From positions 1 to 64,000 of the forward strand of contig DAIDMQ010000028.1 of the NCBI GenBank assembly GCA_027448945.1: a stretch of 64,000 nt of DNA. Reading direction: 5' to 3'. Origin of the DNA: Gallionellaceae bacterium. GTDB taxonomy: Bacteria; Pseudomonadota; Gammaproteobacteria; Burkholderiales; Gallionellaceae. The notes beneath the pieces are model-generated. The model did not search any database and was not told the DNA's origin. It saw nothing but the letters and a program-made list of their open reading frames with translations. How positions within the stretch are numbered: position 1 is the first letter of the stretch; each line of letters begins with the position of its first letter. Below, in pieces: positions 1 through 64,000 of the stretch. The position numbers and the translations under genes are program-made.

Positions 1-71
1 ACGGGGCTGCCAACTTCTGCTTGCTTGAGTATTGCGATGATTTGACTGTCTGAAAAACGTGATGACTTCAT
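1..71 (-). CDS. IS3-family transposase OrfA, N-terminal fragment
   Basis: Only the first 23 residues lie in the window. They begin MKSSRFSDSQIIAILKQAE, which matches the start of the IS3-family OrfA helix-turn-helix proteins (typically a K-x-S-R-F-[ST]-x-x-Q-I pattern) that bind the IS ends and are joined to OrfB by frameshifting. A GGAGG ribosome site lies just upstream of the ATG at 71. The rest of the gene is beyond the left window edge, so whether the element is intact cannot be judged. Confidence 0.7.
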   Translation of the reverse strand, partial: MKSSRFSDSQIIAILKQAEVGSP

Positions 72-137
72 GTAAAACTTCCTCCGTTGCGGGTGAGAAA
101 ATTCTACTTCTAATCACCGCTAATTTCCGGGGGGATT
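1..137 (-). mobile_element. End of an IS3-family insertion sequence (partial)
   Basis: On the minus strand the first codons of an IS3-family OrfA transposase are followed upstream by a short leader that ends in a CCCCCC-containing terminus next to position 137. On the plus strand, right after this terminus, a LapD-type reading frame begins in mid-protein, so the IS end lies at about 137-140. The exact terminal repeat and target duplication cannot be fixed because the other end of the element is outside the window. Confidence 0.65.
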
Positions 138-140
138 ACC

Positions 141-1694
141 GTGCAAAGTCATCCCAATTTTGCTTATAAGCAATTGTGGCGCACCTTGCTCGAATCTATG
201 GCCGGCTTAGTCGTGCTGTACCTCATCTCCTTACTCGCCTTGAAACGCTTTCTAAAGCTGATCCTGAAGCCGCTCAACGATATCGTGGCTGTGGCAGGGG
301 ACATCAGTCAGCGCAACTTCCGCTTGATCGACAATGTGCCTAAAGCGATGGAACTCAAGAGTGTGGTCGGAGCGATCAATCTGATGTCGGAGAAACTGCG
401 CGGCATCATCGAATTCGAGATCTCACAGGCGCTTAGATTCAGAGATGAGTCGACCAAAGATGTTATGACCGGTCTGATGAATCGCAGAGGCTATGAGCAA
501 TATATGCAGTCGCTCATCGAGGACCAAAAGAATCAGCTAGCCGGCGCGATGTATATGCTGCAGGTCAGCAGTTTTCAGGAATACAACAAGCTGAACGGAT
601 TCCAGAAGGGCGATGAACTGATCAAACGCATCGCGGAAGCGATTACAGTTACTGATTGTGGCAAGGATGCGTTGCGCGCACGTATCAATGGCGCGACCTT
701 CATGGTTGTCGCTAGCGGACTGTCGCGTGCTGATGCGCTGGCTTTAGGTGAGAAACTGAGTAGTGCGGTGAGCACATCATTCGCTGGGCAAGTGGGTGAT
801 CTCGCGGTGAGCTTCGGTTGTGGTGCGGTCTACTTCAACGGCCATGGCGTGAGCTTGAAGGCTTTGATTTCGCAATGCGATATGGTCACGCTGCAATCCA
901 CCTCTGCTGGCAATCAACTCACAGTCTTCTCCGATTTCGTCGAAGAGGAGTCCGTGATGGGATCGCAGGATTGGAAGAGTCTCATCTTGGATGCAATCAA
1001 CAACAACAGATTGGCGATCTTTTCGCAATCGGTGGTCGGCGTGCGCTCAGGCGAGTCTTTGCAGATTGAGGTGGTGGGGCGACTGCGTGACGCAGACGGG
1101 GCAATGATCCCAGCGCAGTTGTTTATTCCCATGGCGAATCGTCACCAACTGACCGGCGCCATCGATCTGGCCATCATCAAGCGGCTGTTCAATAAGATGC
1201 GTGATGGTGGCAGCTTGGCGGGTGTAGAAGTAGCGATTAATACTTCTACACAATCAATTAGTGATCCTAAATTGCTGGCCTGGCTCGCCACGGCGATGAA
1301 GGAGAATCCCGCAATCGCCGGCAAGATGGTGTTCGAGATATCCGAGTTTGGCCTGACTCAAGATAGAGAAGGTATAGAGCGCTTTATCAAGATGATACGG
1401 GCAGCCGGTGCGGATTTTGCAGTCGATAATTTCGGCCTGCACCCCAGCGCCTTCGAGTATCTGCAAGCATTGAAGCCTAAGTACATCAAGCTCAGCCCGG
1501 TCTACTTCAAAGGCCGCGACGATGATCCTAGCAATCAGTTCTTCGTATCTTCTGTCGTTTCTATCACGCGTCCGCTGGATATCAAGATCATTGCGCTCGG
1601 TATCGAGAAACAAGAGACCTTGGTATTACTGCGTAACCTGGGTGTTGATGGCTATCAGGGTTTTGTTAATGGCGAGATGCTTGAGATAAAGTAG
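141..1694 (+). pseudogene. LapD-like c-di-GMP receptor, 5' end removed by IS insertion
   Basis: The open frame (517 aa) opens inside the juxtamembrane end of a periplasmic domain (SHPNFAYKQLW, typical of LapD), then has one membrane helix (about residues 19-36), a HAMP linker (about 40-95), a GGDEF-like domain (about 100-260) and an EAL-like domain (about 280-517). The GGDEF signature is replaced by NGATF and the EAL signature by EVV, so both domains look catalytically dead, as in LapD, which senses c-di-GMP and controls a periplasmic adhesin protease. The first membrane helix and periplasmic domain are missing because the IS end abuts the frame. A GTG at 141 could start a truncated product, but no ribosome site is evident; I call it a disrupted gene. 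Confidence 0.7.
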
Positions 1695-1706
1695 GCTACT
1701 TAGTCA

Positions 1707-1880
1707 TCATACTGTCCAATCTTCTTGATGTAGTCCCACTAATTGGCTGAAAACTTGGTCGTTCGTTACCCGCTCAGCACTTGTTTTAAGCGCGTGTGCG
1801 GCAATCAGCAAATCATGCGTCGCGAGTATCTTACCTTGACGCTCTATGTTGGCTCGCACCGCACCGACCCAATCTAACAT
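1707..1880 (-). pseudogene. Decayed VapC (PIN-domain) C-terminal remnant
   Basis: The minus strand encodes 57 residues that match only the last third of a VapC ribonuclease toxin: a THDLLIAAHAL segment (with the conserved acidic residue), then RVTNDQVF and ...QEDW before the stop at 1707. The N-terminal part with the first catalytic aspartates is absent and no antitoxin gene precedes it. It lies head-on to an intact toxin-antitoxin pair of a different sequence, which suggests successive TA acquisition and decay at this site. Confidence 0.6.
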
Positions 1881-1931
1881 TTATTAAAAATGGACACGAA
1901 CCCCATACGCTACCTGAGATTTTACACAGCA

Positions 1932-1960
1932 TTGACAGGGTATATTAGCCAGACTAGACT
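1932..1960 (+). promoter_or_regulatory. Sigma-70-type promoter of the toxin-antitoxin pair
   Basis: TTGACA at 1932-1937 is a perfect -35 box, followed by a 17-base spacer and TAGACT as a weak -10 at 1955-1960. It lies 25 bases upstream of the antitoxin start. Antitoxins of this family normally autorepress from sites overlapping the promoter; a GACTAGACTAA direct repeat covers the -10. Confidence 0.55.
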
Positions 1961-1984
1961 AACTCTATTTATATGGAGAGTACG

Positions 1985-2233
1985 ATGCATTCCGTCAATA
2001 TGTTGCAAGCAAAGTCCTCGCTATCACGCTTGGTAGAAGCTATCGAGCAAGGACGGGAACGAGAAATTGTGATTGCTCGAAATGGTCGACCCGCTGCCAA
2101 GTTGGTGCCGATTAATTCCGTACCATCCGGCAAGCGCATTGGCGTGGCGAAAGGATTATTCGTCGTTCCAGATAATATTGATGCTCATAACGATGAGGTG
2201 GCTCATTTGTTTATGGGGAGGGCAGCATCTTGA
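1985..2233 (+). CDS. Phd/YefM-family antitoxin
   Basis: An 82-residue protein with the Phd/YefM N-terminal fold: MHSVNMLQAKSSLSRLVEAI followed by EIVIARNGRPAAKLVPI, the signature strand-helix that dimerises and binds operator DNA. The C-terminal third is the expected flexible toxin-binding tail. I place the start at ATG 1985, which has GGAGAG a few bases upstream, rather than at the in-frame ATG 1973. Its stop overlaps the toxin's TTG start, the usual translational coupling. It should neutralise the PIN toxin and repress the operon. Confidence 0.85.
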   Translation: MHSVNMLQAKSSLSRLVEAIEQGREREIVIARNGRPAAKLVPINSVPSGKRIGVAKGLFVVPDNIDAHNDEVAHLFMGRAAS

Positions 2234-2616
2234 ATTTATTGCTGGATACACATATCGCTTTGTGGGCCATCACAGATAGTCCAAAATTACCGCAGAAGGC
2301 TCGTGAGTTGATTCAGTCCGCAAAGACAACCGTATGGATTAGCACGGCAAGTATTTGGGAAATCGCAATCAAGCATTCGTTGGGACGAGGTGATATGCCG
2401 GTTTCCAGTCAAGAGGCTCTGCGATATTTTCAGGAATCAGGTTATCAGTTTATTGCAATTGAAGCTGAACATGCTGTTGCAGTAGCTGATTTGCATGCAC
2501 ACCATCAAGACCCGTTTGATCGCATTTTGGTTGCTCAGGCACTGGTAGAACCAATGCGCTTAATGACTCATGACCCGCTGGTTGCTCTCTACAGCGATAC
2601 CATCATTAAAGTGTAG
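2230..2616 (+). CDS. PIN-domain ribonuclease toxin (VapC type)
   Basis: A 128-residue PIN protein. The first strand LLLDTHIALWA carries the first catalytic Asp, STASIWEIAIK the conserved Glu, and HHQDPFDRILVAQAL the third acidic site; MTHDPLV gives the last. This is the HxDPFDR subfamily usually paired with Phd-type antitoxins. The start is a TTG overlapping the antitoxin stop (TTGA). Family knowledge: Mg-dependent endoribonucleases that cut tRNA or rRNA; the target of this one cannot be read from sequence. Confidence 0.88.
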   Translation: MNLLLDTHIALWAITDSPKLPQKARELIQSAKTTVWISTASIWEIAIKHSLGRGDMPVSSQEALRYFQESGYQFIAIEAEHAVAVADLHAHHQDPFDRILVAQALVEPMRLMTHDPLVALYSDTIIKV

Positions 2617-2890
2617 TAAATATATTCCATCGAAAATTTGGTTGCGTAGATTACATTTTTGAAATATTAAGTGATTAATAAAGTTCGGATTCGCATTCAT
2701 CCTTTCATTTATTCGTTCTCTTTGCTAATATCTCGCGCTTGCAAGAGTTTATCGAACTCCCGGAAGGTAACAAAGAAGGTAATAATTCGACCGCCACTTT
2801 AAAATTGATAACAAAATCAATTTGTTAATGGTTTTTGGGGTTCCTCCTTTGCACCAGCACCTCATTCAATTCATCTCAAGGAAATACAGC

Positions 2891-4192
2891 ATGTCCAGCG
2901 TAGAAACTGTGAGCGCGTTAGAACGTCGTCTAAACGCATCTATCCCTCAACAAGCAATCCTTGGCCAAGTGGCCGCTCGTTTGAAGCAAATCGGCCGCAC
3001 TGCAAAAATTGCCGGATTCCGTCCAGGCAAGATTCCAAACAAGGTTTTGGAGCAACATTACGGTGCTCAAGCTCATCAAGAAGCATTGGGTGAGGCTTTG
3101 CAGCGCTCTTTTGCAGAAGTTGCAGAAGAAAACAAGCTTAAAGTCGCCGGTTATCCTGAATTCGATGTAAAAACTGCAGATTTGAAGGCAGAGCAGATTG
3201 ATTACAGCGCGACCTTCGAGGTTTATCCTGAAGTCGTTGTTGGCGACCTGACGGGTGAAGCGTTGGAGCGCACTGTCTACACATTGGCAGATGCTGATGT
3301 GAATAAAACCATTGAAACTCTGCGCAAGCAACGCTGTGTATTCGTTGCGACAGATCGTGCCGCGCAGTCAGAAGATCAAGTTACTGTGGATTTCACGGGC
3401 AAATTGAATGGTGAGGTTTTCCAAGGTGGTGAAGCCAAGGACTACCCGGTGCAATTGGGTGTGGGTCGTATGTTGCCGGAGTTTGAGGCGGCCATTATAG
3501 GTATGGCGGTCGGTGAGACCAAGTCATTTGATATGACTTTCCCCGAGACTTACCATGGTAAGGATGTGGCGGGTAAAGAAGTGACTTTCACTATCACTCT
3601 GAATAAGGTTGAGGCGCCCCAGTTGCCTGAATTGGATGCCGAGTTCGCCAAGTCAGTCGGTATCGCGGATGGCGATGTCGGCAAATTGGAAGCTGAAATT
3701 CGTTCTAATCTGCAGCGTGAGTTGGATCGTCGTCTGAAGGTTCGCAATAAAGATGTGGCGATGGATGCATTGCTGAAAGTGACGCAGTTTGACGTGCCCA
3801 AGGCGCTGGTGGATTGGGAATCTCAATCTTTGATGCAGCAAACTGTGCGTGATATGGAGCAGCGCGGTATGAAGACCGGTGGCATGCAATTGCCTCTGGA
3901 ATTATTCAAGGAGCAGGCTACCAAGCGGGTTAAGTTGGGTTTGATCTTGGCTGAAGTGGTTGAAAAGAATGGTCTGCACGCCAAATCTGAGCAAGTAAAA
4001 GCATTGATTCAAGATTATGCGCAAAGTTTTGATGAGCCAGAGCAAGTTATTCGCTGGTATGCTGCTGATGCCAAGCGTATGCAAGAAGTTGAAAATCTTG
4101 CGCTTGAAGAAAATGTCGTGGCTTTTGTATTTGGTCAGACTAAAGTAACTGAAAAAACAGCAGTCTTTGCTGAATTGATGGGGAATGCATAA
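2891..4192 (+). CDS. tig: Trigger factor, ribosome-associated chaperone/prolyl isomerase
   Basis: 433 aa, the usual trigger factor length. The N-terminal ribosome-binding domain has the GFRPGKIP signature at about residues 45-52. The FKBP-type isomerase domain (about 160-240) includes [17 protein letters not shown], followed by the helical C-terminal chaperone domain. It binds near the exit tunnel of the 50S subunit and shields nascent chains. Start ATG 2891 is preceded by AAGGAA; a longer in-frame extension from 2822 has no ribosome site and no homology. Two bases separate it from clpP, in the classic tig-clpP-clpX order. Confidence 0.97.
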
Positions 4193-4194
4193 TT

Positions 4195-4806
4195 ATGTTG
4201 CACGACTTCGAGACCAAAAATATAGGCATGATCCCAATGGTGGTGGAAACCAGCGGTAGGGGTGAACGTGCTTATGACATCTATTCGCGTCTGTTAAAGG
4301 AGCGTGTGGTGTTTTTGGTGGGCGAGGTTAATGATCATACTGCTAACCTCATCGTAGCCCAGATGTTGTTCTTGGAGTCGGAAAGCCCGGAGAAGGATAT
4401 ACATTTCTATATCAACTCTCCCGGTGGCTCTGTGACGGCGGGTATGGCAATTTACGACACCATGCAGTTCATCAAACCGAATGTAAGTACACTGTGTATA
4501 GGGCAAGCCGCCAGTATGGGGGCTTTCCTGTTGACTGCGGGTGAGAAAGGTAAGCGATTCTGTCTTCCCAATTCGCGTGTGATGATCCATCAGCCATTGG
4601 GCGGTTTCCGTGGTCAGGCATCTGATATTGAGATACATGCCCGCGAGATTTTGTATCTGAAGCAAAAACTTAATCAGATGTTGGCGCATCACACAGGCCA
4701 GTCAGTTGAAAACATAGAACGTGATACCGACAGGGATAATTTCCTGAGTGCTGCAGATGCAGTAAAGTACGGTCTGGTCGATCAGGTTTTGGAAAAGCGT
4801 ATCTAA
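4195..4806 (+). CDS. clpP: ATP-dependent Clp protease proteolytic subunit
   Basis: 203 aa, standard length. The catalytic triad is visible as Ser107 (QAASMGA), His132 (MIHQPLGG) and Asp181 (DRDNFLS). It forms the 14-subunit barrel that degrades substrates unfolded by ClpX or ClpA. A short N-terminal propeptide is probably removed. It starts two bases after the tig stop and is followed by clpX 38 bases later, so it is almost certainly co-transcribed with both. Confidence 0.98.
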
Positions 4807-4843
4807 TCTGCTTCTCTCCGATAATTTCACGAAAGGTTGAGAG

Positions 4844-6094
4844 ATGGTTACCGAAAATAAATCAGGCGACAAGCTGTTGTACTGCTCCTTTTGCGGCAAG
4901 AGCCAGCATGAGGTTAAGAAACTCATAGCTGGTCCTTCGGTGTTCGTGTGTGACGAATGCGTTGCCTTGTGCAATGACATCATGAAGGAAGAAGCACAGA
5001 GCGCGATTGCCAAGGCAGAACGCAGCGACTTGCCTACACCTAAAGAGATTTGCGCATCTTTGGACGATTACGTGATTGGCCAAGAAAAAGCCAAACGCAT
5101 ACTGTCTGTTGCTGTTTATAACCATTACAAGCGTTTGCGTAGCAATGTTCAAGATGGTGTTGAGCTGGCCAAGAGCAATATCTTGCTGGTTGGGCCTACG
5201 GGTTCAGGTAAGACGCTGCTCGCTCAGACACTTGCGCGTTTGTTGGATGTGCCATTCGTGATGGCTGATGCCACTACGCTGACTGAAGCGGGTTATGTGG
5301 GCGAGGACGTAGAAAATATCATCCAAAAGTTGTTGCAAGCTTGTGACTACAACGTAGAGAAAGCCCAGCGCGGCATCATCTATATCGATGAAATCGACAA
5401 GATTTCACGCAAATCCGATAATCCATCCATCACTCGTGACGTATCGGGTGAGGGCGTGCAGCAAGCATTGCTGAAGTTGATAGAGGGAACCAAGGCTTCC
5501 ATTCCTCCTCAGGGAGGACGCAAGCACCCCAATACTGAATTCTTGCAAGTCGACACCACCAATATTCTGTTCATTTGCGGCGGCGCTTTTGATGGCTTGG
5601 AAAAAGTCATACGCAACCGTTCGGAAAAAGTGGGTATCGGTTTTGGCGCAACCATCGTCAGCAAAGACCAGCGCAAGACCGGTGAGACGCTGCGTGATGT
5701 AGAACCCGAGGATTTGATTAAATTCGGTTTGATACCCGAATTTGTTGGGCGTTTGCCTGTGGTGGCGACTTTGGAAGAGCTGGATGAAGCAGCTCTGGTT
5801 CAGATTTTGACCGAGCCTAAGAATGCCCTGACCAAGCAATACCAAAAGTTGCTGGCCATGGAGAACGTTGAACTGGAATTCCATACTGGTGTGTTGCAAG
5901 CAATTGCTCGTAAGGCATTGGCACGTAAGGCCGGTGCCCGTGGTTTACGCTCCATTTTGGAACAAGCTTTGCTGGATGTGATGTTCGATCTGCCTTCAAT
6001 GGAGAACGTCAGCAAAGTTGTTCTTGATGAAGCTCCGGGTACAGGTGAAATCAAACCCATCATCATTTACTCGGACGCTCACAAAGCGGCATAA
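4844..6094 (+). CDS. clpX: ClpX, AAA+ unfoldase of the ClpXP protease
   Basis: 416 aa. The N-terminal C4 zinc-binding domain has Cys14, Cys17, Cys36 and Cys39. The AAA+ module has Walker A GPTGSGKT at 117-124, Walker [10 protein letters not shown], and the sensor-2 region GARGLRS. It recognises tagged or damaged proteins and threads them into ClpP. The start has GAAAGG upstream. The next gene, lon, has its own promoter. Confidence 0.98.
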
Positions 6095-6153
6095 TCGCAC
6101 TGATATATGGCACTACTTAGTGCCTCGCTCTTTATCTTGTCCCAGTGGGGATG

Positions 6154-6181
6154 CTTGAATTGCAAGATATCATCCCCATTT
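6154..6181 (+). promoter_or_regulatory. Heat-shock (sigma-32) promoter of lon
   Basis: CTTGAA at 6154-6159 and CCCCATTT at 6174-6181 are separated by 14 bases, an excellent fit to the RpoH consensus (CTTGAA, 11-16 bases, CCCCATnT). Transcription would begin about 6188, some 24 bases before the lon start. The promoter lies inside an inverted repeat (TGGGGATG at 6146-6153 and CATCCCCA at 6171-6178) that could also form a hairpin at the end of the clpX message. Confidence 0.75.
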
Positions 6182-6211
6182 AACCTTACATATTTTTAAG
6201 AGGTTATTGCC

Positions 6212-8626
6212 ATGATTGAACAAGATACTCCCATCTCTACACCTGATAGCCTCTATTCCTTGTTGCCATTGCGCGATGTGGTCGTGTTTCCCCACATGGT
6301 CATCCCACTGTTCGTTGGCCGCACTAAATCCATCAAGGCGCTTGAGTCGGCCATGGAAGCGGGTCGCGGTATCGTCTTGGTGGCACAGAAGTCGGCTGCA
6401 AAAGACGATCCAAGCACAGATGATTTATATGCTATCGGTAGCATGGCCAACATTTTGCAGATGCTCAAACTACCTGATGGCACAGTAAAAGTGCTGGTTG
6501 AAGGCACTCAGCGCGTAAACCTGCTGAAAGTTGTCGATTCCGGTAGCCATTTTGATGCCGAAGTCAGCCTCGTTGAAGTTGATGAGGGTGCTAACAGTGA
6601 ATCCGAAGCGATGCGTCGTGCACTCATCGCCCAATTCGATCAATACGTCAAACTCAACAAAAAAATACCACCAGAGATATTGACTTCGTTGGCGGGTATC
6701 GACGATGCAGGTCGTTTGGCAGACACCATTGCTGCGCACCTGCCACTCAAGTTGGAACAAAAGCAGGCAGTGCTCGAAATCATAGATGTGCGTAAGCGTC
6801 TGGATCATCTATTGGGCTTGTTGGAAGCCGAGATTGATATCTTGCAGGTCGAGAAGCGTATTCGTGGACGCGTCAAGCGCCAGATGGAGAAGAGCCAGCG
6901 CGAGTACTATTTGAATGAGCAAGTCAAAGCCATCCAAAAAGAATTGGGTGAGGGCGAAGATGGTGCGGATCTCGAAGAGTTAGAGAAAAAGATCAAGCTA
7001 GCCCATATGCCTAAAGAAGCAAAGCTCAAGGCAGAGTCAGAGTTGAAAAAGCTCAAATTGATGTCGCCGATGTCTGCTGAAGCTTCGGTGGTACGCAACT
7101 TCATTGATGTTCTCATCGGTCTACCATGGAAGAAAAAGACCAAAATCAGCTCTGATCTCAAGAAGGCGGAAGTCGTTCTTGAAGAGGATCATTACGGTCT
7201 TGATAAAGTTAAGGAACGCATCGTCGAATACCTGGCGGTGCAGCAACGTGTCGATAAGTTGAAAGCACCGATTCTGTGCTTGGTGGGCCCTCCGGGCGTG
7301 GGCAAGACCTCCTTGGGGCAGTCTATAGCGCGCGCAACTAATCGTAAGTTCGTGCGTATGTCCCTGGGTGGTGTGCGTGATGAGTCCGAGATTCGCGGAC
7401 ATCGTAGGACATACATTGGCTCTATGCCAGGCAAGATATTGCAGAACATGACTAAGGTCGCGGTAAAGAATCCTTTGTTCTTGCTTGATGAAGTCGACAA
7501 AATGGGGATGGACATGCGCGGCGATCCAGCGGCGGCTTTGCTGGAAGTATTGGACCCCGAACAAAACAGCACCTTCGTCGATCATTATGTTGAAGTCGAA
7601 TATGACCTTTCAGATGTGATGTTCGTCGCAACGGCCAATACATTGAACATTCCTGATGCACTGTTGGATCGTATGGAGATTATTTTTGTTTCCAGTTACA
7701 TGGAAGATGAAAAGATCAATATCGCGACACGCTATTTAGTACCCAAGGCAATCAAGAACAATGGCCTTAAACCTGAAGAGATCAACATCACCGAGAGTGC
7801 ATTGCGAGACATCGTGCGTTATTACGTGCGTGAAGCAGGTGTGCGTGGCTTAGAGCGTGAGATTTCAAAAATCTGTCGCAAGGTCGTCAAGGCGCTGTTG
7901 CTTAAAGATAAAAATACCAAAGTCACTATCACTGCCCGCAATTTGGATAAATATCTAGGGGTACGCCGTTATTCCTATGGTGTGGCAGAAAAAAATAATC
8001 AGGTAGGGCAAGTTACTGGTCTGGCTTGGACTGAAGTTGGTGGAGAATTATTGACTATAGAAACTGCAGTGCTGCCAGGTAAAGGCAAAACTACAACTAC
8101 CGGAAAACTGGGCGATGTGATGCAAGAGTCAATCCAAGCAGCTTTGAGTGTGGTTAGAAGTCGTGCTCAACGCTTGGGTATAGACCCTGAGTTCTATCAG
8201 AAGACCGACTTGCATATTCACTTGCCTGAAGGTGCCACGCCGAAGGATGGTCCCAGCGCAGGTGTGGGTATGTGTACAGCTATGGTTTCTGCGCTGACAG
8301 GTATCCCTGTGCGGGCAGATGTAGCTATGACCGGTGAGATCACCTTGCGTGGCGAAGTATTGCCTATTGGCGGCTTGAAAGAAAAGCTTTTGGCAGCTCA
8401 ACGTGGTGGCATCAAGACTGTGCTGATTCCACAAGAGAATGTGAAGGATTTGGCCGAGATTCCCGACAATGTCAAGAATAAACTCGATATTCATCCGGTT
8501 AAATGGATAGAAGAAGTTTTGGATGTTGCACTGGAACGTAAGCCTGAACCTTTGGCTGAAGTAGTCGCAACACCTGTTGTGACATTGGCTGCCGAGACTG
8601 TTGAAGTTGTCGCTATAAAACACTGA
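6212..8626 (+). CDS. lon: Lon, ATP-dependent AAA+ serine protease
   Basis: 804 aa. It has an N-terminal substrate-binding domain (about 15-205), a coiled-coil linker, an AAA+ domain with Walker A GPPGVGKT at 359-366, and a proteolytic domain with the Ser682 (DGPSAG) - Lys725 (GLKEK) dyad. It degrades misfolded proteins and short-lived regulators, including many antitoxins. It is transcribed from the sigma-32 promoter just upstream. The last about 20 residues are a Val/Ala/Glu-rich tail without recognisable domain. Confidence 0.98.
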
Positions 8627-8632
8627 TCGTTT

Positions 8633-8671
8633 CTCAATCGCCAGCTTGGGCTTATTTAGCTGGCGATTGAG
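8633..8671 (+). terminator. Hairpin between lon and hupB
   Basis: CTCAATCGCCAGCT (8633-8646) pairs perfectly with AGCTGGCGATTGAG (8658-8671), giving a 14-bp stem with an 11-base loop. No U-tract follows, so it may be an attenuating or mRNA-stabilising hairpin rather than a strong intrinsic terminator. Confidence 0.6.
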
Positions 8672-8717
8672 AGTCTTCGCAGGGTTCCCTGCATAAACTC
8701 AAAGGAGGAGACGTAGT

Positions 8718-8990
8718 ATGAATAAATCTGAACTGATCGATGCAATCGCTAAATCCGCTGATATTTCAAAGGCTGCTGCTGGCCGTGCCTTGGATGCAAC
8801 AATGGATACCATCAAAATGGCTTTGAAAAATGGTGATACCGTAAATCTGGTAGGCTTTGGTACATTCAAAGTCGGTGAGCGTGCTGCGCGTACAGGCCGT
8901 AATCCGCAAACAGGTGCCGAAATTAAGATAAAAGCGGCCAAAGTTCCTAAATTTTCTGTTGGCAAAGGCCTAAAGGATGCTGTAAACTAG
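8718..8990 (+). CDS. hupB: DNA-binding protein HU-beta
   Basis: 90 aa, the standard HU length. It starts [11 protein letters not shown] and contains the DNA-binding arm signature with [23 protein letters not shown] dimers bend and compact DNA. GGAGG lies 8 bases upstream of the ATG. Its place downstream of lon is the common proteobacterial arrangement. Two tRNA genes follow immediately. Confidence 0.97.
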
Positions 8991-9002
8991 CGGTCTTTAG
9001 TC

Positions 9003-9078
9003 GGGTGCTTAGCTCAGTTGGTAGAGCACCGCCCTTACAAGGCGATTGTCGGCGGTTCGACCCCGTCAGCACCCACCA
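9003..9078 (+). tRNA. tRNA-Val (anticodon TAC)
   Basis: A complete cloverleaf of 76 bases. The acceptor stem GGGTGCT/AGCACCC is perfect, the anticodon loop CTTACAA carries TAC, the T-loop is TTCGACC, and CCA is encoded. It lies 12 bases after hupB. Confidence 0.96.
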
Positions 9079-9092
9079 GGCTAAACAAATTT

Positions 9093-9169
9093 GGAGTGGT
9101 AGTTCAGTTGGTTAGAATACCGGCCTGTCACGCCGGGGGTCGCGGGTTCGAGTCCCGTCCACTCCGCCA
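9093..9169 (+). tRNA. tRNA-Asp (anticodon GTC)
   Basis: A complete 77-base cloverleaf. The acceptor stem GGAGTGG/CCACTCC is perfect, the anticodon loop CTGTCAC carries GTC, the T-loop is TTCGAGT, and CCA is encoded. Probably cotranscribed with tRNA-Val. Confidence 0.97.
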
Positions 9170-9173
9170 ATTT

Positions 9174-9199
9174 AAGGCGAACGAAAGTTCGCCTTTTTT
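9174..9199 (+). terminator. Intrinsic terminator after the tRNA genes
   Basis: A 9-bp stem (AAGGCGAAC/GTTCGCCTT) closed by a GAAA loop and followed by a T-run ending at 9199: a textbook rho-independent terminator. Confidence 0.9.
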
Positions 9200-9237
9200 C
9201 ATATCTGTCGTAGATAAATATCTCGGGGTACCTGCCT

Positions 9238-11133
9238 ATGTTTGATTTCGTTCAAGAGAAAAAACGCTTTGTATATGTGATATTGGGTTTGATCATATTG
9301 CCTTTCGCATTTTTTGGTGTCAGCTCCTATAAGGATGGCGGCAAGATCGAGTCACCTGCCACAGTAGATGGCGTTAAGGTCACGGCGCAAGAGTTGGACA
9401 GTAGCTTGCGCCAACAACAGGAACAGTTGCGTCAACGTATGGGGCCGAGCTTCGATGCAGCCCTGTTTAATACGCCCGAGATGAAGCGTGCAGTGCTGGA
9501 TAATCTGATTGCTCAGCATATATTGGTTCAGCGGGCAAAAACCGCTGGCTTGACTGTGACGGATGAGCAAGTCGCCCAACTGGTAGGCAGCATAGAAGCA
9601 TTCCAATCCAACGGGAAATTCGATAAATCTCGTTACGAAACAGTATTGGCCAACAATAATCTCAGCCCTTTGATGTATGAAGCGAGAGTTCGCGACGAAC
9701 TCATTCGTCAGGAATTAAATAGCACTTATGCACAGAATGGATATGCATCCGCCACTGTCGCCGAAAAGATTATCGCGTTGAATGAGCAGCAACGTACGAT
9801 CAGTGTTGCTACGATACCGACTCAAGCTTTATTGAATCAGGTGAAAGTTGATCAAGAGGCAGTGAAGCGCTATTACGAAGATAACGCCAAGCAATTCGCC
9901 ACGCCTGAGCAGATCAAGGTTGAATACGTGAAATTCTCGGTGAACGATCTCGCTGCTAAAGCTAATGTAGCTGCCAATGATGTGCGCAAATACTACGATG
10001 AGCATCAGGCTGATTTTTCTAGTCCGGAACAAAGACAGGCTTCTCATATCTTGATCAATGTGGCTGCTAGCGCAAGTCAAGCGGAGCAAGATGCTGCAAA
10101 AGCCAAGGCCGAAGAAGTGTTGGGTATGCTTAAACAGGCACCCGCTAAATTTGCTGAATTGGCCAGGCAATACTCACAAGATCCCGGTTCGGCTGCTAAG
10201 GGCGGCGACTTGGGTACTTTCGGTCGCGGCATGATGGTCAAGCCTTTTGATGATGCCGTTTTCTCACTCAAACAAGGCGAGTTAAGCGGCTTGGTGAAGT
10301 CGGACTTCGGTTATCACATAATCAAAGTGACCGACATCAAACCCAGCCATTTATTGGCTTACGATGACGTCAAAGAAGAGATTTTAAGCAGATTGCGTCA
10401 ACAGCAGGCGAGTGAGAAATTCGCCGAATTGGCTGAAAAATTCAGCAATACCATCTATGAGCAAAGCGACACTTTGAAGCCGGCTGCCGAACAGGTTGGC
10501 GCCAAGGTAGAGCAGAGTCCTTGGTTGATGAAAGGTCAACCAGCACCTATGCCTTGGACTGCCAAGAGTATGGAGGCAATCTTTAGTGAAGATGTTGTTA
10601 AAAATAAGCGTAATACTCAAGCCATTGAAATTGCGCCATCTTCTTTGATCGCCGCACGCATGCTGGAATACAAACCATCCAGCGTAAGACCGCTGGACGA
10701 GGTTCGCGTGCAGATAGAACAGAAACTGATGCGTGAAAAAGCTGCCACACTGGCTTCCGAGCAAGGTAAGGCTGCACTTGAGCAACTACAAAAGACGGCC
10801 AAGTCTGACCTGAGTTGGGCTAAGTCGCTAAACATTACCCGTGCACAACATGGTGCGTTAGACCTTGCGCTGACACGTCAGGTATTCCAAGTAGACGCTG
10901 CCAAGCTGCCTCAGTATGTCGGTGCTGAATCTGCTCAAGGTGGTTATACCATCGTGCGTGTAGAGGCGGTCAAAGCGGGTGAGATGCCAGATGAGGCCAA
11001 GCGTGCTGGATATGCCAACCAATTGCGCCAGATGGCGGGCGAAGAATTATTCATGGCCTATATGGCTGATGCGAAATCCAAAGCCAAGATCAAAATCAAT
11101 CTAGGTATGACCGAGCAAGCTAAAGTCGAGTGA
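9238..11133 (+). CDS. ppiD: PpiD-like periplasmic folding factor (SurA-N and parvulin domains)
   Basis: 631 aa. A short cytoplasmic start ([11 protein letters not shown]) leads into one membrane helix (about 12-30), then a SurA-N-like helical region. One parvulin-type rotamase domain follows (about 260-355), with [28 protein letters not shown] and GYHIIKV, and then a second, degenerate C-terminal domain. PpiD is an inner-membrane-anchored chaperone that meets proteins leaving the SecYEG channel. It follows the hupB-tRNA block, as in many betaproteobacteria, and ends at a strong hairpin. Confidence 0.93.
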
Positions 11134-11160
11134 AATTAGTCTGCGCGTAATAAGTAATGA

Positions 11161-11194
11161 ATGGAAAGCGCCACCTTTGGGTGGCGCTTTCCAT
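11161..11194 (+). terminator. Strong hairpin terminator after ppiD
   Basis: A perfect 15-bp stem (ATGGAAAGCGCCACC at 11161-11175 and its complement at 11180-11194) with a TTTG loop. There is only a weak T-rich tail, but the stem is long and GC-rich enough to close the ppiD transcript. Confidence 0.75.
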
Positions 11195-11385
11195 TGTGTT
11201 GTGCGTGGAGATAACGAATTGAGACGACAATGAGGTTGTGGTGGCGTTACTCACAGATTGTTGTTACTAAAAGTAGGCGGCGGCATCAGCGTGTATACAG
11301 CTCGCTTGGCACTTTGACGACTCTGCTCCACCCGACAGAATTGTATCTACATTTGATTGCAGCGCTTTCAGCTCGGTCTATCGTA

Positions 11386-11391
11386 TATAAT
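11386..11391 (+). promoter_or_regulatory. Likely -10 box of the ccm operon
   Basis: TATAAT at 11386-11391, 32 bases upstream of ccmA, is a perfect -10 hexamer. No good -35 sits 16-18 bases upstream (CTTTCA at 11365-11370 gives a 15-base spacer), so the promoter may need an activator. The stretch 11195-11385 shows no convincing gene. Confidence 0.4.
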
Positions 11392-11423
11392 CACCGGCTA
11401 TTAAATTTTAGGTTGGTTTCTTA

Positions 11424-12038
11424 ATGCTGGGAGTCGGAAATCTCGCATGTAGTCGTGGTGATCACCGGTTGTTTTCCGGTTTGAATCTGACGCTACATGC
11501 TGGGCAAATAATGCAAGTACAAGGGGAGAACGGCAAGGGTAAAACCAGCTTGTTGCGTACCCTGTGCGGCTTCCTGCAGCCGGATGAAGGCAAGATTAGT
11601 TGGTGTGGCACCGACGTGCGCGAATTGGGGGAGGAATATTTCGCCAATCTGTTGTATCTGGGGCATCACAATGCCATCAAAGATGAATTGAGCGCATTAG
11701 AAAATCTGCGCATTTCAGCAGGACTATCCGGCATCGTATTGGATGAAAATCAGGCGATTACAGCTTTGCGTCGTATGGGCTTGAAGGGCCGGGAGCGTTT
11801 GCCAACCAAGGTACTTTCACAGGGCCAGCGCAGACGTGTTGCCTTGGCGAGGTTGTTGGTGGGTGATGCAAAGTTGTGGGTATTGGATGAACCATTAACT
11901 GCGCTTGATGTCGGAGCTGTGGCGTTGATAGAAGAGTTGCTCGGTGAGCATTTGTCCAAGCAAGGTATGGTGATTTTCACAACCCATCAACCCCTTACAA
12001 TCAAAGGCGTTGAGATTGCCAGATTGGCGTTGTTATGA
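11424..12038 (+). CDS. ccmA: CcmA, ATPase of the haem-handling ABC complex
   Basis: 204 aa ABC ATPase. Walker A is GENGKGKTSLL (about residues 34-44), the signature is LSQGQRRRVALARL, and Walker B is LWVLDEPLTALD. CcmA pairs with CcmB; ATP hydrolysis releases holo-CcmE from CcmCD during System I cytochrome c maturation. The last codons overlap ccmB by 4 bases. It is the first gene of a nine-gene operon in canonical order. Confidence 0.96.
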   Translation: MLGVGNLACSRGDHRLFSGLNLTLHAGQIMQVQGENGKGKTSLLRTLCGFLQPDEGKISWCGTDVRELGEEYFANLLYLGHHNAIKDELSALENLRISAGLSGIVLDENQAITALRRMGLKGRERLPTKVLSQGQRRRVALARLLVGDAKLWVLDEPLTALDVGAVALIEELLGEHLSKQGMVIFTTHQPLTIKGVEIARLALL

Positions 12039-12718
12039 ACCGCCTCTCTATCATCAACTTGCTAGTGTTGGTGGTGCGACGCGATTTGCTGTTGGCCATG
12101 CGTAGGCGTGCAGACGTGTTGACCATTTTGGTGTTTTTTATTTTGATCGTCAGTCTATTCCCGCTGGGCGTAGGTCCCGAGATGGATATGTTGCGCAAAA
12201 TGGCGCCCGGGGTTTTGTGGGTGGCGGCACTGTTAGCTTCCATGCTGTCGCTAGGGAGATTGTTCTCGGCTGACTACTTGGATGGTACGCTTGAGCAGAT
12301 GATGTTGGCGCCACAGTCTTTGTCGGTCTTGGTGTTGGGCAAGATGATTTCGCACTGGGTGGTCTCTGGTCTGCCGCTAGTGCTGATGGCACCGGTGCTG
12401 GGATTACAGTTTGATATGTCGCCTGAAGCTTTGCTGGTGTTGATGCTGGGTTTGCTTTTGGGTACACCTGTCCTGAGTATGCTGGGTGCGATAGGTGCCG
12501 CGTTGACGTTGGGTTTAAGGGGCGGTGGTGTGTTGCTATCCTTATTGGTACTACCTTTGTGTATTCCTGTTTTGATCTTTGGTTCAGGTGCAGTAGAAGC
12601 CGTTAGCAGCGGTTTGAGTGTCACCTCAAATCTGTCGCTGATCGCCGCTTTGTTGATGCTGTGTCTGGTATTTACCCCTTGGGTGACTGCGCAAGCCTTG
12701 CGCATTTCTATGGAGTAG
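12035..12718 (+). CDS. ccmB: CcmB, membrane subunit of the CcmAB transporter
   Basis: 227 aa, six predicted membrane helices, with the CcmB N-terminal signature VVRRDLLLAMRRRADVL and F-x-L-G-x-x-P. It overlaps ccmA by 4 bases, indicating coupled translation. It forms the membrane part of the complex that drives release of haem-loaded CcmE. Confidence 0.95.
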   Translation: MNRLSIINLLVLVVRRDLLLAMRRRADVLTILVFFILIVSLFPLGVGPEMDMLRKMAPGVLWVAALLASMLSLGRLFSADYLDGTLEQMMLAPQSLSVLVLGKMISHWVVSGLPLVLMAPVLGLQFDMSPEALLVLMLGLLLGTPVLSMLGAIGAALTLGLRGGGVLLSLLVLPLCIPVLIFGSGAVEAVSSGLSVTSNLSLIAALLMLCLVFTPWVTAQALRISME

Positions 12719-12720
12719 TT

Positions 12721-13455
12721 GTGGCTATAAATTGGTTCAAGTATTCAGCGCCTAGTACTTTCTATGGTTTGGCTGGCAAGTTAGTTCCCTTCTTTGCGAT
12801 TCCGGCCGCTGTGTTGTTCGCTATCGGTATGTATATCGGATTCTTCGTTGCACCTGTGGATGCGGTGCAAGGAGAAGCCTATCGCATCATCTTCATTCAT
12901 GTGCCGGCATCTATATTGTCGATGTTCCTGTATCTAATCATGGCGGGTTACGCTGCGCTGGGACTGATCTTCAATACGCGCTTGTCCTCAATGATGGCGA
13001 CAGCCCTGGCTCCAACCGGCGCTTTGTTTGCATTCATCTCCTTATGGACGGGTGCCTTATGGGGTAAACCTATGTGGGGTGCTTGGTGGGTCTGGGATGC
13101 ACGTCTGACCTCGGAACTGATCTTGCTGTTTTTGTACTTCGGTTTCATCGCATTGCATGCCTCTATTGATGACCCGCGTCGTGCCGATCGCGCTGCCGCC
13201 TTACTGGCAATCGTCGGTTCGGTAAACGTGCCCATCATCTATTTCTCGGTGAAGTGGTGGAACACCCTGCATCAGGGTTCGACCATTAAATTTACCGGCA
13301 CCTCCATGCATATCGCGATGCAACAAGCGATGTTCGTTACCTTGCTGGCCTGCTGGATGTACGCCGTTGCGGTGGCGCTGGTGAGAGTGCGCAGCATCAT
13401 CCTGGACCGTGAACGCACAACGCAATGGGTCAGTGAACTGAAGGAGATTGCATAG
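12721..13455 (+). CDS. ccmC: CcmC, haem-delivery membrane protein
   Basis: 244 aa with six membrane helices and the tryptophan-rich WWD motif (WGKPMWGAWWVWDARLT) that binds haem in the periplasmic loop, flanked by conserved histidines (IFIHVPA and SVKWWNTLHQG). It loads haem onto CcmE. I place the start at GTG 12721; an upstream in-frame extension would run back into ccmB. It overlaps ccmD by one base. Confidence 0.95.
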   Translation: MAINWFKYSAPSTFYGLAGKLVPFFAIPAAVLFAIGMYIGFFVAPVDAVQGEAYRIIFIHVPASILSMFLYLIMAGYAALGLIFNTRLSSMMATALAPTGALFAFISLWTGALWGKPMWGAWWVWDARLTSELILLFLYFGFIALHASIDDPRRADRAAALLAIVGSVNVPIIYFSVKWWNTLHQGSTIKFTGTSMHIAMQQAMFVTLLACWMYAVAVALVRVRSIILDRERTTQWVSELKEIA

Positions 13456-13622
13456 TGAGCGTCGCGGAATTTTTTAACATGGGTGGCTATGCCTTCTATG
13501 TGTGGGGCTCATATGGCGTGACCCTGCTGGTATTTGTCGTAGAGATATTGATGGTCAATCACAAACGTAAGATTGCTTTGCAAGAGGTGCGCATGATGCG
13601 TGAAGCCGGAGAAGAATTATGA
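13455..13622 (+). CDS. ccmD: CcmD, small membrane subunit
   Basis: A 55-residue protein starting at GTG 13455, whose G is the last base of the ccmC stop, and ending in an ATGA overlap with ccmE. It has [20 protein letters not shown] (the CcmD signature with conserved Tyr and Trp in one membrane helix), followed by a basic cytoplasmic tail. CcmD stabilises CcmC-CcmE and helps release holo-CcmE. Confidence 0.9.
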
Positions 13623-14098
13623 AGCCTAGACAGAAAAGATTGATGTACATCCTGGTTGGTGTGGCGGGTTTGGCAATCGCCGTCGGACTGGTGTTATTCG
13701 CTTTGAAGAACAACGTCAGTCTGTATTTCACACCGACCCAGGTGATGAACAAGGAGGCACCACAGGGCCGCAGCTTCCGTATTGGTGGATTGGTTGAAGT
13801 TGGCAGTGTCCAGCGTCAAGCGGATGGGTTGACCGTGCACTTCAACATCACAGACATGGTTAAGACGATGCCTGTGGTTTATAAAGGCATCCTGCCAGAC
13901 CTATTCAAAGAAGGTAAAGGTGTCGTCGCTCAGGGCAAGATGGAAGCGGATGGCCTCATGCACGCCGAAGAAGTCTTGGCCAAGCATGACGAGAACTACA
14001 TGCCGCCTGAAGCTGCTGATGCAATCAAGCGTGCTCAAGAGGCAAGTGCGGCAACAGAAGCGGTGGATGCTATAAAGCCCGCAGCTAAAACGAAATAA
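13619..14098 (+). CDS. ccmE: CcmE, periplasmic haem chaperone
   Basis: 159 aa. One N-terminal membrane helix (about 9-29) anchors an OB-fold domain. The covalent haem-binding His is His123 in [11 protein letters not shown], with Tyr127 as the ligand seen in the family. It carries haem from CcmC to CcmF. A short Ala-rich C-terminal tail follows the motif. The start overlaps the ccmD stop. Confidence 0.97.
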
Positions 14099-14110
14099 GA
14101 AAGCTCAGAT

Positions 14111-16111
14111 ATGATTCCAGAACTCGGTCACTTCTCACTCATCATCGCATTGTGTCTGGCACTGACCTTGGGCATCTTGCCCATCATCGGTGCCGCACGT
14201 AATAATCCGGTCCTGATGGGTGTCGCACGTCCTTTGGCCTATGGTCAGTTCATCTTTATTGCACTCGCGTTTGTTACACTTGCAAATGCCTTCTTGAGTA
14301 ACGATTTCTCTGTGCTCTATGTTGCACAACACTCCAACTCGCAATTGCCAGCCCAGTATCGCTTCGCTGCGATCTGGGGTGGTCACGAAGGTTCTTTGCT
14401 ATTGTGGGCCTTCATCCTGTCTATCTGGACAGCCGCTGTGGCGACTTTTAGCAAGCACCTGCCAGAAGAGATGGTAGCGCGTGTACTGGGCGTGATGGGC
14501 TTGGTGGCAGTCGGATTCCTGTTATTCATGTTGTTTACTTCTAGTCCATTCGAGCGTTTATTGCCTGCCGCAGTCGACGGTCGTGACTTAAATCCGCTGC
14601 TGCAAGATCCGGGCCTGGTCATCCACCCACCGATGTTGTACATGGGGTATGTCGGCTTCTCAGTCGCATTCGCATTTGCCATCGCGGCACTGATAGGCGG
14701 CAAGTTGGACGCTACATGGGCACGTTGGTCACGTCCTTGGACAACAGTGGCATGGGTATTCATGACCATCGGTATTGCCCTCGGTAGCGGTTGGGCATAT
14801 TACGAATTGGGTTGGGGCGGTTGGTGGTTCTGGGATCCGGTTGAGAACGCGTCTTTCATGCCGTGGCTGGTAGGTACGGCACTGATTCATTCTTTGGCGG
14901 TCACTGAAAAACGCGGTGCTTTCAAGAGCTGGACGGTATTGCTGGCAATCGCAGCATTTTCGCTGAGTCTGTTGGGCACGTTCCTCGTACGTTCCGGCGT
15001 GTTGACCTCGGTGCACTCCTTCGCGTCCGATCCCAAGCGCGGTATTTTTATTCTGAGCTTCTTGGTGTTGGTCATTGGTGCATCGCTGCTGCTGTTTGCA
15101 TGGCGGTCGCCAAAAATCGGACTGGGCGGCAAGTTCGACTTGTTGTCACGCGAGTCGCTGCTGTTGTCCAACAACGTCTTACTTTCCGTAGCTTCTGCCT
15201 CGGTATTTATCGGCACACTCTACCCATTGTTCATGGACGCACTGGGATTCGGCAAACTGTCGGTAGGCCCACCATATTTCGAAGCAGTGTTCGTTCCACT
15301 GATGGTGCCTATGGTGTTGCTGATGGGATTGGGTCCTTTAGCGCGCTGGAAAAAGATGGCCGTGCCTGATCTCGCCAAGCGTGTGCGTATAGCACTCATT
15401 TCATCCATCGTCATTGCATTGCTGTTGCCGCTAGTGTTGGGTAACTGGACACCGATGATTGCTTTGGGTTTGTTGATGGGGTTCTGGATCATCGCTTCCC
15501 TAGTCATCAGCTTGCGCCAACGTTGGGCGGGTGAGGGTGCATTCATGACACGTGTGCGCGGCCAAAGCCTGAGCTACTACGGCATGCAAGTCGCTCACTT
15601 GGGTGTTGCCTTCTTCATCATCGGTGTGACTCTAGTAAAAGGTTACGAGACTGAGCGTGATGTGCGCATGGAAGTTGGTGACACCGTCCAGGCAGGTGGT
15701 TATGAGTTCCGCTTCAACGGCGTGACCGAGACTGAAGGACCTAACTATGTGGCGGGAGTCGGTCATATCACCATACTCAAGAACGGCAAACTAGTGACCG
15801 AACTGTCGCCTGAAAAACGTCAGTACAATGTATCCGGTATGCCACTCACTGAGGCAGCCATCGATACCGGTTTTTTCCGTGATCTGTATGTGTCCTTGGG
15901 CGAGCCCATTCCTAACAGCGATGGTGCATGGGCAGTACGCGTGTACATCAAACCCTTCATAGATTGGATCTGGTTCGGCTGTTTCCTGATGGCTATGGGG
16001 GGGGTATTGGCGATCTCAGATAGACGTTATCGCATCCATAACAAGAAAGCCGCTGCGATCTCAGCTGCTGTGGTTGAACCTAAAATCAGCGTGGAAGGAC
16101 AAGCAGCATGA
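14111..16111 (+). CDS. ccmF: CcmF, haem lyase core of System I
   Basis: 666 aa with about 14 membrane helices. The WWD motif is clear (GWGGWWFWDPVENASFMPW), and the haem-ligand histidine region SVLYVAQHSN and the WGGHEGS loop are also present. It attaches haem from CcmE to the CxxCH of apocytochromes with CcmG and CcmH/I. It is separated from ccmE by 12 bases and overlaps ccmG by 4. Confidence 0.97.
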   Translation: MIPELGHFSLIIALCLALTLGILPIIGAARNNPVLMGVARPLAYGQFIFIALAFVTLANAFLSNDFSVLYVAQHSNSQLPAQYRFAAIWGGHEGSLLLWAFILSIWTAAVATFSKHLPEEMVARVLGVMGLVAVGFLLFMLFTSSPFERLLPAAVDGRDLNPLLQDPGLVIHPPMLYMGYVGFSVAFAFAIAALIGGKLDATWARWSRPWTTVAWVFMTIGIALGSGWAYYELGWGGWWFWDPVENASFMPWLVGTALIHSLAVTEKRGAFKSWTVLLAIAAFSLSLLGTFLVRSGVLTSVHSFASDPKRGIFILSFLVLVIGASLLLFAWRSPKIGLGGKFDLLSRESLLLSNNVLLSVASASVFIGTLYPLFMDALGFGKLSVGPPYFEAVFVPLMVPMVLLMGLGPLARWKKMAVPDLAKRVRIALISSIVIALLLPLVLGNWTPMIALGLLMGFWIIASLVISLRQRWAGEGAFMTRVRGQSLSYYGMQVAHLGVAFFIIGVTLVKGYETERDVRMEVGDTVQAGGYEFRFNGVTETEGPNYVAGVGHITILKNGKLVTELSPEKRQYNVSGMPLTEAAIDTGFFRDLYVSLGEPIPNSDGAWAVRVYIKPFIDWIWFGCFLMAMGGVLAISDRRYRIHNKKAAAISAAVVEPKISVEGQAA

Positions 16112-16632
16112 AGCGTTTCTGGCCCTTTATTCTATTCGTCGTATTAGCGGGATTCTTGTATGTGGGACTTTATCTCAACCCACGTGAAGTCCCGTCTCCT
16201 CTGATCAACAAGCCGGCACCTATGTTCACGCTGGCGCAATTGCACGAACCCAGTAAGCAATTTTCTCCCTCAGAGATGAAGGGTAAGGTATGGCTGCTCA
16301 ACGTCTGGGCTTCATGGTGCGTATCTTGCCGTGAAGAGCACCCGGTACTGATGGCACTGGCAGAGCGCAACATCGTGCCCATCTATGGTTTGGACTACAA
16401 AGACAAGCGTGAGGATGGTTTGGGCTGGTTGGCCAAGGGTGGTAATCCATACACCATGAGCATGTCGGATAATGAAGGCCGCATCGGCATAGACTACGGC
16501 GTCTATGGTGTGCCCGAGACTTATGTCATCGATAAAGATGGCATCATCCGTTACAAGCAGATTGGTCCGGTCACCCCTGATAGCCTGCGTGAGACCATCC
16601 TGCCTCTGGTTGCGGGGTTGCAAGCCAAATGA
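16108..16632 (+). CDS. ccmG: CcmG/DsbE, membrane-anchored thioredoxin
   Basis: 174 aa. An N-terminal membrane anchor (about 4-22) is followed by a thioredoxin fold with active site WCVSC (Cys71 and Cys74) and the conserved GVYGVPETYVID cis-proline segment. It reduces the disulphide of apocytochrome haem motifs directly or through CcmH. Four-base overlaps on both sides. Confidence 0.96.
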   Translation: MKRFWPFILFVVLAGFLYVGLYLNPREVPSPLINKPAPMFTLAQLHEPSKQFSPSEMKGKVWLLNVWASWCVSCREEHPVLMALAERNIVPIYGLDYKDKREDGLGWLAKGGNPYTMSMSDNEGRIGIDYGVYGVPETYVIDKDGIIRYKQIGPVTPDSLRETILPLVAGLQAK

Positions 16633-17105
16633 AAAATATCTGTAAATATCTCAGCATCGCGCTGTTGTGTCTGTTGCCTACTTTCGCACATGCGGGTGAG
16701 GCACAAGATATGGCTGCCGACCCTGTATTGGAAAAACGCATGATAGGACTGGCAGACAAGTTGCGTTGTCTGGTCTGCCAGAATGAATCTTTGGCGAGCT
16801 CACATGCCGAACTGGCGGAAGACTTGCGTCGCGAAGTGCGTGAACTGATGAAAAAAGGGATGAGCGACGATGAAATCAAGGACTATCTGGTAGCGAGATA
16901 CGGAGACTTTGTACTTTACGAACCGCCTTTCAAACGTTACACCTTGCTGTTGTGGGTGGGTCCCTTTGCATTGCTGATTGCGGGCTTGGCAGGTCTGATG
17001 TTGCAATTGCGCAAACGCAAACAGGCTGCACCTGAAACTCAACTCAGCGCCGAAGAAGCTCAACGTGCCGCTGAATTACTGAATTCGAAAGATCCCCAAG
17101 CATGA
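16629..17105 (+). CDS. ccmH: CcmH, apocytochrome thiol reductase/chaperone subunit
   Basis: 158 aa. Signal peptide to about residue 22, then the LRCLVCQN motif with redox Cys47 and Cys50, a three-helix domain and one C-terminal membrane helix (about 102-122). It matches the N-terminal half of the fused E. coli CcmH; the TPR part is a separate gene (ccmI) next door, overlapping by 4 bases. Confidence 0.96.
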   Translation: MKNICKYLSIALLCLLPTFAHAGEAQDMAADPVLEKRMIGLADKLRCLVCQNESLASSHAELAEDLRREVRELMKKGMSDDEIKDYLVARYGDFVLYEPPFKRYTLLLWVGPFALLIAGLAGLMLQLRKRKQAAPETQLSAEEAQRAAELLNSKDPQA

Positions 17106-18388
17106 CTTTATTCTGGATATTAAGTGCGGCTTTGCTGCTGCTGGCATTGCCTTTCGTTGTACTGCCCTTGGTGCGCAAAGATGCGCATAACAATGATGTG
17201 TTGCGTGATGCAGCCAATCTCGAAATCTTACGCGACCAATCGACTGAGATGTCGGCTGATTTGCAACACGGCCTGCTAAATGACGAGTCATTCGAACAGG
17301 GACAGCGCGAACTTCAATCTCGATTGTTGGAAGAAGTTAAAACTACCGAAGCCGCCGTACCTGTAAAGCGCAATCCCGCCAAGATATTAGCTGCGATGTT
17401 GGTCATACTCATCCCGCTGACCAGCGTGTTGCTGTATTTGGAACTGGGTAGCACCAAAGCGTTGTTGCCACAACAGGCAGAGTTGAGCGTGGCAGATGGC
17501 TTTGGCATCATTCGTTCTGAGAACGCGCTTGAAGAACTGGAGAAGAAGCTGCAAAAATTCCCGGAGAATCCAGATGGTTGGTTACAGCTGGGACGTTCGT
17601 ACAGCGAACTCAAGCGTTACGGCGATGCGACCCGTGCATATGCACAGCTGGTCAAACTGGTACCTAATGAAGCTCAGTTGTGGACTGATTATGCCGATGC
17701 GTATGCGATGGACCACGGTCAGACTTTGCTGGGTGAACCGACCAAATTTCTGAATAAGGCTCTTGCGTTAGATCCCAATAACACGACTGCATTGGCACTT
17801 GCTGGTTCTGCCGCGATGGAACGGGGTGATTACCCCGTTGCGATCACTGATTGGCAGAAACTGATCTCATTGCTTCCGGCCGAATACCCAGACCTTCAGA
17901 TGATTAAGGACGGTGTGAGTCAGGCACGCGAGTTCTTGCTTAAACAAAAGGGCGGCAAGGAGGCTTTGGCACAATTAGATCGCGAAATGTCTAGCGCTCA
18001 GTTCGCCAATAAGTCTAAATCGGATGCGGCAGTGGCCGACCCCGCACTTGCCATCACTGGCAAGGTGACACTAAGTCCATCCTTGAAAGGCAAAGTATCG
18101 CCTGATGACATCGTGTTCATCCTGGCTCGTGCCGCAGAAGGTCCCAAGATGCCATTGGCTGTGTTGCGAAAGCAAGTCAAAGATTTGCCTATGGAATTCA
18201 CTCTGGATGACAGCATGGCGATGCAGCCGCAACTGAAATTGTCTGGTTTCGACCAGGTAGTGGTTGTCGCACGTGTCTCCAAGTCAGGCACGCCGGTAGC
18301 CCAAAGTGGTGATGTACAAGGCATGACAGCAACCATCAAGCCTGGCACCAAGGGCCTGAATATCGTCATCGATAGCGTCGTCCCTTAA
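17102..18388 (+). CDS. ccmI: CcmI, TPR apocytochrome chaperone
   Basis: 428 aa. Two N-terminal membrane helices (about 3-22 and 95-115) flank a cytoplasmic loop with a leucine-zipper-like region. TPR repeats follow from about residue 145 (for example NPDGWLQLGRSYSELKRYGDA), and then a C-terminal domain of about 110 residues that the family uses to hold apocytochrome C-termini. Last gene of the ccm operon, 16 bases before a strong terminator. Confidence 0.92.
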   Translation: MTLFWILSAALLLLALPFVVLPLVRKDAHNNDVLRDAANLEILRDQSTEMSADLQHGLLNDESFEQGQRELQSRLLEEVKTTEAAVPVKRNPAKILAAMLVILIPLTSVLLYLELGSTKALLPQQAELSVADGFGIIRSENALEELEKKLQKFPENPDGWLQLGRSYSELKRYGDATRAYAQLVKLVPNEAQLWTDYADAYAMDHGQTLLGEPTKFLNKALALDPNNTTALALAGSAAMERGDYPVAITDWQKLISLLPAEYPDLQMIKDGVSQAREFLLKQKGGKEALAQLDREMSSAQFANKSKSDAAVADPALAITGKVTLSPSLKGKVSPDDIVFILARAAEGPKMPLAVLRKQVKDLPMEFTLDDSMAMQPQLKLSGFDQVVVVARVSKSGTPVAQSGDVQGMTATIKPGTKGLNIVIDSVVP

Positions 18389-18403
18389 ACGAACGCTGTC
18401 ACG

Positions 18404-18438
18404 AAAAGGCATCCGTCTTGGCGACGGATGCCTTTTTT
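18404..18438 (+). terminator. Intrinsic terminator of the ccm operon
   Basis: AAAAGGCATCCGTC (18404-18417) pairs with GACGGATGCCTTTT (from 18423), with a five-base loop and a run of T: a classic rho-independent terminator. Confidence 0.93.
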
Positions 18439-18789
18439 ATTGACTATCAGCCGCACTCAAACAATGCAATATATCTTTGCGCTTATGGACGCCTTTGCTA
18501 AGGCTTTACAATCAGGTGATTCGGTTGCTTGCCTGTGGATACCGAAGCGCGGCAATAAGGATGGTGCAATAGGTAGGTCATGCTGAGGTGGGGCAGGTTC
18601 TGCATTGATATGTGGTCTGTGGGTGTTCTTGCTGCGACTTGGCCTAAGCACAGTTTTGGCACAGTGAAAAAAACAACAATGTGGGGATTTAGAACAATTT
18701 CCGTGGCACAATTTTGGCACAGTGCCACGGATTTATTGCTTTATTTTGGGTTGTGCGACAGCTGTCGAGCTTATCGCAACCCATTGATT
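18439..18789 (+). repeat. Gene-free junction with short direct and inverted repeats
   Basis: No convincing gene in either strand. A 19-base direct repeat, GCACA[G/A]TTTTGGCACAGTG, occurs at 18648-18666 and 18706-18724. The second copy is framed by a 9-bp inverted repeat, CCGTGGCAC at 18701-18709 and GTGCCACGG at 18722-18730. Lying between the host ccm operon and the tRNA-Ser fragment, these may be remnants of recombinase or excisionase sites from an earlier element. TGGCAC and TGGCA within the second copy have the GG-N10-GC spacing of a sigma-54 promoter, perhaps by chance. Confidence 0.45.
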
Positions 18790-18857
18790 TGGCGGAGAAG
18801 GGGGGATTCGAACCCCCGTTGGGATATTATCCCAAACACGCTTTCCAGGCGAGTTAA
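18790..18857 (-). other. 3' part of tRNA-Ser(GGA): presumed left attachment site
   Basis: Read on the minus strand, this is the anticodon loop (CTGGAAA), anticodon 3' stem, variable arm, T-arm (GGGGGTTCGAATCCCCC), acceptor 3' strand and CCA of a tRNA-Ser. The acceptor 5' strand and D-arm are absent; the sequence becomes unrelated beyond about 18857. With a tyrosine recombinase starting 87 bases away, it is the typical footprint of an element that integrated into a tRNA gene. The intact tRNA should lie at the other end of the element, but I found no second copy in this window. Confidence 0.8.
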
Positions 18858-18943
18858 TAAAAAGTCATAGAACCAGAATTGACGTGGCTTATAGAGCTAT
18901 ATAAGATTGTCGATATGTAATTGGGGACAATTCGGGGACAGTG

Positions 18944-19993
18944 ATGGCAACTTTTTATTTACGGGACGATGGTTCGTGGCAGGCCAAGATCAGGAGGAAA
19001 GGGCAGCCCGCTCAATCAAAAACATTCGATTTTAAAAAAGACGCTGAGGCATGGGCTCGTGACGTCGAAAATAAAATGGACCGCGGCATCTTTCAGGATC
19101 GAAGCGAAGCGGAGGGCATGACTGTTGGCGAACTGGTCGATCTCTTTGTCAACGAATTTGCCCCAACTCATTACCGGGTTCGCGAAGACAAGAAAGAAGC
19201 TTGGAGGTATCAATGTCAACATCTCAAAAACGCGCTCGGCAAATACTCTCTCGCGGCGTTAGATCAGAAGATCATCAAGAAATATCGGGATGATCGTCAA
19301 AAGCCAGTTATTAAGACATATGCGTCCGGCATGAAAAAAGAGGTTGTTGCTGGCGGGAGCACGGTCCGCAAAGAGCTTTACATGCTCTCAAAAATTATCG
19401 GTTATGCAGAAAAAGAACTTGAAATCGTATTGCCAAAGGGTAACCCAGTTCTAAAAGTTCAAATGCCCAAAGATGGCGCCCCACGCGATCGCCGCTTGAC
19501 GGCGGCTGAATGGGCGAAGCTTGAGGCCGAGTGTCGTGCGAGCCGCAATATATATTTATGGTCGGCCGTTCAACTGGCAATTGAATCATCATCGCGGCAG
19601 GGCGAGCTGCTCGGGGCAAAGTGGAAACATGTAGACCTTATAAATAGCACGGTTCATTTTCCCAAAACAAAGAATGGGGCTGCTCGGACTATTCCACTTT
19701 CTCCTCTGGCTGCCGCGGTAGTAAAAGGACTGCCGCGCTCAATCGGCGGTGTGGTGGTGCCGGTTCAAAGAATGACCTTGTATCACGCGTTCAAGGCTGC
19801 TGTGGTGCGCGCGGGCATCGAGGATTTCACTTTTCATGACCTCAGGCATGAGGGGTTGAGTCGATTGGCAGAGCGGGGCGACTTTTCTTTGCTAGAAATG
19901 GCCGCAGTTTCCGGGCACAAGACACTTCAGGTGCTAAAAAAGCACTATATTCACCTGGATGCGGCGAATTTAGCAAAAAAACTGGCAAAATGA
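18944..19993 (+). CDS. Tyrosine recombinase (phage/ICE-type integrase)
   Basis: 349 aa. A short N-terminal arm-binding domain and SAM-like core-binding domain (about 60-170) precede the catalytic domain with Arg218 (SSRQGELLG), His298 and Arg301 (FHDLRHEG), His325 (SGHKTL) and nucleophile Tyr335 (KKHYIHL), all present. It should integrate and excise the element at the adjacent tRNA-Ser site. A GTG lies immediately before the chosen ATG; GGGGACA just upstream may act as ribosome site and is itself repeated 14 bases earlier. Confidence 0.93.
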   Translation: MATFYLRDDGSWQAKIRRKGQPAQSKTFDFKKDAEAWARDVENKMDRGIFQDRSEAEGMTVGELVDLFVNEFAPTHYRVREDKKEAWRYQCQHLKNALGKYSLAALDQKIIKKYRDDRQKPVIKTYASGMKKEVVAGGSTVRKELYMLSKIIGYAEKELEIVLPKGNPVLKVQMPKDGAPRDRRLTAAEWAKLEAECRASRNIYLWSAVQLAIESSSRQGELLGAKWKHVDLINSTVHFPKTKNGAARTIPLSPLAAAVVKGLPRSIGGVVVPVQRMTLYHAFKAAVVRAGIEDFTFHDLRHEGLSRLAERGDFSLLEMAAVSGHKTLQVLKKHYIHLDAANLAKKLAK

Positions 19994-20331
19994 TGAGAAA
20001 ACGCTTGGCGGCATCAAATAACATGCGTATTATTCACGTAAGTTTGATTTTGTCCGCACTGTGAGGACATAAAAGTATCGCAGAATCGCTGGCTCTCTCT
20101 ATGAGACTACCAGCACCAGCAGATAGCTGGGAATCGAACTGCAACACCCAACATCAGACTTTGCGGCCACTAGGTCGCTTAGCCATCATTTAAACTGACT
20201 GTGCGACGCTAGCTGCACGGTCTTCCTCTGCGCGCGATTTAAGGGTCTGCGCCGCTACGCAAAGCAACAGCCAGCTCTGGCACTCAAATGCATTACCAGC
20301 ATGGCCTCGAACGAACCGAGGAGACATATCT
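19994..20331 (+). other. Gene-free spacer after the integrase
   Basis: I see no protein gene in these 338 bases. The minus strand at about 20100-20215 contains tRNA-like words (a T-loop-like TTCGATT and a D-arm-like segment) but the T-stem does not pair and no acceptor stem forms, so it is at best a degraded tRNA. Confidence 0.5.
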
Positions 20332-20643
20332 ATGTCTGAAAATCAATCAGTTGAAGCACATCAGTTTATCAGGGATGAATTGGCAGATTTGCCGTCCATC
20401 GTGTATTTCCCTATTTTATTTAAGCACTTGGGATTGAAAAGTGTCGACGCCGCCTACCGTCGATTCGAACGAGGCACGCTCGGGGTGTGCGTGCGCGACA
20501 TTGGTGGGCGCTTGGCAGTCCTGAAGGTTGACTTGGCCACGTTCTTAACTAATGGCGAGCCACAAGAGCAGCCACGCCTGTCAAAGAAAAAAATAAAGAA
20601 CCCCAACGGGCGAAAGGGAAAAGCGTGGGTGGCATCATGCTGA
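20332..20643 (+). CDS. Small helix-turn-helix protein (AlpA/excisionase-like)
   Basis: 103 aa with GAGGAG upstream of the ATG. Residues about 20-75 (LPSIVYFPILFKHLGLKSVDAAYRRFERGTL) look like a winged-helix or MerR-like DNA-binding unit; the C-terminus is strongly basic (LSKKKIKNPNGRKGKA). Small HTH proteins in this position usually regulate excision or the replication genes that follow. Family assignment is by pattern only. Confidence 0.5.
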   Translation: MSENQSVEAHQFIRDELADLPSIVYFPILFKHLGLKSVDAAYRRFERGTLGVCVRDIGGRLAVLKVDLATFLTNGEPQEQPRLSKKKIKNPNGRKGKAWVASC

Positions 20644-20843
20644 ACCGCCCAAAACCAATCGACGCGATTCATGCGTTGAAGGTGGTCGCGGGTGCAGGTG
20701 CGGAGTTGGTTGAGGCGAAACTCAGGCGTGACCTGAGAAAATGGGGTACGACCGTTACGATTGGAAATAAACGCAAGACTGGTGTCGGGTGCAAGGGGCC
20801 AGATGGGTCTGCGAATGTAGACTTATTCGGGAGTGGCGAATGA
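20637..20843 (+). CDS. Hypothetical small protein between HTH and RepA genes
   Basis: 68 aa if started at ATG 20637, overlapping the HTH gene by 7 bases; its stop overlaps the next start as ATGA. This tight packing is the main reason to believe it is translated. It is basic in the middle (AKLRRDLRKWGTTVTIGNKRK) with no recognised domain. Confidence 0.5.
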   Translation: MLNRPKPIDAIHALKVVAGAGAELVEAKLRRDLRKWGTTVTIGNKRKTGVGCKGPDGSANVDLFGSGE

Positions 20844-21883
20844 AAAATTTCGACGAAATTATCCCATTTGCAGATGACCCCACGTTGAAAGTCGCGGCTA
20901 ATGTACCGTGCGATCGAGCATCTTATACTGAAGACGGCATTAAGTTCGTCGATGCTCACCACATCATGCTGCGCACAATCGAACCTATTAAGTTCTTCAT
21001 CGACGGCCTACTTCCAGTGGGCGAATCCGGTGATCTTTATGGGCCGCCGGGCGAAGGGAAGACCTCACTCATAACCAACCTAGCTGTTGCAGTGGCATGC
21101 GGAAAGGGTAATTGGCAGGGATTGCGTTGTAGTTCGGGCAAGGTGGTCATTCTTGGTGGCGAACGCGGCAACGAGTCTGCGTTTCAGCGCGATCTATACA
21201 GGGCCGGCGGCTCAGATATCCCCCCGGGCAATCTGATGTTATTGCAAGCACCGGACGGCAAAAATGCGATCTGGAAGTGGGCGCGTGGGCTGGATGAATG
21301 GCAGCTAACTCAATGGGGTAAGCGCGTCACCAACTGCCTAGTCAAGTTGAGTCCGGAACTTGTCATTCTCGACACAACGATGTCGATAGCAACTGGCAAC
21401 AACCCAGTCGATGTTGCTCAGCAATATGGGCTGGGCGAGACCATTCAGCATTGGAAGCGCCTAATCAGAACGACAACCATCAGCATCAGTCACACCAACC
21501 AATCTTCGGCTGGAGAAGAAGTGTCGCGTCGACTGCATTACCTGTCAAGAAGCGGCGGAAACGGCTTTCCAGGTTCGATTCGCTGGATTGCGGGGCTCAC
21601 TAAATTAAAGGCAGGCGACAAGCTGGTTGGACAACTTGGCCTTGCTGAAAGGATTAAGTCGGATTGGCTTGTTGCATTCGGCGCATCAAAGCATAACGAA
21701 ATGGGCCGTCCAAATTGGAATAACGACTATCCCTCCATCTTTAATCTAACAAAAGATGGCGAAATGGTAATGGTGATGACTGGGGAAGAAGTGAAGGATG
21801 CCTTGGCGCGTGGCACGAAAAAGCTTGGGCGCGGGACTGTTGTGTCAATGAAGGCGAGAGGCGGTCATGGACCATCATTCTGA
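20840..21883 (+). CDS. RepA-like AAA ATPase/helicase (plasmid replication)
   Basis: 347 aa from ATG 20840. It has a RecA/DnaB-type P-loop (YGPPGEGKTSLITNLAVAVACG, about residue 62-83), Walker B (LVILDTTMSIATG) and a conserved ISHTNQSS sensor-like segment. This is the AAA_25/RSF1010-RepA-like family: hexameric helicases that unwind plasmid origins and also occur in integrative elements. It overlaps the initiator gene downstream by 17 bases. It could instead be a phage-type RepA-like ATPase. Confidence 0.75.
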   Translation: MKNFDEIIPFADDPTLKVAANVPCDRASYTEDGIKFVDAHHIMLRTIEPIKFFIDGLLPVGESGDLYGPPGEGKTSLITNLAVAVACGKGNWQGLRCSSGKVVILGGERGNESAFQRDLYRAGGSDIPPGNLMLLQAPDGKNAIWKWARGLDEWQLTQWGKRVTNCLVKLSPELVILDTTMSIATGNNPVDVAQQYGLGETIQHWKRLIRTTTISISHTNQSSAGEEVSRRLHYLSRSGGNGFPGSIRWIAGLTKLKAGDKLVGQLGLAERIKSDWLVAFGASKHNEMGRPNWNNDYPSIFNLTKDGEMVMVMTGEEVKDALARGTKKLGRGTVVSMKARGGHGPSF

Positions 21884-22631
21884 AAAATCAGCTTTAACCC
21901 AAGTTAATACTTGTCGCATCCCCATTTTCTCGCCAACACGCCGCCCGCAAACAGTAACGTCGTTTTATGTCGAGACGTCATGGGGGCATGCGACCATTAC
22001 CGGTAAATTGGGTCAGCAGCACAGGGATTTATTGGATGCAGCCATGATGGTTTCTGAGTATCGGGAGTGGACCGGCGATGAGGATAGGTTTCATCTGCAT
22101 CTAAAAGTAGATCCGGCCAAGCTACGCTCAGTAATGAGCATCGGCGGTGATGCAAATTACCTTCAAATTCAAAAACTTTTTGAGGATATGCGCGTCGCGC
22201 GGGTCGACATGCACATCAATGCCTCTGATCGAAACATGGTCGGAGGGATCATATCGGAGGTCGAAGATGCGAAGTGCGAAGCTCCTACAACTCGCGCGGG
22301 CGCATTTGGCAGTGAAAATCGCAGGTATTGGCGGATTTCCTTCAGCTCCGGCTGGTCACGGCTGATCAAAGATGATGTAGAAATGAGGTATCCGTTGGCA
22401 AGAGTGATGAGTTTGCAATTTGGATTCTCGCAAGCAGTAGCTCGATTCTGCTTGTCCCATTCGTCAGTCAACCAGACCATTGATAGTCTGGTGGTAACTC
22501 TTAACGCTGGCGGTCGTGTGAGGGATCGCAAAGGTGAGCTACTGAAGGATGAAGCTGGACTGATCAAGCTTGGCATATTAGTCGACTCGACGTTAGTTAA
22601 ATCCAACAAAGCGCGACCATATACCCGGTGA
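21867..22631 (+). CDS. Replication initiator, RepC-like
   Basis: 254 aa. I recognise the general form of IncQ/RSF1010-type RepC initiators (two winged-helix domains) from the helicase-initiator order, length, and segments such as WGHATITGKLGQQHRDLLDA, WRISFSSGWSRLI and YPLARVMSLQFGFSQAVARF; homology is plausible, not certain. Its last codons are written by the first iteron, so initiator and binding sites overlap. It should bind the iterons at 22608-22700 and open the origin. Confidence 0.65.
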   Translation: MDHHSEKSALTQVNTCRIPIFSPTRRPQTVTSFYVETSWGHATITGKLGQQHRDLLDAAMMVSEYREWTGDEDRFHLHLKVDPAKLRSVMSIGGDANYLQIQKLFEDMRVARVDMHINASDRNMVGGIISEVEDAKCEAPTTRAGAFGSENRRYWRISFSSGWSRLIKDDVEMRYPLARVMSLQFGFSQAVARFCLSHSSVNQTIDSLVVTLNAGGRVRDRKGELLKDEAGLIKLGILVDSTLVKSNKARPYTR

Positions 22632-22700
22632 ATCAAACAAAGCGCGACCATATACCCGCAAAGCGCGATCATATACTCGGTGGTGCGACCATATACCCGG
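22608..22700 (+). repeat. Four iterons of a plasmid-type origin
   Basis: Four near-identical units with core GCG[AC]xxATATACxCG start at 22608, 22639, 22660 and 22681; the last three are spaced exactly 21 bases (two helical turns). Units 1, 2 and 4 share GCGACCATATACCCG; unit 3 has two changes. They begin inside the last codons of the initiator gene and run into an AT-rich stretch, the classic layout of an iteron-controlled oriV. Confidence 0.85.
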
Positions 22701-23339
22701 TAAAAAATGGGCTCTCTCAGATATCTCAATGGCTTTACCTTCGCCCTTTGGGGCTACGAAAGCCTTAAATTCAAAATCTAGACCTTCCGGCTGACGCCGG
22801 GCTGTCGCGACTTTGTCGCTCATGTTTAAAAACGCCCACCAAGACAAAAACTGTTCGACTGCGCGCTCCTGATCAAGCCGCGCGCTTCATGCCAGAACCA
22901 ATCCCCTTCGTTGTATCTCACATATAACTGTCAATTACAGATTATTGGTGATGTTTGTTCGATGAAAAAAATCGATTTATGACCGTTTAAATCGCTATCA
23001 ATAACACTGCGTCGCCCCTTTTTTTGGTAAGCGTCTCAAACTGTTTTTTTGTTCATACCTGCCATTCCAACGTCAAGAAATATGCTTCCGAAACTATTGG
23101 TATTTTTTCCTTATTGTTAACACAAGTAGTCATCATGCAAGCAGCCAGCGAACATTCTGCAAATGTAATTTGCAGAGCATCATGCGCGCGCCAATGTCAA
23201 GCACTGGCAGTTTTTGATTTTTTGACGTCTGGCGAAGTATTTATATTCCACGCAACATAAATCTCTTGGATTGAACGTCTACATCAATTATGTTTTTGCA
23301 AAATGGGAGATCATGACAGCAAGCTTTAAATACAATGCT
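22701..23339 (+). other. Gene-free, partly AT-rich region between iterons and BREX
   Basis: About 640 bases without a convincing gene. From about 22920 on it is AT-rich with A-runs and T-runs (for example GATGAAAAAAATCGATTTATG), fitting the unwinding element of an origin. 22790-22880 contains several short GC-rich inverted words. No transfer origin or partition site could be identified by eye. Confidence 0.5.
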
Positions 23340-23345
23340 TATAAT
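23340..23345 (+). promoter_or_regulatory. Likely -10 box of the BREX operon
   Basis: TATAAT at 23340-23345 lies 28 bases before the brxA ATG. A weak -35 candidate (ATGACA, 23313-23318) is spaced too far (21 bases). Transcription from here would give a leader of about 20 bases. No BrxR-type WYL regulator gene precedes the operon. Confidence 0.4.
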
Positions 23346-23372
23346 TAGGACCCGTTTTAACACTTCCCCTTG

Positions 23373-23963
23373 ATGAAATACAACGCCGAAATATCCGCCG
23401 GATCTCTTATGCCTTCAGAGAGCAGGAAGATCGCCGCGTTGTTGCTGACCCATCCGACCGAGGCGGAATGGGAACATGCATTGAAGGTCGAGAACATCTT
23501 GCAGAAGAAAACGCCTTCTACCGCGTTCAGGCAGGCGCGACTGATTCATAGGCGCTTGGTGACGCTGGACGAAGAGGGCTGGAAGCTGATTGCCGAGGGT
23601 GAAATGGAAGTCTCCATTCAGATGCTTCTGGTAGCCGCCATCAAACACAGTCGCCTGCTAGAGGATTTCATGCGTGATGTATACGCCAAACAACTACGCC
23701 GTATGGAGTTGGCGCTGAACTTCCATCTGTGGGATGCTTTTTGGGTGGAGTGTGTGCATCGTGATGGTGAAATTGAACGCTGGTCTGCAACCACAAAAAA
23801 CAAGCTTTTTGAGGTCATCATTCGAATATTGGTCGAAGCAAAATACCTCGATTCCAGCAGAAAGAGAAATATGACTCCCCCCAGCCTGCATCCGACAGTC
23901 ATCGATTTTCTAAAGCGGCACGGTGAATCTAAGATTCTATCGGCCATGAAGGTTTCCAAATGA
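23373..23963 (+). CDS. brxA: BrxA (DUF1819), BREX protein
   Basis: 196 aa. It matches the BrxA/DUF1819 family in its opening (MKYNAEISAGSLMPSESRKIAALLL) and in the ...NILQKKTPSTAFRQARLIHRRL segment. BrxA is a small, NusB-like helical DNA-binding protein and the first gene of type 1 BREX operons. ATG 23373 follows an in-frame TTG; no good ribosome site precedes either. It overlaps brxB by 4 bases. Confidence 0.9.
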   Translation: MKYNAEISAGSLMPSESRKIAALLLTHPTEAEWEHALKVENILQKKTPSTAFRQARLIHRRLVTLDEEGWKLIAEGEMEVSIQMLLVAAIKHSRLLEDFMRDVYAKQLRRMELALNFHLWDAFWVECVHRDGEIERWSATTKNKLFEVIIRILVEAKYLDSSRKRNMTPPSLHPTVIDFLKRHGESKILSAMKVSK

Positions 23964-24535
23964 GTGCATTTGAGGAACGACTGAATCAAATCCTTCCGCG
24001 TCTAACTTCGAAAGAGTTGCTGACCAATCAGGGCTTGGGTAATGAGATCGGCTTTTGGGTGTTCGATTACCCGCCTGAGTCCGAACTCGAAATGCGCGCG
24101 TTTCTAACTGAGGTCATCGAACCTGCTCTCGCCAAACGCCAACCTCCAATTCGGTTTGCCACGGTCAATGTGTTTGACTTGGCGATTGGCTTATTGGAAG
24201 AACGAAATCTGCTCGATAAAGCACTCGATATGCAGCAAACTCAAGGCGACAACAAAGCCCTTGAATCTCTGCGCCGCGTTTTAAAAGAGGATAAGTTGGC
24301 AGAGCGACTTGTTTCCCAGATCGATGTCTATAATAAAGACTTGGTTATTCTGACTGGAGTGGGCTCGGCCTATCCGATCCTGCGCACCCATACACTGCTG
24401 TCTGCTTTGCATCCACTAATGAAAGATACGCCCTTGCTGATGCTGTACCCCGGCAAGTATGACGGCTACTCATTCCGGCTGTTCAACAAGCTATCCGAAG
24501 ACCATTACTACCGCGCTTTCCGGCTAGTATCCTGA
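23960..24535 (+). CDS. brxB: BrxB (DUF1788), BREX protein
   Basis: 191 aa with the DUF1788 features: an N-terminal FEERLNQIL, FWVFDYPPE, and the C-terminal LTGVGSAYPILRTHTLLSALHP...LLMLYPGKYDG. Its biochemical role in BREX is not settled; it is needed for methylation and defence in studied systems. Translationally coupled to brxA by a 4-base overlap; brxC follows after 26 bases. Confidence 0.92.
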   Translation: MSAFEERLNQILPRLTSKELLTNQGLGNEIGFWVFDYPPESELEMRAFLTEVIEPALAKRQPPIRFATVNVFDLAIGLLEERNLLDKALDMQQTQGDNKALESLRRVLKEDKLAERLVSQIDVYNKDLVILTGVGSAYPILRTHTLLSALHPLMKDTPLLMLYPGKYDGYSFRLFNKLSEDHYYRAFRLVS

Positions 24536-24561
24536 CGCTCATTCAAAACAAGGCAATAAAT

Positions 24562-27500
24562 ATGAAAATTAGGGAGCTTTTTACCAAGCCAATCGACCGC
24601 CCCATTAACGGTGTGATTAAAGCTGATCAACGTGATGCGGAAAGCATTTGGCAAGAGTTGGATGAATACGTCGTCACCAAACAATTGACCGAGTATTTTC
24701 GACGATTCTTCGATGCGTTCTTGGCAGCGGCAGACAACCCAAAAGATCCGGTTGTTTCATCGCGCATGGGCGTATGGGTCTCGGGATTCTTTGGATCGGG
24801 TAAATCGCACTTCATCAAAATCTTGTCCTACCTGTTGGAAAACATTGAGGCGATTGATCCCATCACTGGCAAACCCAAAAAGGCTGCTGCCTTTTTCGAT
24901 GAACACAAAATCAGAGATGCATTGCTGTTGGCCGACATGCAGCGCGCAGCAAAGGGCAGTTCCGATGTCATATTGTTCAATATCGATGCCAAGGCTGATA
25001 GCAAATCCGACCGGGACGTGATCCTTCAAGTATTCCTGCGGGTCTTCAATGAAAAGCTCGGCTACTCCGGCGATGCGCCGCACATTGCTGAAATGGAACG
25101 CTATCTGGTTGGCAAGGGCGCTTATGAAGCGTTCAAAACTGCCTTTCAGGAAAAGAATGGATCGGCGTGGAACAAAGAACGTGACGCCGTGGATTTTCTG
25201 CGTGATGACGTGGTGCATGCCCTGGCCAAAGCGCTCAACATGACGGAGGAATCCGCCGGACGCTGGTTCGATAAATCCCGTGATGACTACAAAATCAACA
25301 TCGAAGGTCTGGCAGGAATCATTCGTGGTTATCTGGATACCAAGCCTGCGGCGCACCGTGTCATCTTTCTAGTGGATGAGGTGGGGCAGTTCATCGGTGA
25401 CAACACCCAGATGATGCTGACTCTGCAAACCATCATCGAACAACTTGGCACCTTATGCCAAGGCAGGGCGTGGGTCATTGTCACCAGCCAGGAGGATATT
25501 GACGCCGCCATAGGTGAAACCAATAAAGCCAGGTCGCAAGACTTCTCTAAGATTCAGGGACGCTTCCACACTCGCCTATCGTTAGCGAGCTCCAATACCG
25601 ATGACGTGATTAGCGAACGTCTGTTGTCAAAAACTGAAGCCGCTCATGTCGAGTTGCGTGATTGTTTCGCTCAGAAGGGCGACATCATCAACAATCAATT
25701 GGCCTTTGTGGGCAACTCTGTGTCGATGCGTAGTTACAAGGATGCCGCAGAATTTGTGGCCTGCTATCCGTTCGCACCCTATCAGTTCACCTTGCTGCAA
25801 AAAATATTCGAATCTATTCGTAAAGTGGGCGCAACCGGCAAGCATCTGTCCAAAGGCGAGCGTTCTCTTCTCGATGCGTTTCAGTCAGCGGCGGTGCGTA
25901 ATGCCGAAAAAAATATCGATACACTGATCCCCATCTACGACTTTTATCCGTCTATCGAAAGCTTCATCGACACCAGTGCCAAGCGCTCGATTGATGAGGC
26001 GCCGGATAATCTGGCGCTCGAACCCTACGATGTTCAATTGCTCAAGGCACTGTTCTTGATTCGTTACATCCCGGACATTATCAAACCCAACGTAGATAAC
26101 TTGGCGACCCTCTGCGTCGATGAGATTGACGCCGATAAGCTGGCACTCAAGCGCAAGATTCAGGAAAGCCTGACCCGCTTGGAGCATCAGCGTCTGGTCA
26201 GTCGCAATGGCGAACTGTGGTCTTTCCTGACCAATGAAGAGCGCGACGTTGCCCGCGAAATTGGCCATGTCGAAGTTTCCGCCATTGAGAAATCTCGTTT
26301 GTTGAGCGAATTAATCTTTGAAGAAATCCTGAGCGGCAATACCAAGATTCGCCATCGCGAAACCAAGGGCGATTATGAGATCAACCGCCTGCTGGACGGG
26401 GCCCCTTGGAAAAATGCCAGCCACGAACTGTCGTTGGAAATCGTCACGCCGTTAAGCGATGACTTCGAAGGGTTGAGTGATGCCAAAGCGATTTTGCGCA
26501 GCACTGATCGTGCGCTGATCCGCATGGCTGAAAGTAACCGGCTCGATATTGAGTTGGCTCTCTACCTGCAAATTGAAAAATATATCGACAGTCCCAAAGC
26601 TAGTTCAGCTGCCGCACCACTCAAACGCATTCTTGCCGACCGTAAAGATGAAAATCGCGAACGCCGCGCCCGCATAGTCGCACAACTCAGCAACGCATTA
26701 GTCACTGGCGATTGCTATGCGTTAGGACAAAAGCTGCCATCCAAGTCGGCAGCACCTTCCACGCAAGTGGATGAACTGGTCAATTACCTGATCTCCAATA
26801 CCTATACCAAACTAACTTATCTCAAGGTACGTCAGCTAGATCCAATTGCCGAGATCAAGGCCATCTTAATGTCCGATAGCATCGGTCAGCACAACTTAGT
26901 GTTAGGCGGCGAAGAGGGTAATCCACTCGCGCTCAATGAAATGCGCGAATACCTTCAGCTCAAAGCCAGCCAGAGCCGCGTTCTGCTGTCCGACGTGGTG
27001 GATCGGTTTAGCGGAGCACCGTGGGGATGGAAGCCGGAGTGGGAAGTGGTATTGCTGATTGCCCGTTTGTACATGGCAGGTGAAATCAAGCTCATCGCTG
27101 ACAATTCGGATATCGAGCCTAGTGGCGCAATTGAACCACTCACCAAGTCCGTACGTTTCAAACAGGTGTCCATCCTTAAGCGGAAATCGGCCGATGCTGT
27201 TCAGATCAAGCGTGCTCGCGAATTGCACAAAGATATTTTCTCCGAGATCGGCAAGGACGACGAGGATGGTCTGGTTGCCGACTTTCGTGCCAATCTTGCC
27301 GAGTGGCAAGTTAAGTTGAAGGAATACTCCCATTCAGCCACAACCAAACATCATCCCGGCAAGGCCGTTATTGACCAGTCTCTGTCGCGCATTGCCAAAC
27401 AACTGGCGATCCGTGATCCATTTGAATTCGTTGAAGCCATACTAACGCACAAAGATGATTGGCTTGATGCGGCTGATGACATTCATGATCTCATCAGCTT

Positions 27501-28185
27501 TTACACCACCCAACTGACGACATGGCGGCGAATGCTCGAAGCCCTGCAACGCTTCGAACCGAATCGTCCCGCACTCACAAAAGAAATTGTGGCGGCAAAC
27601 GCTTTGCAGCAACTGGAAACGATACGCGATAACCTCACTCCGTATCAGCAGATCAACCAGATCGAATCCTTGATTCAATCGGTGGAGGCGGTGAATGCCA
27701 AGCTGGTTGATTCCAAGCGCGAGCACGCCTTGCTCTTGCTGGAAAAGAAAATAGCCGAAGTCAGCCAAGCGCTGAATCAAGCCCACGCACTGGCCGAGTT
27801 GCGTAACCGTGCGCTGCACTCATTGCAGCAAATCAAGTTGGATATCGCCGCTCAAACCAGCATCCCGCAAATCCATTATCTGCAGGAGCAGTCCGGTACC
27901 GCGCTGGATAGCGCGATGTACATGATCACCGTAGCCGTGAGTGCCGCCGCAAAACCGCAGCCGTTCGCCGTAAAAGCGCCGGGTGATACATCCACCGTGA
28001 TAAACCTAGGCTCGGCACAGACACCTCAAACGGTTGCCCCCAAACCCGCCAAAGTCATTCGTGCCGCCGATCTATCCAGCAAATCCTATCTGGAAACCGA
28101 AGCTGAAGTGGACGACTATCTGGTCAAGCTAAGAACAGAGCTGCTTGCCGCCATCAATGCAGGGCAACGGGCACGGATACAGTAA
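24562..28185 (+). CDS. brxC: BrxC, large P-loop ATPase of BREX
   Basis: 1207 aa, the usual size. Walker A is GFFGSGKSH at 75-83, preceded by VSSRMGVWVSG; Walker B is probably HRVIFLVDEVGQFIG. A long helical C-terminal part (about 880-1120) is rich in Leu, Glu and Gln and likely forms coiled coils. BrxC is essential for BREX and is thought to be an AAA-like motor bridging modification and restriction. No frameshift or truncation. Confidence 0.95.
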   Translation: MKIRELFTKPIDRPINGVIKADQRDAESIWQELDEYVVTKQLTEYFRRFFDAFLAAADNPKDPVVSSRMGVWVSGFFGSGKSHFIKILSYLLENIEAIDPITGKPKKAAAFFDEHKIRDALLLADMQRAAKGSSDVILFNIDAKADSKSDRDVILQVFLRVFNEKLGYSGDAPHIAEMERYLVGKGAYEAFKTAFQEKNGSAWNKERDAVDFLRDDVVHALAKALNMTEESAGRWFDKSRDDYKINIEGLAGIIRGYLDTKPAAHRVIFLVDEVGQFIGDNTQMMLTLQTIIEQLGTLCQGRAWVIVTSQEDIDAAIGETNKARSQDFSKIQGRFHTRLSLASSNTDDVISERLLSKTEAAHVELRDCFAQKGDIINNQLAFVGNSVSMRSYKDAAEFVACYPFAPYQFTLLQKIFESIRKVGATGKHLSKGERSLLDAFQSAAVRNAEKNIDTLIPIYDFYPSIESFIDTSAKRSIDEAPDNLALEPYDVQLLKALFLIRYIPDIIKPNVDNLATLCVDEIDADKLALKRKIQESLTRLEHQRLVSRNGELWSFLTNEERDVAREIGHVEVSAIEKSRLLSELIFEEILSGNTKIRHRETKGDYEINRLLDGAPWKNASHELSLEIVTPLSDDFEGLSDAKAILRSTDRALIRMAESNRLDIELALYLQIEKYIDSPKASSAAAPLKRILADRKDENRERRARIVAQLSNALVTGDCYALGQKLPSKSAAPSTQVDELVNYLISNTYTKLTYLKVRQLDPIAEIKAILMSDSIGQHNLVLGGEEGNPLALNEMREYLQLKASQSRVLLSDVVDRFSGAPWGWKPEWEVVLLIARLYMAGEIKLIADNSDIEPSGAIEPLTKSVRFKQVSILKRKSADAVQIKRARELHKDIFSEIGKDDEDGLVADFRANLAEWQVKLKEYSHSATTKHHPGKAVIDQSLSRIAKQLAIRDPFEFVEAILTHKDDWLDAADDIHDLISFYTTQLTTWRRMLEALQRFEPNRPALTKEIVAANALQQLETIRDNLTPYQQINQIESLIQSVEAVNAKLVDSKREHALLLLEKKIAEVSQALNQAHALAELRNRALHSLQQIKLDIAAQTSIPQIHYLQEQSGTALDSAMYMITVAVSAAAKPQPFAVKAPGDTSTVINLGSAQTPQTVAPKPAKVIRAADLSSKSYLETEAEVDDYLVKLRTELLAAINAGQRARIQ

Positions 28186-28261
28186 GAATAAGCGTTCAAC
28201 ACTTGGAGTATTGAGTTTTAGGGGGTATGATTCTGCATGAAACGTAAATAAGAAAGCCGTC

Positions 28262-28885
28262 ATGAGAGCGCAAACATCATCGCAGAGTAAAACATCACCC
28301 TTGATCCAGCACCTTCGTGCCGGAAAAGTTTATAGACGTGAAGACTTGGTGCCTTATTCCTCCAGCGTTGATCGTGAGTTGCAGCAACTGGTTGCATCAG
28401 GTCGGCTGACCAAGGCCGCACAAGGTCTTTATTACGCTCCCAGAAAAAGTGTATTTGGCGATGCGCCACCGGCGGAAGAGTTTCTCTTGGCGGCGTTCCT
28501 GAAAGACAAAGAATTTCTCAGCTTCAACCCCAGCGTCTATAACTCCTTGCGTTTAGGCACCACTCAGCTTTACAACAAGACCATCGTTTATAACCACAAG
28601 CGGCATGGCGTATTTAAGTTGGATCATCGTAATTATGATTTCCGCTTGAAGCATCGCTTTCCCAAGCCAAGTCAAGTGACAACCGAATATCTGTTGGTTG
28701 ATATGCTCAATAATTTATCTGAGTTAGCAGAGGATGATGAAATGGTGCTTGAGCGGGCGCAGAAAAAATTGAATCAGTTTGATACAAAAAAATTGTCTAA
28801 GGCACTTGCCGATTTCGGTTCGGTTGCAACCAAAAAATTAGTGAACGGTTGGTTGCAACCGAGCAGTCGGAGCGATGTGAATTGA
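28262..28885 (+). CDS. AbiEi-like antitoxin/regulator
   Basis: 207 aa. The N-terminal winged helix (LIQHLRAGKVYRREDLVPYSS...LQQLVASGRLTKAAQGLYYAPR) and the following domain resemble the DUF6088/AbiEi type IV antitoxins. Its stop is overlapped by the TTG start of a nucleotidyltransferase toxin gene. The pair sits between brxC and pglX in the same orientation, so it is likely read through by the BREX transcript but may also have its own promoter in the 76-base gap upstream. Confidence 0.8.
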   Translation: MRAQTSSQSKTSPLIQHLRAGKVYRREDLVPYSSSVDRELQQLVASGRLTKAAQGLYYAPRKSVFGDAPPAEEFLLAAFLKDKEFLSFNPSVYNSLRLGTTQLYNKTIVYNHKRHGVFKLDHRNYDFRLKHRFPKPSQVTTEYLLVDMLNNLSELAEDDEMVLERAQKKLNQFDTKKLSKALADFGSVATKKLVNGWLQPSSRSDVN

Positions 28886-29835
28886 AAAATTCAAAACTCT
28901 TTTTGCATCAACATAAAGATTTTGACGTGTTGATTAGTAAGATTGCGCTCGCGCTTAAAGTCCCCACCTACCTCGTTGAAAAAGATTATTGGCTCATGCA
29001 CAGCTTGTGGGCTTTGCAGCAGCAAGGTTGGCAGTTTGAATTAAAGGGCGGCACATCTTTATCCAAAGGTCACGGCATCATCACGCGCTTTTCTGAAGAC
29101 ATCGACATTCGCTTTGAACCACCCGCCGAGCTTGATTTAAAGACCAGAAGAAACCACGACAAACCGGCACACCTCGCAGCACGCAAAGCATTTTTTGACA
29201 GTCTGGCTGAGCAAATCGCCATCCCCGGACTTGTAAAGGTGAGGCGCGATACCAGTTACGACGATGACAAATATCGCAATGGCGGCATCATCCTCGACTA
29301 TCCGTCTGTGACGCAGCAATTGCCGGGTGTGAAAGAAGGCATCCTGCTCGAAGTCGGTTTTGATGTCACCACGCCCAATTCACCCTGCACCATAAGCTCC
29401 TGGGCATTGGATGCTGCCTTAAAGGCAAAACTGGAAATTATTGATAATCGGGCAGTGGGCATTGCGTGCTACAGCCCCGCCTATACCTTCGTGGAAAAGT
29501 TACAAACCGTTTCCACCAAGTTTCGCAAGCAGCAAGAAGCTGGCGGATTTCCTAAAAACTTCATGCGTCATTACTACGACATTTACTGTCTGCTTGCCAT
29601 TGCAGAAGTACAGGCATTCATTGGCACGCCTGAATACATCGCGCACAAGCAAGCCCGCTTTCCTAATGCCGACAATCAGCATATCGCCAGCAACGAAGCG
29701 TTTTTGCTGAGCGACCCCGAGACCCGTGCTCTGTATCAGCGGGAATATGAAAAGACCGCTGCTCTGTACTACACCGGCCAAATCCCGTTCGGCGAAATTC
29801 TCGCCCGTATCCATCAGCATATCGAGCACCTATAA
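28882..29835 (+). CDS. AbiEii-like nucleotidyltransferase toxin
   Basis: 317 aa from TTG 28882 (TTGA overlap with the antitoxin stop); an upstream in-frame extension would overlap the antitoxin gene by 37 bases. It has the nucleotidyltransferase signature GGTSLSKG followed by FSEDIDI, and the conserved TFVEKLQTV segment of the AbiEii/AbiGii family. In known type IV systems such toxins add nucleotides to tRNA acceptor ends and stop growth during phage attack. Five bases separate it from pglX. Confidence 0.85.
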   Translation: MKNSKLFLHQHKDFDVLISKIALALKVPTYLVEKDYWLMHSLWALQQQGWQFELKGGTSLSKGHGIITRFSEDIDIRFEPPAELDLKTRRNHDKPAHLAARKAFFDSLAEQIAIPGLVKVRRDTSYDDDKYRNGGIILDYPSVTQQLPGVKEGILLEVGFDVTTPNSPCTISSWALDAALKAKLEIIDNRAVGIACYSPAYTFVEKLQTVSTKFRKQQEAGGFPKNFMRHYYDIYCLLAIAEVQAFIGTPEYIAHKQARFPNADNQHIASNEAFLLSDPETRALYQREYEKTAALYYTGQIPFGEILARIHQHIEHL

Positions 29836-29840
29836 CCCCG

Positions 29841-32800
29841 ATGAACAAATCCAAACTAAAATCCTACGCCCCGCAAGCCCGCAAGGATTTCATCTCTGCC
29901 GTTACGGCTCGCGCCAATTTGCTCGGCTTATCGCAAGCAGGTGACAAACTTGAAGTCGCACCCAGCGAGAGAAAAGGTGATATCGCCATCATCGCTGGTC
30001 GTGAGTGGCCGGCCAAGGTGTATGAGCAACGCGAACGCCTGATCAAGCACATCAAGACAGTAGGCTTCAGCCAGACGATGGAAGCCGTCGCCTACACCTG
30101 GTTCAACCGCTTTGCCGCGTTGCGCTACATGGAAATCCACGACTATTTGGATCACGGTCATCGCGTGCTTTCCAATCGTGCAGGCGGCATGCCGGAAATC
30201 CTCAACCACGCCACCGAGCTGGAACTGCCGGGCTTCAACAAAGCCAAAGCAGTTGAACTCAAGTTGGCCGGCAACAAGGACGGCGAACTCTACAAAATGC
30301 TGCTGGTCGCCCAGTGCAACGCGCTCTCCCGCGCCATGCCTTTCCTGTTCGAGCGTATCGACGATGAAACCGAACTGCTGCTGCCGGACAACCTGCTGCG
30401 CACCGATTCCATCATTGCCAAACTGGTGGAAGCCATTCCCGAAGAAGACTGGCAGGAAGTCGAAATCATCGGCTGGCTCTACCAGTTCTACATCAGCGAG
30501 AAAAAGGACGAAGTGATCGGCAAGGTGGTCAAGAGCGAGGACATCCCCGCCGCCACCCAGCTCTTCACCCCCAACTGGATCGTGCAATACCTGGTGCAGA
30601 ACAGCGTCGGTCGCCTGTGGCTGATGGCTAACCCGGCTTCGACGCTGAAAAGCCAGTGGCCGTATTACATTGAACCTGCCGAGCAGATGCCCGAGGTGCA
30701 TGCTCAACTCGATGCCTTGATTCAGACGCGGATGAGCGATGACGGTGGTAGCCTCAACCCCGAAACCATCACCATGCTGGACCCCGCTTGCGGTTCCGGC
30801 CACATCTTGGTGGTGGCCTACGACGTACTCAAAGCCATCTACCTGGAACGCGGCTACCAGCTCCGCACCATACCGCGCCTGATCCTGGAAAAGAACCTCT
30901 ACGGTCTCGACATCGACGACCGCGCCGCACAACTGGCAGGTTTCGCATTGCTGATGAAAGCCCGTGCCGATGACCGCCGCCTGTTCGATAACCCGCCCAT
31001 GCTTAACGCGCTGGCTTTGCAGGAAAGCAAGGGGATGGATGCCGATGAAATCGTCCGCGTCTTGCTCCCTTCGCCCGCAAGCGGGAGAGGGGCTGGGGGA
31101 GAGGGAGCAGTCGAAGCACAATCCATCCGCCAACTGATCGACACCTTCGCCCATGCCAAAACCTTCGGCTCGCTGATCCAGGTTCCACAGGAGCTGAATG
31201 CGCAACTGGCGACGCTGGCCGTGGGTTTGCATCAGGCCGTGCAGAATGGCGATCTTTATGCCAAGGTTGCAGCGCAGGATTTGTTGCCGTTGGTAAGACA
31301 GGCGATGGTGCTGGGGATACAGTTCGACGCGGTGGTGGCGAATCCGCCATATATGGGGGGGAAGGCGATGAACGCCGAGGTGAAAGACTTCGCCAAGAAG
31401 CACTTTCCCGATAGCAAGTCCGATCTGTTCGCTATGTTCATCGAGCGCGGATTTGACTGGTGCAAGCAGTCGGGTTTCAACAGTATGGTGACGATGCAGA
31501 GTTGGATGTTCCTGTCATCGTATGAGGCAATGCGGGAAAGACTACTCCAAGATCGAACGATCTTAACTATGGCCCATCTCGGTGCAAGGGCGTTTAGTGA
31601 GATTTCCGGCGAGGTGGTGCAAACGACGGCATTTTGTATGAGTAGATTCACGATGCCAAACTTCTTCCCAACATTCTTCAGGCTGATAGAAGGGGATGAA
31701 GCAAAGAAGAATTCTGATTTGCTGGCAAGAAGCAACTGCTTCACGACTACTTTGCAGTCCAATCTTTTAAAAATACCGGGTTCACCATTGTCATACTGGA
31801 TAACACCTTCGGCTTTAAATTGCTACATAAATCTAAAGCAGCTATCAGACTTGTATGATCCAAAAGCAGGAATATCAACTGGCGCAAATGGACGTTTCAT
31901 CTCTCACTGGTGGGAGCACTCAAATACCTCCTTGAACATCTTTGCGGGCAAGGCTGAAAAAGCAAAAATAAAATTCTTCCCCCACAATAAGGGTGGCGAA
32001 TACCGACGCTGGTACGGGAACACTGATTTTGTTCTACGATACGACAGCGATTCAATTCGAGAAATGGAACAATTGGCTGGATTTCGGCACGATAATGCTG
32101 GGCTCTATTTCCAAGCCTCAGTAACTTGGAGCAAGATTACTTCAAGCGGGTTTTGTGCGAGGGCGTTCCCGCCTGGATATTCGTTTGATAGCGCTGGAAT
32201 TTCGATTTTCCCAGACCAGCCTGTTTCATATGCCGGCTTGTTGAATTCAAATTCATTTTCGTATCTAACAAGCTTTATTTCTCCAACGCTGAACTTTACT
32301 GTAGGCGATATTTCCAGAGTCCCCATTCCGACAGTGATTGCTGACACAGATACACAGAGGTCACTCATTAACATCTTTGAGAAAGACTGGGCTTCGAGTG
32401 AGTCATCCCACGAGTTCAAATCTTTTTCTTTGCTGGAGTTCAAAGCCACTTCGCTGTCGGTTGCCTATGAACAGAATGATTTAGCTGTCAAATCGTGTGT
32501 CAGTAAAGTACAAAGTCTTGAATCCGATAACAACCGGCTCTTCATCGAAGCCTACGGCCTTCAAGACGAACTCTCACCCGAAGTTCCCGAAGATCAGATC
32601 ACCCTCGCCCGCGCCGATCGCGAGAAGGACTGCCAGCGCCTGATCTCCTACGCCATCGGCTGCATGATGGGGCGTTACAGCCTGGATGAACCCGGACTGA
32701 TCTACGCCCACGCCGGTAACGTCGGCTTCGATGCCACCCGCTACCAGACTTTCCCCGCCGACGCCGATGGCATCGTGCCGCTTACCGACGAACTCTGGTT

Positions 32801-33374
32801 CGAGGACGATGCCGCCAACCGCGTCCGCGAATTCCTGCTGGCCGTGTGGGGTGCTGAGACACTGGAAGAGAACCTGGCATGGTTGGCAGAAAGCCTGGGC
32901 AAGAAGGGCAATGAAACCCCGGAAGAAACCATCCGCCGCTATCTCTCAGGCAGCTTCTACAAAGACCATCTGCAAACCTACAAGAAGCGCCCAATCTACT
33001 GGCTGTTTTCCAGCGGCAAACAAGGCGCATTCCAGGCGCTGGTCTATCTGCACCGCTACCACGAAGGCACGCTGGCCCGGATGCGCAGCGAATACGTCGT
33101 GCCGCTGACCGGCAAAATCCAGTCGCGCATCGAAATGCTGGAAAAAGACAAGGACGCCGCCACCGTCACCGCCGCCCGCAACAAGATCAACAAGGAAATC
33201 GAAGGGCTGCGCAAGAAACACGTCGAACTCCTGTCCTACGACGAAAAACTCCGCCACTACGCCGACATGCGCATCCAGCTGGATCTCGATGACGGGGTGA
33301 AGGTGAACTACGGTAAGTTTGGAGATTTACTGGCCGAGGTGAAGGCGGTGACGGGTGGTGCTAACGAGGACTAG
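29841..33374 (+). CDS. pglX: PglX (BrxX), BREX adenine-N6 DNA methyltransferase
   Basis: 1177 aa. The SAM-binding motif I is DPACGSGH from Asp314, and the catalytic motif IV is NPPY at 501-504. The C-terminal half contains target recognition and ends in a helical region with KTYKKRPIYWLFSSGKQ. It methylates one strand of a non-palindromic site, marking self DNA. Around residues 408-424 a Gly/Ser/Pro-rich stretch comes from a palindromic repeat inserted in frame (annotated separately). The target site cannot be predicted by eye. Confidence 0.95.
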   Translation: MNKSKLKSYAPQARKDFISAVTARANLLGLSQAGDKLEVAPSERKGDIAIIAGREWPAKVYEQRERLIKHIKTVGFSQTMEAVAYTWFNRFAALRYMEIHDYLDHGHRVLSNRAGGMPEILNHATELELPGFNKAKAVELKLAGNKDGELYKMLLVAQCNALSRAMPFLFERIDDETELLLPDNLLRTDSIIAKLVEAIPEEDWQEVEIIGWLYQFYISEKKDEVIGKVVKSEDIPAATQLFTPNWIVQYLVQNSVGRLWLMANPASTLKSQWPYYIEPAEQMPEVHAQLDALIQTRMSDDGGSLNPETITMLDPACGSGHILVVAYDVLKAIYLERGYQLRTIPRLILEKNLYGLDIDDRAAQLAGFALLMKARADDRRLFDNPPMLNALALQESKGMDADEIVRVLLPSPASGRGAGGEGAVEAQSIRQLIDTFAHAKTFGSLIQVPQELNAQLATLAVGLHQAVQNGDLYAKVAAQDLLPLVRQAMVLGIQFDAVVANPPYMGGKAMNAEVKDFAKKHFPDSKSDLFAMFIERGFDWCKQSGFNSMVTMQSWMFLSSYEAMRERLLQDRTILTMAHLGARAFSEISGEVVQTTAFCMSRFTMPNFFPTFFRLIEGDEAKKNSDLLARSNCFTTTLQSNLLKIPGSPLSYWITPSALNCYINLKQLSDLYDPKAGISTGANGRFISHWWEHSNTSLNIFAGKAEKAKIKFFPHNKGGEYRRWYGNTDFVLRYDSDSIREMEQLAGFRHDNAGLYFQASVTWSKITSSGFCARAFPPGYSFDSAGISIFPDQPVSYAGLLNSNSFSYLTSFISPTLNFTVGDISRVPIPTVIADTDTQRSLINIFEKDWASSESSHEFKSFSLLEFKATSLSVAYEQNDLAVKSCVSKVQSLESDNNRLFIEAYGLQDELSPEVPEDQITLARADREKDCQRLISYAIGCMMGRYSLDEPGLIYAHAGNVGFDATRYQTFPADADGIVPLTDELWFEDDAANRVREFLLAVWGAETLEENLAWLAESLGKKGNETPEETIRRYLSGSFYKDHLQTYKKRPIYWLFSSGKQGAFQALVYLHRYHEGTLARMRSEYVVPLTGKIQSRIEMLEKDKDAATVTAARNKINKEIEGLRKKHVELLSYDEKLRHYADMRIQLDLDDGVKVNYGKFGDLLAEVKAVTGGANED
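31064..31110 (+). repeat. GC-rich palindromic repeat inserted in the pglX frame
   Basis: The stretch CTCCCTTCGCCCGCAAGCGG...GGGAGAGGG has the form of a widespread intergenic bacterial repeat: a CCCGCAAGCGGG hairpin flanked by C-rich and G-rich arms. It encodes LPSPASGRGAGGEGA without breaking the pglX frame and lies between the methyltransferase motifs I and IV. Confidence 0.65.
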
Positions 33375-33428
33375 ATCGACTAGCTCAAAAAATCAGGACT
33401 GTTCAATAGCAATCAAAAAGGGAAAAAT

Positions 33429-34163
33429 ATGGGGATTAAGTTTCGCGATGACCCAGACTTGCAGTTTCTGGCGCATGCCAAGCATGAAGATTTGCAAATA
33501 CTGGTTGATTACTTGACCAAAGACAAGGATGGCGAAAAGCGATACGCGCAGGAATTGCTGGATGAAGAACGCTTCATCGGGGCCACGGGCAAACTGACCA
33601 AGGTATGGGACTTGATTGCCGCCGAATTACAACTGTTCGGCGGGGATGCCATCGTGAATCAACTAAGGGGAAATGGCGTTTTGTACAAGGAAGTACTTTG
33701 CGACGTATGTAGTCACCTCGAAGTGAAATTCGACAAGTTGCAGTCTGCGTATCAGATAGAAGATAAGCTAATCGAGAAGTTGCTTGAAAAATTCTGGAGT
33801 GAACTTTCCCTGGAGAGTCGCAACGAATTTACAAAGGAATTCGGCTTGAGACCTGATTTGCAGACTAATGACCTGCTCACTCAGCTACAAAAACTATTCA
33901 GGGAAGATCTCGGCTTTTCGTACCGAGCATCTGTCTTGCTGGCCAATTCATTTGCCTTTGCGCTGTTGGGTAGAGGAGTCGGTAGTCTTGTTGGATTCGG
34001 AATATCTAGATATCTGAGCGTGCTGGCTGGGCCGCTAGGTATTGCAATCAGTGCCCTATTCACAATTGGGTCGATATCTGGCCCTGCTTATAGAGTGACC
34101 ATTCCTTGTGTAATGCAGATTGCCTATATGCGCAGAGCTTTAGCTAAATCTGATCGCTATTAG
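33429..34163 (+). CDS. YaaW-like protein (DUF3944/UPF0174)
   Basis: 244 aa. It aligns by eye along its whole length with E. coli YaaW: an N-terminal DUF3944 unit (DPDLQFLAHAKHEDLQILVDYL), the middle WDLIAAELQLFGGDAIVNQLRG, and the C-terminal SGPAYRVTIPCVMQIAYMRR. Residues about 165-222 are hydrophobic and Gly-rich and may insert in a membrane. No function is established. It lies 54 bases after pglX with its own purine-rich ribosome site, and 10 bases before a membrane protein gene, inside the BREX operon. Confidence 0.8.
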   Translation: MGIKFRDDPDLQFLAHAKHEDLQILVDYLTKDKDGEKRYAQELLDEERFIGATGKLTKVWDLIAAELQLFGGDAIVNQLRGNGVLYKEVLCDVCSHLEVKFDKLQSAYQIEDKLIEKLLEKFWSELSLESRNEFTKEFGLRPDLQTNDLLTQLQKLFREDLGFSYRASVLLANSFAFALLGRGVGSLVGFGISRYLSVLAGPLGIAISALFTIGSISGPAYRVTIPCVMQIAYMRRALAKSDRY

Positions 34164-34173
34164 GAGAAGTTTC

Positions 34174-35034
34174 ATGGATACATTATTCAGAATTGATTGG
34201 TCTTCGGTTGCGCCAGAGGTAGTCAAAGGGCTTCAGGATGGCACCATGCGTGTTTCCTCAGCTAATGGTGTTGCATACTGGGCACGAGGCTCAGGCTCCA
34301 CGGGAGCCGTACAGCATTTACCTTTTGTACAAGCAAATGTATCTAACGCTAGTAACCTGATGGAATCCGCAAAGCTCCTTCAAGCTGCACAACAAGCGCA
34401 AATGGTCGCGATAGGAATTTCAACTGGCGTGATAGTTGGGGCGATTGTGATTCAGACTATGTATTTGGCGCGAAAACTGGACAAGCTGCAAAAGACCATA
34501 GACTTGGTTTCAGAGGATGTTCACTCACAAAATATTGTCTTCTATATGAACAAGATTGCGGATTATTTTGGATCAGTTGAATCCGCTCGCATCTACCTGC
34601 TAGACCGTAGTCTGAAGGAGGAGGTCAGAGATGTTGCCTTGCCGGTACTTGCTGACCTCTCAATCAGGAGGAATCAGCTGTTCTCCTTTATTGACAATAT
34701 TCTGCAACTGGCGAAGTCTGATGCCTTGTCACAACGACACTATGAACTCATCATCGACTTTGTAACTCTGGCTCTTGAAATGTTGCCCAAAGGTGCATTT
34801 GTTGAAAAAGAGCTATATGTGTTTATTGAAAAATATGGCCTGGCCGAACTGGTGATTGAACAAGCTGAAACTCGTTATTTGAATCTGCTCTCAACCTATA
34901 AAGGGTGGTGTAACGAGCAGGTGAAATTGGCAGTGAACGGAAGCGCGCGCTCGGGAAGTATATTGGGCAGGGATGATGAACTTAAATATCTTTTCTCTTC
35001 TGAAGAAAACAAACTTCTAATCGGAAGAGCATAA
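34174..35034 (+). CDS. Unknown one-helix membrane protein in the BREX operon
   Basis: 286 aa, family not recognised. One membrane helix (about 78-98, GISTGVIVGAIVIQTMYLA) separates a 77-residue N-terminal part from a helical domain (about 100-260) that starts with a short coiled-coil-like KLDKLQKTIDLVSEDV. AGGAG precedes the ATG, and the stop is directly followed by the pglZ ATG. The neighbour is a YaaW-like protein with a hydrophobic C-terminus; the pair probably works together at the membrane. Confidence 0.65.
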   Translation: MDTLFRIDWSSVAPEVVKGLQDGTMRVSSANGVAYWARGSGSTGAVQHLPFVQANVSNASNLMESAKLLQAAQQAQMVAIGISTGVIVGAIVIQTMYLARKLDKLQKTIDLVSEDVHSQNIVFYMNKIADYFGSVESARIYLLDRSLKEEVRDVALPVLADLSIRRNQLFSFIDNILQLAKSDALSQRHYELIIDFVTLALEMLPKGAFVEKELYVFIEKYGLAELVIEQAETRYLNLLSTYKGWCNEQVKLAVNGSARSGSILGRDDELKYLFSSEENKLLIGRA

Positions 35035-37641
35035 ATGACCCAACGCATTGTTGATTCCCTGTCTGCCCTGTATACCAACAATGCCGTGGTGTTTTGGCAT
35101 GATGTTGATGCGGAGTTTTCATCTTCAGTTGAGGGGCTGTCCTTGCCAGATGTGCAACTGCTGCGCATTGATTCTATGCCCGCGCTTCAAGTGAAATTGA
35201 ACATTGAACGCGCCCCAACACAGAAATGGCTGCTTTACAGTAATAAGCTGGAACCTGGACTTGCCCAAGATTGGTTGTTGGATATTCGTCTACGCAGCAA
35301 GTTATTCAGTGCAGATGCTGCATCCATTTTGTTAGAAGACCTCGGCCTGTCATCCAAAACTTTGCGTGCGCATCTGAAGTTGCGTACGAAGTTTTTGCGC
35401 TCAAAAGAGCGTGTCGAAAAACTCAAACGTTTAGTTTTGCCAACCGATGCAGCCGACGATCTGGATCGAAAAATGCTGGCGGTATTGGCGCGCGCGGATC
35501 AACCAGACTTAGCTTCGATGTTGTTGCGCTTATTCTCAGCCTTGGTCGTGAACGGTGATGCTGACTTGGATGCAGTACCCAAACAATGGCAGGACATCCA
35601 GAGCAACGAACTGGAATCTGCTTTCTGGGTGAAGGTGAATATTGAGTTTGGCTACGCTGTAGCAGAGCCGACCTTGCGCGATTTGTTGTTCCACTTACTG
35701 GCCACTGATTTTGCACGTGCGCTGTCTGGTACTTGCCCCGGCCAGCTCACTCATTTCGTGTTGCCCAATAAAACGCAGGCGGGGAATGCGGCGGTGTTTG
35801 TGGGGCGCTGGCGTTCTGACATGGCGCACTTTGCTAGTTACAACGCTTTGTCCGAAGCAGTAGCCAAGGAATTGGATATTGGCGGGATGTTAGGCACGCT
35901 GTCCGGTGATGCAATGTCGGATGTGATGACCTTCTCGGTAGTCGAGTTGTGCATCATCAAATATCTCAAGGATCGTATTATCGCGGCATCGGGTGCTGAA
36001 TCAAATGCTGTGCGCTCCCTGATCGCACGTCGTCGTGATGGCCATTGGGCTAATCGTTTGCTGGCACAGGGAAGCGACACGTCCCGCGCATTGGTGGCTA
36101 GTTATGACGCGCTGGAGGCTGCATACAGCTTCTTTGAACTAAAGGTTGCGCATGAGGCTGGATTTAGTTTTGCTGACGGAGCAGAGGGACTGGCAACATA
36201 TCAGACTGAGATATTTCGTTTCGACCAACTCTACCGACAGTTTAACTACGCCGCTGCTGCGGTTAAGCCGACGGGATGGGCTGTGTTGCATGAGTTAAAC
36301 GAACGCATCGAAAATACCTATTCGGGCTGGTTTATGCCGCAACTGACTTCAGCCTGGAGCAAGGTGATTGAAGGCGACAGCGGATTATTGAAGTCATGGC
36401 GCGTTGATGGATGGGTCAATCAACCTAATTTTTATGCGAAGTACGTAGAGCCCGTATTGGATGGTGGTACCAAACGAGTTTTCGTAGTGATTTCGGATGC
36501 TTTTAGATATGAAGCAGCAGAAGAGTTAGTCAGAGTCATCAATGGACGTAGTCGACTTAAGGCTTCCTTGTCTGCAATGCTTGGCGTGCTGCCCAGCTAT
36601 ACAGCGTTGGGTATGGCTTCACTCTTGCCGCACGCGAATTTGGCTTACAAGACTAATGCAAATCAGGATTTAAGTGCAGATGGGTTGGTGGTCTCAACCG
36701 TAGAACAGCGCAGTGCACATCTTGAAAAGTATGGTGGTGTGGCAATTAAGGCAGAAGAATTGCTGGCTTTGGGTAAAGATAAGGGGCGAGAGTTTGTACG
36801 TGATCGGCAGGTGGTCTACATTTACCACGATCGAATTGACATGATTGGCGATAAGCAGGCATCAGAAACAAAAACCTTTGAGGCGGTGAACGACACGCTA
36901 ACTGAGTTGGGACAGTTGGCTAATTTCATTATTAATAGCCTCAATGGATCTACGGTGTTGATGACAGCGGATCATGGCTTCATGTATCAAGAGTCGGCAC
37001 TGGATGAAGTAGATAAATCGCCTTTGGCAGAAAAGCCCGACGGCATGTTGCGCGCCAAGAAGCGTTTCTTGATCGGACAAGGAATCGGGAACAATGCCAA
37101 AACATGGTGCGGCAATACGGCGGTGACGGCGGGAACCGAAGCAGGTGAGGGGAGTATGGATTTTTGGCTACCCAAAGGGGCGGCACGTTTTCACTTTGCC
37201 GGTGGTGCGCGATTTGTTCATGGCAGCGCGATGCCACAAGAGATCGTGATTCCAGTGATTACGCTGCGCGAAAGTGAATCCGATAAAGCCAAAACACGCA
37301 TTGTGGAATTCAGTCTGTTGGGCGCATCCAACAAGGTGGTGACCAACCGGCAGCGCTTTGAGTTTATTCAGACTGAGGCGATTTCGGAGCGCGTATTGTC
37401 GCGCACGGTGCAGATTTCGATCCGCGATGGCGAGACCTTAATTAGCGATGAGCAATCGTTGACCTTCGACAGCGATTCGGAGTTGATGGATAAGCGCAAG
37501 CGCACGGTGATGCTGACGGTGCGATCCGGCAGCTATGACCGTAACAAGGATTACTACTTGATCGCCCGTGATGTGCAAACCAAGGTTGAGGTGTTGCGTT
37601 CGCCTTTACGGGTGGACTTGGCGTTTGCCAACGACTTTTAG
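35035..37641 (+). CDS. pglZ: PglZ (BrxZ), alkaline-phosphatase-fold BREX protein
   Basis: 868 aa. The core domain carries metal-ligand motifs of the alkaline phosphatase superfamily: Asp488 in VVISDAFRYE, the nucleophile region PSYTALGMASLLPH, and Asp646-His647 in MTADHGFMY. PglZ is required for BREX and has metal-dependent phosphodiesterase activity in studied members. It begins at the base after the preceding stop. The C-terminal about 130 residues form a beta-rich domain typical of the family. Confidence 0.95.
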   Translation: MTQRIVDSLSALYTNNAVVFWHDVDAEFSSSVEGLSLPDVQLLRIDSMPALQVKLNIERAPTQKWLLYSNKLEPGLAQDWLLDIRLRSKLFSADAASILLEDLGLSSKTLRAHLKLRTKFLRSKERVEKLKRLVLPTDAADDLDRKMLAVLARADQPDLASMLLRLFSALVVNGDADLDAVPKQWQDIQSNELESAFWVKVNIEFGYAVAEPTLRDLLFHLLATDFARALSGTCPGQLTHFVLPNKTQAGNAAVFVGRWRSDMAHFASYNALSEAVAKELDIGGMLGTLSGDAMSDVMTFSVVELCIIKYLKDRIIAASGAESNAVRSLIARRRDGHWANRLLAQGSDTSRALVASYDALEAAYSFFELKVAHEAGFSFADGAEGLATYQTEIFRFDQLYRQFNYAAAAVKPTGWAVLHELNERIENTYSGWFMPQLTSAWSKVIEGDSGLLKSWRVDGWVNQPNFYAKYVEPVLDGGTKRVFVVISDAFRYEAAEELVRVINGRSRLKASLSAMLGVLPSYTALGMASLLPHANLAYKTNANQDLSADGLVVSTVEQRSAHLEKYGGVAIKAEELLALGKDKGREFVRDRQVVYIYHDRIDMIGDKQASETKTFEAVNDTLTELGQLANFIINSLNGSTVLMTADHGFMYQESALDEVDKSPLAEKPDGMLRAKKRFLIGQGIGNNAKTWCGNTAVTAGTEAGEGSMDFWLPKGAARFHFAGGARFVHGSAMPQEIVIPVITLRESESDKAKTRIVEFSLLGASNKVVTNRQRFEFIQTEAISERVLSRTVQISIRDGETLISDEQSLTFDSDSELMDKRKRTVMLTVRSGSYDRNKDYYLIARDVQTKVEVLRSPLRVDLAFANDF

Positions 37642-37650
37642 GAAATTACG

Positions 37651-39681
37651 ATGAGCGATATAAACCAAGACAAAAGCCTCGATGCGTTATTGAACGAATT
37701 CCTGCCCGGCAAGGTGGTGCGCAAGGATTTGACCAAGCTGATCAAGGAAGGTGCGAATGTGCCGGTGTATGTGCTGGAGTATTTACTCGGTATGTATTGT
37801 GCCTCTGATGACCAAGCAACCATTGATGCAGGATTAACTAATGTGAAGCGGGTGCTGGCAGAAAACTACGTCCGCCCCGATGAAGCGGAAAAGGTGAAGT
37901 CCAAGATCCGTGAGAGCGGTAGCTATAAGGTGATCGACAAGGTAACGGTCAAGCTGAACGAAAAGCGCGATACTTATGAAGCATTGCTTGCCAACTTGTC
38001 GATCAAGGATGCGGAAATCCCCGATTCCTATGTGCGCAATTTTGAGAAGCTTCTAGTCGGCGGCATTTGGTGCATCATCACGCTGCAATACCGTTACGAG
38101 GAAAATCAAAAGGGATCTCCATTCTCTGTGTCTGAATTAAAGCCGATCCAGATGCCCAACATGGACATGGAAGACCTGTTCAAGTCGCGCAAAGGCTTTA
38201 CAGAAGAACAGTGGATCGACGGATTGATCCGCTCGACAGGGATGGAGCCATCTTGTTTTGATCAACGTGTGAAATGGCACTTATTGGCGCGCATGATTCC
38301 GCTAGTGGAGAACAGCTACAACCTGTGCGAGCTAGGACCGCGCGGTACGGGCAAGAGCCATATCTACAAAGAAATTAGTCCGAACAGTATTCTCGTTTCC
38401 GGCGGACAGACTACGGTTGCGAACCTGTTCTATAACATGGGTTCACGCAAGATCGGCTTGGTCGGATTATGGGATGTGGTCGCGTTTGATGAAGTGGCGG
38501 GTATTAATTTCAAAGAACAGGACGGCGTGCAGATCATGAAGGACTACATGGCCAGCGGGTCGTTCTCGCGCGGTCGCGAGTCCATCAATGCCAGTGCTTC
38601 CATGGTGTTCGTAGGCAACATCAACCAATCAGTTGAGCAGATGGTGAAGACCAGCCATTTACTGGCGCCATTTCCAGAGGCGATGATCGACGCTGCCTTC
38701 TTTGATCGCTTCCATGCGTATGTGCCAGGTTGGGAGATTCCCAAGATGCGTCCGGAATTCTTTACCAACCAGTACGGCATGATTGTGGACTACTTGGCCG
38801 AATGGTTGCGCGAAATGCGCAAACGCAGCTTTGCAGATGCGATCGATAAGTGGTTCAAGTTGGGCAACAACCTGAATCAGCGCGATACGATTGCCGTGCG
38901 CAGAACAGTGTCAGGACTCCTCAAACTGACCTGCCCACATGGCCGGTACGACAAGGAGAGCGTACGCCGTGCATTGGAATACGCACTTGAAACTCGTCGC
39001 CGTGTAAAAGAGCAACTTAAAAAGATTGGTGGCATGGAGTTCTATGACGTCCACTTCAGCTATATCGATTTGGAAGACAGGCAGGAGCATTTTATCTCGG
39101 TGCCGGAGCAGGGGGGCGGATCGCTCATTCCAGATGGCAGGCCAAACCCAGGAACACTGCACACCATCAGTATCGGTGAGAACGGTATGCCAGGCGTGTA
39201 TAGATTGGAGATTCAATCTATCGCCGGTAATGGCAAGGTATCAGTGACTGGCAATAGCTATAGGGAACACTCCAAGGTGGCTTTTGATTACTTTAAGGCC
39301 AACGCTTCAAGGGTCAGCGGGGCGATTAAGCCGGGAGATCACGACTACCATTTACACTTGGTGGAACTTCAAAATTCTGGTGCTCCCGAGGCACTGACAC
39401 TGGCCAGCTTGATTGCGCTGTGCTCAGCAACATTAACCAAGCCGGTTCAATCTCAGATGGTCGTGATGGGTGATATGACGCTTGGCGGGACAATCACTCA
39501 GGCACGTAACCTAGCTGAAAGTTTGCAGGTTGCGTTTGACGCTGGTGCCAAACGCATCCTGTTGCCCATGTCGAGCGTGACCGATATCCCAACTGTGCCG
39601 GGCGAACTGTTCGCCAAATTCCAGACCAGCTTTTATTCTGACCCAATTGATGCGGTGTTCAAGGCGCTGGGAGTGGAGTAG
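37651..39681 (+). CDS. brxL: BrxL, AAA+ protein with Lon-like domain
   Basis: 676 aa. The AAA+ core has Walker A GPRGTGKS at 229-236 and Walker B VVAFDEVAG. The C-terminal region is Lon-like (GDMTLGGTITQ... AKRILLPMSSVTDIP). Aligned without gaps to the Lon of this same window, the catalytic Ser position is Ala581 and the Lys position is Ser624, so it is probably not a protease. BrxL is the DNA-binding restriction factor of type 1 BREX, resembling MCM rings. Last gene of the operon. Confidence 0.95.
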   Translation: MSDINQDKSLDALLNEFLPGKVVRKDLTKLIKEGANVPVYVLEYLLGMYCASDDQATIDAGLTNVKRVLAENYVRPDEAEKVKSKIRESGSYKVIDKVTVKLNEKRDTYEALLANLSIKDAEIPDSYVRNFEKLLVGGIWCIITLQYRYEENQKGSPFSVSELKPIQMPNMDMEDLFKSRKGFTEEQWIDGLIRSTGMEPSCFDQRVKWHLLARMIPLVENSYNLCELGPRGTGKSHIYKEISPNSILVSGGQTTVANLFYNMGSRKIGLVGLWDVVAFDEVAGINFKEQDGVQIMKDYMASGSFSRGRESINASASMVFVGNINQSVEQMVKTSHLLAPFPEAMIDAAFFDRFHAYVPGWEIPKMRPEFFTNQYGMIVDYLAEWLREMRKRSFADAIDKWFKLGNNLNQRDTIAVRRTVSGLLKLTCPHGRYDKESVRRALEYALETRRRVKEQLKKIGGMEFYDVHFSYIDLEDRQEHFISVPEQGGGSLIPDGRPNPGTLHTISIGENGMPGVYRLEIQSIAGNGKVSVTGNSYREHSKVAFDYFKANASRVSGAIKPGDHDYHLHLVELQNSGAPEALTLASLIALCSATLTKPVQSQMVVMGDMTLGGTITQARNLAESLQVAFDAGAKRILLPMSSVTDIPTVPGELFAKFQTSFYSDPIDAVFKALGVE

Positions 39682-39837
39682 AGAGGGAGGTTAGTTGCAC
39701 CGCTCCACACTCCAACAATAAGCTTTGTGAATGTTGTGGTTATATATTTGTAGTAGGATGATTAAAGGGGACGACAGTGGGCACATATTTAATTTTGAAC
39801 GCTGATTTTTTAGATTCAACAAAAAAAGGAGACACTA

Positions 39838-40224
39838 GTGGGTACTTTAGAAAATATTGAAACTGAAAATGGGGCATCAGTGTCCCCTTTGAGATTCAAA
39901 GTGACGGTCTCACAGGCAGAAGCTGAACTTCACGAGCTATTATCACAAGCGAAGCCATATTACCGGTCGCGTCGGCTGATGCACCTAGCTAGACTTGGAT
40001 TGATGGTTGAAAAAGGGCAGTTTACGAATGCCGGCCCTTCACCAATCGTCGCCGCGCAGCCTCTCGTAATCGCAGTAGAAAAAGGTCACCCGACACCCGC
40101 CGCGCCGGATGTAACGAAGCCCTCGCCTGCTACTGAAAGACCGATTCACTACGCAATGATTTCCGAGAACGCAAGCGACGCGATTGGAAACTTGCTCGGA
40201 TCGTTAGATATGAATGGATTTTGA
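39838..40224 (+). CDS. Orphan small protein upstream of the structured-RNA candidate
   Basis: 128 aa from GTG 39838, with AGGAG six bases upstream. An N-terminal helical segment (RFKVTVSQAEAELHELLSQAKPYYRSRRLMHLARLGLMVEKG, about 20-60) is followed by a Pro/Ala/Thr-rich linker and a short acidic tail. The first half resembles a small DNA- or RNA-binding helical unit, but I recognise no family. It lies between brxL and a 0.75-kb region rich in RNA hairpins, possibly its partner. Confidence 0.55.
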   Translation: MGTLENIETENGASVSPLRFKVTVSQAEAELHELLSQAKPYYRSRRLMHLARLGLMVEKGQFTNAGPSPIVAAQPLVIAVEKGHPTPAAPDVTKPSPATERPIHYAMISENASDAIGNLLGSLDMNGF

Positions 40225-40555
40225 GTTTAATTTTACGGCGCCAGATGGATTCCCGCAAAGAAATAGTGGCAATGGAAATCTTTGATACTTACATTATTTC
40301 GTATTCACAGAAAATTCCTTCAATACAGAGTGATTTGCGAAGCCAGTAAACATATGTCTTCCAGTCGATTTTTCAATACTGACCGCCGGGATAATCGCAT
40401 TTGAAAATAGTTGACATCGCCAAATCAAACTGGTGTAATCGTGTAGATTGCTTCGGCACTTCAGTTCATGGACTGTAAATCCACGGCGTTTACCTGCAGG
40501 CGCTAATAAACAGGAATTCAAAAAGTAGTAGGGCGATTAGTCATCGCTGAATCGA
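40225..40555 (+). other. Gene-free leader before the structured-RNA candidate
   Basis: About 330 bases without a convincing gene; an open frame of 75 codons on the minus strand (40294-40521) has no ribosome site or recognisable domain. The stretch is less hairpin-rich than what follows and may hold the RNA's promoter, for instance TTGACA at 40411-40416, or part of its 5' domain. Confidence 0.4.
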
Positions 40556-41280
40556 GTGTGCCATCCGGCTGCTCACCAAGTCCGCTAATGGACTATCAGG
40601 CATTCGTGCCGTTCGCCTTTGTCAGGGCGAGACAATCAGAGTTGAGATAACACCAGTAAAGAAATTAGTAACCCCGATGCGGGCGCACTGATACCCAGAG
40701 TCCTAGTACCCGGAGCCGCAAGGCGTTCGAGTCAGTGGCTTGGTGGTATTTGGATGCGAGGTATCAGGCTGTCTGTCGTACTGCCCAGTCAATGACTGGG
40801 AGTTCAGGCGTAGGGGTAAAAATGGATAAGAAAGTGAAGCCTTAGCAATTGAAAGTCTTATATGACGATAGTAATTAGCACATCACACACCTCACCGCGC
40901 TGCGGATATGAGTTTACAAAACGAGCTGGGTAGTCCGCCGTTTGTATTCCGAGGAAAGAGACGGGGCCGAGAGGCTGAGACACCTGGTGGTAGGGTGTCA
41001 AAAAAGTAAACCGAGTGTGGTTGCACAAGATTCAAAATAAATGGGTAGTGCTGAGATATCAGTGCAGAAGGTGCGGCGTAACAATGCTGCGTAGCTTAGA
41101 AAGCTACAGTTTGGTTTGAAGACAGAAATGTCTCATCAGATTGCCTCCCAAGGGACTTACGTAAATACCGTGTCGAAAGACAGAATTGATACTTTTCCGA
41201 GCTGACGGACAATCAGCCCCACTCTATGATGAGATATGGGTGACAGTGGTTATACAAATGGAGAGTTTGACTGATTCTCC
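40556..41280 (+). ncRNA. Candidate large structured non-coding RNA
   Basis: No open frame of note in about 725 bases, but dense local pairing. Hairpins seen: 40579-40594 (5 bp), 40599-40610 (GGCA/TGCC with a UUCG loop), 40715-40724 (GCAA loop), 40784-40800 (7 bp), 40979-40999 (6 bp), 41073-41090 (7 bp, AACA loop), 41091-41107 (7 bp), 41121-41132 (GAAA loop), 41171-41182 (GAAA loop), 41201-41217 and 41260-41280 (5 bp each). CTGATACC (40688) also pairs at longer range with GGTATCAG (40760), closing a multibranch domain. Strand is assumed from the GNRA/UUCG loops, which are only stable on the plus strand. The class (GOLLD/ROOL-like, intron-derived, or new) is not identified. Confidence 0.6.
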
Positions 41281-41352
41281 CGTGGGATATTCAAACATAC
41301 GGTGATGAAAGGCGGTTGCTGGGCCAACCTAACGGAATACAATGCATCAATT

Positions 41353-42018
41353 TCAGGTACAGCTTGGTCTGTCAAACTTATCAAATAATTCCGCAAGGGC
41401 ATTCGGCGTAACAGGTTCGCTGTATAGTTTTGCTCCAACATAAGTAGCAAATCCCACTGTATTCTCTAAAGTCCAGCTTGACTTGATCGACATGCTAGCA
41501 ATTAACGCACTCAATATTTTGAATTCGGTAAGTGACTGACCTTCATCCAGAACGCACATTCGGTGATCATAGTCGCTATCTGAGGGTAATAATCCAGTCT
41601 TCATTCTAAGGAAATTGTTCGTTACTGCAAAAGCGAAGTCATGATCCTGCCCATTTGATGCCAGATGAGCTGCTTCATGAAGATATGTTTCGCGAAAATG
41701 CTCAGGAGATTCGGCTTTCAAACTATCAATGAACATTAGGGGCCATCTTACATCCCCTTCTAAATATGTTGCTCCGAGCATATTCGACAACTGACAAAAT
41801 ATAATCGGATAATCCGGTATATCGTAATCAATGATCAAGTCACGAAGTTCCTTAATCTGCGAGGCATGTATTTGTCGTTGTTCGATCAGCGCGTGATTAA
41901 ATTGAGTTCCCTCTTCAATCCATATTGGATCATTCCCGTATAAGTATTCTTCAAAATCTGGTATCTCATTAATTTCTATTAGACTAAATATTTGTTGCGC
42001 GGCTAGAGCATTTTTCAT
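41353..42018 (-). CDS. Putative zinc metallopeptidase (HExxH)
   Basis: 221 aa from ATG 42018, which has AAGGA at good spacing; an upstream in-frame ATG at 42057 lacks one. HEAAH in ETYLHEAAHLASNGQDHDFAFAV is a canonical zinc-binding HExxH motif, followed after a short stretch by another His and Asp. No signal peptide or membrane helix is visible, so it would act in the cytoplasm. It is transcribed toward the structured-RNA candidate and divergently from umuD. Substrate unknown; metallopeptidases next to regulators sometimes inactivate a repressor. Confidence 0.6.
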   Translation of the reverse strand: MKNALAAQQIFSLIEINEIPDFEEYLYGNDPIWIEEGTQFNHALIEQRQIHASQIKELRDLIIDYDIPDYPIIFCQLSNMLGATYLEGDVRWPLMFIDSLKAESPEHFRETYLHEAAHLASNGQDHDFAFAVTNNFLRMKTGLLPSDSDYDHRMCVLDEGQSLTEFKILSALIASMSIKSSWTLENTVGFATYVGAKLYSEPVTPNALAELFDKFDRPSCT

Positions 42019-42482
42019 TTCTAAATTCCTTAAAAAGTTATATGGATGAAGAGTCATATCAAACTACGCATCAAGCTCGATATCGAGAACTCTTTCGCAT
42101 TCCAAAATGAGCGATTGGGAAATGTCGGACTGATAGTTTGGGTCAAGCGATTCATCATCTCGTGGACTGCATAAAGCAAAACCTTATTACTACGTGGTGC
42201 CATCTTCTGAACTCTCCGTTTAATAGGGATTTTCGGAAAGTTCTAATACTCCGATTCGCCTCTACCTAATATCACTCTACAGATATTGCTCAAAAAACCT
42301 CGAATTGATTTACCTGTCGCATAGAAATGACTGAGAAGCGCGGCCTCCGACACCTCACAGAAAAATAGGGATTTCCTGATATGCGCTCGGACCATTCTTA
42401 ATTTGTCGGACGACCATCCGGTTGACCAAAGAACGTTCGTTCTGTAGCATTATTCAAACGTTCACTCAGCTCGTTCAAAATC
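42019..42482 (+). promoter_or_regulatory. Divergent intergenic region with CGTTC repeats before umuD
   Basis: About 460 bases between the metallopeptidase gene and umuD. GAACGTTCGTTC at 42431-42442 is followed by AACGTTCACTCAG and CTCGTTCAAAA, so the CGTTC word recurs four times just before the umuD start. This could be an operator; the E. coli-type LexA box (CTGT-N8-ACAG) is not present in complete form. The remainder shows nothing I can name. Confidence 0.4.
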
Positions 42483-42920
42483 ATGCAGCAACCTCGCATC
42501 CAACTTCCAGCACTTAGCTTCCAACCCATCCACCTGCCATTGTTCAGCTACAAGGTGGCCGCTGGATTTCCTTCACCTGCTGATGACTATATAGAAGGTC
42601 GCTTGAGCTTAGATGAACACCTGATCCACCATAAAGATTCAACCTTCTTCGTTCGTGCCAAAGGAAACAGCATGGTCGGCGCTGGGATATTCGATAACGA
42701 TCTACTCATTGTTGATAAATCCCTCACGCCTTCTTCAGGCGATATCGTAATCGCTGTGCTGGATGGTGATTTGACCGTAAAGCGGCTGATCAAGCAGGGG
42801 AGTCGTATCATCCTTAAACCTGAGAACCATCGCTTTAAGGATATAGAGCTTCAAGAAGGGCAAGAGCTACAGGTGTGGGGTGTCGTCACCTCCACAGTAA
42901 AGACCTTCCATAAGGGCTGA
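42483..42920 (+). CDS. umuD: UmuD-like SOS mutagenesis protein
   Basis: 145 aa of the LexA/UmuD S24 peptidase fold. Self-cleavage would occur at Ala27-Gly28 (AAG-FPSPADDY), whereas E. coli UmuD has Cys-Gly. The Ser63 (KGNSMVGAGI) and Lys100 (GDLTVKRL) dyad is intact. Cleaved UmuD' joins UmuC to form DNA polymerase V. It lies 3 bases before umuC. Such pairs are frequent on mobile elements and confer damage-induced mutagenesis. Confidence 0.92.
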   Translation: MQQPRIQLPALSFQPIHLPLFSYKVAAGFPSPADDYIEGRLSLDEHLIHHKDSTFFVRAKGNSMVGAGIFDNDLLIVDKSLTPSSGDIVIAVLDGDLTVKRLIKQGSRIILKPENHRFKDIELQEGQELQVWGVVTSTVKTFHKG

Positions 42921-42923
42921 GCC

Positions 42924-44198
42924 GTGCCCATCGCTCTCGTAGACTGCAACAACTTCTACGTCTCCTGTGAGAGAGTGTTCAATCCTAAGCTCGAAGGTCG
43001 CCCAGTCGTAGTTCTATCGAATAACGATGGTTGTGCAGTTGCCCGTTCGGCCGAGGTCAAAGCCCTAGGCGTCAAGATGGGCGAACCTTGGTTCAAGATG
43101 AAAGACCTCGCCAAACGTCACGGCATCATCGCTTACTCAAGCAACTACACCTTGTACGGTGACCTATCCGCACGCGTCATGTCCATCCTCTCTAACTTCT
43201 CCCCCAAACAAGAGGTCTACTCCATTGATGAGTGTTTTCTGGATCTTGCTGGTTTTGAATCAAGTACCTTGCTGGCCTATGGACAGACCATCAGAAGGGC
43301 GGTGAAGCAGGGCGTAGGTATACCAGTATGTGTCGGTATCGCAGAGAGTAAGACGCTCGCCAAACTGGCTAACCACTGTGCCAAGAAGTCATACGCTGGC
43401 GAAGATGGTGTCTGTGACTTTGGGCGACTCACTAATACTGATCTAAGTGTATTGTTCAGTCGTATACCAGTAGGAGATGTATGGGGAGTAGGGAGGCGCA
43501 TCACCGAGAAACTCGGTGTTATGGGCATTGAGACCGTCGAAGATCTTCGCTGTGCGGACTCGGACTGGATAAGACAGCAGTTCTCCATCGTCGTAGAGCG
43601 GACTGTCAAAGAGCTCAACGGCATTCCATGCATCGAGCTTGAAGATGCCGGAACCCCTAGGCAGCAAATCATGGTCTCCCGTTCCTTTGGTATGCCAGTG
43701 ACAACGCTGGATGAACTAGAGGAATCAGTCGCCTACTTCACAACCCTTGCTTCTGAGAAGCTCCGCCAGGATGGCTCAGTCGCATCGAGTCTGTGTGTAC
43801 ATGTCATGACCAATCCCTTCAGTGAGAGTGAACCGCAATACCACAACTCTAGGGTCGTGCCCTTGGGGCAACCTAGTGATGACACCAACAAGCTCATCAA
43901 AGCATCTTTGAAGGGCTTGAGACAGATGTACCGTCCCGGATATCGTTACAAGAAGACTGGCGTGCTGTTAATGGCATTGCAACCTAAGTCATCAGTCCAG
44001 CCAACCTTGTTCGATGAACCTGAAGAGCAGGCCAAGACCGACCACCTGATGCAGATCATGGACCGGATTAATCAGAAGATGGGGAAGGGGACTTTGACCA
44101 TTGCGGCATCAGGTACGAACAAACGCTGGGCAATGCGTAGGGAGAGCAAGTCGCCTAACTATACGACTGAGTGGAGTGAGTTGCCGGAGGCTTGGTAG
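42924..44198 (+). CDS. umuC: UmuC-like Y-family DNA polymerase subunit
   Basis: 424 aa from GTG 42924. Catalytic acidic residues are in [13 protein letters not shown] and in [10 protein letters not shown]; the helix-hairpin-helix and little-finger regions follow, and a UmuC-type C-terminus ([10 protein letters not shown]) carries a possible beta-clamp motif near residue 357. It should form error-prone polymerase V with UmuD'. Full length. Confidence 0.95.
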
Positions 44199-44243
44199 TG
44201 GTAAGTGCATAACCACCCGCATTGAGGCCGGAGATATGGTGGC

Positions 44244-44486
44244 TTATGAAGCTTTAGCTTTTCGACCGGGTTTTGCAACAGGCGTAATTCCAGCTACCCG
44301 ACAACGTATGCCTTCGATCTTCTGACCCTCAAGGAACAGAGTGGAATGGCAAGTCATGATCTCACCTTTAGCGGCGAGTTCGGTTAAGTAGGTACGCGTT
44401 TGTGAAAGTGATAATCCAGCAGCCGCAGCTATCTCAGCATCAAGCTTCTCACCATTTTTTTGAAGGTATTGCAGGATCTGATTCAC
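44244..44486 (-). CDS. Small winged-helix DNA-binding protein
   Basis: 80 aa from GTG 44486 with AGGA upstream. LQKNGEKLDAEIAAAAGLSLSQTRTYLTELAAKGEIMTC is a clear winged helix-turn-helix (replication-arrest or FUR-like size). It ends with a basic AKPGRKAKAS tail. It converges on umuC. Regulatory target unknown; candidates are the neighbouring umuDC or copper genes. Confidence 0.6.
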   Translation of the reverse strand: MNQILQYLQKNGEKLDAEIAAAAGLSLSQTRTYLTELAAKGEIMTCHSTLFLEGQKIEGIRCRVAGITPVAKPGRKAKAS

Positions 44487-44701
44487 TTGATGTCCTAATC
44501 CAGATTATTAACGTGGAAGATTATACTGAGCCAATGTGGGTTGGTTCAATGCTCATTCAGGTTACTTGCAACGCTCAACCATCGACATATATAGAATTTA
44601 ATGAAAGGCGGCTGCTCGGCCTAAAAGGACAGTGGAATTACTCTTAAATATGTCCGCTGTGCAATCGTCACCGGTCATAGGCTTGCAAATCATTATGAAT
44701 G

Positions 44702-45046
44702 TTATTTGTGGTCAATCTTAACGATGAGCCACTGATTATTTTCGCCTTGTACCAATTCAAAATGCACCTCATCACCCACCTTAAGGTCTTTTGGTATGGC
44801 GTCACGCATCGTGAACCACATGTTCATCGCTGGCCAATTAAGGGTAGCAATCGCGTCGTGCGCGATCTGTACTTTATTAGATTTTGCGTTGATTACTTTC
44901 AGAATGCCCGTGCCTGCATGAGTGGCAGCGGATTCCATCACGATCTGCTGTGCTGTCATGTCGTGATGATGTTCGTGCGACGCCGCTAGGGTTGTTCCGC
45001 TCGATGTGGCAAGTGCGAAGCCAAGGGTGAGAATGAGTTTATTCAT
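44702..45046 (-). CDS. cusF: CusF-like periplasmic copper chaperone, copy 1
   Basis: 114 aa. A signal peptide (to about residue 22) is followed by a His-rich HEHHHDM segment and a CusF fold with Met/Trp copper-site residues (WPAMNMWFTMRDA). It is a near copy of the CusF gene at 52892-53236, with the same length and signal peptide. ATG 45046 is followed upstream by a dead cusA fragment. CusF proteins hand Cu(I)/Ag(I) to CusB. Confidence 0.9.
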   Translation of the reverse strand: MNKLILTLGFALATSSGTTLAASHEHHHDMTAQQIVMESAATHAGTGILKVINAKSNKVQIAHDAIATLNWPAMNMWFTMRDAIPKDLKVGDEVHFELVQGENNQWLIVKIDHK

Positions 45047-45057
45047 GAGACTTCCTT

Positions 45058-45269
45058 TCAGTGAGTTGAGGTTGATGAAGCAAGATTGCGTTGTTTGATC
45101 AGCGCGTTGATAACGGGAATGACTAACAGTGTGAGCACAGCCGATGTCACCATGCCGCCGACCATCGGTGCGGCGATGCGGCGCATCACTTCTTATCAAG
45201 TACCTGCGCTCCAGAGGATGGGTAGCAAGCCTGCCATGATGGCCACCACGGTCATCATCTTGGGGCGAA
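45058..45269 (-). pseudogene. Dead 3' fragment of a second cusA
   Basis: These 212 bases are collinear, without gaps, with the last about 70 codons and stop of the intact cusA (53248-53457), including APMVGGMV. Two adjacent in-frame stops (TGA TAA on the minus strand, at 45193-45198) replace the Gly-Ser before EVMRR. The homology ends abruptly at about 45269. It shares with copy 1 of cusF a duplicated cusA(3')-cusF block. Confidence 0.9.
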
Positions 45270-45314
45270 CATATTACAGAAGTGGGGATGCTGCTAATTG
45301 TATTGATTCCGATG

Positions 45315-47723
45315 TTAGAGTTTGACATCGCGCAAACGTAGCGCATTCGCAATCACCGACACCGAACTGAAACTCATCGCGGCGGCTGCGATGATTGGCG
45401 ATAACAGCAAACCAAAGAACGGGTACAGCACGCCTGCTGCAACAGGTATGCCGAGCACGTTGTAGATAAAGGCGAAGAACAGGTTCTGACGAATGTTTTT
45501 CATGGTTGCACGGGAAAGGCGCAGGGCACGCACGATGCCTCGCAAATCGCCTTTGATCAGGGTGATGCCCGCACTTTCCATTGCCACGTCAGTACCGGTG
45601 CCCATGGCGATCCCAACTTGTGCTTGAGCTAAAGCTGGTGCATCGTTGATACCGTCGCCCGCCATCGCAACGATGCGACCTTCTGCTTGAAGTTTCTTTA
45701 CGATCTCGGCCTTTTGCTCGGGCAGCACTTCCGCCTCAATGCGGTCGATACCTAATTTGCGCGCCACCGCTTCCGCTGTGATGCGGTTGTCGCCGGTGAG
45801 CATGATGACCTGCACGCCTTCCTCATGCAGGGTGCGAATCGCTTCAGCCGTAGATTCCTTGACTGGGTCAGCCACACCGATCAATCCTGCGGCCTTACCG
45901 TCGATTGCCAACAACATCACAGTCTGACCATCGCTGCGCAACGTCTCGGCACGCGCAGGCAAGTCGCCCGCATCAATCTGCAATTCCTCGAACAATTTGA
46001 GGTTACCCAACGCAACGGTGAGTCCTTCGACCGTACCCGTCACACCTTTGCCCGTGATTGAACGGAACTCGCTCACTGCGGTGAGTTCGATGTTTTTATC
46101 TTGTGCACCTAGCACGATGGCCGCCGCCAGCGGATGTTCGCTGGCGCGTTCCAGGCTGGCAGCCAACCACAACACCACTCCTTCTTCGAACCCCGCCAGC
46201 GGAATGACCGAGGTCAGTTTCGGTTTGCCCTCGGTCAGCGTGCCAGTCTTGTCCACCACCAGCGTGTTCACCCTTTCCATCGTTTCCAGTGCTTCGGCAT
46301 TTTTAATCAACACACCCGCCTGTGCACCGCGCCCGGTACCCACCATGATGGACATGGGTGTGGCCAAACCCAACGCACAAGGACAGGCGATAATCAGCAC
46401 TGCCACGGCATTGACGATGGCGTGAGCTAGTCGAGGCTCCGGCCCCCAGATGCCCCAGATCGCCAGTGTCGCGAGTGCAACGCCTATCACTACCGGAACA
46501 AAATAGCCTGCCGTGACATCGGCAAGCCGTTGGATTGGTGCGCGCGAACGCTGTGCCTCGCTCACCATATGCACGATCTGAGCGAGTAAGGTATCTGCAC
46601 CAACGCGTTCGGCACGCATCAACAAGCTGCCCGTGCCGTTTATCGTGGCACCAATCAACCGAGCATCCGTCGTTTTTTCTACAGGGATGGATTCACCGGT
46701 GACCATGGATTCATCCAGTGAACTGACCCCTTCCAGCACCACACCATCCACTGGGACTTTTTCACCTGGACGCACACGCAGCACATCATTTGGTTGCACT
46801 TGTTCCAGCGGAATGTCCTCTTCGTTGCCGTTGGCACGCACGATGCGTGCTGTCTTGGGCGCGAGGCCGAGCAACAATTTGATCGCCGCGCTGGTCTGGC
46901 TGCGCGCACGCAACTCCATCACTTGCCCGAGCAAAACCAGCGCCATGATGACCGCCGCCGCCTCGAAATAGACTGGCACGGTATCGCCCATGCTGCGCAT
47001 CGCAGATGGGAAGATGTCGGGCAGTAGCATCGCCACCACGCTGTAACTCCATGCCACGCCGACGCCGAGAGCGATCAGGGTGAACATGTTGAGGCTGCGG
47101 TTAAGCACGGATTCATAGCCGCGTTTGAAGATAGGCCAGCCGCCCCATATCACCACGGGAGTCGCCAGCACGAACTCTATCCATTGCAGCACAGTCATTG
47201 AAACGAAATCCGGTACGAATTGTGGTGTCAACTCTGAAATCATTGCCATCACAAATACTGGCAAGGCCAGTACAGTGCTCACCCAGAAGCGCCGCGTCAT
47301 GTCGTCCAATTCGGTGTTGTCTTCCGACGCTGTGTTGCGCGGCTCCAATGTCATACCGCACTTAGGGCAGTTGCCCGGCTCGTTGCGCACGACTTCGGGA
47401 TGCATGGGGCAGGTGTATTCAGTGGCACTTGAGGCTGGTGCAATAGGCTCCACAGGTTCAAGTGCCATGCCGCATTTCGGGCAGTTTCCAGGCGCAGACT
47501 GGCGCACCTCTGGGTGCATCGGGCAGGTGTAGTTCCCGACTGCCAGTTTGGAGGGCTTGGTGAGTTGACTTACTTCTGCCTTGTCGTAAGCGGCAGGATT
47601 GACTTGAAATTTATCCAGACACTTTTTCGAGCAGAAGCGATAGTGCTGACCTGCAAGCTCCAGATGATGCGGGCTGTCGTCGGCTACGTTCATGCCGCAA
47701 ACGGGGTCTTGATGGGTAGTCAT
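45315..47723 (-). CDS. copA: Copper/silver-translocating P1B-type ATPase with YHS and HMBD domains
   Basis: 802 aa from ATG 47723, which has AAGGAG upstream; a longer frame adds 19 residues without support. N-terminal YHS domain (DPVCGMN...FCSKKC), then two heavy-metal-binding repeats (YTCPMHPEV...CPKCGM). The ATPase core has transport motif CPC at 447-449, phosphorylated Asp491 in [13 protein letters not shown] and [10 protein letters not shown]. It exports Cu(I)/Ag(I) from the cytoplasm. It resembles SilP/CopF types rather than HMA-domain CopA. Its start overlaps the stop of the HD-GYP gene by 4 bases. Confidence 0.93.
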
Positions 47724-48415
47724 GTCCTGCTCCTTCTTAGGTTGATTGGTGAGACGGCGGGATCCTGCGGTTGCATGCACTTGGCTGCCACCATTTCGCG
47801 CAGGGTAGTCTCCTCCGCCAGAAAAGCCTGCACTGCCAGCGGATCGAATTGTGTGCCGCTCATCCTGGTAATCTCGTCACGCGCCTGGTCAAATGAGCTT
47901 GCTTTGCGGTAAGAACGATCGGAAGTGATTGCGTCGAGCGTATCGATTACTGCAAACAGTCTTGCCCCCAAACAAATCTGCCCGCCACTCAATTTGCGGG
48001 GATAGCCGCTGCCATCGAAACGTTCTTCATGGCACAGGATGATCTCTGCAGCTTCTTCCATGCCGGGTATCTGTGCCACGATACGGTGTCCTTTTTCCGG
48101 GTGAGTGCGCATCTCCTTCCACTCGACTTCGTCGAGCGCATCCTGTTTCAATAAAATAGCATCATGCACGCCGATCTTGCCGATGTCGTGCAGCAATGCC
48201 CCCCAGTAGATATGCCGCAGCCGATGCGGGTCATTGATGAAACGGTGTGCCAACACCAAGGTATGACAGGCAACCCGCTTGGAGTGGTCTCCGGTTTCAT
48301 GCTCGCGAATATCCAGCGCCTCGGCCAGCGCTTCGGCAAAGGCCGCGTCTGCCCGTTCAAGAATCCCTGCTTTTGCATTCATGCAAAACGCTCCCATTTC
48401 AAATTGAAACAGCAT
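47720..48415 (-). CDS. HD-GYP-type phosphohydrolase coupled to the copper ATPase
   Basis: 231 aa (220 if ATG 48381 is used). It has the HD-GYP signatures [29 protein letters not shown] and [13 protein letters not shown], which bind a metal centre and hydrolyse cyclic-di-GMP in the family. No receiver or other sensor domain is attached; the N-terminus is only about 40 residues. The ATGA overlap with copA means coupled translation, linking a second-messenger enzyme to copper export. Confidence 0.85.
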
Positions 48416-48451
48416 GCTTTCCTTATGAGACGAAAGGCATTGGCTAGGCTG

Positions 48452-48934
48452 CTAGTGGCAACGATTTTTATTTGAGACTTCAAGGCTGCCGACCTCGCAC
48501 TCCTCCAGGTAATTGATAAACGCCAGTTTGAGCCGGTCAGTCCAATCCCCTCCGAGCTGAACACCGACCAATGCCAGTTGGTCTGCAATCTGTTCAGCGT
48601 TCACCTGCATCAGGTCGTACTGAATTTCTATTGCGCTCCCTTCGATGCAAACTTCCTTTACACCCATCATCTCAAGCAAAGCGTTTTTTACCTGCCGCGC
48701 CTGAGCCTCATCCAGTAATTCAGCCAACATCAGGCTGCGTTTCTTGATAATTTTTTTCCCTTGCTGCGCGGGTGCTTTGTGTCCAGGAACTCCAACATAT
48801 AAGTGCGGATTTTCCAGAAATCGCTGCTTGCATTGCGCCGAGCAAAACGCGTAATGGATGCCCGCATAGTCGGTGGTAAACGAAGTTGCGGGAACTGCCA
48901 TTTTGCAAACTGGGTCTTTGACTGTTTCATTCAC
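48452..48934 (-). CDS. YHS-domain protein with HMA-like C-terminus
   Basis: 160 aa from GTG 48934, preceded by AAGGAG. N-terminal YHS motif (VKDPVCKMAV...FCSAQCKQRF), then a linker with KKIIKKR and a C-terminal ferredoxin-like fold of HMA type (ALLEMMGVKEVCIEGSAIEIQYD). Probably a cytosolic copper buffer or donor to the ATPase. Such YHS proteins often lie next to P1B-ATPases. Confidence 0.7.
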   Translation of the reverse strand: MNETVKDPVCKMAVPATSFTTDYAGIHYAFCSAQCKQRFLENPHLYVGVPGHKAPAQQGKKIIKKRSLMLAELLDEAQARQVKNALLEMMGVKEVCIEGSAIEIQYDLMQVNAEQIADQLALVGVQLGGDWTDRLKLAFINYLEECEVGSLEVSNKNRCH

Positions 48935-48989
48935 AATGATTCTCCTTTCACATAATTCAAATGCGCCGCAGCAAAATCTAGCCAGACCG

Positions 48990-49688
48990 TCAAGTACTGC
49001 GATGCCAGGCAACATGCTCATACACCCCAGACCAATAGGCCCCGATGCCAAAGCCGAACAATAATTCTTCGATGGGGAATGCGCCGATCATCACACCGCT
49101 GAGTGCGGGAAGATTCCACACCCGTGCGATGTAGCCCGGAGCCATCATTTCCAGCACGGCTAAAAAAACCAGGTAAAACCCAGTGAACAATATGCCGCCG
49201 ATCAAGGTTTGTCTGGCCAGATCGGGGCGACATAGCGCACAGGACAATCCACCGGCAAACAATGCGGCGATCCCGGGGTAGATTGGATTCCATGGCAAAA
49301 AATACAGTGCGAGGAATACAAAAAAAGGCGCGCTCAATGCCGCGCGGTGAAAGCGATGGTGCGGATGGTTGCGCTCACAACCTGCCAGCGGCAGCAGGCG
49401 TTTTCCAGCCAGTGCGCTGTAAAGCACTGCCCCCACACCACCGATGCCGAAACAAAATATCAGGCTTTCGATGTCAAAGCCGGTACGCTGGGCTAAATCA
49501 AACAAACTGGGGGGATTCCAGTATTCCGGCACAAAGATCGGTTCGGTCAGGCCGAACAACGCGGTCAGCGCACTGCTCCACCACATCACGCGGCGCTGTG
49601 CGGGAACGGCTGCGTACAGCACCCCCCATGGAATTAGGAAGGCGAGTGCCCAGATCAGCCAGACATAGTGATCATTCTCCAGAAACAT
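48990..49688 (-). CDS. Lycopene-cyclase-domain membrane protein
   Basis: 232 aa, about seven membrane helices. FPIEELLFGFGIGAYWSGVYEH near the C-terminus is the hallmark P-x-E-E motif of the CrtY-c/d (heterodimeric lycopene cyclase) family, and a related PIFVPEYW motif occurs at about 50. No carotenoid genes are nearby, and it sits among copper genes, so a cyclase role is doubtful; it may be a repurposed membrane protein. Confidence 0.65.
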   Translation of the reverse strand: MFLENDHYVWLIWALAFLIPWGVLYAAVPAQRRVMWWSSALTALFGLTEPIFVPEYWNPPSLFDLAQRTGFDIESLIFCFGIGGVGAVLYSALAGKRLLPLAGCERNHPHHRFHRAALSAPFFVFLALYFLPWNPIYPGIAALFAGGLSCALCRPDLARQTLIGGILFTGFYLVFLAVLEMMAPGYIARVWNLPALSGVMIGAFPIEELLFGFGIGAYWSGVYEHVAWHRST

Positions 49689-49715
49689 TGCTTATCCTCC
49701 CTGGCAGCGACGCGT

Positions 49716-50192
49716 TCATGGCTGCGCAAGTTGTCTGCGTACCACCCACAGCAGCAAGGGGGGAATCAACACCCATTGCAGCAGCGGCAGCAAGCCAGTT
49801 TCCAGCAGCGGCAATCGCGGCATGGCAGCAGCATACTGCCAGCGCCCGGCAACCTGCGTCGCCCAGTATTCCACGACGACCGTGAACAGGAGACCGATGA
49901 CGACATAAGTGCACAGAGTGCGGATCGAGAGGCGCGCGATCCAGTTGCGTGTTCCACCCAGCAATGCAATCGCCCAGAATGCCAGCAGCGCAATCACGCC
50001 ATCTCCCGCTGCGGCGCGCAGGCATACCATCACGCCATCCCAGTGCGCAAGCGTAGGCATTGCCTTGAATAACGGAATTTGCAACAGCTCCCAAGGCAAA
50101 TTGAGCAGGAAGGCGAACAGCAACACGTTAGGTTCTGGTTGCCTTGTCGCACTGGCGAGGCTGCCGCCAAGTTTCTGGACGATGCTTTTCAT
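49716..50192 (-). CDS. Unknown polytopic membrane protein
   Basis: 158 aa from ATG 50192 with an AGGA upstream. Four predicted membrane helices; conserved-looking LLNLPWELLQIPLF at the start and VVEYWATQVAGRWQY in the middle. Family not recognised. It overlaps the ICMT-like gene by 4 bases and lies 27 bases before the lycopene-cyclase-like gene, so the three are one transcription unit. Confidence 0.6.
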   Translation of the reverse strand: MKSIVQKLGGSLASATRQPEPNVLLFAFLLNLPWELLQIPLFKAMPTLAHWDGVMVCLRAAAGDGVIALLAFWAIALLGGTRNWIARLSIRTLCTYVVIGLLFTVVVEYWATQVAGRWQYAAAMPRLPLLETGLLPLLQWVLIPPLLLWVVRRQLAQP

Positions 50193-50836
50193 TTTTCCTG
50201 CCGCCTTGCGAGTGCAGGCCAGAATGCAGGGGTGGTGGCACGATAGCGGGCATAGTCGACACCGAATTTTGTCTCGGCATCTTGCTCTTCGGTGTACGCC
50301 AGACGCACATAAATCCAGACCAGAATCGGGAACATCAGCAGCGTGATGATCGTTGCCCATTGCAACAGAAATCCGAACATCACCAGCACGAAGGCGACGT
50401 ATTGCGGATGACGAATGCGCGCATAGGGGCCGCTGGTTGCGAGCTCGTTTCGTTGCGCCGCTCGGTAGAGTATCGGCCATGCGGCAGACAGCAACCAGAA
50501 GCCGCCAACGATGAAGGCCATGCTGAGAATATGGAACGGCCCGAAATGGGGGTTGGCGCGCCAGCCAAACATCATTTCAAGCAGATGACCTGCATCATGC
50601 GACCACCAGTTCACCTCTGGGTAATGACTCTGCAACCAGCCCGAGAGCAGGTAGATGGTCAGCGGAAAACCGTACATCTCGGTGAATAATGCCACGATGA
50701 AAGCCGAGTAAAGACCCAGAGAGCGCCAGTCGCGTTGCGACTTCGGCTTGAAGAAACTGAAGGCAAACAGGATGAAAAATGCCGAGTTGATGATCACCAG
50801 CGACCACAGACCATATCCATTTTCCGTGGGATTCAT
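50189..50836 (-). CDS. Isoprenylcysteine methyltransferase (ICMT/PEMT)-like membrane protein
   Basis: 215 aa with about five membrane helices. GPYARIRHPQYVAFVLVMFG is the SAM-binding signature of the ICMT/PEMT/NnrU-like superfamily (R-H-P-x-Y), with the C-terminal E-E...FG-x-x-Y-x-x-Y segment also present. Bacterial members methylate unknown small lipophilic substrates and recur in metal-resistance islands. Overlaps the next gene on both sides by 4 bases. Confidence 0.75.
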   Translation of the reverse strand: MNPTENGYGLWSLVIINSAFFILFAFSFFKPKSQRDWRSLGLYSAFIVALFTEMYGFPLTIYLLSGWLQSHYPEVNWWSHDAGHLLEMMFGWRANPHFGPFHILSMAFIVGGFWLLSAAWPILYRAAQRNELATSGPYARIRHPQYVAFVLVMFGFLLQWATIITLLMFPILVWIYVRLAYTEEQDAETKFGVDYARYRATTPAFWPALARRQEK

Positions 50837-51081
50837 TTTTTGCTCCCTCCGCTATTTTCATCATGACTGCCGTGCGAGCCATGGTCTCCATGTCCGTGGT
50901 GCATGAACAGATGCATCAACGGGCAGGCGAGCAGCAACAGAAACGGCAGTGCACCGAGCAGATGGGCGCGGTGTTCGCTGAACAGAAAAAAGGCCGCAAT
51001 CGCCAGAAAAGCAATGAAAACCCAGTTGTAACCACGCGGCGCGGCATGGCGGTAGTATTCGGTATGTTCGTCATGCTCCAT
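50833..51081 (-). CDS. DUF2933 small membrane protein
   Basis: 82 aa: a membrane helix pair (about 20-38 and 42-60) followed by LMHLFMHHGHGDHGSHGSHD, the His-rich tail typical of DUF2933 proteins found in copper islands. AAGGAG precedes the ATG. Overlaps the ICMT-like gene start by 4 bases. The tail probably binds metal; function not established. Confidence 0.85.
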   Translation of the reverse strand: MEHDEHTEYYRHAAPRGYNWVFIAFLAIAAFFLFSEHRAHLLGALPFLLLLACPLMHLFMHHGHGDHGSHGSHDENSGGSKK

Positions 51082-51161
51082 TTTCTGCTCCTTTCGAAAC
51101 GTGAATCAATTGACTGCGCGGCAAGGTACTTCGCAAACAGGCCGCGCAGGCGACTGTCGGA

Positions 51162-51422
51162 CTAGTGTTTTTCCTTCAAGTGGTCATGCCTATCCGCTTT
51201 TAATGAGGATTCAGGTTTTTCAGCTCCTGTAGCAGGGGCTGCCATTGGAATCCCCATTTTTTCTTCCATATGGTTGTGCTTTTTCATCGGCTTTTTTACT
51301 TCAGCTTTTTCCATTGTTGGGGTTTCGACTTTAGCCCCCGAATGATGTTCTTCATTGGCATATGCTGTCGTAGCTGCGAATGCAGCGAGTGTGGCGGCGA
51401 GTAGTGAGGTTTTCAGTTTCAT
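51162..51422 (-). CDS. Small periplasmic Met/His-rich protein
   Basis: 86 aa. Signal peptide to about residue 22 (AFAATTAYA), then a charged chain with EEHHSG, KKHNHMEEKMG, DRHDHLKEKH. Likely a periplasmic copper or silver sponge. No known domain. AGGAG lies upstream. Confidence 0.6.
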   Translation of the reverse strand: MKLKTSLLAATLAAFAATTAYANEEHHSGAKVETPTMEKAEVKKPMKKHNHMEEKMGIPMAAPATGAEKPESSLKADRHDHLKEKH

Positions 51423-51523
51423 TTTTAACTCCTAAAAATTAAAGGTGAATAAATTCTCTGCATTCAACATTCCATCAAATAGCCATCGACACCTCCTTTC
51501 AACAAAACAAAATAAATACGAAT

Positions 51524-52189
51524 CTAATCATTGTGTGGCAGCGTTCCTGGCGCATGGGTATGCCCAATTTTTTCGGGTGTCGTGACTTGGATATTCGTCG
51601 CGGGCGTTGAACTGGATGGAGACTCACCCAGCACCGATTCATCATGGCTATGCGTATGACCACCCTCATGAGATGCGGCTGCATCTGGCATCTGCATGTC
51701 GCCGTGAGCGTGTGGATGGTCATGCCCCGCCCCCTCCGCTTTGGGCAAAGACATCACGCCCAAACCGTAGCGGTACACTAGCTCGCCCCCATGCCATGCG
51801 GTTGCCATCACTAACAGCCATGCCACCATCAACGCAACCAAAAAGCCCAGCGTGGGTTTCTTACCAGTTCGTCCGCACCACACATCCCAAGCCAAGAGTG
51901 CCAGCCATGCGACCAAGGTGCCCAATGCCCAGTTGCGATGCACGGTCATGGCGGCATGACTGATCTCATCATGTTCAACACTGTTGTAAGCGAACCAACC
52001 AAATACCACGGCAATCAAGGCAAACAATACTGCGCCCCATAACATCCAACGTCCTGCCAGCAAAATCAACGACGCGTAAGGTTTGTTATTCAGCAACGCG
52101 CCAATGGCAGTAAAGGCTAGGGCCGAGGTGATAAACGCGATGGGGAAATGCACCAATACAGGGTGAAAATTGGGAATAATTTCAATCAT
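51524..52189 (-). CDS. DUF2231 membrane protein with His-rich tail
   Basis: 221 aa. Four membrane helices in the first 140 residues with HPVLVHFPIAFI (DUF2231 signature) and conserved His residues; then a tail rich in His (HDHPHAHGD, HEGGHTHSHDE, HTHAPG). DUF2231 proteins are thought to be haem- or metal-linked membrane proteins. Copper-island context and the tail suggest periplasmic metal binding. Confidence 0.8.
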   Translation of the reverse strand: MIEIIPNFHPVLVHFPIAFITSALAFTAIGALLNNKPYASLILLAGRWMLWGAVLFALIAVVFGWFAYNSVEHDEISHAAMTVHRNWALGTLVAWLALLAWDVWCGRTGKKPTLGFLVALMVAWLLVMATAWHGGELVYRYGLGVMSLPKAEGAGHDHPHAHGDMQMPDAAASHEGGHTHSHDESVLGESPSSSTPATNIQVTTPEKIGHTHAPGTLPHND

Positions 52190-52214
52190 GCCCGCCTCCT
52201 TAAGTTAATGAAGA

Positions 52215-52421
52215 TTAGTGCTGATGTGTTGGTGCAACATCATGGACGGACGATTGAGATGGTTCAGTCTTAGTTTGCGGCTCTGTCTGAACAACCTTTT
52301 CTTCGTGCCCGTCGCCGTGCGCCATACCCATCATTCACACACCCTTACTCATCATCCAAGCCATCATTGCGACCATCACAATTACAACCACTGTCACTTC
52401 TCCCTTTTGCTGATGTTTCAT
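52215..52421 (-). pseudogene. Small copper-island membrane peptide split by an in-frame TGA
   Basis: From ATG 52421 (with AAAGGA upstream) the frame encodes 28 residues with one helix (VVVIVMVAMMAWMM), then stops at TGA 52337-52335. The same frame continues at once with ATG ATG and 39 more residues (MMGMAHGDGHEEK... THQH) to TAA at 52215. The two halves look like one 68-residue His/Met-rich protein broken by a nonsense codon, or two coupled peptides. Confidence 0.55.
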
Positions 52422-52432
52422 TTCTATTCCTT

Positions 52433-52870
52433 TCACTCAACTGAAAAAACATAAGGTTGTTTGCCGTCTTTCGGCACGGCATAGATAGTCAGCGTCCCTT
52501 TTTTCATCTCGCCCATGCCGGGCGAGTTTTGCGGCATACCGGGTGCGCTGATGCCGACGATGGCCGGTTTTTCTTTGAGCAGCTTGCGGATGGCGGCAAC
52601 CGGAACATGACCCTCGACCACATAGCCGTTGACCAGCGCCGTGTGGCAACTCGCAACACTTGCCATACCGTAGCGTTTCTTAATTGCGCTCATATCAGTT
52701 TCATTGTTTGCCTCCACCACAAAACCGTTGTCGCGCAAATAGTCCACATATTTTTCGCAGCAGCCACAAGTTGGGCTTTTGTAAACTGTGACCATCGTTG
52801 CGGCTTGCGTTGCTGCAATGCTTGCCAAGCCGAGTAATAGTGCAATCGTTATTTGTTTAAGTCGCTTCAT
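52433..52870 (-). CDS. DUF411 periplasmic metal-binding protein
   Basis: 145 aa. A signal peptide to about residue 24, then a thioredoxin-like core with TVYKSPTCGCCEKYVDYLRDNGF (CGCC) and a conserved CHTALV...GHVPVAAI, the DUF411 signature. Members are found in copper and silver resistance operons and bind Cu. AGAGCAAGATG provides the start. Confidence 0.9.
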   Translation of the reverse strand: MKRLKQITIALLLGLASIAATQAATMVTVYKSPTCGCCEKYVDYLRDNGFVVEANNETDMSAIKKRYGMASVASCHTALVNGYVVEGHVPVAAIRKLLKEKPAIVGISAPGMPQNSPGMGEMKKGTLTIYAVPKDGKQPYVFSVE

Positions 52871-52891
52871 CTTGCTCTTCCTTAGGTGTTG

Positions 52892-53236
52892 TTATTTGCC
52901 GACAATTTTGACGATGAACCACTGCTTGTTGTCGCCTTGCATCAATTCAAAACGCACCGCATCACCCACCTTCAGGTTTGGCGGTAAAGCGTCACGCAAG
53001 GTGAACCACATGGTCATTGCGGGCCAATCAAGGGTGGCTATTGCCTCGTGCTTAATCTGCACTTTATTGGCTTGGGGGTTGACCGCTTTCAGTACACCCA
53101 TGCCTGTGTGAGTGGCGGCGGGAGCTGTCGCCATTTGCTGGGCTACCATGTCATGGTGATGTTCGTGCGAGGCGGCCAGCGTTGTTCCGCTCGATGTTGC
53201 CAGCGCAAAGCCAAGGGTAAGAATGAGTTTGTTCAT
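52892..53236 (-). CDS. cusF: CusF-like periplasmic copper chaperone, copy 2
   Basis: 114 aa, the counterpart of the gene at 44702-45046. Signal peptide to about residue 22, HEHHHDM, then the CusF fold with the copper ligand region (WPAMTMWFTLRDA). It follows the intact cusA by 11 bases and is part of the cusCBAF operon. It supplies Cu(I)/Ag(I) to the tripartite pump. Confidence 0.92.
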   Translation of the reverse strand: MNKLILTLGFALATSSGTTLAASHEHHHDMVAQQMATAPAATHTGMGVLKAVNPQANKVQIKHEAIATLDWPAMTMWFTLRDALPPNLKVGDAVRFELMQGDNKQWFIVKIVGK

Positions 53237-53247
53237 GTAATTTCCTT

Positions 53248-56200
53248 TCAGTGAGTTGAGGTTGATGAAATCAGTTCGCGTTGTTTAATGAGGGCGTAGA
53301 TGACTGGAATCACCAGCAGCGTCAGCACCGCCGACGACACCATGCCGCCGACCATCGGTGCGGCGATGCGGCGCATCACTTCCGAGCCCGTACCCGTACT
53401 CCACAGAATAGGTAGCAAGCCCGCCATGATGGCGACCACGGTCATCATCTTGGGGCGCACGCGCTCTACCGCGCCTTCCATGATGGCGGCGTAGAGGTCC
53501 TGTGCGGAGGGTTCACGGCCTGATGCGATGCAATGTTCTTGCACTTCCTGCCACGCCTTCTCCAGATAGATCAGCATCACCACTCCAGTCTCTGCCGCCA
53601 CACCGGCCAGTGCGATGAAGCCGACTGCCACTGCCACGCTCAGGTTGTAGTCCAGTAACCACAGCAACCATACGCCACCGACCAGTGCAAACGGCACGGA
53701 CAACATCACCACGACGGATTCCGTCACCTTCTGGAAGTTGAGATAAAGCAGCAGGAAGATGATGAGTAGCGTGACAGGAATCACGACCTTCATCTTCGCG
53801 GCGGCGCGTTCCATGTACTCGAACTGACCGCTCCATGTCGCGTAATAGCCGGGCGGGAATTTCACTTCAGCCGCTACCGCCTTACGCGCTTCGTCCACAT
53901 AAGAGCCGATATCGCGTTCACGAATATCGACATAGATGTAGGCAGAGAGCAGGGCGTTCTCGGTGCGGATAGACGGCGCGCCTTTGCTCAGGCTCACCTT
54001 GGCGAGCTGGCCGAGTGGGAGCATCGCGCCGTCTATGGTGGGCACCAGCACCTCGCGCGCGATCTGTTCCGGTGTGCTGCGCAGATCACGCGGATAACGT
54101 ACGTTCACACCGAAGCGTTCCAGCCCTTCCACGGTGGTGGTCACGTTCTCCCCCCCCAGTGCAGTGGCGATCACTTCCTGCACCTCACCGATAGTGAGTC
54201 CGTAGCGCGCTAACGCTAATCTGTCCGGCTCGATGTTGAGATAAAAGCCGCCCGTGATGCGTTCGGCGTAGGCACTGGAAGTGCCAGGCACTTTTTTCAC
54301 CACTGCTTCGATCTGTTTGGCGAGGCGCTCCATCTCGTCCAGATTTTTGCCATACACCTTGATGCCGATGGGCGTGCGGATGCCGGTAGAGAGCATGTCG
54401 ATGCGCGCCTTGATCGGCATGGTCCACGAGTTGGCCACGCCGGGGAACTGCAAGGCTTTGTCCATCTCGGCGATCAGCTTGTCGGTGTCCATGCCGTCGC
54501 GCCATTCTTCCTGCGGTTTGAGGTTGATCACCGTCTCAAACATCTCCAGCGGTGCCGGGTCGGTCGCGGTCTGCGCGCGTCCGGCTTTGCCGTACACCGA
54601 CGCAACCTCGGGGAAGCTATTGATGATCTTGTTCTGCGTCTGCAACAGCTCCGCTGCTTTGGTCACCGACATGCCAGGCAGTGAAGCGGGCATATAGAAC
54701 AGCGTGCCCTCGTTCAGCGTTGGCATGAATTCGCTGCCTAGTTTCATCGCGGGATACAGCGAGAGCAACATCACCAACACGGTCACTACCAGTGTGGGTG
54801 TCTTGTGGCGCAACACTAGGGTGATGAGAGGACGATAGGCTGCAATCAGCCAACGATTCACTGGGTTCTGCGCTTCTGGCATGATTTTCCCTTTGATGAA
54901 TAGCAGCATCAGCACGGGAACCAGCGTCACAGAAAGCAAAGCTGCGCCAGCCATGGCGAAGGTCTTCGTGAAAGCCAGCGGCGCGAACAAGCGACCTTCC
55001 TGCGCCTCCAGCGTGAATACTGGCAGGAACGACACGGTGATGATGAGCAACGAGAAGAAGAGCGAGGGGCCGACTTCTTTGCAGGCGGTCAGCATCGCAT
55101 CGAAGCGTGATTCATTTTCCTTCAGTCGTTCGATATGTTTATGCGCATTCTCTATCATCACAATCGCCGCATCCACCATCGCCCCGATGGCAATCGCAAT
55201 GCCGCTCAAACTCATGATGTTGGAGTTCATGCCCAGAGCGCGCATGGCGATGAAGGCAATGAGTATGCCCACGGGCAACATCAAGATAGCCACCAGTGCA
55301 CTGCGGGCGTGCATCAGAAACACCATGCACACGACTGCAACGATCACACCTTCTTCGAGCAAGGTGTGTTTGAGTGTTTCAATTGCGCGCTGGATCAGCT
55401 CGGAACGGTCATACACCGCTTGGATGCTCACCCCTTCAGGTAACCCAGGCGTAATTTCGGCGATCTTGTCTTTGATGTTCTGAATGACCTCCAGCGCGTT
55501 CTGACCGTAGCGCGCCATGGCGATACCGGACACTACCTCGCCTTCGCCGTTGAGTTCGGCGATGCCGCGCCGCTCATCCGGCCCCAGCTCGACACGGGCG
55601 ATGTCGCGCAACAAAACGGGTGTGCCGCGTTCGGCTTTCACCACCAGATTTTCGATGTCGCTGATGCCATGCAGATAACCTTTACCGCGCACCATGTACT
55701 CGGTCTCTGCCATCTCCACCACGCGTCCACCTACATCACGGTTCGAGTCACGAATTACCTGTGTGACTTTGTTTAACGGGATGCCATAAGCGCGTAGTTT
55801 GATAGGGTCAACCGTTACCTGATATTGCTGAACGAAGCCGCCAATGGAGGCGACTTCTGCCACACCGTGCGCCTTGGTCAGTTGATAGCGCAGATACCAG
55901 TCCTGCATGGTGCGCAGTTGCGCGAGGTTGTGTTTTTCGCTCAAGACGGCGTATTGATACACCCAGCCCACGCCTGTGGCATCGGGGCCTAATTGTGGTG
56001 CGACATTTTTTGGCAAGCGTCCCGCGATGCTGTTCAGATATTCCAGAACACGCGAACGCGCCCAATAAATATCCGTACCGTCTTCAAAGATCACATACAC
56101 GAAGGATGCGCCGAAGAAGGAGAATCCACGCACCACCTTGGATTTCGGTACGGACAGCATCGCCGTGGTGAGTGGATAGGTGACTTGGTCTTCCACGACC

Positions 56201-56376
56201 TGTGGTGCCTGCCCTGAGTATTCCGTATAGACGATGACTTGCACGTCCGATAGGTCGGGCAAAGCATCCAGCGGTGTCTTAACCAGCGCATAGATACCCG
56301 CCAGTGTGATGAATAAGGTAGCGAGCAACACCAGAAAGCGGTTGCGTGCTGACCAATCAATGATTGTGTTGAGCAT
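53248..56376 (-). CDS. cusA: CusA-type heavy-metal RND efflux pump
   Basis: 1042 aa, with the RND plan of twelve membrane helices and two large periplasmic loops. It opens with MLNTIIDWSARNRFLVLLATLF, and the proton-relay acidic region (GAMVDAAIVMIENAHK) and methionine-rich entry sites fit the HME-RND Cu/Ag branch. It overlaps cusB by 20 bases. With CusB and CusC it moves Cu(I)/Ag(I) from the periplasm to the outside. Confidence 0.96.
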   Translation of the reverse strand: MLNTIIDWSARNRFLVLLATLFITLAGIYALVKTPLDALPDLSDVQVIVYTEYSGQAPQVVEDQVTYPLTTAMLSVPKSKVVRGFSFFGASFVYVIFEDGTDIYWARSRVLEYLNSIAGRLPKNVAPQLGPDATGVGWVYQYAVLSEKHNLAQLRTMQDWYLRYQLTKAHGVAEVASIGGFVQQYQVTVDPIKLRAYGIPLNKVTQVIRDSNRDVGGRVVEMAETEYMVRGKGYLHGISDIENLVVKAERGTPVLLRDIARVELGPDERRGIAELNGEGEVVSGIAMARYGQNALEVIQNIKDKIAEITPGLPEGVSIQAVYDRSELIQRAIETLKHTLLEEGVIVAVVCMVFLMHARSALVAILMLPVGILIAFIAMRALGMNSNIMSLSGIAIAIGAMVDAAIVMIENAHKHIERLKENESRFDAMLTACKEVGPSLFFSLLIITVSFLPVFTLEAQEGRLFAPLAFTKTFAMAGAALLSVTLVPVLMLLFIKGKIMPEAQNPVNRWLIAAYRPLITLVLRHKTPTLVVTVLVMLLSLYPAMKLGSEFMPTLNEGTLFYMPASLPGMSVTKAAELLQTQNKIINSFPEVASVYGKAGRAQTATDPAPLEMFETVINLKPQEEWRDGMDTDKLIAEMDKALQFPGVANSWTMPIKARIDMLSTGIRTPIGIKVYGKNLDEMERLAKQIEAVVKKVPGTSSAYAERITGGFYLNIEPDRLALARYGLTIGEVQEVIATALGGENVTTTVEGLERFGVNVRYPRDLRSTPEQIAREVLVPTIDGAMLPLGQLAKVSLSKGAPSIRTENALLSAYIYVDIRERDIGSYVDEARKAVAAEVKFPPGYYATWSGQFEYMERAAAKMKVVIPVTLLIIFLLLYLNFQKVTESVVVMLSVPFALVGGVWLLWLLDYNLSVAVAVGFIALAGVAAETGVVMLIYLEKAWQEVQEHCIASGREPSAQDLYAAIMEGAVERVRPKMMTVVAIMAGLLPILWSTGTGSEVMRRIAAPMVGGMVSSAVLTLLVIPVIYALIKQRELISSTSTH

Positions 56377-57871
56377 GGATGGCCTCCTGAGTAGTCGCTT
56401 TCAGATTGGTGATGACCCATTCTCCTTCGCCACGTTCGACGATCTCGAAATCGATAGTGCTGCCTGCTTTGACGTTCGCCACTAGCGAAGGATTAGCCAA
56501 CGCGAAGTCCATCGTCATGCCTGGCCATTTGAGCGATGGAATGGGCTCGTGGGTGATGCTCACCGAGCCGTCTGCATTGAATTCTTCTAGCGTGCCGTGT
56601 GCCTGATGACCGACGGTCTTTTGCGTAGGTTGTGGTTTGGCGGGCGCGTCACTCATGCCACTCAATGCAGCTTTGAGATTACTCTCCGAATCGATCAAGA
56701 AGTTGGCCGAGGTGACAACCTGCTCGCCTTTCGCAACGCCGCTCAACACTTCGACGTAGTCATTGCTACGCCCCCCAAGGCTGACGCTACGCGGCTCAAA
56801 ACGTCCCTCAGATAAACGCACCAATACGACTTGCCTTGTGCCGCTGTCGATCACCGCCGAGTTCGGTACAGTCAGCACCTTGCTGCTTTTACCCACGGCA
56901 ATGGTGGCATTGGCGAACATGGCGGGTTTGAGCAGTGCCTTTGGATTAGCTACCTGCATGCGCACTTGCACCGTGCGTGTCGCGCTGTTCAAGGTCGGGT
57001 AGATGAAGTCGACCTTGCCGTCGAACGTGCGCTCTGGGTAGGGATCGACTTTGATCTGCGCTGCGCTACCAAGTTGGAGTTGCCCGATGTCCTGTTCCGG
57101 CACTTCGGCAACGACCCATACGGAAGTGAGATCGGCGATCTGATACAACACCTCACCCGGCATGAAGCGCATACCTTGCACGGCTTTCTTCTCCAGCACG
57201 ATGCCCGCTTCCTTGGCGTGGTAGGTGATGCGATTGCCATTCAGCTTGGCATCGCTGACGTCCCAATTCTTCAATCGTGTGGCGCTGGCTTCTGCTAAGC
57301 GTTGCATGCTTTGTTTCGCTTCATCATCCGCATCTTTCATGGCTGCCAAACCTTGCGCAGCGAGAGTTTGTTCGCGTTGTGCCGACACCAGTTCTGGGCT
57401 GTACACGTCGAACAGCGCTTGTCCTTTTGCGACGAGTTGTCCCGTGGTGTTCACATGCAGACGCTCCACCCAGCCTTCGAACTTCGGCGCGATGGTGTAG
57501 GTGCGTCGCTCGTCGATCTCGATGCGTCCAGTCACACGTAAGCTGTTGTTCAGTTCACGCAAGGTTGCTGCTTCGCTCTTCACGCCCAACTTTTGCACCT
57601 TGTCGATGCTGATGTTGATGGAAGAAGTGGCCTGCTCATCGCCCGCATACACCGCTACATAGTCCATCCCCATCGAATCTTTCTTGGGCACGGGCGAAGT
57701 GTCCGGCAGACCCATCGGGTTGCGGTAGTAAAGGATCTTGTTTTCGGATTTAGCCTCAATCCTCAATCCTTGATCCTCGATCCTACGTTGTGTGCCTAAC
57801 CAGTAGGCGCTGACGGCGACAGCTAGCAACAACAGAGCGACGGCGATTTGTTTGGTTGAGGTGTTCATCAT
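56357..57871 (-). CDS. cusB: CusB-type membrane-fusion protein with fused CusF domain
   Basis: 504 aa. One N-terminal helix (about 8-25), a linker built from heptamer repeats, a heavy-metal-binding motif (YYRNPMG...DSMGMDY, about 50-75), the barrel-sandwich and alpha-hairpin adaptor domains, and a C-terminal CusF-like domain (about 425-495; SLKWPGMTMDFAL). The fused CusF gives a third chaperone in the operon. It overlaps cusA and cusC. Confidence 0.95.
   Translation of the reverse strand: MMNTSTKQIAVALLLLAVAVSAYWLGTQRRIEDQGLRIEAKSENKILYYRNPMGLPDTSPVPKKDSMGMDYVAVYAGDEQATSSINISIDKVQKLGVKSEAATLRELNNSLRVTGRIEIDERRTYTIAPKFEGWVERLHVNTTGQLVAKGQALFDVYSPELVSAQREQTLAAQGLAAMKDADDEAKQSMQRLAEASATRLKNWDVSDAKLNGNRITYHAKEAGIVLEKKAVQGMRFMPGEVLYQIADLTSVWVVAEVPEQDIGQLQLGSAAQIKVDPYPERTFDGKVDFIYPTLNSATRTVQVRMQVANPKALLKPAMFANATIAVGKSSKVLTVPNSAVIDSGTRQVVLVRLSEGRFEPRSVSLGGRSNDYVEVLSGVAKGEQVVTSANFLIDSESNLKAALSGMSDAPAKPQPTQKTVGHQAHGTLEEFNADGSVSITHEPIPSLKWPGMTMDFALANPSLVANVKAGSTIDFEIVERGEGEWVITNLKATTQEAIHAQHNH
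57756..57783 (-). repeat. Four tandem heptamers inside cusB
   Basis: TCAATCC TCAATCC TTGATCC TCGATCC (plus strand) are four consecutive 7-base units in the cusB linker just after the membrane helix. Because 7 is not a multiple of 3, gain or loss of one unit would shift the cusB frame, so slippage could switch the pump off and on. Confidence 0.7.
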
Positions 57872-59151
57872 TCTTCTCCTAGGGACTTCTCGATGTCGGC
57901 CAGACGCAATTGCATGTCGGTCTGCGCTTGCAGGTGTTGCTGTTTGGCCTTGAGGATCTGTTTCTGCGCTTCAATGAGCATGCCGAAGGACACTTTGCCC
58001 GTTTCGTATCCGGCCAATGCCGACTGATAGGTCAACTCGGCTTGGGGAAGCAGACGAGTGGCAATGAGTGATTCAGTGCGGCGTGCCGACTCCAATGCTG
58101 AGAGCGCCTCGGAGAGTTCTGATCGCATCTGGTCGAGTAGTGCCTGTTTGCGTGCGGTCGATGCGGACAGCATGGCTTCGGTCTCACCTTCCTGCGACCG
58201 ACGCGCTGACTGCTGCAAGGGGATGTTCAACTCCAACATCAAGTCCCATTGTTTGATCGTGTTGCCGCTCTGGGTAGGTGCCACGCCTAGGGTGAAGTCT
58301 GGATAGCGTTTGGCGTAACTCAGCTCACGACTCTTTTCCGCTGTTTGGATATCCGCTTCGGCGATGCGCAGTTGTGGGTTACGCGCGAGCAGTTGTTCCA
58401 GCAATGCCTCTTCATCGAGGGATGCGGGCGATGGCATGTTGCGAAGTTGTTCTGGCTCGGCGAGAGGTGCACTTGTCGGGCGTGACAGCAACGCGTTGAG
58501 CCGTGCATGGCTGTGGTGATGTTCGTTCTGCAAGGCGATGAGCTCGCCGCGTAACAGGGTCTTTTCCACTTGTACTTGAATCACATCCTGCTGGGTCGCT
58601 AGGCCATTGGCATAACGGGTCTGGACGATCTGTTCCATGTTGTCCAGCAAGTCCAGTGTCTGCTGTGTCAGGCGTTTGCTCGCGGCGGTGTAGTGATACA
58701 TCGCGTAAGTCTGTTTGATGCGGCTCGCCAGTTCCGTCCAAGTCGCGGCCACCTGCCCATCGGCTTGGGCTATCTTGGCTTCGGATACCTCGCGTTGAAG
58801 TCCACGTTTGCCTATCCAAGGCACGCTCTGCATCACGAGATAACGTGTGCCACCGCCTCGTGTGACATCCATCGGTTCGATCCGCAAGACGGGGTCGGCT
58901 AAGGCGGCGGAAGGCTCGGCACGTTGGGTGGCAGCTTCGACATCAAAGCGTGCTGCGGCAAGGTTGGGGTTATGTTCGCGCGCGTAGCGGAGCAAGCCTT
59001 CAACGTTACTACCGAGCGAAGTCGTGCCGACCATCTTCACGGTGGTCTGGGTGAGGGCGGTGCTGTTTTGCAGAGGCAACACCTCTGCTGCATGGCTGCT
59101 GGATAGCCACACACCGCACACCAAGGTCATCAGTCTTAAATAGTTTTTCAT
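57868..59151 (-). CDS. cusC: CusC/TolC-type outer-membrane efflux protein
   Basis: 427 aa. Signal peptide to about residue 22, then two OEP repeats with long helices (for example LEQLLARNPQLRIAEADIQTAEKSRELSYAKRYPDFTLG). No lipobox cysteine is placed for lipid attachment. It forms the trimeric outer-membrane channel of the Cus pump. It is the first gene of the cusCBAF operon and overlaps cusB by 4 bases. Confidence 0.93.
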   Translation of the reverse strand: MKNYLRLMTLVCGVWLSSSHAAEVLPLQNSTALTQTTVKMVGTTSLGSNVEGLLRYAREHNPNLAAARFDVEAATQRAEPSAALADPVLRIEPMDVTRGGGTRYLVMQSVPWIGKRGLQREVSEAKIAQADGQVAATWTELASRIKQTYAMYHYTAASKRLTQQTLDLLDNMEQIVQTRYANGLATQQDVIQVQVEKTLLRGELIALQNEHHHSHARLNALLSRPTSAPLAEPEQLRNMPSPASLDEEALLEQLLARNPQLRIAEADIQTAEKSRELSYAKRYPDFTLGVAPTQSGNTIKQWDLMLELNIPLQQSARRSQEGETEAMLSASTARKQALLDQMRSELSEALSALESARRTESLIATRLLPQAELTYQSALAGYETGKVSFGMLIEAQKQILKAKQQHLQAQTDMQLRLADIEKSLGEE

Positions 59152-59254
59152 GATCCATATCCAGTTGCTTTGCGATACAAGCAGACAGACGAAAACGACT
59201 GCCGAACGGACAGGACGAGAAACGTTTAGGAATTACAGACGGACTCGTCCTGCG

Positions 59255-59644
59255 TTAGACGCGGGCGAGGGGTGGTGGATCGAGTGGAGCGGAAAGATGA
59301 GAGACAAAAGTCTCGGGGATAGAACTAACAGCTTGGGAAGCGGGGGCAGCCATTTGCATGGCGACCACTAGGGTATCGAGATAGGCCGTGCAAGCCAGAT
59401 GGCAAACGCCGCAAGACATGCAACCCGAATCACCTTCATCACTCGCCTGCATCGCTTCGTGGTCATGCTGCATCATGTCGTGATCCATCATGTCGTCGTG
59501 CGACGTGGTCATCATCTCAGCCGACTCATGACATTCGCCCTGTTGCAACTGCATCGCAAGCGAAGCCGCCAGTGCGCTACCGCTAGAGAGCGGCAACCAC
59601 AACAGCATGAATACAGCGATGAATTTTCGGAATGAACGAATCAT
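59255..59644 (-). CDS. Periplasmic His/Met/Cys-rich protein (DUF2946-like)
   Basis: 129 aa. Signal peptide to about residue 26 (FMLLWLPLSSGSALA), then a metal-binding stretch (HESAEMMTTSHDDMMDHDMMQHDHEAM) and CMSCGVCHLAC. Related in form to DUF2946 and CopB-leader-like proteins upstream of copper operons. It lies 103 bases before cusC on the same strand, and probably starts the operon. Confidence 0.7.
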   Translation of the reverse strand: MIRSFRKFIAVFMLLWLPLSSGSALAASLAMQLQQGECHESAEMMTTSHDDMMDHDMMQHDHEAMQASDEGDSGCMSCGVCHLACTAYLDTLVVAMQMAAPASQAVSSIPETFVSHLSAPLDPPPLARV

Positions 59645-60087
59645 GATTGCAGTGTCGCAATGTTTAAGGTATTTGTCAATTGAGCATGGCTCTAGCTACA
59701 AAACTACCATTGCCGAAAGCTAGATAAACCCTTTAGCGTACGCGGTGACTGAACTTATGGAATGTCTCCTGACACTTCGTTGGCGAGCTAGCTGCACCTA
59801 TGACCGCTGACCGGCCCATACCTGCCGTTAGTTCATCTAGATGCCACCGTCCGTTAAGGCCGAGGAAGCGACGGTCAAGTTCTCGGCCATAAGAGACATA
59901 GGCAGTTTGCTGAAATGATTGTCCGTGCAGGCTGAGGGGATGTCCGCTTCACGCTCAACAGCAGTCGTTCAAAACCATGATTCGATGATGTTCGACAGTC
60001 TCTTGTAACCCACCTGATACCGTCGTCACTTAAGTGGTAGTCGAATTGCGGCGCGGTCTTTAATTGTCGGATTTGAGTATGAATTCC
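59645..60087 (+). other. Gene-free stretch with degenerate repeat debris
   Basis: No convincing gene in about 440 bases on either strand. Short words such as GACCGCTGACCGGCCCATA and CCGTTAGTTCATC resemble fragments of a common degenerate intergenic repeat; a related word occurs at 41305 and 44601. It separates the copper island from the nitric-oxide module and may mark an old insertion boundary. Confidence 0.4.
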
Positions 60088-61251
60088 TTAATGCTCTTTC
60101 CCATCCACGCGCGGTCGCATCAGCATCGGAATATAGCGCCCCGCCATTAATGCGAAGCAAGCACACCAGCATGCGGCTCCGAGCGCAATCCAAAGCGTAT
60201 AGCCAGCCGGACCAATCAGTGGTGCGCAGATGCGGAATACGAAGGCCAGCATCATCAAATAAAGTGCGGACTTATCCAAGCTGTCGAAATTTACTTTTCT
60301 TCCAGTGTGGCCTTTGCCAATCCGGATCAGCATGGCAGGGATGATCAAGCCCATAGCCCCTAGCGTGAAGACGTGGATAGACCATGAGGCTGATACTGAA
60401 AAATGGCCGGTCAATCTAAAGCTTTCTATCAGTAATTGAGTGACAACGGCTATGTAGCCCAAGTACATGATGGCTATATCCAGCCGCCGCAGTGCTAGCC
60501 GTAGCTGCCAATATGCCAGTCGAACTGCCAAGAGGACAGCCAGCAACAGTGACCCCGCTGCGGCCAACTGCACGGGCAACAGGCTGACAAAGACCATCGA
60601 CAACGCCAACAGTTTGATCGACATGTTCAACTTGGCATTTTTCAACAACTCAACCTGAAACGCCGCCTTCATGAAGGCCGAGAGGGTACGTTCCAGCATC
60701 ACTAGTATGGCCACGCGAAAAAGCCCGACCGCCATGCTGCTGCCTATCTGCGCATAATCGACACTGAGCATCAGGTTTTTGGTTAGTAAAAACAAGGGAA
60801 GGATGAGCAGGAATAGAAAGTTGTCGCGATATGTATCAGTCCTGCGGTTGCGTATCAGTGTCCACAACAACGCGGCCACGATACTTCCAAGGAATAAATT
60901 GTTCGAAATATCAAAGAGCGCTTCCGGCCATATGCCCTCGAACCACATACCGACCCGCTCGAACAACCAAGTTGCAGTAAAGAACATCAATATCGATCCA
61001 TGATGTCCGCGCACCTGAACCCAGTTTTTAGTGGCGGTCAGCAGGAAGCCTCCCAGCACCGCCCAGCCAAAGCCGAAGAACATCTCGTGGGCATGCCATT
61101 GCATCGCGCTAAAGCTATGTGCAGGTGCCTCAACTACACCTGAATAGATAGTCACCCACAACGCCGGCAACATCATTCCGGCCAGCATAGCCAAGATAAA
61201 GAAAGGTCGAAAACCAACCAACCATACTGGATGTGATGCGTATCTATTCAT
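60088..61251 (-). CDS. nnrS: NnrS-family membrane protein
   Basis: 387 aa with about twelve membrane helices and the NnrS signatures WLVGFRPFFILAM near the start, HEMFFGFGWAVLGGFLLTATKNW and IPAMLIRIGKGHTGR near the end. NnrS proteins bind haem and copper and relieve nitrosative stress. It lies downstream of an NO-responsive regulator and overlaps the hemerythrin gene by 8 bases. Confidence 0.95.
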   Translation of the reverse strand: MNRYASHPVWLVGFRPFFILAMLAGMMLPALWVTIYSGVVEAPAHSFSAMQWHAHEMFFGFGWAVLGGFLLTATKNWVQVRGHHGSILMFFTATWLFERVGMWFEGIWPEALFDISNNLFLGSIVAALLWTLIRNRRTDTYRDNFLFLLILPLFLLTKNLMLSVDYAQIGSSMAVGLFRVAILVMLERTLSAFMKAAFQVELLKNAKLNMSIKLLALSMVFVSLLPVQLAAAGSLLLAVLLAVRLAYWQLRLALRRLDIAIMYLGYIAVVTQLLIESFRLTGHFSVSASWSIHVFTLGAMGLIIPAMLIRIGKGHTGRKVNFDSLDKSALYLMMLAFVFRICAPLIGPAGYTLWIALGAACWCACFALMAGRYIPMLMRPRVDGKEH

Positions 61252-61657
61252 GTCTTTGTTCAGCCTTGCTCTGTTCGTCCAATTTGATTTCTAGTGCGGG
61301 AAACAGCACGCGTTCTTCGAAGCGCACATGCGCAGCCAGACATATACCGAAACGCTGCAGTGCGTCCGCATCGTTGTATCGCAGCCCTTCCAATAAGGCA
61401 TGCAACTGCCTATGCTCGGATACAGTGCGTTCTGCCAACGACTGCTCGGGCGTACCTGTCAGCAACGGCAACAGCGTTTGCTCCTCGCATAAGAAGTGCG
61501 CCGCCAATTCGTCTGCATAAGCTTGCAGAGCATGAAGACAAGCCCGAGCTAGGGTTGCCTCATCACGTGCAATCGCATCTAGTTCGCACGCCTTTGCCAG
61601 TTTGAGCGCGGCGTGATGCTCTCGCGAAAGGGGTTGCAGAGCAGTGCTTCTTTTCAT
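61244..61657 (-). CDS. Hemerythrin-like HHE-domain protein
   Basis: 137 aa four-helix bundle with iron ligands spread as in HHE proteins: EHHAALKLAK, FLCEEQTLLP, SEHRQLHALL and HVRFEERVLFP. Bacterial proteins of this kind bind O2 or NO at a di-iron site and often accompany NnrS and norCB. It overlaps nnrS by 8 bases. Confidence 0.88.
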   Translation of the reverse strand: MKRSTALQPLSREHHAALKLAKACELDAIARDEATLARACLHALQAYADELAAHFLCEEQTLLPLLTGTPEQSLAERTVSEHRQLHALLEGLRYNDADALQRFGICLAAHVRFEERVLFPALEIKLDEQSKAEQRHE

Positions 61658-61707
61658 AGGGTAATCATGGCGACATCAGGTAATTTCGTGATGTCGCGAA
61701 ACACGTC

Positions 61708-61968
61708 TTATGTGCGGGTGAAATCGATGGCGATATTGCCCGGCTCACGAGCGACATAGTTGATCACGATGCCCGCACCATAGCGTTGCTGCAATTGTGC
61801 TAACAGTGGCAGCGGATCGTGGTCGTTGACGAAGGACATCGTCTCACCGGCATGTAATGAATCCAGCGCGCCGAAAATGGCCGCATGGCGGAAGCGTTTT
61901 GCCACGCCACGTGCGTCGAATGGGTAGCGCATGTCTGGGTTTATTGTGGTTGAGCAGTCGTGTGACAT
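61708..61968 (-). CDS. DUF2249 protein
   Basis: 86 aa with the DUF2249 pattern: DARGVAKRFRHAAIFGALDSLHAGETMSFVNDHDPLPLLAQLQQRYG. Small cytosolic domain commonly encoded with hemerythrins, NnrS and Nor/Nos genes; function unknown, perhaps redox or metal-centre support. GGAG precedes the ATG. Confidence 0.88.
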   Translation of the reverse strand: MSHDCSTTINPDMRYPFDARGVAKRFRHAAIFGALDSLHAGETMSFVNDHDPLPLLAQLQQRYGAGIVINYVAREPGNIAIDFTRT

Positions 61969-62011
61969 TTGTATCTCCTTAGTTGTGTGTTTTGTTGATC
62001 CGACGTTGATT

Positions 62012-62410
62012 TCACATTATGTCGGCTAGGGTGCTGCCATCCAGCGTTGCCAAGAAGGCACTCTGTGCATTGAAGAAAAGTTTCCTGAGTCTGCATTTCG
62101 GCATCAGTGGGCACACGTCATTCGTCGCACCTTCTTTCATGCACACGACCAACGCCAGATTGTTTTCCATCAAACGCACTACAGCTCCCACCGAGATGTC
62201 TTTCGCGTCGAGTGCAAGCCGTATGCCGCCATTGCGACCGCGTTCGCTGATGATCAAGTTCGCTGCCACCAAGGCCATCACGACTTTCATCAGATGCGTC
62301 TTTGAAATATCAAAAGCCTCCGAGACTTCGGAGATGGTCACCGCTTCATTCTTCTTTCCTAAATAGATCAAGGTGCGCAGGGCGATGTCAGTAGAGAGAT
62401 TGAGTTGCAT
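62012..62410 (-). CDS. nsrR: NsrR-type Rrf2 regulator (NO sensor)
   Basis: 132 aa. Winged helix (LSTDIALRTLIYLG, ITISEVSEAFDISKTHLMKVVMAL) followed by three cysteines, Cys90, Cys100 and Cys106, spaced as in NsrR, which hold an NO-sensitive iron-sulphur cluster. It diverges from the norC operon across a 219-base region containing an inverted repeat, and probably represses both sides until NO destroys the cluster. Confidence 0.93.
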   Translation of the reverse strand: MQLNLSTDIALRTLIYLGKKNEAVTISEVSEAFDISKTHLMKVVMALVAANLIISERGRNGGIRLALDAKDISVGAVVRLMENNLALVVCMKEGATNDVCPLMPKCRLRKLFFNAQSAFLATLDGSTLADIM

Positions 62411-62516
62411 TCAGTCATTCCTTGAAATAAATCTGTCAATTGCATTTAGATAAAAAGTGCCTCGGTGTAATGCGAATGACACACACTTTTGCATCTACGA
62501 ATTAGGCTTCCATAAT

Positions 62517-62537
62517 ACATTCATTATTGTTGAATGT
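62517..62537. promoter_or_regulatory. Inverted repeat, candidate NO-regulator operator
   Basis: ACATTCA (62517-62523) and TGAATGT (62531-62537) form a perfect 7-7-7 inverted repeat midway between the divergent regulator and nor genes. NsrR consensus sites have an AT-rich 11-1-11 dyad with ATGCATTT cores; the fit is loose, so another regulator is possible. Confidence 0.45.
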
Positions 62538-62629
62538 TACATATTATGAGTATATATTCTCCGGCAATGAATCATTTATTGTCTGCCGTAAGAGATGTCA
62601 TGAACTATTACAAGGAAAGCTAAACAGCC

Positions 62630-62971
62630 ATGATAGAACCAGCCAGTCTCGCTAATTTCTTCACCATATTCTTCTCTGCAGCAATGGTAATCATGCTGGG
62701 CGCCTTATACGCGCTGCTTTTCGCTTATTCACGTCTCAAGCACGATCCCCGTCTCATGCCAGTGGCCTATCTTTCCTATATCGGGCTATTCGTCGCCACC
62801 CTTTTTCTAGCTGACGCAGCCAATCTATTGAAGCACCCCTTATGGCCAGTCATCGTCGTACTCATGCTGGTGGGATATTTACTAGCACCCCATGCAATCT
62901 GGCATCTGTGTGTAGGTACGCATGCAGAAGAACAAGAAAATACCGAGCTATTACCAAGCAAAAATCTTTAA
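62630..62971 (+). CDS. Small membrane protein leading the nor operon
   Basis: 113 aa, three predicted membrane helices (about 8-32, 45-63, 70-92), with His92-containing LAPHAIWHLC at the end of the last. Family not recognised; the position 21 bases before norC suggests a role in assembly or stability of the NO reductase. AAGGAAAG precedes the ATG. Confidence 0.6.
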   Translation: MIEPASLANFFTIFFSAAMVIMLGALYALLFAYSRLKHDPRLMPVAYLSYIGLFVATLFLADAANLLKHPLWPVIVVLMLVGYLLAPHAIWHLCVGTHAEEQENTELLPSKNL

Positions 62972-62992
62972 CGTAAAACTAGGGAGAAAACC

Positions 62993-63586
62993 ATGGCGAC
63001 AAATCAGTGGTGGGCATCCGAGTCATTCTGGCGCAAGACAGCCATATGGGTGACAGGTGTTTCATTAATCGTATTGATGATCCTGACGGTGGACACATTG
63101 CCGCAGATCTCGGCAGGCTCTAAGCGCGTACCGGCTTATTCAGTCATTAATTACCGCATCGATTACGTCTTCGACGAGACGCGCAATGTTCAGGCACCCG
63201 TCATCGGCGTGAAAGAGCCATTGTTCGGCAAGGAGTTATCAGAAGCCGAAGCTGAGGCACTAGTGGCGCACGGAAAACTGACAGTACAGGCGAAGAACTG
63301 CATGGGGTGCCACACCTTGTTAGGGAACGGTGCTTACTACGCGCCAGACTTAACCAAAGCATGGCTAGATCAGTATTGGGGATCGAAAGAGGTGCGTGAA
63401 GAACTAATGGTCGATTTCATCAAAGACCCCTCCAATAAATTGCACAACAGCATCGGTCGTCGCATGCCAAAACTTGCCGTGACGGATGATGAGGCACATG
63501 CCGTAGTCGCATTCCTGAAGTGGATGTCCAGCATAGATACCAATGGCTTCCCCTATAACTTCAAACCCATCGAACAGGAGAATTAA
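62993..63586 (+). CDS. norC: NorC, cytochrome c subunit of nitric oxide reductase
   Basis: 197 aa. N-terminal membrane anchor (about 15-35), then a cytochrome c domain with CMGCH at 103-107 and a distal methionine ligand probably in GRRMPKL. It passes electrons to NorB for NO reduction to N2O. AGGGAG precedes the ATG and norB follows after 2 bases. Its haem attachment depends on the ccm genes at 11-18 kb. Confidence 0.96.
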   Translation: MATNQWWASESFWRKTAIWVTGVSLIVLMILTVDTLPQISAGSKRVPAYSVINYRIDYVFDETRNVQAPVIGVKEPLFGKELSEAEAEALVAHGKLTVQAKNCMGCHTLLGNGAYYAPDLTKAWLDQYWGSKEVREELMVDFIKDPSNKLHNSIGRRMPKLAVTDDEAHAVVAFLKWMSSIDTNGFPYNFKPIEQEN

Positions 63587-63588
63587 TC

Positions 63589-64000
63589 ATGGCGACGACA
63601 ATTGGAAGGTTGGATGGCGCCAACTTGAATGGCGGCCAAAAGCTGGCGGTGAAATATTTCTTCGTCGCGATGATCTTGTTCGGCGCACAGATATTGTTCG
63701 GCATGGTAGCTGGTCTGCAGTATCTGAAACCTGATCTATTTTATGGCGTGCTCGACTTCAGCGTGAACCGCATGGTGCATGTCAATGCGATGATTGTATG
63801 GATGCTCTATGGCTTCATAGGCTCGGTCTATTGGATGCTAGAAGAAGAATCTCAACACGAGGTGGTCGGCCTCAAGCTCGGCAATTTGATCTTTTACGTG
63901 CTGACTGCTGCAGTGACCGTAGTGGTACTGGTCTATCTATTCGTGCAGATCGGTCCTGGTGAACAGTCATCTATCTGGCTCATCAACGAAGGACGCGAAT
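63589..64000 (+). CDS. norB: NorB, catalytic subunit of nitric oxide reductase (partial)
   Basis: The first 137 codons are in the window; the gene is cut by the window end. LAVKYFFVAMILFGAQILFGMVAGLQYL and FSVNRMVHVNAMIVWMLYGFIGSVYW, with the first haem-ligand His, are the N-terminal signatures of cNOR NorB. It belongs to the haem-copper oxidase superfamily and reduces NO to N2O in the inner membrane. Confidence 0.96.
   Translation, partial: MATTIGRLDGANLNGGQKLAVKYFFVAMILFGAQILFGMVAGLQYLKPDLFYGVLDFSVNRMVHVNAMIVWMLYGFIGSVYWMLEEESQHEVVGLKLGNLIFYVLTAAVTVVVLVYLFVQIGPGEQSSIWLINEGRE

What the first reader, a model, noticed from the sequence alone, without database searches (positions are those of the whole stretch)
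40556..41280. Large structured RNA candidate behind a BREX operon
Seen: about 725 bases without an open frame but with at least eleven hairpins. Several have hyper-stable loops (UUCG at 40603, GCAA at 40718, GAAA at 41125 and 41175), two adjacent 7-bp stems sit at 41073-41107, and an 8-bp longer-range helix pairs 40688-40695 with 40760-40767. This density and the GNRA loops are typical of large ornate RNAs (GOLLD, ROOL, OLE) or ribozyme introns. Inference: it is a real, possibly new, mobile-element RNA, perhaps acting with the orphan protein upstream or the HExxH protein downstream. I could not match group II domain V or group I P7 motifs.
Basis: partly seen in the sequence, partly recalled or inferred. 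Interest (0 to 1): 0.82.

Follow-up and report, generated by a model that had tools for sequence, protein, structure and literature searches.

The report
New large RNA of integrase islands
A stretch next to a phage-defence operon encodes a previously uncatalogued, roughly 800-letter folded RNA whose shape is preserved across related freshwater bacteria and which mostly sits beside the enzymes that move DNA islands between genomes, hinting at an unknown RNA role in how such islands move or survive.

Summary
Window ~40446-41243 (+) encodes a structured RNA with a sigma-70-like promoter (TTGACA-N17-TGTAAT, 40411-40439). Rfam 15 gives no credible match. DNA, covariance-model and integrase searches found 17 copies in 12 of 158 genomes of the family (Gallionellaceae); sampled outgroups gave no credible copy. 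Covariation is strong: core 23 of 35 pairs, 88 compensatory cells versus 29.5 shuffled; full-length group I 82 of 141 pairs. A-C mismatches are depleted and G-U is not, as expected for a plus-strand RNA. Thirteen of 17 copies lie within about 3 kb of a tyrosine-recombinase-type integrase, mostly of two dissimilar types; four copies were found through the integrase. RNA and integrase divergence correlate (r 0.97, 0.80). The window copy is solo, inside a tRNA-Ser island carrying BREX; other solo copies show compensatory change. Best reading: a trans-acting ornate RNA of defence-carrying integrative elements, probably assisting or regulating recombination or maintenance; mechanism inferred. HExxH partnership and GOLLD/ROOL/OLE/intron membership are not supported; a weak guide-RNA test was negative.

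The parts
40323..40410 (+). Conserved upstream DNA block: ATACAGAGTGAT box, a second half-repeat about 58 nt on, and a GGATAATCGC-like stretch; role unknown (operator or recombination site)
   Evidence: Box with at most 2 mismatches in this place in 10 of 11 group I copies; the eleventh, L023, carries it beyond its integrase. Not at this place in the 6 group II copies, though 2-mismatch matches occur elsewhere by chance, also in the window
40411..40439 (+). Sigma-70-like promoter TTGACA-N17-TGTAAT
   Evidence: 11 of 12 consensus letters; 16 of 17 copies score 9 or more at 202-285 nt before the core (L105 does not); 740 of 3400 mononucleotide shuffles reach 9 somewhere in 300 nt
40446..41243 (+). 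Large structured RNA (start inferred from promoter spacing, end from the last consensus pair)
   Evidence: 82 of 141 consensus pairs change on both sides in 9 group I copies; 181 compensatory cells against 60.9 +- 7.2 shuffled, 27-49 when slid
40467..40503 (+). Two 5' hairpins (40467-40485 and 40486-40503)
   Evidence: 12 and 8 compensatory cells
40613..40781 (+). Most conserved core used for covariance models R1 and R2
   Evidence: window copy forms 32 of 35 consensus pairs; 23 of 35 pairs change on both sides over 16 copies
40680..40775 (+). Long-range helix 40680-40696 with 40758-40775 enclosing hairpin 40700-40755
   Evidence: 16 and 21 pairs, 13 and 23 compensatory cells
40781..40807 (+). 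Hairpin following the core
   Evidence: 10 pairs in two stacked helices, 19 compensatory cells
40884..41021 (+). 3' domain closed by helix 40884-40889/41016-41021, with hairpin 40979-40999 and the AGACGG...GCCGAG motif shared with group II
   Evidence: 4 and 11 compensatory cells; motif by eye in the alignments
41073..41107 (+).
   Evidence: by eye from alignments; compensating letters in eight homologues; not recovered by the automatic fold
41113..41139 (+). Helix bearing the conserved CAGAAAUG loop
   Evidence: 11 pairs, 21 compensatory cells
39838..40224 (+). Orphan protein of 128 aa, upstream of the RNA; possible partner or regulator
   Evidence: relatives beside RNA copy L041 and, without RNA, in L130; no Pfam, PADLOC or NCBIfam match
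23370..39681 (+). BREX operon: BrxA, BrxB, BrxC, AbiEii-like gene, PglX, PglZ, BrxL (context, not part of the RNA system)
18782..18851 (+). Left copy of the 70-bp direct repeat (3' part of a tRNA-Ser, identified by eye) bounding the island; right copy at 81168-81237 of the same contig, outside the window
18941..19993 (+). The island's own integrase (Phage_integrase family), not of the RNA-linked types
   Evidence: Pfam; the own genome has no match to the type A or type B profile at E<=1e-30

Best explanation
The region encodes a trans-acting, roughly 0.8-kb ornate noncoding RNA, transcribed from its own promoter, that is an accessory gene of tyrosine-recombinase integrative elements carrying anti-phage cargo. 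SHOWN: a conserved RNA fold on the + strand; a promoter-like site at a similar place; linkage to two dissimilar integrase types in several layouts, with parallel divergence; compensatory change in copies without an adjacent type A or B integrase. INFERRED: that it is transcribed and stable; that it forms an RNA or RNA-protein particle acting in trans; and that this particle assists or regulates recombination or maintenance of the element (for example timing of excision after phage attack) rather than a metabolic process.
For: Covariation with controls. A-C cells 9 against 34.5 expected, G-U 96 against 113, so A-C is depleted and G-U nearly kept, pointing to the + strand RNA. Promoter. Type A integrases (Pfam PF12835 and PF12834) lie within about 1 kb of 5 copies (L021, L023, L024, L041, L042) and about 3 kb from a sixth (L022). 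Type B integrases (302 aa) directly precede 6 copies (L043, L045, L104-L107); in five of them the promoter's TTGACA-like box overlaps the stop codon. Integrase-first searches: all 6 type A loci of the genome-contig scan are RNA loci, all already known; of 5 new type B loci at 59.5% identity or more to the L045 integrase (L104-L108), 4 have the core and the fifth only flanking RNA parts. Distance correlation r 0.97 (2 of 120 permutations as high) and 0.80 (3 of 720). Solo copies L025-L027: 11, 14 and 12 compensatory pairs against 1.8-2.8 double hits expected. The RNA lies before the integrase, after it or divergent from it in different loci, which argues against a mere mRNA leader.
Against: Four of 17 copies, the window's included, have no integrase of any type seen nearby, and 3 of the 12 RNA-bearing genomes (G000, G062, G068) have no type A or B integrase at E<=1e-30. 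Two type A integrases (L102; L103, near a contig end) and more distant type B relatives (L109-L115, L124-L126, L135) show no RNA. Type B has no Pfam match in the 4 tested, no NCBIfam match in the one tested and no PDB match; that it is a tyrosine recombinase rests on annotated plasmid relatives and on alignment of its catalytic end with type A (HGVRH..GH..Y; hhalign probability 25.5, E 0.00075). Close linkage alone makes distances correlate. In the solo copies 10, 15 and 5 pairs are broken, and the fold was predicted on those same three sequences. No expression data and no known protein partner.
Confidence: 0.4

Rival explanations
1. A GOLLD/ROOL-like ornate RNA: an RNA-only multimer or scaffold used by the element during phage attack or host stress; its place by integrases merely reflects life in mobile islands.
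For: Size, multi-domain covarying fold, sporadic presence and mobile-element setting resemble GOLLD and ROOL, whose functions are unknown (PMC12286853, passages). Neighbours include BREX, Dsr1, E1-E2/JAB, BilD-like, MkoA-like, NERD-UvrD, caspase and DNA methylase/Vsr genes. Solo copies show compensatory change.
Against: GOLLD and ROOL are reported often near tRNA islands of phages and prophages; here the neighbours are integrases, and blastn of phage records and pattern searches of viral contigs found no copy. Integrase linkage across two types needs a separate reason.
Confidence: 0.3
2. A cis-acting structure: a leader controlling integrase translation, or a single-stranded DNA attachment site folded like an integron attC.
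For: In four type A loci (L021, L024, L041, L042) the RNA lies directly upstream of the integrase on the same strand; a conserved DNA block precedes the promoter in group I.
Against: In type B loci the RNA follows the integrase; in L023 it is divergent; solo copies persist; A-C depletion favours RNA over DNA; ~800 nt is far larger than attC (recalled).
Confidence: 0.12
3. A replication primer or copy-number RNA of the excised element (RNAII-like).
For: Long structured RNA with its own promoter-like site; distant type B relatives live on small plasmids.
Against: blastn with one copy of each group found nothing in 72,556 plasmid records; a Klebsiella plasmid with a type B relative has its own ColRNAI replicon and Rop gene and no model match.
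Confidence: 0.08
4. A guide RNA that directs the tyrosine recombinase to a target by base pairing.
For: RNA and integrase are linked and diverge in parallel.
Against: Longest exact match of each of 16 RNAs to its own 5-kb flanks averages 12.3 nt against 11.8 nt for other loci's flanks; the longest (15 nt in L043 and L104, above their controls of 14 and 13) have no common place and the L043 one is T-rich. Element ends are not mapped, so the test is weak.
Confidence: 0.04
5. A decayed group II or group I intron, or a dead protein gene.
For: The 40556 start reads GTGTG, resembling the group II 5' end (recalled motif).
Against: No Rfam intron hit at E<=10 in the window region or E<=1 in L107, L023, L105; conservation starts upstream of 40556; compensatory evolution.
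Confidence: 0.01

Closest known systems
GOLLD RNA
   Same: Large (many members exceed 800 nt), elaborate covarying structure, mobile-element setting, function unknown (PMC12286853 passages)
   Different: No Rfam model match here; linked to integrases rather than phage tRNA islands
ROOL RNA
   Same: Large ornate RNA of prophages and phages, function unknown, nonessential in one strain studied
   Different: No model match; found here only in genomes of one bacterial family
OLE RNA
   Same: Large ornate RNA; OLE has dedicated protein partners (titles in the reference list seen)
   Different: No model match; OLE is extremophile-linked, not integrase-linked (recalled)
ICP1 and PLE abundant ncRNAs of Vibrio cholerae
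   Same: Abundant transcripts without coding sequence: one of ~800 nt in the phage and another in its satellites (PMC7567579 passages)
   Different: No blastn match in the phage collection (whether ICP1 is in it was not checked); the PLE transcript lies between inverted repeats
IS110 bridge RNA / IS605 omega RNA (recalled)
   Same: Noncoding RNA encoded beside a DNA-mobility enzyme
   Different: Here the enzyme is of tyrosine-recombinase type, the RNA is several times longer, and no guide-like match was found

Membership tests
GOLLD, ROOL or OLE (Rfam) | Match to the family covariance model | tested here: not met
   No hit at gathering over 64 kb; none of these at E<=10 for 40200-41500 or E<=1 in three homologous loci. 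That the three models are in Rfam is stated in PMC12286853
Large ornate noncoding RNA (as a kind) | Long RNA with many covarying helices and no ORF | tested here: met
Large ornate noncoding RNA (as a kind) | Abundant stable transcript | not testable with these tools
   No RNA-seq; only a promoter-like site
GOLLD/ROOL | Homo-oligomeric RNA cage | not testable with these tools
   Needs cryo-EM or native gel
Group II intron | Intron model match (including domain V) | tested here: not met
IS110-type bridge RNA | Loops complementary to target and donor | tested here: inconclusive
   No clear excess of matches to own flanks; element ends unknown
Integrase-linked element component | Adjacent integrase in independent loci, found from both directions | tested here: met
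   13 of 17 copies within about 3 kb; four copies found through the integrase

The most novel reading that the evidence does not exclude
The RNA is an obligatory cofactor of a tyrosine recombinase: the two form a ribonucleoprotein that sets the direction, timing or site of integration of defence islands, the first RNA-dependent tyrosine recombination system.
Probability: 0.12. Interest if true: 0.95.

Novelty: new variant of a known kind. Interest (0 to 1): 0.74.

Why it matters
Few bacterial RNA families reach this size and complexity, and the functions of GOLLD and ROOL are still open. This family adds a frequent, co-diverging protein neighbour with a presumed biochemical activity (site-specific recombination), so a function can be tested directly in a reporter assay. 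If the RNA acts with the recombinase it would open a new class of RNA-assisted DNA mobility; if not, it is still a new ornate RNA family tied to mobile islands that carry phage defence.

Tried and rejected
Chance folding: rejected by covariation with shuffle and slide controls. Protein gene: no + strand ORF of 40 aa, compensatory changes. Rfam families incl. introns: none credible. Wider distribution: blastn of plasmids, phages and E. coli genomes with the window copy and of plasmids and phages with a group II copy found nothing; 33 viral-contig stretches hit by a 17-base pattern were all negative with R1; two further viral-contig patterns found none; integrase scans of viral contigs gave none for A3 and A4 and three distant RNA-negative loci for L107; the orphan protein gave none in viral contigs or plasmids. 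A class-level hit in G739 (E 0.0026; 26.3 bits) lies inside a 1565-aa ORF on the other strand and is rejected. Orphan protein as a ribbon-helix-helix regulator: sequence impression only; the AlphaFold model had mean pLDDT 41.8 and says nothing. Guide RNA: no clear support. Limits: a CM-fitted alignment leans to its structure; the full-length counts use MAFFT alignments but structures predicted on the same alignments.

Rows dropped before counts: L022 (cut by a contig end) was left out of A1, A7 and A9; L027 out of A6, A7 and A9 as near-identical to L025; L108 (core missing) is in no RNA alignment used for pair counts and not among the 17 copies. Outputs were cut by the tool; I relied on the uncut alignments.

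Full report
1. The observation. None of 20 dinucleotide shuffles folds as well (z -3.51), but the reverse complement is as good (z -3.64), so energy alone proves nothing. Rfam 15 gives only two tRNAs in the window at gathering and four sub-threshold hits of unrelated kinds in 40200-41500 at E<=10.

2. Homologues. A DNA search of 299 relatives gave 34 genomes at E<=0.1; six besides the window's own had matches at E<=1.8e-5, the rest only short, weak ones. Sensitive blastn aligned 189-645 nt at 62.7-67.4% identity in seven loci. Alignment showed that conservation begins upstream of the reported start, with a promoter-like TTGACA at 40411, and runs to about 41230. A covariance model of the core (R1) found 13 copies in 9 of 158 family genomes; a second model built from 16 copies (R2) found 17 copies in 12 of 158 (9 of 94 good-quality genomes). 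Sampled outgroups: R1 2 of 399 order genomes, the own one and G090, both of the family; R2 2 of 369 class genomes, the own one and a false hit inside a coding gene. Public record titles of six of the loci name Sideroxydans or Gallionella, and Sideroxydans is placed in Gallionellaceae, so I take that to be the family.

3. Structure. On 16 core sequences 91.5% of cells pair, 23 of 35 pairs change on both sides and 88 cells are compensatory (shuffled 29.5 +- 4.2, 0 of 500 as high; slid controls 6-16 cells). Nine of the 16 were not used to derive the structure, but the alignment is fitted to it. MAFFT alignments of full-length copies give, for group I (9 sequences), 82 of 141 pairs and 181 cells (shuffled 60.9 +- 7.2; slid 27-49), and for group II (6 sequences) 55 of 186 pairs and 71 cells (shuffled 24.1 +- 4.3; slid 12-21); here the structure was predicted on the same alignment. 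Mismatches are one-sided: A-C 9 cells against 34.5 expected, G-U 96 against 113, as for a + strand RNA. The window copy forms 32 of 35 core pairs; the other 15 copies form 28 to 35 of 33-35. Groups I and II share motifs such as AGACGG...GCCGAG and CTTACG (by eye).

4. Promoter. 16 of 17 copies have a sigma-70-like site scoring at least 9 of 12 at 202-285 nt before the core; the exception is L105. Such a score appears somewhere in 740 of 3400 shuffled 300-mers, so it is the similar position rather than the mere presence that is telling. The generic promoter scan did not list this site, because its rule requires A at position 2 of the second hexamer.

5. Neighbours. Type A integrases (PF12835/PF12834) lie beside L021, L023, L024, L041, L042 and about 3 kb from L022. 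Type B (302 aa) directly precedes L043, L045, L104, L105, L106 and L107. Type B has no Pfam match in the 4 proteins tested, no NCBIfam match in the one tested and no PDB match; I call it a tyrosine recombinase because relatives on plasmids are annotated as integrases and because its C-terminal HGVRH..GH..Y stretch aligns with that of type A (probability only 25.5). L025 has a third type (PF00589). The window, L026, L027 and L044 have none that I saw nearby. In the other direction, a genome-contig scan with type A gave 6 loci, all with the RNA and all already known. A family-wide profile search gave two more type A loci without the RNA core (L102, L103), and seven more type B loci, of which four have the core (L104-L107), one (L108) has flanking RNA parts only, and two (L109, L110) have none. 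RNA and integrase divergence run in parallel. Two copies in one genome (L024, L041) share about 2.5 kb at 81% identity, integrase plus RNA; two others (L025, L027) share only a ~1.03-kb RNA unit with different flanks, so the RNA can be found as a unit of its own.

6. The window itself. The RNA lies in an island bounded by a 70-bp perfect repeat of a tRNA-Ser end (18782-18851 and 81168-81237 of the contig) with its own integrase (18941-19993) and a BREX operon. Other copies neighbour Dsr1-like (L027), E1-E2/JAB (L042), BilD-like (L043), MkoA-like (L045), NERD-UvrD (L021), caspase (L105) and DNA methylase plus Vsr genes (L041); the proteins tested from L022 and L044, one of two from L024 and one of two from L042 gave no PADLOC match. 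I chose which proteins to test, so this is not a measured enrichment.

7. Solo copies. L025, L026 and L027 have no type A or B integrase beside them, yet pairwise they differ by 11, 14 and 12 fully compensatory pairs, where 1.8-2.8 double hits of any kind are expected; 10, 15 and 5 pairs are broken, and the fold was predicted on these three sequences. The RNA thus seems kept for a function that does not need an adjacent type A or B integrase, which fits action in trans.

8. Mechanism. The best fit is a trans-acting ornate RNA belonging to integrative elements. I favour a role with the recombination or maintenance machinery (0.4) over a general GOLLD-like role (0.3). The guide-RNA idea got no clear support: exact matches to own flanks average 12.3 nt against 11.8 nt for other loci's flanks, and the two longest (15 nt) are not in a common place.

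9. What is known. I saw search listings and passages of PMC12286853 and PMC7567579; nothing I saw in these describes an integrase-linked large RNA of this kind. The held library lacks most subscription papers, so absence from print is not shown.

One search gives type A one weak PDB match, a XerC-like recombinase (E 0.0031).

Noticed in passing
L023:9308-9403: The ~95-nt upstream block (ATAGAGAGTGAT box to GGATAATGCC..TTGGAAA) that precedes the RNA promoter in other group I copies sits here alone on the far side of the type A integrase, ending about where the promoter would begin; it may be a recombination site.
   Followed up: partly
L108:1400-1998: A type B locus whose RNA keeps the 5' hairpins and the 3' GAGCGAGACCGGTCC and GGGCGAAAC motifs but lacks the central core: a compact or decayed variant.
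   Followed up: partly
window:39838-40224, L041:7032-7412, L130:3320-3691: A small unnamed protein family with an invariant LRFKV core and YYRS(R/K)RL stretch, perhaps a ribbon-helix-helix DNA-binding protein; the structure model was too poor to tell.
   Followed up: partly
window:42483-44198 and L044:6765-8827: umuDC-like genes (Peptidase_S24 and impB/mucB/samB families in the window) lie near the RNA in both the window and L044; the two regions align over 1.6 kb at 68%, with different RNA orientation.
   Followed up: no
L111-L115: Distant relatives (47.6-54.9% identity) of the type B integrase occur on small plasmids: of 160 records, Klebsiella 72, Vibrio 34, Aeromonas 21, Shewanella 6; 145 typed non-mobilizable. 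In the five inspected the integrase is followed by an ORF of about 195-234 aa where the Gallionellaceae loci have the RNA.
   Followed up: partly
L043:292 and L043:3590: A short inverted match (12 nt exact, ACAACCGGACGG, with similar neighbours) between the 3' flank of the RNA and a place about 3.3 kb away; possibly an element end.
   Followed up: no
window:41250-41450 (-): A 66-aa minus-strand ORF overlaps the 3' flank of the RNA; no evidence that it is a gene.
   Followed up: no
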